A stretch of DNA of 26,710 nucleotides. It comes from a virus. A model generated the notes under the pieces. That model ran no database searches. It was not told the DNA's origin and worked only from the letters and a program-made list of their open reading frames with translations. The position numbers and the translations under genes were made by a program. The stretch covers positions 1 through 26,710 of IMG/VR virus record IMGVR_UViG_3300031696_000046; one strand, 5' to 3'. Shown here one piece after another: positions 1 to 26,710 of this stretch. Position 1 is the first letter of the stretch; each line of letters opens with the position of its first letter.

Positions 1-1470
1 TACAAACGAATCACTATGGTAGTCGGAGAAGACCGTCTACGTGAGTTCGAAGTCCTGTTGAACAAGTATAACGGAACCAAAGCACGTCACGGTTTCTATA
101 ATTTTGAGAAGATATCTGTTGTATCTGCTGGTCGTAGAGACCCAGACGCAGAAGGTGTTGAAGGTATGTCTGCGTCTAAACAACGTGCCAATGCAAAAGA
201 GAATGATTACCCTGCATTTGCTCAGGGTGTACCAAAGTCTATGTCCGACAAAGATACACGGAAGTTGTTCAATGATGTACGGAAGGGCCTAGGTCTCAAG
301 GAAGAGACATCTTTTAAACGTCACATTGATATGGGTTCAACTGGTGATATCCGTGAATCATATGTCAAAGGTAAACTATTCGAACTTGGTGACACTGTTG
401 TTATCAAAGAAAGCGATGAAGTCGGCATAGTATCTGTACTGGGTGCGAACTATGTTATCGTTGAATGCGGTGACAAGAAAGTTCGCAAGTGGTTAGATGC
501 AATTGAACTTGTCGAGAAACAGGACAAGGACATCAAAGACCGTGAAGGAACTCAACCCGCACGTTATCATTCAGGACTCAAGAAGTCTACCAAGGTAAAA
601 CGTGACGCACACTTCAAAGCAAAGAAAGATGGCCCTGCGCCAGGCGATGCGACTGCCAAGACTAAACCATCCAAGTACACCAAATCATTCAAAGATATGT
701 ATGAAGATGTTTCTCAGAAAGAACTCAATGACCTAGAGAAGTTTGCTGACCGACTACTGAACAAGTTTGATGTTGACATCGAATTCACACGTCACTTTGC
801 TGACCGTATGAATGACAAACGTAACAAACCCGCAATTACTATTGCAGAGTTACAACGTCTATTCAAGAAGATGGCAGACAACAAGGGTAAGAAGATTAAG
901 AAGCACGGTAACTCAGAAGCAATCCTCAAGGATATGCAGTCTGACCTTAATCTACCTGTTGTAATCAACTGGAAGAATGGTGAGTTCGAAGTTGTTAACA
1001 AAACAATAATGCGTAAGAAGGCCTTTAAATCTCCTGACCCAGAACTCAAATATGAGGGTAGAATGTTTGACAAGTTAAAGTCAGTCACCATCGACAAGAA
1101 GTCATATCAAGATGCATTGAAGGCACTCAAGACTTTAATACAACGCAAAAAGAAAGATGGTGGTGGTATACTCAAACATAGTACCAACTACTATGCACAA
1201 CAAGTCGCTAGGACATATCAAGGTATGAATGACCGAACTCTTCATAAGATGTTAGGAGAAGATTGTGGTGGTGCTGGTGAAGAAGGTACGGACAAACTCC
1301 TCAAGAAATATAAGAAAGATACTCCCATGGCAGAAGATGCTGTGGAGAAAGCACGAGATAGTATCGCTAAAGAAAAGTCACAAGACAAGAAAAAACATGA
1401 CCGTCTACTAGACCTTGCAAGACTTAAACGTGCGAAAACAAAAAACAGGGAGACGAAACCAAATGCTTAA
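1..1470 (+). CDS. Nucleotidyltransferase-like fusion protein, 5' end missing
   Basis: The reading frame is open from base 1, so the gene starts upstream; the first ATG here (16) is internal. The opening residues, with VVGEDR and then SASKQR, look like the last third of a cytidylyltransferase-fold nucleotidyltransferase, where an (I/M)S(S/A)(S/T)xxR motif binds the nucleotide. This resembles fusion proteins of marine T4-like phages. A small beta-rich, KOW/SH3-like stretch follows (about residues 115-165 from the ATG at 16), then a basic linker. Next comes a conserved phage segment around DIEFTRHFADRMNDKRN (about residues 250-340), and then a lysine-rich tail. The catalytic HxGH motif would lie off the window and cannot be checked. 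The tail is charged and probably disordered, as in other virion-associated proteins of this group. Substrate unknown. The end overlaps the next gene by 8 bases. Confidence 0.6.
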   Translation, partial: YKRITMVVGEDRLREFEVLLNKYNGTKARHGFYNFEKISVVSAGRRDPDAEGVEGMSASKQRANAKENDYPAFAQGVPKSMSDKDTRKLFNDVRKGLGLKEETSFKRHIDMGSTGDIRESYVKGKLFELGDTVVIKESDEVGIVSVLGANYVIVECGDKKVRKWLDAIELVEKQDKDIKDREGTQPARYHSGLKKSTKVKRDAHFKAKKDGPAPGDATAKTKPSKYTKSFKDMYEDVSQKELNDLEKFADRLLNKFDVDIEFTRHFADRMNDKRNKPAITIAELQRLFKKMADNKGKKIKKHGNSEAILKDMQSDLNLPVVINWKNGEFEVVNKTIMRKKAFKSPDPELKYEGRMFDKLKSVTIDKKSYQDALKALKTLIQRKKKDGGGILKHSTNYYAQQVARTYQGMNDRTLHKMLGEDCGGAGEEGTDKLLKKYKKDTPMAEDAVEKARDSIAKEKSQDKKKHDRLLDLARLKRAKTKNRETKPNA

Positions 1471-1705
1471 GATGGTAATGACCCGAAGAGCAGGAGAACT
1501 CACTGAGGGTGCATTGGCAGACAAGTCTAAGAAGTCTGGTATCTCTGTAGATACATTGAGAAAAGTTTATAATCGTGGCGTTGCCGCATGGAAGACTGGT
1601 CATCGGCCAGGAACTACTCCCCAACAGTGGGGATATGCCCGTGTTAATGCCTTCATAGTCAAAAAGAAAAAAGGTGGTCTGAACCACGATAAGGATTTAA
1701 CGTAA
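1463..1705 (+). CDS. Small conserved phage protein (DUF5824-like)
   Basis: This 80-residue basic protein carries the pattern KSGISVDTLRKVYNRGVAAW followed by a TGHRPGTTPQQWGYARVNAF block. I recognise it as a small domain of unknown function common in marine T4-like phages and some other phages, probably DUF5824. I chose the ATG at 1463 over an in-frame TTG at 1415 because AGGGAG lies about 11 bases upstream and the conserved part begins well inside. It overlaps the previous gene by 8 bases and ends one base before the next gene, so it is probably translated from the same late transcript. The basic residues and the helix-turn-like middle could suit nucleic-acid contact, but no function is established from the sequence. 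Confidence 0.75.
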   Translation: MLKMVMTRRAGELTEGALADKSKKSGISVDTLRKVYNRGVAAWKTGHRPGTTPQQWGYARVNAFIVKKKKGGLNHDKDLT

Positions 1706-1706
1706 T

Positions 1707-3002
1707 ATGAAAACAATAAAAGAACTGATGACAGAAGCATACCAACAATTCTTGGATAAGTCACCTAGTAACTGGGGTGAGGAAAAGGTAGTCGCTTACG
1801 GAACCAAGAAAGGTTACAAAGTGATTGGTGTATGTGGACATGGTAAGGTAGACGGTATCGTACTGTTCGGTCTGGATGCGGGAGACAAGAAGTATGTCGG
1901 TAAGGAAGCAAAAGTCAAGACTGGTCAAACAGTATTCCGTTATGCTACTCGCAATAGTATGGCGGGTGACATCTTTCCGTTAGTTAAGATTGATGTTAAA
2001 CGTGGTCTTCTATATAACCTATCACAGAAGTCAAATGATGGTGAAGTCGATTACGCAGAGTTCGACAGTAAGAGTTCTAAGTTGCGTTACTTACGTCTTG
2101 CCGCAACTGCTAACCTTCGTGACATTACTGGGTTCGACCCAGGCTTTGGTTCGATGAAAGAGTCTGTAGACCTTGAAGAAGTACGCAAACCCGTATCGCA
2201 AATGACTCCTGCTGAGAAGAAGAAAGATGCCGAAAGACGTAAAGAGTACAAGGCATATCAGAAAAGTAAGTTTCCCACTAACACTAGTGCTACCCAAGGT
2301 AAACGAATGGGAGAGAGGGAGTCTGTCGAAGAAGGAAAAATGAAAGAGTTTCATGCTATGGTCAAGAAGGGTATGACTGCCGCACAGATTGCTAAGAAGA
2401 TTGGCATGAAAGAGAAAGATGTCGCAGAGTTCATGAAAGGTATGAAAGAATCAAACGAATTACAAGAGGGTAAGAACCTCATCCCCGACTTTCAAAAAAT
2501 CGTAAAGACTAAGGGTGCAGCTAAAGTTGGTGGTGTCATGATTGATATGTTTACCGCCAGTGCTATCACCCAAGCATACGATAAAGTTAACCCCGCAATG
2601 AAGAAGAAGATGGAAACATCTGATGTTAACAAGCTTGTTGGACTTGCACAGAGACTCATGGGAGAGTCTGTTGTTGCCGAATCCGCAAGAAAAGACGCAA
2701 TGAGAGATATAGGTAAACGTGGTAGAGATAGTGCCGATATAGATAATGACGCAACCGATGATGACCGCAAGGCGGCATCTAAGAACGTATTGATGCAAAT
2801 CCGTAAGTTGTCTGACCTACCCAAAGGTGGTGAGATTGAGTTTGAAGGTGGTAAGAAGGGTAAGATGTCACAGGATGATGCGAAGAAAGTGTCCAAGTTG
2901 TTTGATATACTGAAGAAACCACAAGACAAAAAGAATTTCCAGAAAATAATTTCTAAAGACTTGAAAGCTATTCAAGGATTGTTAAAAAGATTAGGAAGAT
3001 AA
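1707..3002 (+). CDS. Probable virion-associated protein, multidomain, function unknown
   Basis: 431 residues, lysine/glutamate/aspartate-rich, with compact islands joined by charged linkers. Residues 1-150 form a beta-rich region (GKVDGIVLFGLDAG, then RNSMAGDIFP). Around residues 215-245 a short helix-turn-helix-like segment (MVKKGMTAAQIAKKIGMKEK) resembles a small motif repeated in marine myovirus proteins. Around residues 260-320 there is a helical region, and near 345 a SADIDNDATDDD acidic stretch that recalls a degraded EF-hand-like loop. The N-terminus (MKTIKELMTEA) and inner LxE/IxE motifs fit the cleavage consensus of T4-type prohead protease gp21, so a packaged or scaffold-associated protein is possible. 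That is inference. The last base of the stop is shared with the next start. I do not recognise an enzymatic domain. Confidence 0.6.
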   Translation: MKTIKELMTEAYQQFLDKSPSNWGEEKVVAYGTKKGYKVIGVCGHGKVDGIVLFGLDAGDKKYVGKEAKVKTGQTVFRYATRNSMAGDIFPLVKIDVKRGLLYNLSQKSNDGEVDYAEFDSKSSKLRYLRLAATANLRDITGFDPGFGSMKESVDLEEVRKPVSQMTPAEKKKDAERRKEYKAYQKSKFPTNTSATQGKRMGERESVEEGKMKEFHAMVKKGMTAAQIAKKIGMKEKDVAEFMKGMKESNELQEGKNLIPDFQKIVKTKGAAKVGGVMIDMFTASAITQAYDKVNPAMKKKMETSDVNKLVGLAQRLMGESVVAESARKDAMRDIGKRGRDSADIDNDATDDDRKAASKNVLMQIRKLSDLPKGGEIEFEGGKKGKMSQDDAKKVSKLFDILKKPQDKKNFQKIISKDLKAIQGLLKRLGR

Positions 3003-3508
3003 TGAAATCATTTAACGAACATTGTTGTGGTTCTGAGTCCAATCTGGTAGAGAATAATGTCTATCGGGTTGGTTCTGAGAGATACTTCGAGTACTTCCGT
3101 GATGTTCGTGAATCATACCACGCAGGTAACCTAGAGGTTCAACCTCACGAGATTGATATCATTGAGGGTAACCTTGGTGAGTTCGCAATCTATAAGGGTG
3201 AGAATGTTGCGTTAGATTGTATCTTCGAAGCAGAAGAAAAGAACCCACCGTTGAACAAACCCAAAGTCGGTGGTGCGAAGAAGTACTATGTGTATGTCAA
3301 AGACGGAGACAAGGTAAAGAAAATCTCTTGGGGTGACACCACTGGACTCAAAGTTAAGTTGAATGACCCTGCCGCACGTAAGTCTTTTGCCGCACGACAC
3401 GATTGTGCGAACAAGAAGGACAAGACTAAAGCAGGATACTGGGCGTGTAACCTACCACGTTATGCCAAACAACTTGGACTGTCTGGTGGAGGAAACTTCT
3501 TTTGGTAA
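3002..3508 (+). CDS. Conserved phage protein with DUF5872-like C-terminal domain
   Basis: 168 residues. Residues 1-75 are variable, with two adjacent cysteines near the N-terminus (HCCGS). From about residue 80 to the end is the conserved module: NPPLNKPKVGGAKKYYVYVK, then RKSFAARHDCANKKDKTKAG, then YWACNLPRYAKQLGLSGGG. I recognise this as a domain widely shared by T4-like phages of marine hosts and some vibriophages, probably DUF5872. The paired cysteines and the conserved RH could form a small metal or redox site, but this is untested. The start shares a base with the previous stop (TAATG), which suggests translational coupling. The stop overlaps the next gene by 7 bases. Confidence 0.75.
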   Translation: MKSFNEHCCGSESNLVENNVYRVGSERYFEYFRDVRESYHAGNLEVQPHEIDIIEGNLGEFAIYKGENVALDCIFEAEEKNPPLNKPKVGGAKKYYVYVKDGDKVKKISWGDTTGLKVKLNDPAARKSFAARHDCANKKDKTKAGYWACNLPRYAKQLGLSGGGNFFW

Positions 3509-3789
3509 ATTACCTGACGGTGCCTCCCGTTTATACGGAATTAAAAGTAAGTAATGGTAAGATAAGGGTTTTTAGAGAAGATGTACCAGAAGAACAACTA
3601 GTATGGCATAGAGACGAGAAAGATAGAAGTCTCCACGTCATAGAAGGATTTGGTTGGTTGTTACAATATGACAACCGAGAACCTATAGACCTGTTAGAAG
3701 GTCATAGTTATAGTATAGATAAGATGGAGTATCACCGAATAATTAAAGGTGATGGTGAATTGGTAATCAGAATATATGAAGCTGCTTAA
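3502..3789 (+). CDS. Small cupin-like protein
   Basis: 95 residues, mainly beta. Residues 36-40 (WHRDE) and 77-83 (YHRIIKG) are spaced like the two conserved motifs of a cupin barrel, and similar short proteins with a WHRD...YHR(L/I)IKG pattern occur in marine phages. His36, Asp38 and His78 could bind a metal. There is no suitable ATG in this frame. The best start is a TTG at 3502, which has a strong GGAGGA about 8 bases upstream inside the end of the previous gene. A downstream start would remove the first beta strand. The small size suggests a single-domain cupin with a structural or sugar-binding role; the substrate is unknown. It overlaps both neighbours (7 and 14 bases). Confidence 0.6.
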   Translation: MVNYLTVPPVYTELKVSNGKIRVFREDVPEEQLVWHRDEKDRSLHVIEGFGWLLQYDNREPIDLLEGHSYSIDKMEYHRIIKGDGELVIRIYEAA

Positions 3790-4459
3790 TGTATTATATC
3801 GTGGTGGAGCTGGTGGTGAGTTCTTTGGTGGTCTGTTAACAGAACATCATAGTATTGCTACCAAGGGACTAAGATACAACGAGGAAACCGAGAGATGGTT
3901 TCTGGATAGAGAAGACTATCAGTCACACGAACCAGAAGTAACTAGGGTAAATCCTAGAGACGTACAGAACCCGAAGTGGAATAGTAAGTTGTGGAATGTA
4001 AGGTTAGACCATGGATATGGTTTCCCTATCAATCCAGACTTCTGGGCTGACTATCTCTGGAATGATTGTGAAGAGACGAAGACTGTTATCTTCTTGTCGT
4101 TGAACAAAGAGAGTCTTGATTATACCCAATCTCTTGCGAGAGCAAAGTTGGTTAAAGATTCAGACAGAGAATCTGGTAAGAATATGATTTTGGATGGTAT
4201 CCTCAACCATGACCAGTTTTGGAACAGACCGTGGGAATCGCAGGCACACTACTTTGATATGTACATGGGAATAATACCAGAGGGACATAGTGTCTACACG
4301 GTAGACCCATATGAACTACTGTTTAATAGTGACGAGAGTACTGCAACAGAATTAGGAAAGTTAACAAACTACCTTGGATTTAAACACCCAAGTAATTGGT
4401 TAAATAAGATTAAAACGTATAGACTTAAGAATAGAAGTCTTATAAATAACACTACGTAG
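3776..4459 (+). CDS. Hypothetical protein, possibly sulfotransferase/P-loop-like
   Basis: 227 residues. It opens with a hydrophobic strand followed by a glycine-rich turn (LNVLYRGGAGGEFFGGLL, residues 4-21). That arrangement is like the PSB loop of sulfotransferase-fold proteins found in marine phages, which often begin with an RGxxGN/GxxF pattern. The middle (TVIFLSLNKESLDY) could be a second core strand, and the C-terminal LGKLTNYLGFKHPSNWL resembles the closing helix of small sulfotransferases. I see no firm catalytic motif, so this is a weak fold guess. The ATG lies 14 bases inside the preceding gene. A T4-type late promoter box sits in the last 19 bases of this gene and serves the next one. 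Confidence 0.45.
   Translation: MKLLNVLYRGGAGGEFFGGLLTEHHSIATKGLRYNEETERWFLDREDYQSHEPEVTRVNPRDVQNPKWNSKLWNVRLDHGYGFPINPDFWADYLWNDCEETKTVIFLSLNKESLDYTQSLARAKLVKDSDRESGKNMILDGILNHDQFWNRPWESQAHYFDMYMGIIPEGHSVYTVDPYELLFNSDESTATELGKLTNYLGFKHPSNWLNKIKTYRLKNRSLINNTT
4441..4448 (+). promoter_or_regulatory. T4-type late promoter (TATAAATA)
   Basis: An exact TATAAATA box, the consensus recognised by the T4 late sigma factor gp55 family. It overlaps the end of the preceding gene and lies 41 bases before the ATG at 4489. Transcription would begin near 4454, leaving a leader of about 35 bases. This marks the following genes (XhlA-like, disordered EF-hand protein and others) as late. Confidence 0.7.
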
Positions 4460-4488
4460 GTAGTACTTTAAATAAATGGGAAATACGA

Positions 4489-4776
4489 ATGGCTGTTGTT
4501 AAAGACACGCAAGCTTGCAGGCTTCAACGAATCGAAGATAAAGTAGATAAACTTGCGGACGCTATGATTAGTTTAGCGAGAGCAGAAGAGAAATTAGTGG
4601 CTATAGAAAAAAGTAATCACAATCACTATGACCGAATGAATAAGTTTTCAAGTAAGTTAGACGAGATTGACAAGAAAGTCGATGCAAACGCACACACCGT
4701 TTACATCATAAACAAAGTAGTTTATATAATCAGTGCGGCAATAATTGCCGCAGTAATCAAATATATGTGGATGTAG
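4489..4776 (+). CDS. XhlA-like coiled-coil membrane protein, possible lysis accessory
   Basis: 95 residues. Residues 10-70 are a heptad-rich coiled coil (LQRIEDKVDKLADAMISLA, then SSKLDEIDKKVDAN). Residues 72-93 are one hydrophobic helix (YIINKVVYIISAAIIAAVI) ending in a short tail. This layout matches the hemolysin XhlA family and similar small phage proteins: a cytoplasmic or periplasmic coiled coil anchored by a C-terminal membrane helix. XhlA-type proteins assist holin/endolysin lysis, but in T4-like marine phages the role is not proven. The gene follows a late promoter and partly overlaps the upstream leader of the next gene. The holin (10038) and the M15 peptidase (20488) are elsewhere in the window. 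Confidence 0.65.
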   Translation: MAVVKDTQACRLQRIEDKVDKLADAMISLARAEEKLVAIEKSNHNHYDRMNKFSSKLDEIDKKVDANAHTVYIINKVVYIISAAIIAAVIKYMWM

Positions 4777-4787
4777 GAGAAGACACC

Positions 4788-5930
4788 ATGCAAAGAAAAG
4801 ATATGAATTCGTTAATGGATGCCTACAGGTCAGTTGTCCTCGGTGAATCAGTTGAAATAGACGAAGCCCGTCAAATGAAAGACCCTAAGAAAGACTCTAT
4901 GGTCTCTAAGGGCGGAAAGACTATCGTAATCGATAAGTCAAAAGAGAAAGAATACCTCGCAAAAGGTTGGACTCTTTCTGAGAAGAAGAAACTCGACCCT
5001 GTCGATGACAAGGCAAACGACAAAGATTTCAAAGACCGTAAAGACAAAGACATCGACAACGATGGTGATGTTGATTCGTCTGATGAATTCCTTCACAAGA
5101 AACGTGCTGCAACTGACGATGCAATTGATGGTGGAGACAAACCCGCCAAGAATGCTAAACCTAAGAAGGGTGTTAATCCTTTCAAGAAGGAAGAAGTTGA
5201 GGTTGAAGACGAAGACGAAGACGGTAAGAAGAAGTCTAAGAAACCTAATCCATTCGCTAAGAAGAAAGACGATAGCGAAGAGAAGGATTCCGAAGATAAG
5301 TCTGAAGACGATTCTGATGATGACGAAGAGAAAGAAGTGAAAGACCCTAAAGTTGCTGGTAAGAAAGATGACAAGAAGAAAGTCGCATCTAATGCCAAGA
5401 CTGCTGAAATCTCTAAGATTGGTGAAGGTTACACCACTAACGAAGAAATCAAAGGACTAGCTGACGCAATCTCAGACCTACACAATATGTGGGAATCTGC
5501 CGCAAAGAAAAGTGTTAAAGGTGCTACCGATAAGGGTGAAGAGATTGATTCTAAAGACTCTCCCAAGGCAAAAGAGTTTGCCAAGAAGTCTGGTAAGGGT
5601 TCTGTAGAAGTAAACAACGATGACGAAGAAGGTCACGCACTTGCTACTAAAGCAGGTAGTACTGGAACTAAACCAAACTCTGGTAAACGTTCTGTCGATA
5701 ACGCTAAGGGCGACAACAAGATTGTTAAGTCAACTGTTGCTGAAGAGACTGCGGAAGACATCATTGCACAAGCACAGAACATCATTGATGGTAAGACCAT
5801 GGTCGAACTCGCTGACATGACTTCTAAGAAAGATAAAGAAAAGAACCCACATGACGCACGTACTAAAGATGCTAAGAATTTCTTAGAACGTATGGCAAAG
5901 AGACGTGGTTACGTTAAGGGAGAAAAGTAA
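4788..5930 (+). CDS. Highly charged disordered protein with EF-hand loop
   Basis: 380 residues from the ATG at 4788, chosen over one at 4767 because TAGGAGA lies just upstream of it. Most of the chain is lysine, glutamate and aspartate in low-complexity runs (about residues 120-215), so it is probably disordered. Near residue 85 there is a calcium-binding-like loop, DIDNDGDVDSSDE, which fits the EF-hand/dockerin DxDxDGxxxxxDE pattern and recurs in marine T4-like phages. The N-terminus contains LGE (18-20) and IDE (24-26), both matching the T4 gp21 prohead protease consensus (L/I)xE. This suggests a scaffold or packaged internal protein that is trimmed during capsid maturation. That is inference. 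The C-terminus (DAKNFLERMAKRRGYVKG) is basic. The stop overlaps the next start (TAATG). Confidence 0.6.
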   Translation: MQRKDMNSLMDAYRSVVLGESVEIDEARQMKDPKKDSMVSKGGKTIVIDKSKEKEYLAKGWTLSEKKKLDPVDDKANDKDFKDRKDKDIDNDGDVDSSDEFLHKKRAATDDAIDGGDKPAKNAKPKKGVNPFKKEEVEVEDEDEDGKKKSKKPNPFAKKKDDSEEKDSEDKSEDDSDDDEEKEVKDPKVAGKKDDKKKVASNAKTAEISKIGEGYTTNEEIKGLADAISDLHNMWESAAKKSVKGATDKGEEIDSKDSPKAKEFAKKSGKGSVEVNNDDEEGHALATKAGSTGTKPNSGKRSVDNAKGDNKIVKSTVAEETAEDIIAQAQNIIDGKTMVELADMTSKKDKEKNPHDARTKDAKNFLERMAKRRGYVKGEK

Positions 5931-6190
5931 TGATACAATTACTTGGAACTCAAGCAGCATGTGGCACCAACACTGGTGCCGCAAGTAACTTTGGTGGTGC
6001 ATCCGCAGTTAGATTGGTTAACACAACTACTACGAATTATCTAGTGACATTAGAAGAGGCTGGGGGTACTGATATTGGTACTTTCACCTTGGGTGGTGGC
6101 GCTTCCGAAGTAATTAGAAAATTACCGACTGATAAAATATTCGCTGCAAATGCCGGTGTACTAGGTGTTGCAGTTGGATTCACTTACTAA
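5930..6190 (+). CDS. Small beta-sandwich protein, probably virion component
   Basis: 86 residues with alternating hydrophobic/threonine strands and glycine turns (VRLVNTTTTNYLVTLEEAGG, then GTFTLGGGASEVIRKL, then GVLGVAVGFTY). The pattern resembles short proteins of marine T4-like phages that fold as a small beta sandwich. They are presumed structural, because they lie among late genes and lack any catalytic motif. It has no charged, disordered ends, unlike its upstream neighbour. The ATG overlaps the previous stop (TAATG), so it is probably translated by re-initiation. Confidence 0.6.
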   Translation: MIQLLGTQAACGTNTGAASNFGGASAVRLVNTTTTNYLVTLEEAGGTDIGTFTLGGGASEVIRKLPTDKIFAANAGVLGVAVGFTY

Positions 6191-6206
6191 ATTATAGGAA
6201 CACAAT

Positions 6207-6554
6207 ATGACTATTAAAGCTCCCGCATGGTGCGAAAACGCAGTACCGACAGCGAACGGTTGGACAGACCCACAGACTGGTGAAGTGTATGCATCTGGAC
6301 GATTCACTGTAGAACAAATTGCAGAATTCCACGGACAACCAGCACCACAGGTATTAACTGAAGTGCCCACACCAAGGAACAATTATGTAAAGACACCAAC
6401 AATGCTTACTGAAGCACCTGTTGGCGGCAAATCTCTAGAAGAGATGACTAAGATTGAACTTGAAGCACTAGGACGTACTCACGGTATTGAACTTGACCGT
6501 AGAAAATCTAAAACAGACTTGATAGATGAAGTGAGTGAAGTCATAGACCTGTAA
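6207..6554 (+). CDS. Small phage protein with C-terminal HeH/LEM-like helix pair
   Basis: 115 residues. The first 50 include the pattern APAWCENAVPTANGWTDPQT followed by RFTVEQIAEFHG, which I recognise from short proteins of marine myoviruses. A proline-rich linker (residues 45-75) leads to a C-terminal two-helix unit, MTKIELEALGRTHGIELDRR followed by a KSKTDLIDEV helix. That is the shape of HeH/LEM or SAP-like domains, which in other proteins bind nucleic acid. In phages these short C-terminal modules are common and their targets are unknown. AGGAA precedes the ATG at a good distance. The gene ends just before a GNRA-loop hairpin, which probably closes this transcription unit. Confidence 0.65.
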   Translation: MTIKAPAWCENAVPTANGWTDPQTGEVYASGRFTVEQIAEFHGQPAPQVLTEVPTPRNNYVKTPTMLTEAPVGGKSLEEMTKIELEALGRTHGIELDRRKSKTDLIDEVSEVIDL

Positions 6555-6561
6555 ATTTGAG

Positions 6562-6579
6562 AGGGGGAGAAATCCCCCT
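6562..6579 (+). terminator. GNRA-loop hairpin, probable terminator
   Basis: A 7-bp perfect stem (AGGGGGA / TCCCCCT) closed by a GAAA tetraloop, directly after the stop at 6554. The downstream sequence is TTATACAT, so the U-run is short and termination may be partial. The hairpin could also protect the 3' end of the late transcript. The next gene (6593) starts 14 bases after it and has no clear ribosome site. Confidence 0.6.
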
Positions 6580-6592
6580 TATACATAACTAT

Positions 6593-6952
6593 ATGATGAA
6601 ATTGACAAAAGACAACCTGACGCTGTATGCAGCACAAAACTATCAGAACCCTAGATGTATTGATAGTGAAGAGTTCTTCGAAGACCTCAAGAAAATAAAA
6701 TATATCAAACGATTACTCAATCGTTATAGAGACACGGGTCAACTATCCGACCGTCTCATTCTAAATCACCTTATTGTAATATTCAATGTCTTCGGTTTTG
6801 AGGCTGGATTAAACATCCTTGAACTTAAAATTGAACTTGAACACTGGGGTGTTCTAAAACCATTCCTCATATTCCTGAAAGCAATACAGAACACAGAATA
6901 CACCAATATAGAAATGGACAAGGTGGTTGTCGAAGCATTAAGGAGTATATAG
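6593..6952 (+). CDS. Conserved T4-like phage protein of unknown function
   Basis: 119 residues, helical, with the pattern LTLYAAQNYQNPRCIDSEEF, then KRLLNRYRDTGQLSDRLILN, then HLIVIFNVFGFEAGLNILEL. I recognise this as a small, strongly conserved protein of cyanophage and other T4-like marine phage genomes. Its function is not known to me. The start is uncertain: ATG codons at 6593 and 6596 are both possible. A TTG at 6557 in the same frame lies ahead of a stable hairpin and would add residues not expected in the family, so I rejected it. No Shine-Dalgarno sequence is visible, so translation may depend on coupling or on the upstream hairpin. The stop is directly followed by the next gene's GTG. 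Confidence 0.65.
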   Translation: MMKLTKDNLTLYAAQNYQNPRCIDSEEFFEDLKKIKYIKRLLNRYRDTGQLSDRLILNHLIVIFNVFGFEAGLNILELKIELEHWGVLKPFLIFLKAIQNTEYTNIEMDKVVVEALRSI

Positions 6953-7408
6953 GTGCAACAACAAATTGACCGATGCGGTGATTGTCATTCCTGTTGTAAA
7001 TCCTTTGGTTGGATAGACAACAATCAGATAAGACTGATTGAGTTGGACATTCAATACGAATGGGACAGATGTAATAAACTCTGTGATAACAATCGATGCA
7101 CGATATATGATAATCGGCCTAAGACCTGTTCGGATTTCGAATGTCTTTATGTAGAGTCTGACCTACCCGAAGAGTATCTTCCTGAGAAAGTTGGGTTTGT
7201 TACAGATTTAAGAAGGGACGAACATGGTTTGTTTCTGAATATTGTTCCCAACGAATCTAAAAAATACAATATCGATGCCCGTAAATTCGGTGAAGAAAAT
7301 ATAGAAAACATTCTTGTTATGAAAAAAACAGCAGAAGAGATGTGGTCGGTTCCTGTCAAACAAATTAATGTGTCCTGTATTAACGGAGAGCATTTACTTG
7401 AGTGTTAA
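6953..7408 (+). CDS. CxxCxxCC metal-binding family protein (YkgJ-like), copy 1
   Basis: 151 residues starting with GTG immediately after the previous stop. Cys8, Cys11, Cys14 and Cys15 form CGDCHSCC. A second cluster follows at Cys39, Cys43, Cys48, Cys58 and Cys63 (CNKLC, then CTIYDNRPKTCSDFEC). This is the signature of the YkgJ / CxxCxxCC family, thought to bind zinc or an iron-sulfur cluster. Some relatives are linked to modification of other proteins, but most are unassigned. The C-terminal half is poorly conserved. The next gene encodes a paralogue of the same length, so this is a tandem duplication. The trailing end overlaps the start of copy 2, and all three genes from 6953 to 9241 appear to be translated together. 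Confidence 0.75.
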   Translation: MQQQIDRCGDCHSCCKSFGWIDNNQIRLIELDIQYEWDRCNKLCDNNRCTIYDNRPKTCSDFECLYVESDLPEEYLPEKVGFVTDLRRDEHGLFLNIVPNESKKYNIDARKFGEENIENILVMKKTAEEMWSVPVKQINVSCINGEHLLEC

Positions 7409-7853
7409 TACGTGTGGCGATTGCAATGTATGTTGTGAGGTTATGGGGTTTACTGGAGAGTGGGCTGAATTTGACAGATATAAAGAAGCCGAGAAGTATG
7501 GTGTTGTCTATGATGTCTGGGAAGACTGTAATAAGTTGTGTGATAATAAGTGTACTATTTGGAATAACAAACCTAGAATCTGTGATGAATTTAACTGTTA
7601 TTATATAACCGAAGAATTGATTGATAAGTATAAACCCAACGAATTTGGATTTGTGATATACGAGAGTCAAGATAAAAAAGATGTCTATTGCGTATCTACA
7701 GATAAAACACTACCGCCAGAGATTCAATACCTTAACAACAAGAAGAACTTGGATGAGTTGATTGGTGAGGTTGAAGTAAGTGTTGGTAGAATTAGACCAG
7801 TTATACTTATTACGAAACAAGGCAATCTGGTGATTCGAGAATTTAAAATATGA
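7398..7853 (+). CDS. CxxCxxCC metal-binding family protein (YkgJ-like), copy 2
   Basis: Paralogue of the gene just upstream: CGDCNVCC at Cys6, Cys9, Cys12 and Cys13, then Cys44, Cys48, Cys52, Cys62 and Cys67 (CNKLC, CTIWNNKPRICDEFNC). I chose the TTG at 7398: GGAG lies about 10 bases upstream, and it gives 151 residues, exactly the length of copy 1, with the first CxxC at a similar position. An ATG at 7368 would add 10 residues and is an alternative. All nine cysteines have counterparts in copy 1, so both copies are probably functional, while the C-terminal halves have diverged. This could reflect two targets or a heterodimer. The gene overlaps the ligase gene downstream by 4 bases. Confidence 0.7.
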   Translation: MSVNTCGDCNVCCEVMGFTGEWAEFDRYKEAEKYGVVYDVWEDCNKLCDNKCTIWNNKPRICDEFNCYYITEELIDKYKPNEFGFVIYESQDKKDVYCVSTDKTLPPEIQYLNNKKNLDELIGEVEVSVGRIRPVILITKQGNLVIREFKI

Positions 7854-9241
7854 AGTTCTTTATATGTGATGACGAATACAAGTTTAAAAAGACGAGACCA
7901 ACAGGTCATTTTGGTAAATGGCATTACTCATTTGATAATGAGGTAGAATGTTATATCGGTGATGACTTCGTTGTGTTGTATTGTGGTTACCTCATTGAAG
8001 GTGACATAGAAGAGACTGCCCGAGATTTCAGTTTCCACGAAGCGAACGGAAACTTCTTTGCGGTGAAACTCACATCAAATAACTATGAGATATCTGTTGA
8101 TTACTTTAATAACCATAAGGTCTTTGTTGCTGAGAAGTATGGTATAGAGATAACCAATCATCTCCAATACATGACAATACAACAGGAGGACTTAGCGTTA
8201 AAACAGCTTTCGTATGACCTCAATCAACGTGAGATATCTCCGATAGAGTGTAGAACCTTTTTTGGTCACATCGAATCATTCCTACCCGTATACAATTACG
8301 TACAGGATTGTAAGGATGCACTGGAACAGGAAGTGTGGGACGTTGAAGAACTCACCGAGTACATACACCAATGTATGTCACAACACGCACAAGTGATTAA
8401 GGACAAGTACAAGAAAAGATTCATATCACTGAGTGAAGGTATTGATTCCGCTGTTCAGTCTCAGTACTTTAAAGATGACCCCCAATACCTCTACAACATT
8501 CATCCATGTGATGCAGGCTCAGATGGTCTGGAGTATATGAAACTTGCAGCTGAACAGTTCGCTGATACCAATCACTCCACCTATAATTCAGATAAATTTG
8601 AAGATTATACATTAAACCATCTAAATGATTCGTCCACACGTTGGTGTACAATCTTACCAACCATGGTGCAAGTAGAGAAGGCCAACCCCGATATAGTCAT
8701 GTATGGTGTGAATGGTGATGAGATGTTCTTTAGGGACTTAATACCACACCTTCATATGTTGAGTCTCAAATACTATAGTGAGAGTAATTGGTACATTCGA
8801 AACAAACTCATAAGTGATATTGAGAATAAGAAACATCAATATGGTGCAACGTATACACTAGGCACAACTAAAGTTACTGATGATTATGTTGAAGAATTTA
8901 TAAAGACTTGGTTGACAGAACACCGTGACCATGTTATAATGGAATATGATATGTTGAAACTGTTAACACCTAAGTTCTACACACGTGCAATCAGTTGTAA
9001 CAACGATGTACTTACGGCATCTCTATATAATGATAGAAGGATATATCATGAGGTCTTTAAGACAAAGACAAAATTCTTAGAGGATAATGCAATGGACTCT
9101 CCTATACAGAGAAAGTTGCTTGAGAAGTTCGACCACAAATTTACGACACCACATAAAGATGCCTTGTATGCAGATTATGGTGGTTTATTTTCTACTATAT
9201 TTCGTGCAACAGTACCGCTTTGTATGGAACAAAACATATAA
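7850..9241 (+). CDS. Asparagine-synthetase-like amide ligase without glutaminase cysteine
   Basis: 463 residues. The C-terminal half has the PP-loop ATP-pyrophosphatase motif in the variant form LSEGIDSA (Ser195 to Ser200; canonical SGGxDS) and the second motif YGVNGDEMFF (about 285-294; canonical GxGGDEL). The N-terminal half (about 1-115, with ANGNFFAVKL and DYFNNHKVFVAEKYG) resembles a class II glutamine amidotransferase domain. However, residue 2 is Lys rather than the catalytic Cys, so it should not hydrolyse glutamine. Asn-synthetase relatives without this cysteine (beta-lactam synthetase, lasso-peptide cyclase) adenylate a carboxylate and use an amine already on the substrate. The substrate here is unknown. 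The first G of SGG is Glu, so activity needs testing. Overlap with the upstream CxxCxxCC gene suggests a joint role. Confidence 0.7.
   Translation: MKFFICDDEYKFKKTRPTGHFGKWHYSFDNEVECYIGDDFVVLYCGYLIEGDIEETARDFSFHEANGNFFAVKLTSNNYEISVDYFNNHKVFVAEKYGIEITNHLQYMTIQQEDLALKQLSYDLNQREISPIECRTFFGHIESFLPVYNYVQDCKDALEQEVWDVEELTEYIHQCMSQHAQVIKDKYKKRFISLSEGIDSAVQSQYFKDDPQYLYNIHPCDAGSDGLEYMKLAAEQFADTNHSTYNSDKFEDYTLNHLNDSSTRWCTILPTMVQVEKANPDIVMYGVNGDEMFFRDLIPHLHMLSLKYYSESNWYIRNKLISDIENKKHQYGATYTLGTTKVTDDYVEEFIKTWLTEHRDHVIMEYDMLKLLTPKFYTRAISCNNDVLTASLYNDRRIYHEVFKTKTKFLEDNAMDSPIQRKLLEKFDHKFTTPHKDALYADYGGLFSTIFRATVPLCMEQNI
8912..8940 (+). promoter_or_regulatory. Consensus sigma70 promoter inside the ligase gene
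   Basis: TTGACA (8912-8917), a 17-base spacer and TATAAT (8935-8940): a perfect match to the bacterial sigma70 consensus, inside the coding region. It points at the cluster beginning at 9250, where a late box also lies. It could give early or middle expression of that cluster, or it may be an accident of coding sequence. Confidence 0.4.
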
Positions 9242-9244
9242 ATA
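9237..9244 (+). promoter_or_regulatory. T4-type late promoter (TATAAATA) at the start codon
   Basis: An exact TATAAATA box overlapping the stop of the ligase gene and ending 5 bases before the ATG at 9250. With the usual T4 late spacing, transcription would start at or very near the A of that ATG, so the mRNA would have almost no leader. Confidence 0.65.
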
Positions 9245-9249
9245 AAGTT

Positions 9250-9870
9250 ATGGGAATATTAAAAACAGCAGCAGACTTAGTATACACGATTCGGTTCTTG
9301 AAACTGTTAGTCACTCCGATTGAGAACACTGACGCATTCAAGAAAGGTATTATTGATATAAACGGTAAACGTAAGAAGGAATTCAATACGAATAGTACTG
9401 ATGACCGTGATGCGTATCGTTCACATTATACACCTTTCCACCGACTTGTATTCAACCTCAAGAAGATAATGGCCAAAGCGCCAGGCGGTTCATCTGTTAT
9501 CGCAAGGTATGGTGCCGCACTCGCACTCATTAAAGAACACGGTGAACTATCTGACAAGAACCTACAGAAGATTCATGAAGCGAGTGGTATTGATATACTA
9601 GACTGTCTCGCAGAAGACTCCCAATGGTTTATGATTGAGAACAAAGAACTGTCTCATGGCATCTATCGAATAAAACACGATACAGTCACCGCAAACTCCG
9701 CTGGGAATACAATACAATGCGAAGAGCTTGTTAAAAAAGATGATAAGATACGTGTTTGTATGGGACACCAATCACCTATTATGGAAGTAATGGGTCTGGA
9801 CATCTACAAAGGAATACACATGAACTCTAATCAATGGGTGTATTTCACAACTGGGGAGATTACTCGATGA
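9250..9870 (+). CDS. Conserved T4-like phage late protein of unknown function
   Basis: 206 residues. The N-terminus (MGILKTAADLVYTIRFLKLL) and the segment FHRLVFNLKKIMAKAPGGSS are patterns I recognise from a conserved late protein of marine T4-like phages. A mixed central domain follows, with LSDKNLQKIHEASGIDILDC, and the C-terminus ends in a beta-rich stretch (VYFTTGEITR). No enzymatic motif is seen. I chose the ATG at 9250 because it matches the family N-terminus and lies just after the late promoter box; an in-frame ATG at 9220 would lie inside the previous gene and upstream of that promoter. No Shine-Dalgarno is visible. The stop overlaps the next start (ATGA). Confidence 0.65.
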   Translation: MGILKTAADLVYTIRFLKLLVTPIENTDAFKKGIIDINGKRKKEFNTNSTDDRDAYRSHYTPFHRLVFNLKKIMAKAPGGSSVIARYGAALALIKEHGELSDKNLQKIHEASGIDILDCLAEDSQWFMIENKELSHGIYRIKHDTVTANSAGNTIQCEELVKKDDKIRVCMGHQSPIMEVMGLDIYKGIHMNSNQWVYFTTGEITR

Positions 9871-10034
9871 GAAATTTCAATAAGTTTTATGAGGAGATGA
9901 CTAGTGTTGGTTCAGTGGCCGGTCTTACAGGCGAACCACCTGTTCATCTAAAGAAGAAGAAGAAGAAACCCGATGTTGTAAAACGGTTCATGGCTAATCG
10001 TAAAGAACACAAGGGTGTAACGCATAGGAAGTAA
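9867..10034 (+). CDS. Small basic phage protein
   Basis: 55 residues, starting at an ATG that overlaps the previous stop (ATGA) with GGGGAG 8 bases upstream. The pattern MRNFNKFYEEM, then GSVAGLTGEPPVHLKKKKKK, then FMANRKEHKG matches short basic proteins found beside the previous gene in related phages. The lysine run suggests nucleic-acid or membrane-surface contact. The function is unknown. It lies 3 bases before the holin, so the three genes from 9250 to 10496 form one late unit. Confidence 0.7.
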   Translation: MRNFNKFYEEMTSVGSVAGLTGEPPVHLKKKKKKPDVVKRFMANRKEHKGVTHRK

Positions 10035-10037
10035 ATT

Positions 10038-10496
10038 ATGTTAAGTGGATTATTAGGTAGTGTACTTGGTTTTGGTGGTTCGGTAGTACCCGCAATCACA
10101 GACCATTTTAAAGCAAAAGCAAACAACAAGTTTGAACTAGAGAAAATGGGTAAGATGGCAGAACTGCGAGCAGCAGGGTTTGACCATGAAGTTCGTACCT
10201 ATGAAATTCAAGCAGACGATAAAGAACATGACCGTCTGATTCAACACGACATATCAATCAACCAAGGTACTGGTATTATTGCGGGTCTACAGAAGTCTGT
10301 ACGTCCTGTAATCACATACTGTTTCTTCGGACTGTTTTGTGCAATTGAGATTACCCTTTTAAGAGAAGCCCTGAATAGTGGACTCCCACTCGCAGATTCT
10401 CTAGGTCTATTATGGGACGGTGACACCAAGGCAATCTTTGCCGCTATCATCTCATTTTGGTTTGGTTCTCGTGCAATAGATAAAGCACGAAAATAA
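10038..10496 (+). CDS. 3TM-family holin
   Basis: 152 residues. An N-terminal glycine-rich hydrophobic helix (residues 1-20) is followed by a charged helical linker (about 25-85) and two membrane helices (about 91-108 and 132-146). The conserved landmarks are SVRPVITYCFFGLF and IISFWFGSRAIDK, which place it in the 3TM holin family first seen in gene transfer agents and common in marine phages. Holins open the inner membrane at lysis so that endolysin can reach the peptidoglycan. The candidate endolysin is at 20488, about 10 kb away, so the lysis genes are not clustered. The gene ends just before the promoter of the nrd operon. Confidence 0.8.
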   Translation: MLSGLLGSVLGFGGSVVPAITDHFKAKANNKFELEKMGKMAELRAAGFDHEVRTYEIQADDKEHDRLIQHDISINQGTGIIAGLQKSVRPVITYCFFGLFCAIEITLLREALNSGLPLADSLGLLWDGDTKAIFAAIISFWFGSRAIDKARK

Positions 10497-10499
10497 ACC

Positions 10500-10528
10500 T
10501 TGACTTATTACCCTAACTAGGGTATAAT
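10500..10528 (+). promoter_or_regulatory. Sigma70-type promoter of the nrd operon
   Basis: TTGACT (10500-10505), a 17-base spacer and TATAAT (10523-10528). It lies in the 107-base gap between the holin and nrdA. Transcription would start near 10535, giving a leader of about 70 bases that contains a strong hairpin. The spacer carries a palindrome (10509-10524). A short TAATC tandem repeat follows the -10 box. Confidence 0.75.
10509..10524. promoter_or_regulatory. Operator-like palindrome in the nrd promoter spacer
   Basis: TACCCTA-AC-TAGGGTA: two 7-base inverted arms around 2 bases, lying between the -35 and -10 boxes and covering the first two bases of the -10. This is a typical place for a repressor site. 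It does not match the NrdR box as I know it, so the binding protein is unknown. Confidence 0.45.
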
Positions 10529-10546
10529 CTAATCTAATCTGAAAAA

Positions 10547-10578
10547 TCTTGGGGGTATATATAATACTACCCCCAAGA
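10547..10578 (-). terminator. nrd leader hairpin; intrinsic terminator on the - strand
   Basis: A perfect 11-bp stem (TCTTGGGGGTA / TACCCCCAAGA) with a 10-base loop, in the leader of nrdA. On the + strand it has no U-run after it, so it should not stop nrd transcription and may instead stabilise the mRNA. Read on the - strand, the stem is followed directly by TTTTTC, so it forms a good intrinsic terminator against antisense transcripts. Confidence 0.55.
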
Positions 10579-10603
10579 ATAACTATACTTATGGAAAGCG
10601 CAA

Positions 10604-12589
10604 ATGCCCCTCAAAATTGACAAGAAGAAAGACTCCCTACTAGAAGAATACGCAATCGGGATGTTAAAAGATTTTTATTTAAATGATAATGAAAAGAGTC
10701 CTCAAGAGGGGTTTGCAAGAGCATCACAAGCATGGAGTAAGTACCGAGATGAAATGGACGATGAGTTAGCTCAACGTCTATACAATTACGTCTCTAATAA
10801 ATGGTTCATGTTCGCATCACCTGTACTATCGAACGCACCCAACGGAACAAAGAAAGGCAAAGGTATGCCTATCAGTTGTTTCCTTACCTATGTACCCGAC
10901 ACACTAGAAGGTCTGATTGGACACTCATCCGAGTTAAGATGGTTATCCGTCATGGGTGGTGGTGTAGGTGGTCATTGGTCTGATGTAAGAACTGTATCTG
11001 ATATTGCGCCTGGCCCAATGCCGTTCCTTCATACTGTTGACGCAGATATGATTGCGTACCGTCAAGGTAAGACTCGCAAGGGTTCCTATGCGGCATACAT
11101 GGATGTGAGTCATCCAGACATCATCGAATTCCTAAATATGCGTGTACCTACGGGTGACGTACAACGTAAAGCATTGAACCTACACAATGCTATCAATATT
11201 ACTGATGAGTTCATGGAAGCGGTTACTAGTGGTAACACGTTCGACCTACGTGACCCCAAGGACGGTTCTGTCAAAGAATCTGTCAATGCACGTAAGTTAT
11301 GGGAACGTATCCTAGAGACACGATTCCGTACTGGTGAACCGTACATGAACTTCATTGACACCGCAAACGCATCGTTACCACAACCACTAAAAGATAAAGG
11401 ATTGAAAATACATGGCTCTAATCTATGCAACGAGATTCATTTACCCACAGATGCACAACGCACTGCCGTTTGTTGTCTGTCTTCTCTAAATCTGGAATAC
11501 TACGATGACTGGAAAGATACCAGTATTGTTCGTGACATTATCCGTATGTTGGATAACGTCTTGCAGTACTTCATTGACAATGCACCCGACACAATCGAAC
11601 GTGCGAGGTTTAGTGCCTCCCGTGAACGTAGTATCGGACTTGGTGCAATGGGATTCCACTCCCTATTACAGAAACATGGAGTGGCATGGGAATCAGAAGC
11701 AGCACGAGACATCAACAAAGTTGTGTTCCGTCATATTCAAGACGAAGCTATCAAAGAAACTAAACTACTCGCAACCGAACGTGGAGAGTATCCAGACGGA
11801 GAAGGGAGTGGTAGACGCAATTCTCACCTTCTTGCAATCGCTCCAAATGCTTCAAGTGGTGTTATCCTGTCAACCTCTCCCTCTATAGAACCACTGAAGG
11901 CGAATGCGTACACCCACAGAACACGTGCGGGTTCATTCCTTGTAAAGAATAAATACCTTGACCAGTTACTTACCGATAAGGGTCAGAACAACGAGTCCAA
12001 CTGGACATCAATTATCACTAACAAAGGTTCGGTACAACATCTACCATTCTTCACAGAAGGTGAGAAGGCAATCTTTAGGACTGCCGCAGAGTTGGACATG
12101 AACTGGGTTGTTACCCATGCGGCAGAGAGACAACCGTTTATCTGTCAGGGTCAATCAGTTAACTTGTTCTTCCCGTCTGGTGCGGACAAGGCATATGTAA
12201 ATAAGGTACACATCAAAGCGTGGAAGGAAGGACTGAAAGGATTGTACTATCTACGCACAGAAGCAAAACAACGTGCAGAGAATGTATCTGAAAAGGTAGA
12301 ACGTGTGGCACTTGCTGGTGATATGCGTAGTATAGTATACTCCAAGAAAGACTGTCCTTTCTGTTCGATGGCAATGGAAGAACTGAAGTTGAGAGGAATT
12401 CCTTACGATAAGATTGACCTCAAAGAAATTGGTAAGACTGCCAAAGAAGTAACAGGACGAGATGTTAAGACCGTCCCCCAAATTTACATTGAAGGTGAGT
12501 ATGTAGGTGGGTATGAAAACTTAATGATATATTTAAACAAACCAACAAAAACAGACGCAGACGATGAATGTCGTGCGTGTGAGGGATAA
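10604..12589 (+). CDS. nrdA: Class I ribonucleotide reductase large subunit with inserted glutaredoxin domain
   Basis: 661 residues; reduces ribonucleotides to deoxyribonucleotides for phage DNA synthesis. Cys92 (PISCFL) and Cys290 or Cys291 correspond to the redox pair, and Cys275 with Glu277 (NLCNE) to the thiyl-radical site. Tyr548-Tyr549 (LYYLRT) correspond to the radical-transfer tyrosines. The N-terminal ATP-cone is absent: the usual Cys is only 92 residues in, against about 225 in E. coli NrdA. The allosteric dATP off-switch is therefore probably missing. Residues 575-645 are a glutaredoxin domain (CPFC at 584-587, TVP at 623-625, GGYENL). It sits before the C-terminal Cys656/Cys659 tail that normally re-reduces the active site. 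This puts the reductant in the same chain. The SD (GGAAAG) is close to the ATG, and nrdB follows after 3 bases. Confidence 0.95.
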   Translation: MPLKIDKKKDSLLEEYAIGMLKDFYLNDNEKSPQEGFARASQAWSKYRDEMDDELAQRLYNYVSNKWFMFASPVLSNAPNGTKKGKGMPISCFLTYVPDTLEGLIGHSSELRWLSVMGGGVGGHWSDVRTVSDIAPGPMPFLHTVDADMIAYRQGKTRKGSYAAYMDVSHPDIIEFLNMRVPTGDVQRKALNLHNAINITDEFMEAVTSGNTFDLRDPKDGSVKESVNARKLWERILETRFRTGEPYMNFIDTANASLPQPLKDKGLKIHGSNLCNEIHLPTDAQRTAVCCLSSLNLEYYDDWKDTSIVRDIIRMLDNVLQYFIDNAPDTIERARFSASRERSIGLGAMGFHSLLQKHGVAWESEAARDINKVVFRHIQDEAIKETKLLATERGEYPDGEGSGRRNSHLLAIAPNASSGVILSTSPSIEPLKANAYTHRTRAGSFLVKNKYLDQLLTDKGQNNESNWTSIITNKGSVQHLPFFTEGEKAIFRTAAELDMNWVVTHAAERQPFICQGQSVNLFFPSGADKAYVNKVHIKAWKEGLKGLYYLRTEAKQRAENVSEKVERVALAGDMRSIVYSKKDCPFCSMAMEELKLRGIPYDKIDLKEIGKTAKEVTGRDVKTVPQIYIEGEYVGGYENLMIYLNKPTKTDADDECRACEG

Positions 12590-12592
12590 CCA

Positions 12593-13579
12593 ATGGCATT
12601 ATTAGAATTTAGCAAAACATACAAACCTTTCCTCTACCCATGGGCGGTGGAACTAACAAAGAAACACGAAGAGATTCACTGGACAGAGGATGAAGCTGAT
12701 TTATCCGAAGACATTCAAGACTGGAAACTTAAACTTTCTACGCAGGAAAAGGAATTCATTACGCAAGTATTAAGATTGTTCACACAGTCGGACGTACAGG
12801 TTGGTGAGAACTACCACGAGTTAATGATTCCCAAGTTTAAGAACAACGAGATACGCAATATGTTATCTTCGTTCGCAAACCGTGAAGGTGTACACCAACG
12901 TGCATATGCCTTACTGAATGATACCCTTGGTCTGCCAGACGAAGAACACTCTGCCTTTATGGAATACAAGGAGATGGCAGATAAGATTGACTTCATGAAA
13001 GAGGGTGACATCAATACCCAAACAGGACTGGCACTAGTACTCGCACAGTCTGTATTCAACGAAGGTATGTCTCTGTTCGCATCATTTGTTATGTTGTTAA
13101 ACTTCCAACGTTTCGGTAAGATGAAAGGTATGGGTACTATTGTTGAGTGGTCTATACGTGACGAGACAATGCACGTACAGGGTAACGCAAAGTTGTACCG
13201 TGAGTTCTGTGAAGAACATCCACGTATCGTTAACGATGAGTTGAAGTCTAAGATTTACGAGATGGCAAAGAATGCTGTTAAGTTAGAAGAACGATTCATT
13301 CACCTTGCTTACCAGTCTGGTGAGATGGAAGGTCTATCAGAGAGTGATGTTAAACAATACATTCGTCACATTGCAGACCGTAGACTGTTGCAACTGGGTA
13401 TGAAACCTAAGTTCGGTGTAAAGGACAATCCACTACCGTGGTTGGACTGGGTACTGAATGGTGCGTCACACGACAACTTCTTTGAGAAGAGAGTCACCGA
13501 GTATTCGGTAAATGGTATGGAAGGTGATTGGGGCTGGGACGCTGTTGTTCCTGAAACTGATGTCGCCAGTTACGTATGA
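12593..13579 (+). CDS. nrdB: Class I ribonucleotide reductase small subunit
   Basis: 328 residues; makes the tyrosyl radical used by NrdA. Proposed di-iron ligands are Asp67, Glu98, His101, Glu157, Glu191 and His194, in the patterns SQSD/TQSD, NREGVHQRAY, FNEGMSLF and RDETMH. Tyr105, four residues after His101, fits the radical tyrosine. Together this points to a complete, working R2 protein of the Tyr-radical type rather than a Tyr-less subclass. The C-terminal tail (GWDAVVPETDVASYV) would dock into NrdA. The start has GAGGGA a few bases upstream and lies 3 bases after nrdA, so the subunits should be made in balance. The stop overlaps the next ATG (ATGA), which couples the zinc-ribbon gene downstream. 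Confidence 0.95.
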   Translation: MALLEFSKTYKPFLYPWAVELTKKHEEIHWTEDEADLSEDIQDWKLKLSTQEKEFITQVLRLFTQSDVQVGENYHELMIPKFKNNEIRNMLSSFANREGVHQRAYALLNDTLGLPDEEHSAFMEYKEMADKIDFMKEGDINTQTGLALVLAQSVFNEGMSLFASFVMLLNFQRFGKMKGMGTIVEWSIRDETMHVQGNAKLYREFCEEHPRIVNDELKSKIYEMAKNAVKLEERFIHLAYQSGEMEGLSESDVKQYIRHIADRRLLQLGMKPKFGVKDNPLPWLDWVLNGASHDNFFEKRVTEYSVNGMEGDWGWDAVVPETDVASYV

Positions 13580-13701
13580 TTGACATGGAACCCGAAACAT
13601 ACGAATTGGAATGTTGTGTGTGTGAAACGCAGACAGAGGTACTTGTGGTGAATAGTGAAGAGGAACCATCGTACTGTCCTATGTGTGGGGTAACGATATA
13701 G
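13576..13701 (+). CDS. Zinc-ribbon mini-protein downstream of nrdB
   Basis: 41 residues. It has two cysteine pairs, Cys13/Cys16 (with an extra Cys14) and Cys34/Cys37 (YCPMCG), about 18 residues apart. That is a minimal zinc ribbon. The ATG overlaps the nrdB stop (ATGA), so translation is probably coupled; an ATG 9 bases later is an alternative. Similar tiny two-CxxC proteins occur beside nrdB in marine T4-like phages. The function is unknown; possibilities are zinc-dependent RNA or protein binding. About 20 bases without features separate it from the next gene. Confidence 0.65.
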   Translation: MIDMEPETYELECCVCETQTEVLVVNSEEEPSYCPMCGVTI

Positions 13702-13720
13702 GAAACACATATATACCCTT

Positions 13721-14125
13721 ATGTGGATATATGAAGATAAAGAGTTTGAACCAGAAGACGAGTTCTTGGAGGAATACCAAGGATTCGTTTACTGCTTGAC
13801 TGAGTTAAGCACTGGTAAAAAGTATATTGGTAAGAAGTTCTTCTGGAAACCCAAGATACTCCCTGTTACTAAAACAAGAAAAAGACGTAAACGAACACGA
13901 GTCCAATCGGACTGGCGTAAGTACTATGGTTCATCGGAAAGGGTAAAAACCCTTGTTGAAGGGGGCCAGGACTTCAGGAGAGAAGTTCTCAGACTATGCC
14001 GCACCAAAGGTGACTGTTCGTACTATGAAGCTAAACTACAGTTCCAATATGATGTTCTATTGAGTGACGAATATTATAATGAATTTATAGGTTGTAAAAT
14101 CCATGCAAAACATATTAAATCGTGA
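13721..14125 (+). CDS. GIY-YIG-like nuclease fold protein
   Basis: 134 residues. Residues 20-40 (GFVYCLTELSTGKKYIGKKF) contain VYC and YIG, spaced like the GIY and YIG strands. YYGSS follows at 68-72, and Glu103 in YYEAKLQ is a candidate metal-binding glutamate. This resembles single-domain GIY-YIG proteins common in T4-like phages. A basic linker (KTRKRRKRTR) could contact DNA. There is no separate DNA-recognition domain, so a homing endonuclease is less likely than a stand-alone nuclease or a non-catalytic derivative. No Shine-Dalgarno is obvious. The end overlaps the adenylating-enzyme gene by 23 bases. Confidence 0.65.
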   Translation: MWIYEDKEFEPEDEFLEEYQGFVYCLTELSTGKKYIGKKFFWKPKILPVTKTRKRRKRTRVQSDWRKYYGSSERVKTLVEGGQDFRREVLRLCRTKGDCSYYEAKLQFQYDVLLSDEYYNEFIGCKIHAKHIKS

Positions 14126-15332
14126 TATAATTGGTGGGTCTCTAGGCATCATCTATGATGACCATGGTAGGGAAGAGATAGACCTAGCGATAGACCGAGT
14201 AAAGAGTCTGTTGAGTAATGTTGGTGTCAATAAGGGCGACCTAGTCACAATCGCTATTATCGTAGTTGACATTAATCATATCGCTTCTATCTTTGCGTGT
14301 GCTGAGTTAGGACTGAGAATCTTTATCTTAGATAGTCCTGCGACCAAAGAATCACTACCTTTCACCAAGCTTGCCTTGCATGGGCCCTCTGACTACTACA
14401 TCTACAGTACCCAAGAAGACACTACACACATATACAACGGTCTCCATGATGAGATGTTGGGACGTTATGGTGGTCTTGGTATTGACGTGATGGGAGACGC
14501 AATTTATTCTTCAAACTTCCATAAGGTGGAAGTATTGCCCTCAGACCCATTCTTAGTGAGTTCCACTTCAGGAACAACTGGCGCATCTAGACCAATCACG
14601 TTTTCACACCAAGAAGTCTATGATATATCCAAACGTAACATTGACGTGTTTTGGTTCGGTGAGGACGCAAAGGTTATTCACTCCAGAAATTTGCATCACG
14701 CATCCGCAATGTTGACTCATCTATTACCAGCTTTGATGAATGCATACTCACACAGTTCATTTGCGATTGGTCACGACCTGAGTCATGATGAAGATGTTGA
14801 TTTGATGCGAGGTCTGAAAGACTTGCAATGGGTTCCACCATCTAATATAATGATACCCAACAAAGAAGAACTCTATAATTTCCTAGAGACCTTTGCGGGG
14901 CCATTCAAGAGAACGGTCAACATCAATATGTGTGGATTTGTACTGGACGAGGAGTTTGTTGACCTTGCGAGAGAATACAATGTTTGTTTTCAGTCACATT
15001 ACGGTAGTATTGATACCGCTATCCCATTATTTATAAACCGCATTGGTGCGGACAGTACAATCGTACCCAATTCTTTGGGAGTACTATGTGACGACTTTTA
15101 CACAATATCCCTTGAGGATGGACGTATGAAGGTGGAATGCCCTCTGTGGGACGAACCAAGGTATATGGACGATGAACTGGAACTAGTTGATGGTCAATAC
15201 GTTATACTTAGTAAGAGAGAGAATGTCCTAGACATACCAGATGATTTTGATATGTCTCCATTCTTTCAAGATACTAAAATCAATTACGAACAATTAAGGG
15301 GACATTTAAATGTTATTACTAAACGGGTGTAG
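14103..15332 (+). CDS. ANL-superfamily adenylate-forming enzyme
   Basis: 409 residues. Residues 154-164 (STSGTTGASRP) match the ATP-binding A3 motif of acyl-CoA synthetase / AMP-ligase enzymes (SGTTGxPK). The usual final Lys is replaced by Arg-Pro. FQSHYGSIDTA (296-306) matches the A5 motif YGxTE-like region, and LVDGQYVILSKRENVLD (361-377) matches the A7/A8 hinge. The usual C-terminal lid (over 100 residues, including the A10 lysine) is mostly missing, since only about 30 residues follow the hinge. The enzyme may therefore form an acyl-AMP without full acyl-CoA transfer, or need a partner. The substrate is unknown. It overlaps both neighbours by 23 bases and is followed by an SGNH-like protein and a decayed paralogue, which suggests one pathway. 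A GIY-YIG gene precedes it. Confidence 0.75.
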   Translation: MQNILNRDIIGGSLGIIYDDHGREEIDLAIDRVKSLLSNVGVNKGDLVTIAIIVVDINHIASIFACAELGLRIFILDSPATKESLPFTKLALHGPSDYYIYSTQEDTTHIYNGLHDEMLGRYGGLGIDVMGDAIYSSNFHKVEVLPSDPFLVSSTSGTTGASRPITFSHQEVYDISKRNIDVFWFGEDAKVIHSRNLHHASAMLTHLLPALMNAYSHSSFAIGHDLSHDEDVDLMRGLKDLQWVPPSNIMIPNKEELYNFLETFAGPFKRTVNINMCGFVLDEEFVDLAREYNVCFQSHYGSIDTAIPLFINRIGADSTIVPNSLGVLCDDFYTISLEDGRMKVECPLWDEPRYMDDELELVDGQYVILSKRENVLDIPDDFDMSPFFQDTKINYEQLRGHLNVITKRV

Positions 15333-16125
15333 TTTCGTATGGGGTGACGAACTCGAAGGTTTCGATACCAACCCAACAACACATTGGCCTCATACATTTG
15401 GCCACCAACTTGCGGAGAAACTAGACATTGATTATGATAACATTGCTGCGTGTGGTAACTGCAATCAAAAAATATTTCGAGACACGATAGACTACTTGAC
15501 TACAAAAGACGTACCGTCACACATGGTGATATTGTGGTCAGACCCCATTCGAAAAGAAACGTTACTTGAAGTCACTGAAGAAGACGAAAAAAGTATGCTC
15601 AAGGTTCCTCGTTCTATATCTATGACACAGTGGCACGAAAATCGATTCCAAGACCTTGAACTCTCTATGTCACCACGTATTGTTCAAGAATTTTCTAACC
15701 ACCATATATTCAATGAGGTCAAGACCTTTAAACGTGATAGAAGAACGGTTGACGTATACCTATCTACTTTTTGTACAGGGATGACCCATCAATTATCACT
15801 GATGTTGGCGATGCAGACTTTATGTGACAGTATGAATATTAAGTTGGTGCAGGGTATATTCCATAGGAATGCTCGAATTGAACTGGCCAAATACCTAACA
15901 AGGATTGAGAGACAGAAGGAAACTAGTCAACAGGTAAAGGATTGGAGACTCTGGGTCTTTAGTGTACTAGAAAAACTTCGACCTGAGTGTCAGGTTGGAT
16001 TGAGTGAGGGTGATGATAAAACCCTAAGAGACTTTCAGGAACCGAGACCACTTAAAAAACAAGGTCATCCAGACGAACAAGCGCACAAAGCATTCACTGA
16101 GTATATTGTGGAGTTATTCCCGTGA
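15310..16125 (+). CDS. SGNH-hydrolase-like protein
   Basis: 271 residues. It starts with GCSFVWGDEL (residues 6-15), the block I pattern of SGNH/GDSL-type esterases, with Ser8 as candidate nucleophile. ACGNCNQ (47-53) fits block III (Gly49, Asn52). The end has GHPDEQAH (252-259), where Asp255 and His259 could complete the site, as in related phage proteins that end in a GHPxxxxH pattern. SGNH proteins cleave or transfer acyl groups such as acetyl on sugars. SD AAGGGG lies about 7 bases before the ATG. Between two acyl-activating folds, this could transfer or edit the acyl group, but no substrate is visible. A GTG start of the next gene overlaps its end by 4 bases. Confidence 0.65.
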   Translation: MLLLNGCSFVWGDELEGFDTNPTTHWPHTFGHQLAEKLDIDYDNIAACGNCNQKIFRDTIDYLTTKDVPSHMVILWSDPIRKETLLEVTEEDEKSMLKVPRSISMTQWHENRFQDLELSMSPRIVQEFSNHHIFNEVKTFKRDRRTVDVYLSTFCTGMTHQLSLMLAMQTLCDSMNIKLVQGIFHRNARIELAKYLTRIERQKETSQQVKDWRLWVFSVLEKLRPECQVGLSEGDDKTLRDFQEPRPLKKQGHPDEQAHKAFTEYIVELFP

Positions 16126-17039
16126 TTATAGACCGCAACATAATCAATAAAGACCTGTTTATTAATGACATGAATCAGGAAGAGTTCTTTATATTGATAA
16201 ACAGATTTAAACATATGTTATTACAGAGTGGGGTGCGGAAAGGAGAGGTCACCACAATTGTTATCCCCAAAGCAGGGCCACTTCAATTTGCATCTATGTT
16301 TGCGTGTTTGGAATTGGGATTACCTCTATGGCAGAATTCTGAAGCACTTTGGGACATGGATGATAAGACGATTGAGTTTATCGACAACATGAGTCCCGAA
16401 GACAAATCAAAACTACCCGTCAATAGAATCGCATTCTTTACTGAAAGTAGTATAGAGTTTCACAAAAAATTCTTCAATAACTGGGACTTGTACTGGAATA
16501 AACTAATAATATCGTGTCGCAATTATTTGCGTGTTCAAGACCTACCCAACGAGTACGATGACATACACCCTTGGTCAGTAGATGAAACTGACACAGCTTT
16601 TATTCAAAGTCAAAACTTCTGGAAACAAGAAGTTAACCCCTTCACTTACATATCTCACAAAGAGTCTATCGAACACTCACTACCATTTGTTGAAACTCAC
16701 CGAAACAAACGTGTAGGTATTACAATGTCCTACCACCACTACAATGCGTGGGAGAGGAACATACTACCATCCTTTATGTCATCCAAAGTCATCATACCTT
16801 TGGCAATCATCTCACCCGACTTATACGGTCATCGTATAGCAACTCAGTTCTTCACGAAGAGAGATATATCTAAGTTATTGGATGTTGATATTATGTACTC
16901 TGCCGAATCTGATGCTATGGAGATGGCCTTTAAGACCATGTCTAAGTTAGAAAAGGACTTCTCTACTCCACTGACAGTGATTCTCCATGACAATCAAGAC
17001 GTTATCTCTACTAAATTAAATGTAAATTATTTGAAATAA
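16122..17039 (+). CDS. Degenerate ANL-like paralogue lacking the ATP-binding loop
   Basis: 305 residues, GTG start overlapping the previous stop. Residues 34-70 (SGVRKG, then ASMFACLELGLPL) align with residues 40-72 of the upstream ANL enzyme (VGVNKG, then ASIFACAELGLRI). The region 159-181 (AFIQSQNFWKQEVNPFTYISH) aligns with the A3 loop region of that enzyme (FLVSSTSGTTGASRPITFSH), but SGTTG is replaced by a bulky, unrelated sequence. It therefore should not bind ATP in the usual way. The frame is intact, which argues for a retained non-catalytic role rather than decay. The C-terminal half is diverged and about 100 residues shorter. Possible roles are a binding or scaffold partner for the upstream enzyme. 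The gene ends just before the first repeated early promoter. Confidence 0.6.
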   Translation: MIIDRNIINKDLFINDMNQEEFFILINRFKHMLLQSGVRKGEVTTIVIPKAGPLQFASMFACLELGLPLWQNSEALWDMDDKTIEFIDNMSPEDKSKLPVNRIAFFTESSIEFHKKFFNNWDLYWNKLIISCRNYLRVQDLPNEYDDIHPWSVDETDTAFIQSQNFWKQEVNPFTYISHKESIEHSLPFVETHRNKRVGITMSYHHYNAWERNILPSFMSSKVIIPLAIISPDLYGHRIATQFFTKRDISKLLDVDIMYSAESDAMEMAFKTMSKLEKDFSTPLTVILHDNQDVISTKLNVNYLK

Positions 17040-17042
17040 TGC

Positions 17043-17071
17043 TTGACAAAGGGTGCTGTTGTTGTTATAAT
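17043..17071 (+). promoter_or_regulatory. Early-type sigma70 promoter cassette, copy 1
   Basis: TTGACA (17043-17048), a 17-base spacer and TATAAT (17066-17071). It lies 33 bases before the ATG at 17104. The 10-base palindrome TAAGTACTTA (17071-17080) covers the expected start site. Three related cassettes are at 17295, 17586 and 21777. Confidence 0.8.
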
Positions 17072-17105
17072 AAGTACTTAGTTAATCGAGTTGAGAGAGA
17101 AATAT
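17059..17105 (+). repeat. 47-bp direct repeat, copy 1 (promoter and leader)
   Basis: Identical over 47 bases to 17602-17648. It covers the last part of the spacer, the -10 box, the TAAGTACTTA palindrome and the leader with a GAGAGAG ribosome site. It was probably duplicated together with the promoter rather than being conserved by chance. Confidence 0.85.
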
Positions 17106-17286
17106 GATTGAAGTTGGTGATGTTGTTTATTGTAACTGGGGTGCGATGCATCCTACCGAAGAACTTGCTGTTACCAAGATAGAAGGTGACCGTATGTGGT
17201 GCGAAGGTGGTTTTACCATGTTGCTTCAAGACCTACGTACTATGGACGAGAACTATAGAAGTCCTATCGGTGTCTATTTATTATAA
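17104..17286 (+). CDS. Small early protein, SH3-like, function unknown
   Basis: 60 residues, acidic. It starts with IEVGDVVYCNWG, then a beta-rich chain (ELAVTKIEGDRMWCEGG), which suggests a small SH3/KOW-type barrel. I do not recognise a family. It has its own consensus promoter and a good ribosome site (GAGAGAG), so it is a single-gene early unit. In T4-like phages such small early genes often encode host-takeover proteins, but nothing here shows the target. Two cysteines are present, without a CxxC arrangement. Confidence 0.6.
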   Translation: MIEVGDVVYCNWGAMHPTEELAVTKIEGDRMWCEGGFTMLLQDLRTMDENYRSPIGVYLL

Positions 17287-17294
17287 AATAATGC

Positions 17295-17323
17295 TTGACA
17301 AACGTTGCTGTTGTTGTTATAAT
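17295..17323 (+). promoter_or_regulatory. Early-type sigma70 promoter cassette, copy 2
   Basis: TTGACA (17295-17300), a 17-base spacer and TATAAT (17318-17323), followed by TAAGTATATAA. It lies 30 bases before the ATG at 17354. The surrounding bases (GCTTGACAAA ... TTGTTGTTATAATAAGTA) match copy 1, but the leader after that differs. Confidence 0.8.
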
Positions 17324-17353
17324 AAGTATATAAAATGAGAAAAGGGAAAGAAA

Positions 17354-17578
17354 ATGTTTAAAGAACTTCAAGAATTTGGTGACTATGTCAATAGTTTTTA
17401 CGGTCAAGGTGGTATCTATGCCAAGTCTGACTATGCAACCGTCCAACAAATCGAGACTGCAATTATGACTTATATGTCAAGGTTGACTGATTTAGTCACT
17501 TGGGGTGGCGGTGACAGTCTTGATAGAGAAAGAGTTTCTGTCATTCTGACTGATGAATTAAATGTTAATCTTTACTAG
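17354..17578 (+). CDS. Small early protein of unknown function
   Basis: 74 residues, mostly helical (FKELQEFGDYVNSFYG, then ATVQQIETAIMTYMSRLTDL) with a short glycine-rich turn near residue 50. I do not recognise a family. It has its own consensus promoter (17295) and an AAGGGAAAG ribosome site. The pattern of one promoter per small gene is typical of an early takeover region. Nothing in the sequence indicates its partner. Confidence 0.6.
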   Translation: MFKELQEFGDYVNSFYGQGGIYAKSDYATVQQIETAIMTYMSRLTDLVTWGGGDSLDRERVSVILTDELNVNLY

Positions 17579-17585
17579 AAAAGTG

Positions 17586-17614
17586 TTGCCAAACGCTGCC
17601 CTTGTTGTTATAAT
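17586..17614 (+). promoter_or_regulatory. Early-type sigma70 promoter cassette, copy 3
   Basis: TTGCCA (17586-17591), a 17-base spacer and TATAAT (17609-17614). The TAAGTACTTA palindrome recurs at 17614-17623. It differs from copy 1 by one base in the -35 box (C for A), which could lower strength. It serves the gene at 17652. Confidence 0.8.
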
Positions 17615-17648
17615 AAGTACTTAGTTAATCGAGTTGAGAGAGAAATAT
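17602..17648 (+). repeat. 47-bp direct repeat, copy 2 (promoter and leader)
   Basis: Identical to 17059-17105. It ends 3 bases before the ATG at 17652 and again carries the palindrome at the expected transcription start and the GAGAGAG ribosome site. Confidence 0.85.
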
Positions 17649-17651
17649 ATC

Positions 17652-18074
17652 ATGGCCTACGTATCACAAGAAGAGAAAAAAGAACTTGCAGTCGAAATCA
17701 AGAAAGTCTGTAAGAAATACGGATACAAAGTATCCTTAGCAATCCGTCATCATAGCACTCTTGTTGCTAAAGTGAAGGGTGCAGAAGACCTGATGAAAGG
17801 TTACTGTGACGTTCAGATGACTCCAAATAAAGTACTAAAGAGAGAGTTGAACGGTTACAACAACTTCTCTGTTGAAAGAATCCTTGAAGAGTCTGCAAAG
17901 TGGGGACATGATGTTAACACTTACTGGCATTGTGAGAACTACTGTGAGAAAGGTGTTGCGTTCTTGACCGAGTTAAAGTCTGCAATGGAAGGAAAAGACT
18001 ACTTCAACGATGACGATTCAATGACCGACTACTTCCACAGAAGTCACTACACAGATATCAAACTTTACGCATGA
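17652..18074 (+). CDS. Conserved phage/plasmid hypothetical protein
   Basis: 140 residues. I chose the ATG at 17652 because the ribosome site GAGAGAG lies upstream of it; an in-frame TTG at 17634 overlaps that site. The first part (AYVSQEEKKELAVEIKKVCK, then IRHHSTLVAKVK) matches a recurrent phage and plasmid protein of unknown role. The end (TYWHCENYCEKGVAFLTELK, then DYFNDDDSMTDYFHRSHYTD) contains an acidic aromatic stretch also seen in that group. The paired histidines (RHH) might bind a metal, but I would not assign an activity. It has its own early-type promoter. Confidence 0.65.
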   Translation: MAYVSQEEKKELAVEIKKVCKKYGYKVSLAIRHHSTLVAKVKGAEDLMKGYCDVQMTPNKVLKRELNGYNNFSVERILEESAKWGHDVNTYWHCENYCEKGVAFLTELKSAMEGKDYFNDDDSMTDYFHRSHYTDIKLYA

Positions 18075-18093
18075 TATAGATAAAGGATACAGA

Positions 18094-18279
18094 ATGAGTT
18101 TTAGTTACGAACAAATTAGGGAAAGGGAGAAGGGAATCGAAGCTTTAGTCGAGTCCTGTCAACAAGAACTTAATGAGTTTCCGAAGGTTGGAAACGAAGA
18201 ACAGGTTGCGAGTGTGACATATTTACTTGGTGAATATGAGACAATGTTATCGGAATTTCGTCAACATTACGGTCTGTGA
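18094..18279 (+). CDS. Small helical protein of unknown function
   Basis: 61 residues, predicted as two long helices (YEQIREREKGIEALVESCQQ, then EQVASVTYLLGEYETMLSEF) with a short turn. It has a clear AAAGGA site before the ATG. It lies 19 bases after the previous gene, and there is no separate promoter cassette, so it is probably co-transcribed. No family recognised. It could be a small helical-hairpin inhibitor or adaptor, as is common in early phage regions, but this is not shown. Confidence 0.55.
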   Translation: MSFSYEQIREREKGIEALVESCQQELNEFPKVGNEEQVASVTYLLGEYETMLSEFRQHYGL

Positions 18280-18323
18280 AGAATTTATAACGTATATATA
18301 ATATTATAAGAGAGTAAAAAATA

Positions 18324-18746
18324 ATGGAAAAAGAAGTATTTGAAATCTTCGAAGATTTCACTAAACTAACAAACAAGAAAGACAAAGTTCTTTTCTTACA
18401 GGAACAGGGTAATCTAGTACCCGCAGTAAAAGATGTCATTCGAGGTTGTTTTGATGAACGACTATCATTTGTCTTACCCGAAGGTAGTCCTCCGTACACT
18501 CCAAATAGACCAGAAAGCGTACCGTCATCTTTAAAGATGTTGCATCGACAATTCGGTAATTTCGTGGTTGGTGCGAGAGCGGGACAACTATCTAAGATGC
18601 AAATCGAAAACCAATTTATTCAGATGTTAGAAAGTATCCATGCAGAGGATGCCCTAATAGTACTGGACATGGTGGCAAAGAAGTCACCAGTAAAAGGATT
18701 GACTAAGAAATTAGTGTTGGAGGCTTTCCCCAAACTTCTATCTTAA
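18324..18746 (+). CDS. Conserved T4-like marine phage protein (DUF6433-like)
   Basis: 140 residues. The pattern KDVIRGCFDERLSFVLPEGS, then PPYTPNRPESVPSSL, then FIQMLESIHAEDALIVLDMV, ending GLTKKLVLEAFPKLL, matches a conserved small protein family of cyanophages and related phages, probably DUF6433. It is a single domain, helical, and its function is unknown. The intergenic stretch before it is AT-rich, with TATAAT at 18297-18302 but a poor -35 match, so a promoter there is possible. AGAGAG provides the ribosome site. It probably belongs to the early/middle region. Confidence 0.75.
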   Translation: MEKEVFEIFEDFTKLTNKKDKVLFLQEQGNLVPAVKDVIRGCFDERLSFVLPEGSPPYTPNRPESVPSSLKMLHRQFGNFVVGARAGQLSKMQIENQFIQMLESIHAEDALIVLDMVAKKSPVKGLTKKLVLEAFPKLLS

Positions 18747-18796
18747 TTTTGTAATGTTCTTCTAACCCCAACTAGTAATAGAAACAAGGAGCACAT

Positions 18797-18970
18797 ATGC
18801 CAAGAAACCAAATAGAGAGATTGAAAAACGATAGTCGAGAACTTGACCAATACATTCACCGTCTCAAGAAAAAAGGACGAGACAACCTTGCTCACAAGTT
18901 ATCGAAAAAGAAAACGTTCCTCAATCAAACTATTGCCGAGTACGAACAAACTCAACTTTCTCTAGCATAA
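18797..18970 (+). CDS. Short basic helical phage protein
   Basis: 57 residues, rich in Lys, Arg and Gln: IERLKNDSRELDQYIHRLKK, then HKLSKKKTFLNQTIAEYEQ. It is likely one helical hairpin or coiled coil. A good AAGGAG lies 7 bases before the ATG, and the frame is open for all 57 codons. Similar short basic helical proteins follow the DUF6433-like gene in related phages. The function is unknown; the charge pattern would fit binding to nucleic acid or to another coiled coil. Confidence 0.6.
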   Translation: MPRNQIERLKNDSRELDQYIHRLKKKGRDNLAHKLSKKKTFLNQTIAEYEQTQLSLA

Positions 18971-18982
18971 AAAGGTAGGTGA

Positions 18983-18990
18983 TATAAATC
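18983..18990 (+). promoter_or_regulatory. Possible late-type promoter variant upstream of panD
   Basis: TATAAATC, a 7 of 8 match to the late box TATAAATA, in the gap before panD. Transcription would start near 18996, at the foot of the hairpin at 18995-19014. It is weaker evidence than the two exact boxes elsewhere. Confidence 0.35.
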
Positions 18991-18994
18991 TCGT

Positions 18995-19014
18995 AGGGGG
19001 CAGCAATGCTCCCT
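18995..19014 (+). terminator. GNRA-loop hairpin before panD
   Basis: An 8-bp stem (AGGGGGCA / TGCTCCCT, one G-U pair) with a GCAA tetraloop. It may end transcripts from the region upstream, but only TTC follows, so the U-run is poor. It also covers an ATG (19006) that is in frame with panD. The hairpin would hide that codon and its AGGGGG, which favours the start at 19039. Confidence 0.5.
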
Positions 19015-19038
19015 TCGTCATTCTGGAATTCAATAAAT

Positions 19039-19365
19039 ATGTTATTAACAATGTTAAAATCGAAAATACACGGGGCAACAGTTACTCAGTGTGATTTACA
19101 TTATGAAGGGTCGATTAAGATTGACCGTAATTGGATGCGTAAAGTCGGTATCCTTCCTAATGAACAGGTAGATGTAGTTAACCTAAATACAGGTGGACGT
19201 TGGACAACCTATGCAATTGAAGGTAATGTTGCGGAGATAGGTGTCAATGGTGCTGGTGCAAGACTTGCTATGGAAGGTGACGAAGTCATTATCATGGCAT
19301 ACTGTCAGGTATCTCCACTGAAAGCGAAATGGATGAAACCCAAAATATTAATACAGGATTTGTGA
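19039..19365 (+). CDS. panD: Aspartate 1-decarboxylase (pyruvoyl enzyme)
   Basis: 108 residues. PanD decarboxylates aspartate to beta-alanine, the precursor of pantothenate and CoA. The chain self-cleaves at Gly24-Ser25 to make a pyruvoyl group. From the ATG at 19039, numbering matches E. coli PanD through the N-terminus: Lys9, His11, Tyr22, Glu23, Gly24-Ser25 (HYEGS), then Arg54, Thr57 and Tyr58, and Asn70-Gly71 (VNGAGA). All these catalytic or processing residues are present. The enzyme is shorter than E. coli PanD (126) at its C-terminus. An in-frame ATG at 19006 would add 11 residues not found in PanD and sits in a hairpin. The ribosome site (GGA, 11 bases upstream) is weak. The next gene follows after one base. 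This is unusual cargo for a phage. Confidence 0.9.
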   Translation: MLLTMLKSKIHGATVTQCDLHYEGSIKIDRNWMRKVGILPNEQVDVVNLNTGGRWTTYAIEGNVAEIGVNGAGARLAMEGDEVIIMAYCQVSPLKAKWMKPKILIQDL

Positions 19366-19366
19366 T

Positions 19367-19612
19367 ATGCCTTTATATACGATAGTAAACAAAAAGACCG
19401 AAGACAAACAGACCGTGATGTGTTCTTACGTTGCGTTACAAGAAAAATTGGTAGAACTTGGTGAAGACTGGCGACAAGAGATTGGCGCTCCAGCTCTTAT
19501 CACTCAATCGGGTTCAGTACTCAGTAAGACATCTGGTGATTTTCAGAATCTTATGGGTAAAATTGCTAAAGGCGCTGGTGGTGATAGAGAGGGGGTGAAT
19601 ATTAAATCATGA
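19367..19612 (+). CDS. FmdB-like small phage protein
   Basis: 81 residues. The N-terminus MPLYTIVNKKTEDKQTVMC resembles the N-terminal strand of FmdB-like zinc-ribbon proteins. The cysteine pairs that would hold zinc are not present (one Cys only), so this is a derived form. Similar short proteins, with an MPxYxFxNKxT start and an FKDVLxxIAxxH-like helix near the end, occur near phoH in marine T4-like phages; here that helix is FQNLMGKIAKG. The function is unknown. It begins one base after panD and overlaps phoH by 4 bases (ATGA), so all three are probably co-transcribed. Confidence 0.55.
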   Translation: MPLYTIVNKKTEDKQTVMCSYVALQEKLVELGEDWRQEIGAPALITQSGSVLSKTSGDFQNLMGKIAKGAGGDREGVNIKS

Positions 19613-20295
19613 GTATGAAACGTCTAAAGATAGACCACTTGTTAACATATCAACCCATCACCGAAAATCAAAGACTGGCATACGAAGCATTCAAGGAAGG
19701 AGACCATCTCGTTCTTTGCGGTTCTGCGGGTACTGGTAAATCCTTTGTTGGAATGTATCTCGCACTACAGGACGTACTTGATAAGTCTTACGAACAGAAT
19801 AAACTTGTTATAGTAAGAAGTGTTGTTCCTACTAGAGAGATGGGTTACCTGCCCGGCTCAGTAGAAGAAAAGTTCGCACCCTATACCGCACCCTATAAAT
19901 CTATCGCTACCGAACTCTTTAATGAGAAGATGGCATACGATATTCTGGAAACACAAGGTGTCATTGAGTTTGTATCAACATCGTTTATACGTGGTACTAC
20001 TCTGGACAACTGTATCGTGATGGTAGATGAGATGCAGAATCTCACCTTTCACGAACTAGATTCAATCATCACAAGGGTAGGTAAGAATAGTCGTATCATC
20101 TTCTGTGGTGATTACTATCAGTCTGACCTAAGTAAAGAGTCGGACAAGAACGGAATACTTCACTTCATGAATATCATGGAAGTGATGAATAATTTTACAA
20201 CCGTGGAATTTGGATGGGCGGACATCGTTCGTTCGGACTTCGTAAGAGACTATATAATGACAAAGGATATGGTTGAAAGAAACCTAATCAAATAG
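19609..20295 (+). CDS. phoH: PhoH-like ATPase
   Basis: 228 residues. Walker A GSAGTGKS (residues 38-45) with Lys44, and Walker B CIVMVDEMQN with Asp140-Glu141. RSVVPTREMGYLPG and GTTLDNCIV are the typical PhoH landmarks. PhoH is widespread in marine phages and is often called a phosphate-stress gene, though its biochemical role is still unsettled; related PhoH proteins act with RNases or as RNA helicases. The domain is single, without the PIN domain of PhoH2. It overlaps its upstream neighbour by 4 bases. Whether phosphate controls it cannot be seen, as no pho-box is evident to me. Confidence 0.9.
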   Translation: MSMKRLKIDHLLTYQPITENQRLAYEAFKEGDHLVLCGSAGTGKSFVGMYLALQDVLDKSYEQNKLVIVRSVVPTREMGYLPGSVEEKFAPYTAPYKSIATELFNEKMAYDILETQGVIEFVSTSFIRGTTLDNCIVMVDEMQNLTFHELDSIITRVGKNSRIIFCGDYYQSDLSKESDKNGILHFMNIMEVMNNFTTVEFGWADIVRSDFVRDYIMTKDMVERNLIK

Positions 20296-20342
20296 AACTG
20301 TAACGATAGATAATAACATCTGTCAAATTTAGGAGAAGTACC

Positions 20343-20486
20343 ATGTGGGCATTCATATTAATCGCTTTACTTATTGGCTCAGCTAGCAACAAACAACTAA
20401 CAGAAAAATGCGAAAAGGAAGTTAAAACCAATATCGCAGATAGTATGTACGAGTGTACAAATTACTATCGTACTAGGTTGAAGTAA
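20343..20486 (+). CDS. Tiny membrane-anchored protein beside the endolysin
   Basis: 47 residues. An N-terminal hydrophobic helix (MWAFILIALLIGSAS) could be a membrane anchor or a signal peptide, followed by a charged tail with two cysteines (Cys23, Cys38) 15 residues apart. A strong TAGGAGAAG precedes the ATG, and the endolysin starts 1 base after the stop. A small exported or inner-membrane protein next to an M15 peptidase suggests a lysis accessory such as a spanin-like or anti-holin factor, but its length and sequence match no family I can name. No lipobox is visible. Confidence 0.6.
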   Translation: MWAFILIALLIGSASNKQLTEKCEKEVKTNIADSMYECTNYYRTRLK

Positions 20487-20487
20487 G

Positions 20488-20952
20488 ATGAAATTAAGTA
20501 AAAACTTCACACTCAAAGAGTTCACAAAGTCTATGACTGCGACTCGATTGGGTATCGACAACACACCTGAAGGTGAACATCTAATAGCGGCACAACACCT
20601 GTTCACTCAAGTCGTTCAACACGTTAGAGACCATTTCGGTATCACCCGTATCAATTCGGGTTACCGTTCCCCTGCACTGAACGAAGCTGTAGGTGGGTCT
20701 TCACGGTCACAACATTGTAAGGGCCAAGCAGTTGACTTGGAATGTGATAAGGCGGATAACCTTGTTGTTGCACAATGGATTAGGGACAACCTAGAGTTTG
20801 ACCAAATCATCTCTGAGTTCTATACTGACGGTGACCCATCATCTGGTTGGGTTCATGTGACATATGTGAGTCCTGAAGAGAACCGTAAGAAGTGTTTGAC
20901 TGCACAACGTGTGGACGGTAAGACACAGTATTCGGTTGGTCTGCCTGAGTGA
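20488..20952 (+). CDS. M15-family peptidase, probable endolysin
   Basis: 154 residues. His76, Asp83 and His123 form the zinc-binding triad (SQHCKGQAVD, then GWVHVTY). INSGYRSPALN (about residues 55-65) is the conserved substrate-binding turn. This is the M15_3 family, D-Ala-D-Ala-type carboxypeptidases and endopeptidases that cut peptidoglycan cross-links. In phages they act as endolysins. No signal peptide is present, so export needs the holin. Overlap with the next GTG start (GTGA) couples it to a glycosyltransferase gene. The holin is 10 kb upstream in the window, which is odd for a lysis cassette but common in T4-like phages. Confidence 0.85.
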   Translation: MKLSKNFTLKEFTKSMTATRLGIDNTPEGEHLIAAQHLFTQVVQHVRDHFGITRINSGYRSPALNEAVGGSSRSQHCKGQAVDLECDKADNLVVAQWIRDNLEFDQIISEFYTDGDPSSGWVHVTYVSPEENRKKCLTAQRVDGKTQYSVGLPE

Positions 20953-21773
20953 ATCTAATATATCAGTACATGATTACCAACGAGGAGACCGAAAAACGTC
21001 CTCCCGTCCCTCAATACAAAGAGGGTAGTCGTTCAGAACTTTATCGTGTAACTGGTGACCTGTCGGCAGAATCCTTTCGAATCTATGCTGATAAGATTGG
21101 TTGCAAACATCACTACTCAACTAACCAAGTATACACCAAAGGTAAGACAGGGTCAACTGTTTTGTTGTTCGAATGTCTACGTATGATATATGACCCAATG
21201 TACGATGAGTACGATAAGGTTGCATTCATTGATTCGGATATCATCTGTAACACAGAAGAGAATATCTTTGATGAGACCAATGGTTACGATGTGACAGGTG
21301 TCTTTGAGTCTGAGATTAAGACTGCAAAGGGTGGTGGATACAATACTTGGGACTATAGTGACAAGACTAAGAACGAACTAATAACCAAGTATAAACGTAA
21401 TGGTATACCAATTGTACCCACTGAACCTCCGTATGAACCGTCTTGCGTCACTACCTTCAATACTGGAGTGTTGGTATGGACTAAGGAAGCACGTCTGAAA
21501 GCACGTGCCGAGTTCGACTCATGGTATGATTATATGGTTGATGGAGACAAACACGGAGACCACTTCTGGTTGAACAACGACCAACCGTTCATCTCTGGAC
21601 AGTTAACCAAACACGGATTTAAGATACAGAGTATTGACCAGAAATGGAACGATACTCCTACTCACTGGCCTGATGACCGTGGGTATGACATGAACTTCCT
21701 CCACTACACTGGGGGTGGCAATAAGGTTGTTATGCTGGATGATTGGAAGAAAGGTAAATTTAAATATCTTTGA
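20949..21773 (+). CDS. GT8-like glycosyltransferase
   Basis: 274 residues. AFIDSDI (93-98, Asp95 and Asp97) is the DxD metal/nucleotide-sugar site. FNTGVLVWTKEARL and the later HYTGGGNK fit the GT8/glycogenin-type fold (FNxGV, HxxGxxKPW). It probably moves a sugar from a nucleotide-sugar donor to a surface, virion or base acceptor. The GTG start overlaps the endolysin stop. Its N-terminus, MNLIYQYM, resembles the next gene's first codons at the window end (MNRMIYQV), which supports the GTG. An in-frame ATG 21 bases later is the alternative. It stands first in a block of sugar and carbamoyl enzymes. The acceptor is unknown. Confidence 0.7.
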   Translation: MNLIYQYMITNEETEKRPPVPQYKEGSRSELYRVTGDLSAESFRIYADKIGCKHHYSTNQVYTKGKTGSTVLLFECLRMIYDPMYDEYDKVAFIDSDIICNTEENIFDETNGYDVTGVFESEIKTAKGGGYNTWDYSDKTKNELITKYKRNGIPIVPTEPPYEPSCVTTFNTGVLVWTKEARLKARAEFDSWYDYMVDGDKHGDHFWLNNDQPFISGQLTKHGFKIQSIDQKWNDTPTHWPDDRGYDMNFLHYTGGGNKVVMLDDWKKGKFKYL

Positions 21774-21776
21774 CGC

Positions 21777-21805
21777 TTGCCAAAACTCTCTCTTGGTGTT
21801 ATAAT
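21777..21805 (+). promoter_or_regulatory. Early-type sigma70 promoter cassette, copy 4
   Basis: TTGCCA (21777-21782), a 17-base spacer and TATAAT (21800-21805), followed by TAAGTACCTAAG. It starts 3 bases after the GT8-like stop and lies 23 bases before the HAD gene. It matches copies 1 to 3 at the -10 end and before the -35 (GCTTG), so it is a dispersed member of the same family. Confidence 0.8.
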
Positions 21806-21828
21806 AAGTACCTAAGTGAGAGAAACAT

Positions 21829-22428
21829 ATGAATAAGGAAGAAGAATTGAACAAAGAATATCACAAGGTAATACTGACCGATGCAGACGGTGTACTCCTG
21901 AACTGGGGTTACGCATTTGATGTCTGGATGATGGAGAGAGGTCATATCTCTAAAGAACCCCTCGAATACAACATCGCAAAAATATATGATATTGATAAAG
22001 CACTCGCAAAGAGATTTGTAAGAGAGTTCAACGAGAGTGCTCACATGGGATTCGTCCCCCCTCTAAGGGACGCAATACAGTATGTCAGAAAGTTACACGA
22101 AGAACACGGTTATGTGTTCCACTTGATTACTAGTATGAGCAAAGACGAGAACGCACAGAAGCTAAGAACAATGAACATTAAGAAGTTGTTCGGTGAGACT
22201 GCGTTTGTTAAGTTCATCTATCTGGACACAGGTGAAGACAAGGACGAGGTGTTGAGTCAATACGAAGGTACTGATTACATCTGGGTTGAAGACAAGGTAG
22301 AGAATGCAATTGCTGGTAAGAAGTTCGGTCTAGAGAGTCTGGTCATGGAACATGGTTACAACATGAACAATGAAGAGTTCCCTCTAATGAAGAACTGGAA
22401 AGACGTGTACGAATACCTCGAAGGATAA
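21829..22428 (+). CDS. HAD-superfamily phosphatase, possibly nucleotidase
   Basis: 199 residues. LTDADGVLLNW (16-26) is HAD motif I, with Asp18 as nucleophile and Asp20 as acid/base. LITSMSKD (about 99-106) fits motif II (Ser/Thr), and WVEDKVENA (about 152-160) fits motif IV. The cap is small and helical. It looks like phage 5'-nucleotidase or sugar-phosphate phosphatase family members; the substrate is not clear. It begins after the fourth early-type promoter, so its timing may differ from that of the GT8 gene. It could trim sugar phosphates for the glycosyltransferases nearby, or nucleotides for DNA synthesis. Confidence 0.75.
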   Translation: MNKEEELNKEYHKVILTDADGVLLNWGYAFDVWMMERGHISKEPLEYNIAKIYDIDKALAKRFVREFNESAHMGFVPPLRDAIQYVRKLHEEHGYVFHLITSMSKDENAQKLRTMNIKKLFGETAFVKFIYLDTGEDKDEVLSQYEGTDYIWVEDKVENAIAGKKFGLESLVMEHGYNMNNEEFPLMKNWKDVYEYLEG

Positions 22429-22441
22429 ACGACTGATATAT

Positions 22442-22468
22442 ACCTACATGAAAAAAAGATATGTAGGT
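22442..22468 (+). promoter_or_regulatory. Start-codon hairpin of the carbamoyltransferase gene
   Basis: ACCTACAT (22442-22449) and ATGTAGGT (22461-22468) are perfect inverted arms around an 11-base A-rich loop. The start codon (22448-22450) lies in the left arm and at the loop edge. No Shine-Dalgarno is present. The structure could hold the start codon closed unless the upstream gene is being translated. Confidence 0.4.
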
Positions 22469-24001
22469 TATTCAGAGTTTTATCACGATGGCGGTCTCGC
22501 CATCATTCAAGATGACGGTACGGTTGAGTTCGCATCTCAGGCGGAACGTTATAGTGGCATTAAGAATGACGATAGAATTCCCGATGAGATGTGGCATTTT
22601 ATCACCAAGGAAGACCACGTCACTTTCTACGAAGATTACGAACTACGTAGAACTAAGATGGGCGGAATCAGAACCTTTGGTATGGGTCAAATAACGGGAT
22701 TCGCTGGCCCGAAGAAAGAATTCACTGTTAAACAAATTGAATTATCTGAGTTAAAAACCCCAATGTATGGTCAGTTGTCATTCGATGATTTTAATATGCA
22801 TCACGAAAGTCATTGTGCTCTAGCATTCTTTACCCGTCCTTGGGAATCCAAAGAAGATACTGTGATGGTATCCGTTGATGGTTCGGGTGAACTCGAATCA
22901 CTCTCTATCAAAGACCACAATTTCAATACACTACACACCATTCAATGGCCTCAATCCTTGGGTACAATCTATGGTGGTGTCACTGCCGCACTCGGATATA
23001 AAGTACTAAGAGACGAATACATCATCATGGGACTTGCATCCTACGGTGAGGTTAATGACGAATTATATAATATACTACACAACTGTTACTACTGGTTTGA
23101 AAGTGACCACGGTAAAAATGTACGAATGAATGTAGAGTTCGCAGGGTATTGTCTTGCAGAAAGTCAACTGTCCGAAAAGTATGCTGAGTATGAAGACAGG
23201 TTCGCAAAGTTTATAAAAGGAAGTGATATTACTCCCGAAGACGCATCTGCTACTGTGCAGAAGTTCTTTGAAGTTGAAGTGATGAAGATAATGACTATTG
23301 CACGACAGTATGGTAGTAAGTTAGTGTACGGTGGTGGATGTGCTCAGAACGTTACTGCGAACACCTTAATCCGTGAACTGTTTGATGAGATGCATATCGC
23401 AATCGCACCAAGTGATTCAGGTAACGCATTAGGATGTGCCGCATACTCGTGGCATAAGGCAACAGGGGGAACACACCTAAAGTGGTCTCCTTACCTCGGA
23501 CACAACATAGACCGTGACATAGACCCTAAAGAGGTCGCACAATACCTTGTAGATAACAAAATCTGTGGTGTTGCGAATGGTCGTGCCGAATATGGCCCAC
23601 GTGCTTTAGGTAATCGTTCATTACTCGCAGACGTTCGTTCCGATATCAATGACACTGTTAACAAGATTAAACGTAGACAGAAGTTCCGACCCTTTGCTCC
23701 GGCAATTCTATCCGAACACGCAGACGAATACTTCTCTGGCCCAATGAATGAGTATATGCAATTCACCGCAGTTGCTAAACACGACTACTCTTCGGTCACA
23801 CACACTGACGGAACCGCAAGAGTTCAGTTAGTAAAACCAGATTGCAAATCAGTCTTACGTCAGATACTAGAAGAGTATTACAAATTAACGGGTGTTCCGA
23901 TGTTACTAAATACATCTTTAAACATCCGTAATAAACCCATGGTCAATACCGTAGAAGACGCTATTGAGTGGGAAAACAAATACAACGTAAAGGTATTCTA
24001 A
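22448..24001 (+). CDS. Carbamoyltransferase (NodU/CmcH/TobZ family)
   Basis: 517 residues. The fold landmarks are present: the N-terminal GYSEFYHDGGLAII, HHESHCALAFF (118-128, the metal/His cluster), VDGSGE (143-148), MGLASYG (194-200), GGCAQNVTANTL, AEYGPRALGNRSLLADVR and NTSLNIRNKPMV. The two-domain chain seems complete. The family makes an O-carbamoyl group on sugars or antibiotics using carbamoyl phosphate and ATP. In this phage, a sugar on a surface, virion or modified base is the likely target. It lies between a phosphatase and glycosyltransferases. Its ATG is in the left arm of an 8-bp hairpin (22442-22468) and no ribosome site is seen, so translation may be controlled. The stop overlaps the next ATG (TAATG). 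Confidence 0.85.
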   Translation: MKKRYVGYSEFYHDGGLAIIQDDGTVEFASQAERYSGIKNDDRIPDEMWHFITKEDHVTFYEDYELRRTKMGGIRTFGMGQITGFAGPKKEFTVKQIELSELKTPMYGQLSFDDFNMHHESHCALAFFTRPWESKEDTVMVSVDGSGELESLSIKDHNFNTLHTIQWPQSLGTIYGGVTAALGYKVLRDEYIIMGLASYGEVNDELYNILHNCYYWFESDHGKNVRMNVEFAGYCLAESQLSEKYAEYEDRFAKFIKGSDITPEDASATVQKFFEVEVMKIMTIARQYGSKLVYGGGCAQNVTANTLIRELFDEMHIAIAPSDSGNALGCAAYSWHKATGGTHLKWSPYLGHNIDRDIDPKEVAQYLVDNKICGVANGRAEYGPRALGNRSLLADVRSDINDTVNKIKRRQKFRPFAPAILSEHADEYFSGPMNEYMQFTAVAKHDYSSVTHTDGTARVQLVKPDCKSVLRQILEEYYKLTGVPMLLNTSLNIRNKPMVNTVEDAIEWENKYNVKVF

Positions 24002-24324
24002 TGGAAGATAAAAAAATAAAAGATTTTCACCACCCCGCAGACTCAAACGGAGACGGTATCGTCTCGGCAGAAGAACAAGCAATGTACCTTGAGTTCAAAC
24101 GAAAAGAACTCGATGACCAAGACGCAATGCGAGACGCACAACGTAAGATGACATGGTTCTCTTTGTTTGGTATGTTACTATATCCCTTTGCTGTAGTTTT
24201 AGCTAGTCTAATGGGATTGACAGAAGCACAATCGACACTGGGTAGTATGGCACCAACGTATTTCGTAGCAACTGCTGGTATTGTTGCTGCATTCTTTGCT
24301 GGACAAGCGTACACCAAAAAGTAA
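24001..24324 (+). CDS. EF-hand protein with two membrane helices
   Basis: 107 residues. Residues 13-26 (ADSNGDGIVSAEEQ) form a canonical EF-hand calcium loop. A charged linker follows (KRKELDDQDAMRDAQRK), then two hydrophobic helices (about 50-66 and 83-100, FSLFGMLLYPFAVVLASL and YFVATAGIVAAFFAG). I recognise the pattern from small proteins of marine T4-like phages. It may sense calcium at the membrane or take part in lysis timing; both are guesses. I chose the ATG at 24001, which shares a base with the previous stop (TAATG). It also overlaps the next gene by one base. Confidence 0.7.
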   Translation: MEDKKIKDFHHPADSNGDGIVSAEEQAMYLEFKRKELDDQDAMRDAQRKMTWFSLFGMLLYPFAVVLASLMGLTEAQSTLGSMAPTYFVATAGIVAAFFAGQAYTKK

Positions 24325-25127
24325 TGGAAAAAGTCAGATGGCGTGGGACATGGGGTGTCGGTGATTTTATGCACTCACTCAATGTCTGTCACAACTATTG
24401 TTTCTATAATAACACCAAGGTTAACTTGGAGATGCATTGGCAACATGATGAAGATTACCGACATCATCCCGATGACCCCGAAACTATTATAGAGAGAATG
24501 AGTTGGATACATGACCAGTATTATCGACAAGATGATGTTGTCGTTACACACGTATTTAATTCTGACCTATTTCAATCTGGGAACACAAACCCTGACAAAC
24601 AGAAAGACCGATTCTATTTCGACTCTAACGCACACGACCCATCTAGTGCGCCACCTAATGACTGGGTATTCAAACCTGAAGTATATCTACCTAAGAAAAA
24701 GAAGATAGTCATCTGGACACCACATTATAACTCAGAACCTCCAAGAAGATGGAAAAGGTTCTTGACAAAAGATGATTGGGCTGGTATAATAAAGCTATTG
24801 CGCTGGAAGGGATGGATACTAGTAGAATTAACTTATAGAACTCCTGTAAGAGATGCGTTCAAACAAATACAAGAAGCTGACTTCATCTTCTGTTATGATG
24901 GTATGTGGCATTACATTGCAAGAAACTTTAGTAAAGCTATGTTCATTCCATCTTGGGAAGGTATTACTAAGTATAATACTCCAATGGCAATGACTAGACC
25001 CAATAGAGAAGGCGTGTTAGATTTCATACAAGATGGTGGTGAGGGTTTCGAACCCAACCTAACTAGAATGAAAGACAAATCAAATGACTATATAAAAATG
25101 TTGCAGGAACGATATTATGACAAATGA
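24324..25127 (+). CDS. GT-B-like glycosyltransferase-related protein
   Basis: 267 residues. The N-terminus WGVGDFMHSLNVCHNYCF, then VNLEMHW, resembles the opening of heptosyltransferase or ADP-heptose-type (GT-B) folds, which read GDxxxxLpal. The C-terminal half (IVIWTPHYNSEPPRRWKR, then WILVELTYRTPVRDAFKQIQ, then ADFIFCYDGMWHYIARNFSK) resembles the donor-binding half. I see no certain catalytic residue. This type is common in marine phage gene clusters. It starts at a TAATG overlap. Inside it, at 24762-24790, is a perfect sigma70 promoter. It overlaps the radical SAM gene by 11 bases. Confidence 0.5.
   Translation: MEKVRWRGTWGVGDFMHSLNVCHNYCFYNNTKVNLEMHWQHDEDYRHHPDDPETIIERMSWIHDQYYRQDDVVVTHVFNSDLFQSGNTNPDKQKDRFYFDSNAHDPSSAPPNDWVFKPEVYLPKKKKIVIWTPHYNSEPPRRWKRFLTKDDWAGIIKLLRWKGWILVELTYRTPVRDAFKQIQEADFIFCYDGMWHYIARNFSKAMFIPSWEGITKYNTPMAMTRPNREGVLDFIQDGGEGFEPNLTRMKDKSNDYIKMLQERYYDK
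24762..24790 (+). promoter_or_regulatory. Consensus sigma70 promoter inside the GT-B-like gene
   Basis: TTGACA (24762-24767), a 17-base spacer and TATAAT (24785-24790), a perfect consensus match inside a coding region. The TTGACAAAA and TATAATAA ends match the repeated early cassettes. It points at the radical SAM and GT25 genes, whose starts are about 330 and 1,300 bases downstream. Confidence 0.45.
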
Positions 25128-26109
25128 ACCAGAACTAAAACCATTATTCATTGACAGAGCAGTCATAGAGATTGTCGGTGGGTGTAACTATAGTTGTACT
25201 ATGTGTCCCCAAGACTTACGGGTAGGTGGAAGAAGTAAGAACTTCAGACGCATGATGAAAATTGATGAGTTCGAAGGTTATGTTGCTGATTGTGCCAAAC
25301 ATGGTGTGAGAGTAATTAACCTAGATGGTTCGGGTGAAGCCACGTTACAGAAGAAACTACCAGAATATATTAAAATTGTAAAGAAGTATGGTGCTAAGTG
25401 TTTTATCTTCTCTAATGGTTTTAAGATGGAAGGCAAGTACATGAGAGATTGTGTTGATGCTGGACTAGACTTCTATAGGTTCTCCTTTGTTGGTTCTAAT
25501 GAAGAAGACTATACCAAGTGGATGTACAATGCCATAGGTGGACACTACGCACAGATAAGACGTAACATCGAAGAGATGGTAACGTATGTTAATGAAACTA
25601 ATTCCGAATGTGTCATCTCAACCTACCATCTCATTACAGACAACGATAACATCGACAATGAACTTGCAGAGTACAAACAGATAGTTGAAGAACTAGGTGT
25701 TAAGACTGAAATATGGAAGATGCATAATTGGTCTGGTGTACAAGATATCTCGGAAACGGGTATTCGTCACGGTGAGATTAAAACTTGTGGTCGCCCATTC
25801 TCTCCTGATGTTGTCATTAGAGCGGGTGGTCTTGACGGTAAGAAGGGTGCAGTGCATCCTTGTTGTCAAGTATTGGGACGTGATGATGAAGCTGTACTAG
25901 GTCATTGTTCAGAGAATACTATCGAAGAAATATGGAATGGCCCAGAGTACACGGAACTACGTGAACAACACACTACTGGTAACTACCCAGATTTCTGTAA
26001 GGGATGTGATTTCTTAATCGATGACCCCGAAGTATTAGTCTACACTAATCATGAACGTGACTTAATGAAGATGCACGGAACAGAGTTCGACTTAAATGAT
26101 TACCGATAA
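25117..26109 (+). CDS. Radical SAM enzyme with SPASM-like C-terminus
   Basis: 330 residues. Cys23, Cys27 and Cys30 (CNYSCTMC) form the CxxxCxxC site for the 4Fe-4S cluster and S-adenosylmethionine. GSGEATL (71-77) is the GGE-like SAM-binding motif. The C-terminal region has Cys224, Cys249, Cys250, Cys264, Cys294 and Cys297, with GHCSENTIEEIWNGPEY, which fits a SPASM/twitch domain holding extra iron-sulfur clusters. Such enzymes modify peptides, sugars or cofactors. No precursor peptide is visible nearby, and the neighbours are sugar enzymes, so a sugar or nucleotide-sugar substrate is plausible. The ATG (AGGAA upstream) overlaps the previous gene by 11 bases. Confidence 0.85.
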   Translation: MTNEPELKPLFIDRAVIEIVGGCNYSCTMCPQDLRVGGRSKNFRRMMKIDEFEGYVADCAKHGVRVINLDGSGEATLQKKLPEYIKIVKKYGAKCFIFSNGFKMEGKYMRDCVDAGLDFYRFSFVGSNEEDYTKWMYNAIGGHYAQIRRNIEEMVTYVNETNSECVISTYHLITDNDNIDNELAEYKQIVEELGVKTEIWKMHNWSGVQDISETGIRHGEIKTCGRPFSPDVVIRAGGLDGKKGAVHPCCQVLGRDDEAVLGHCSENTIEEIWNGPEYTELREQHTTGNYPDFCKGCDFLIDDPEVLVYTNHERDLMKMHGTEFDLNDYR

Positions 26110-26692
26110 TCTATGGATGATACAGATACACGGCAACGAGGTATCACAACATTATGCAAAACAGTCGATTCCTACATGGGATTGTCATGTCAACCTCTTT
26201 GATGCATACACCCCAGAAGCAATGCCTGACTACTTGAACTTTGGTAAGTTCTGGGGTCAACGAGAGTTTAGTGAGAGTGAGAAGGCAGGGTTCTACAGTC
26301 ACCTAGAGTTATGGCAGTTGTGTTTCATGGAAGACCGACCTATTTCTATCATAGAACATGATGTGGTGCAATGTAAAAAAGATATGCCTATCATAGGTAA
26401 CTTCTTTGCATTCGCAGACTTCGAGGATGAGAAAGGTTGGAGAAACTATTCCACTAGATTCAAGGGTCATCCATACTGGGGAACAGACGAGCCACTGTGT
26501 CCTGTCACACACGCATACTACATCACTCCCGATGTTGCGGAGGCATTATTCTACGCAGTCACCCTAGACCCCATCACTAAGTTCGTGGACGATTATATGT
26601 GGGAGTTCATGGGTCAAGACAGAGACAAGATAGTACAGTATTCTAATCCTATATACTATGAACACATTGGAGGCACGATGGCCCATGAATAG
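26096..26692 (+). CDS. GT25-family glycosyltransferase
   Basis: 198 residues. AGFYSHLELWQLCF (64-77) is the GT25 landmark (GCxxSHxxLW, with Ala-Gly-Phe here), followed by SIIEHDVV (84-91), where Glu87 and Asp89 fill the acidic donor-site positions. VTHAYYITPDVAEALF corresponds to the usual GxAYLIS helix. The family typically adds sugars to lipopolysaccharide or to collagen. Here the acceptor could be a virion protein or host surface glycan. The gene overlaps the radical SAM gene by 14 bases, so translation is coupled. The end overlaps an ATG of the next gene (26685). Confidence 0.75.
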   Translation: MITDNLWMIQIHGNEVSQHYAKQSIPTWDCHVNLFDAYTPEAMPDYLNFGKFWGQREFSESEKAGFYSHLELWQLCFMEDRPISIIEHDVVQCKKDMPIIGNFFAFADFEDEKGWRNYSTRFKGHPYWGTDEPLCPVTHAYYITPDVAEALFYAVTLDPITKFVDDYMWEFMGQDRDKIVQYSNPIYYEHIGGTMAHE

Positions 26693-26710
26693 AATGATAT
26701 ATCAGGTTTC
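26685..26710 (+). CDS. Start of a further gene, truncated by the window end
   Basis: ATG at 26685 with GGAGG 11 bases upstream, overlapping the end of the GT25 gene by 8 bases. The first codons read MNRMIYQV. This resembles the N-terminus of the GT8-like gene (MNLIYQYM) and of other phage glycosyltransferases, so another glycosyltransferase is plausible. Only eight residues are visible. Confidence 0.35.

Follow-up and report, generated by a model that had tools for sequence, protein, structure and literature searches.

What does a phage do with two genes related to the ANL superfamily of adenylating enzymes (acyl-CoA synthetases, NRPS adenylation domains and luciferases; PF00501), when one of the two has lost its catalytic motifs? 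The question is raised by positions 1 to 26,710 of the IMG/VR virus record IMGVR_UViG_3300031696_000046, the whole stretch of DNA analyzed here and hereafter called the window. It carries a catalytic-type ANL gene (gene 1, ANL1), an SGNH-like gene (gene 2) and a motif-less ANL-related gene (gene 3, ANL2).

The cassette and its borders

Coordinates and frames of the three genes agree with those given by an earlier sequence-only reading, with the SGNH-like gene in the middle and an overlap at every junction (table 1). The gene for the segE-type endonuclease and ANL1 share 23 nt (14103-14125), ANL1 and the SGNH-like gene another 23 nt (15310-15332), and the SGNH-like gene and ANL2 share 4 nt (GTGA at 16122-16125). 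The three genes fill the space between the segE stop and a promoter-like sequence. In relatives without the cassette this site is empty and a promoter of the same TTGACA-N17-TATAAT kind directly follows segE. ANL1 and its partner are an accessory cassette, present or absent as a unit next to segE. We also considered whether the window's carbamoyltransferase and radical SAM genes are linked to the cassette and rejected this, as they lie several kb off and nothing connects them to it; carbamoyltransferase is found in 10 of 13 records.

Table 1. Features of the cassette and its borders, in window coordinates
Feature	Position	Strand	Basis and remarks
segE-type GIY-YIG endonuclease gene, left cassette border	13721..14125	+	PF19835, E 3.7e-34; found with or without the cassette
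ANL1, predicted adenylate-forming enzyme, 409 aa, with a complete N-terminal core and a lid cut down to the A10 lysine motif	14103..15332	+	PF00501, model, motifs
A3 phosphate-binding loop SSTSGTTGASRP, ANL1 residues 153-164	14559..14594	+	Sequence; SSTSG invariant among ANL1 family members
A5 motif HYGSID, ANL1 residues 299-304	14997..15014	+	Usual Glu replaced by invariant Asp304
Asp357 of ANL1, aligned with the A7 ribose-binding Asp	15171..15173	+	Invariant in 13/13; nearly so once full-length ANLs are added
A10-like motif QDTKINYEQLRG, ANL1 residues 389-400, with invariant Lys392; sole lid remnant	15267..15302	+	Alignment
SGNH-like protein, 271 aa, DUF6071-like	15310..16125	+	Alignment of 16 relatives
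ANL2 partner, 305 aa; ANL core without catalytic motifs, A5-A8 subdomain or lid	16122..17039	+	Sequence (borders); AlphaFold model, Foldseek
Perfect TTGACA-N17-TATAAT promoter-like sequence, right border, directly 3' of the ANL2 stop	17043..17071	+	Sequence

The product of gene 2 resembles DUF6071 and SGNH-GDSL proteins in the positions of its Ser and His. Ser8 (GCSF) and His253 (GHPD) are invariant in the 16 aligned relatives, and the serine has the G-x-S setting of block I (GCSF, or GDSF in tandem paralogues). Unlike in those proteins, the catalytic Asp is away from its usual place: His253 has no Asp three residues upstream, where the Asp-x-x-His of block V would have it. DUF6071 was matched in 14 of the 16 relatives (best E 9e-10), the match of the window protein itself being under the Pfam cut-off, and a GDSL Pfam match was found in one member only (E 0.03). 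The family is common in phage contigs in which no ANL was detected nearby. Moreover, many ANL1 phages lack it; the gene is optional in these phages and not, as had been supposed, the required third member of a trio.

A putative adenylating enzyme with a reduced lid and a partner without motifs

ANL1 matches PF00501 with an E value of 5.2e-8 (32.5 bits, above the curated cut-off of 29.9). Its AlphaFold model (pLDDT 83.5, pTM 0.88) shows the N-terminal fold of ANL proteins, with 340 residues aligned to 3t5c_A (Z 28.2, rmsd 3.4), and the fold matches include CoA ligases and A domains. Across the ANL1 family, A3 reads SSTSGTTG and A5 reads YGSID. A motif census found A3, A5 and A10 in all 21 distinct members, and the A3, A5, A7 and A10 residues are retained among relatives down to 44% identity.

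The C-terminal lid domain with its A8 hinge is missing from ANL1, the A10 motif alone being left. This motif, QDTKINYEQLRG, aligns with the lid end of full-length phage ANLs, FTGIKLDNQLIR; about 75 lid residues are gone, and the A8 region (SKRENV) is degenerate family-wide (21/21). Because the A10 lysine motif is kept while A8 is degenerate and most of the lid is lost, ANL1 looks, from its sequence, fit for acyl-adenylate formation and not for the usual lid-swing thioesterification. The replacement of the A5 Glu by Asp, together with the loss of the lid body, may reduce or abolish its activity. These results uphold the description of gene 1 as an ANL with an SGTTG ATP loop, a YGS-type A5 motif and almost no lid, to which the retained A10 lysine (K392) can now be added. 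The hinge motif of the earlier reading proved weak.

In the case of ANL2, sequence comparison gave a single sub-threshold PF00501 match (residues 21-67). The AlphaFold model (pLDDT 89.8, pTM 0.90) matched ANL enzymes with a Foldseek probability of 1.00 and was superimposed on residues 18-322 of 1ult_B (Z 21.5, 266 aligned, rmsd 3.3). Thus, predicted singly, both proteins have the ANL fold, in agreement with the proposal that gene 3 is an ANL relative that lost SGTTG and kept an open frame. The A3 sequence motif and the whole A5-A10 region are missing, leaving none of the catalytic motifs A3, A5, A7 and A10, and A3 is kept by none of the 21 short partners. ANL2 descends from the ANL fold and is not an ANL enzyme. 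Partner frames are intact in many relatives, with dN/dS of 0.09-0.23 between partners (pairs with dS of at least 0.3), so these are not chance frames and the partners are under purifying selection.

Pairing and exchange of partners

We found ANL1 in a group of marine T4-like phages. Among the 48 ANL1 records searched (the window, 11 and 36 others, mostly fragments), exactly one further ANL paralogue, a motif-less one, was present in 40, at five positions; the remaining eight are short or end on the side where relatives carry the partner. Neither observation that would have refuted the earlier reading, a gene 3 unlike ANL proteins in structure or a trio never seen together elsewhere, was made; the pair recurs, although the exact trio layout of the window is just one of five arrangements of ANL1 and partner. 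Thirteen records have the partner at a distance of 5-9 kb from ANL1, and the two therefore need not be made together. Sister phages with 89-94% identical SegE that lack ANL1 (L243-L245, L247) show neither partner nor SGNH-like gene. Apart from one contig ending inside a partner, no partner was found without ANL1.

The 21 short partners group in a single clade (support 100/100), separate from ANL1, and have a single origin. In the L104 group the place of the short partner is taken by a longer, motif-poor ANL that is not its ortholog, and a single clade of all partners including this one was rejected (AU test, p 0.01). Partners were swapped independently of ANL1: the window and L004 are 93% identical in ANL1 and 26% in the partner, whereas the window and L043 are 72% identical in ANL1 and 97% in the partner. 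Once the phage backbone was allowed for, ANL1 and partner distances were uncorrelated (partial Mantel test: r 0.12 and p 0.12 with NrdB as the control, r 0.005 and p 0.41 with SegE), hence no sign of a tightly coevolved interface. We accordingly dropped the idea of a tightly coevolved heterodimer and prefer an exchangeable subunit.

Searches by tblastn with ANL1, ANL2 and a full-length phage ANL (L064) gave no match in the 50,697 public phage records searched, so that the ANL1/partner system would escape notice there. When the ANL1 pattern was run against 84,980 genomes of bacteria and archaea, no relative came up, and PHROGs gave no useful match. No carrier protein (PF00550) was detected in 13 records, all of them incomplete, and the phages could use one from the host. 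A search for a stand-alone lid (PF13193) acting in trans found none; it likewise failed to pick up the divergent lid that the full-length phage ANLs have. A possible fatty acid desaturase gene beside one partner (L214; HRAIAHP motif seen by eye) had no Pfam match and is not claimed. The open-access literature that was searched contains no description of such a system.

Possible mechanism and relation to known systems

The well-supported part of our interpretation is that an active-type ANL and an inactive ANL paralogue occur as a pair, as indicated by fold, motif census and co-occurrence. The best reading of this pair, at a probability of about 45%, is a two-component adenylating system made up of catalytic ANL1 and an exchangeable pseudoenzyme partner. 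ANL1 would bind ATP and a carboxylic acid and form an acyl-adenylate with the help of its residues in A3, A5 and A7 and of the A10 lysine that it has kept. Since A8 and the rest of the lid are gone, the standard thioester step, in which the lid rotates and CoA or a carrier protein takes the acyl group, is unlikely, and the acyl (or AMP) group would probably be handed straight to an acceptor. ANL2 would be a pseudoenzyme derived from an ANL core, unable to adenylate yet always accompanying ANL1; its most likely role is recognition, as an exchangeable subunit bound to ANL1, the acceptor or both. The SGNH-like protein, when there, would act on the acyl group, by transfer or removal. We infer that a phage or host molecule may be acylated in this way, although neither a target nor an acyl carrier protein was found.

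The partner might instead be a decoy that works by itself, with a host ANL enzyme or that enzyme's product as its target; it could, for example, bind or block a host acyl-CoA synthetase. It would then be co-inherited with ANL1 because both address the same host pathway. We consider this unlikely: coupled presence with uncoupled sequences, a separate partner locus in several lineages and the fast divergence expected of host-facing proteins all fit it, but one partner per testable ANL1 record, with none found elsewhere except at that contig end, is stricter than shared selection alone predicts. Lower still we rate the odds that ANL1 is an auxiliary metabolic gene of the usual sort, coding for a ligase (acyl-CoA or acyl-AMP) that boosts a host pathway, with the paralogue as an unremarkable structural subunit. 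PF00501 membership, a fold resembling CoA ligases and A domains, and a place in an accessory cassette whose site is empty in sister phages are what such a gene would show. In CoA ligases, however, A8 and the lid serve the thioester step, and A8 and most of the lid are missing in 21/21 members; nor was a close bacterial relative or, in the 13 records, a carrier protein found.

That both proteins are nonenzymatic ANL-fold scaffolds, as ANL-like subunits of a mitoribosome and a respiratory supercomplex seem to be, is improbable. The structural chains 6hix_BC and 8iuf_E1 are among the ANL2 fold matches, and ANL1 has its A5 substitution and lost lid, but conservation of A3, A5, A7 and A10 down to 44% identity is hard to explain without catalysis. 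Hardly credible is an accidental co-occurrence of unrelated passengers at a hot spot beside a homing endonuclease gene: segE does border the site, and ANL1, SGNH-like gene and partner are reshuffled there, but the pairing holds when the partner sits at another locus 5-9 kb off, and phages without ANL1 at the segE site also lack the partner.

Taking the two-component system as the preferred reading, its relation to known proteins can be considered. ANL enzymes are generally single chains driven by a swinging lid. ANL1 resembles them in its fold and in the positions of A3, A5, A7 and A10, and differs in the missing lid body, the degenerate A8 and the A5 Asp; ANL2 shares the fold of the first two subdomains but lacks any catalytic motif, the third subdomain and the lid, and the two are paired. 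The full-length phage ANLs (L064-L074 type, about 505 aa) are also phage-borne, 26% identical to ANL1 and alike in N-terminal and A3 elements. Unlike ANL1, they have the usual A5 Glu, a complete lid and another genomic site, and no motif-less paralogue was found in their records. A motif-poor ANL at a ThyX-like locus (L175, L182; relative at L104:13338-14753) recalls ANL2 in its poverty of motifs, has an SGNH relative nearby in L175 and L182 and is itself the second ANL of the L104 group, but at 483 and 472 aa it is of full ANL length and belongs to a clade separate from the short partners. The acyl-protein synthetase LuxE of the bacterial lux operon is an acyl-handling adenylating enzyme whose gene adjoins one for an acyl-handling hydrolase or transferase. 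This likeness is only a lead; a lux reductase gene was not seen here, and we know of no motif-less paralogue of LuxE.

Our results suggest that ANL1 with its dead partner is an undescribed two-part enzyme. More tentatively, a lid-minimized catalytic subunit may take interchangeable pseudo-ANL subunits for specificity; the one conserved enzyme would then, depending on the host, be directed to a different phage or host target. A family without a lid, with the A10 lysine and a dead copy of the core, would be an example, open to experiment, of an adenylating enzyme shared out over two chains, one catalytic and the other a pseudoenzyme. Partners are swapped without a matching change in ANL1, and this suggests a role in specificity, which would link the system to the competition between phage and host.

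Borders and surroundings of the cassette

The window carries genes for NrdA, NrdB, a segE-type GIY-YIG endonuclease and PhoH, a pattern as in marine T4-like phages, in a virus record of 26,710 bases. Compared by NrdB, phage C48C1 (80%) and Methylophilales phage Melnitz (71%) come closest to it among public genomes, and both are classed under Kyanoviridae. The sequence-only reading had placed three ORFs correctly, that is, an adenylating (ANL) enzyme homologue (ANL1), an SGNH-like gene and a motif-less ANL paralogue (ANL2, the partner). Every junction overlaps, by 23 nt at segE/ANL1, 23 nt at ANL1/SGNH and 4 nt at SGNH/ANL2.

Four relatives with SegE 89-94% identical (contigs L243-L245 and L247) lack ANL1 and, where sequence was printed, their segE stop is followed within about 35-50 bases by a TTGACA-N17-TATAAT promoter. 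In the window, such a promoter lies directly after ANL2, and the cassette therefore spans 14103-17039 and is accessory. No perfect promoter match was found inside it. Three promoter-like sequences of the window are almost identical and about 250-290 bases apart, each lying ahead of a small gene. By eye, NrdA of the window has an apparent C-terminal glutaredoxin domain; in one contig, the NrdA frame is broken into two ORFs. A stretch encoding glycosyltransferase-8-like, carbamoyltransferase and radical SAM/SPASM proteins suggests a second modification cluster.

Positions of the cassette genes and related features (L-numbers are contigs or virus records of relatives)
Feature	Record	Positions	Remarks
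ANL1	window	14103-15332	409 aa
SGNH	window	15310-16125	271 aa
ANL2	window	16122-17039	305 aa
Promoter-like sequences	window	17043-17071, 17295-17323, 17586-17614	TTGACA or TTGCCA, 17 nt, TATAAT
NrdA	window	10604-12589	CPFC motif
Broken NrdA frame	L012 (L083)	2511-4492 (3511-5492)	
Glycosyltransferase-8	window	20949-21773	weak match
Carbamoyltransferase	window	22448-24001	NolO-like
Radical SAM/SPASM protein	window	25117-26109	
Partner-methyltransferase fusion	L005; L006 (also L077, L078)	3988-5445; 3937-5445	C-terminal Methyltransf_24, E 2e-4
Tandem SGNH paralogues	L147; L150 and relatives	5202-6765; 5192-6759	GDSF first, GCSF second, then glycosyltransferase-like gene
Motif-poor ANL and SGNH relative	L175; L182	4030-6753; 4096-6753	483-aa ANL without P-loop, SGNH 0.5 kb downstream
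Full-length phage ANL	L064; L073 and relatives L064-L074	6332-7843; 6986-8524	about 505 aa

A reduced ANL enzyme and a motif-less core

The ATP loop, YGS-type A5 motif and near-absent lid (C-terminal domain) ascribed earlier to ANL1 were all borne out. Its PF00501 match exceeds the curated cut-off, and a structure model based on 25 relatives (pLDDT 83.5, pTM 0.88) superposes over 340 residues on the N-terminal domains of ANL proteins (Z up to 28.2). Conserved are the A3 loop, A5 as YGSID (Asp where Glu is usual) and Asp357 at the A7 position. Compared with the L064-type full-length phage ANLs, the lid is about 75 residues shorter and the hinge region, A8, is degenerate; after the gap, ANL1 picks up at QDTKINYEQLRGHL, aligned to the terminal FTGIKLDNQLIRDYF of those proteins, which is the A10 region. 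Lys392 is invariant, and A3, A5 and A10 occur together in 21 of 21 distinct ANL1 members. In some full-length ANL structures (for example 4fut, ATP-bound MatB, and 1md9, DhbE; ranges to residues 502 and 533) the model end is aligned to the lid end. This fits a predicted A10 at its usual site, as support and not proof, because other full-length structures match the model end to the lid start instead. The known role of A10 in ANL enzymes is in adenylation, that of A8 in the thioester step. Since A10 is kept and A8 degenerate, ANL1 would fit an acyl-adenylate former that makes no thioester by the usual route, and may transfer the acyl group directly to a target.

The full-length ANLs of the L064-L074 records adjoin, by eye, two radical SAM/SPASM-like proteins, with tail-fibre-like genes nearby; L073 also has an SGNH-like and a carbamoyltransferase-like gene.

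By sequence, ANL2 gives a sub-threshold ANL match at residues 21-67 only. Its predicted model is confident (pLDDT 89.8, pTM 0.90), with a Foldseek probability of 1.00 to ANL and Z 21.5 over 266 residues against 1ult residues 18-322, so that the proposed kinship of the third gene to ANL proteins holds at the level of predicted structure. The chain stops ahead of the subdomain bearing A5, A7 and A8, and its A3 region reads QSQNFWKQEVNPF; as modelled, ANL2 is thus an ANL-derived protein without the parts required for catalysis. There is precedent for ANL folds with no known enzymatic role, since the fold matches include ANL-like chains of two large assemblies, the trypanosome mitoribosome (6hix_BC) and the Euglena respiratory supercomplex (8iuf_E1).

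Distribution and pairing

About 60 IMG/VR contigs were found to contain ANL1; it turned up neither in public phage records nor, by pattern scan, in bacterial genomes. In the cases examined its immediate upstream neighbour is segE, or else a partner gene located behind segE, and where the contig continues ANL1 usually precedes PhoH. A search with a profile built from ANL1 and its full-length relatives covered 48 ANL1-holding records (the window plus sets of 11 and 36); many of these are near-identical copies, and the whole set represents about 20 distinct lineages. Exactly one further ANL paralogue was found in 40 of the 48; the remaining eight (G017, G018, G021, G029, G034, G051-G053) are short records that stop before the partner site of their relatives. 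Five partner positions occur: behind SGNH; immediately behind ANL1; immediately ahead of ANL1, in L005 and L006 with a fused methyltransferase domain; at a distance of 8-9 kb upstream; and some 5 kb downstream on the opposite strand, there in a longer, non-orthologous form. The converse holds as far as seen: partners were found on ANL1 contigs, and the segE survey gave one without ANL1 only in L246, whose contig stops inside the partner. The same profile search found no such partner in the records of full-length phage ANLs (G008, G047-G049); a second ANL match in G049 was rejected as another piece of the same gene.

Of the trio proposed to recur in other genomes, then, the ANL1-partner pair does so, but SGNH is missing from many ANL1 records. 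SGNH is common elsewhere, at times as a tandem pair. The SGNH-like label is fair, judging from sequence: DUF6071 matches in 14 of 16 relatives (best E 9e-10; the window protein is below the cut-off), and Ser8 and His253 do not vary, the former sitting in GCSF or, in tandem paralogues, in GDSF; the block V Asp is out of place. SGNH relatives also lie near motif-poor ANLs in L175 and L182, fragment records with UvsX/helicase/ThyX-like surroundings and no ANL1. Because of this second association, at a different locus, a functional link of SGNH to ANL is plausible; its absence from many ANL1 records means that the link is not obligatory.

Partner origin and exchange

In a tree of 50 proteins, limited by long branches, the 21 short partners form a single clade (100/100) far from ANL1, and the L104-group partner joins the motif-poor ANLs from L175 and L182, which lie at the ThyX-like locus; one clade for all partners was rejected (AU p 0.01). 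None of the 21 short partners keeps the A3 motif, while a partial one, HTSGYSGDD, remains in the L104 partner. Partners are more diverged than ANL1 and under purifying selection (dN/dS 0.09-0.23 in pairs with dS 0.3-1.2).

The two sequences are exchanged independently. Between the window and L004, ANL1 is 93% and the partner 26% identical; between the window and L043, the partner is 97% and ANL1 72% identical. A partial Mantel test found no residual ANL1-partner correlation. The component parts of the cassette belong to known superfamilies, such as the ANL superfamily; in the open-access literature we found no description of a lid-minimised ANL with A10 kept, of consistent pairing with a motif-less core, or of partner exchange.

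Presence is thus coupled and sequence uncoupled. Such a combination might suggest two proteins that serve a shared pathway but do not contact each other closely, a reading that we rank lower. We tentatively favour a conserved, putatively catalytic chain, ANL1, which would form a complex with an exchangeable chain, the partner, whose role may be recognition.
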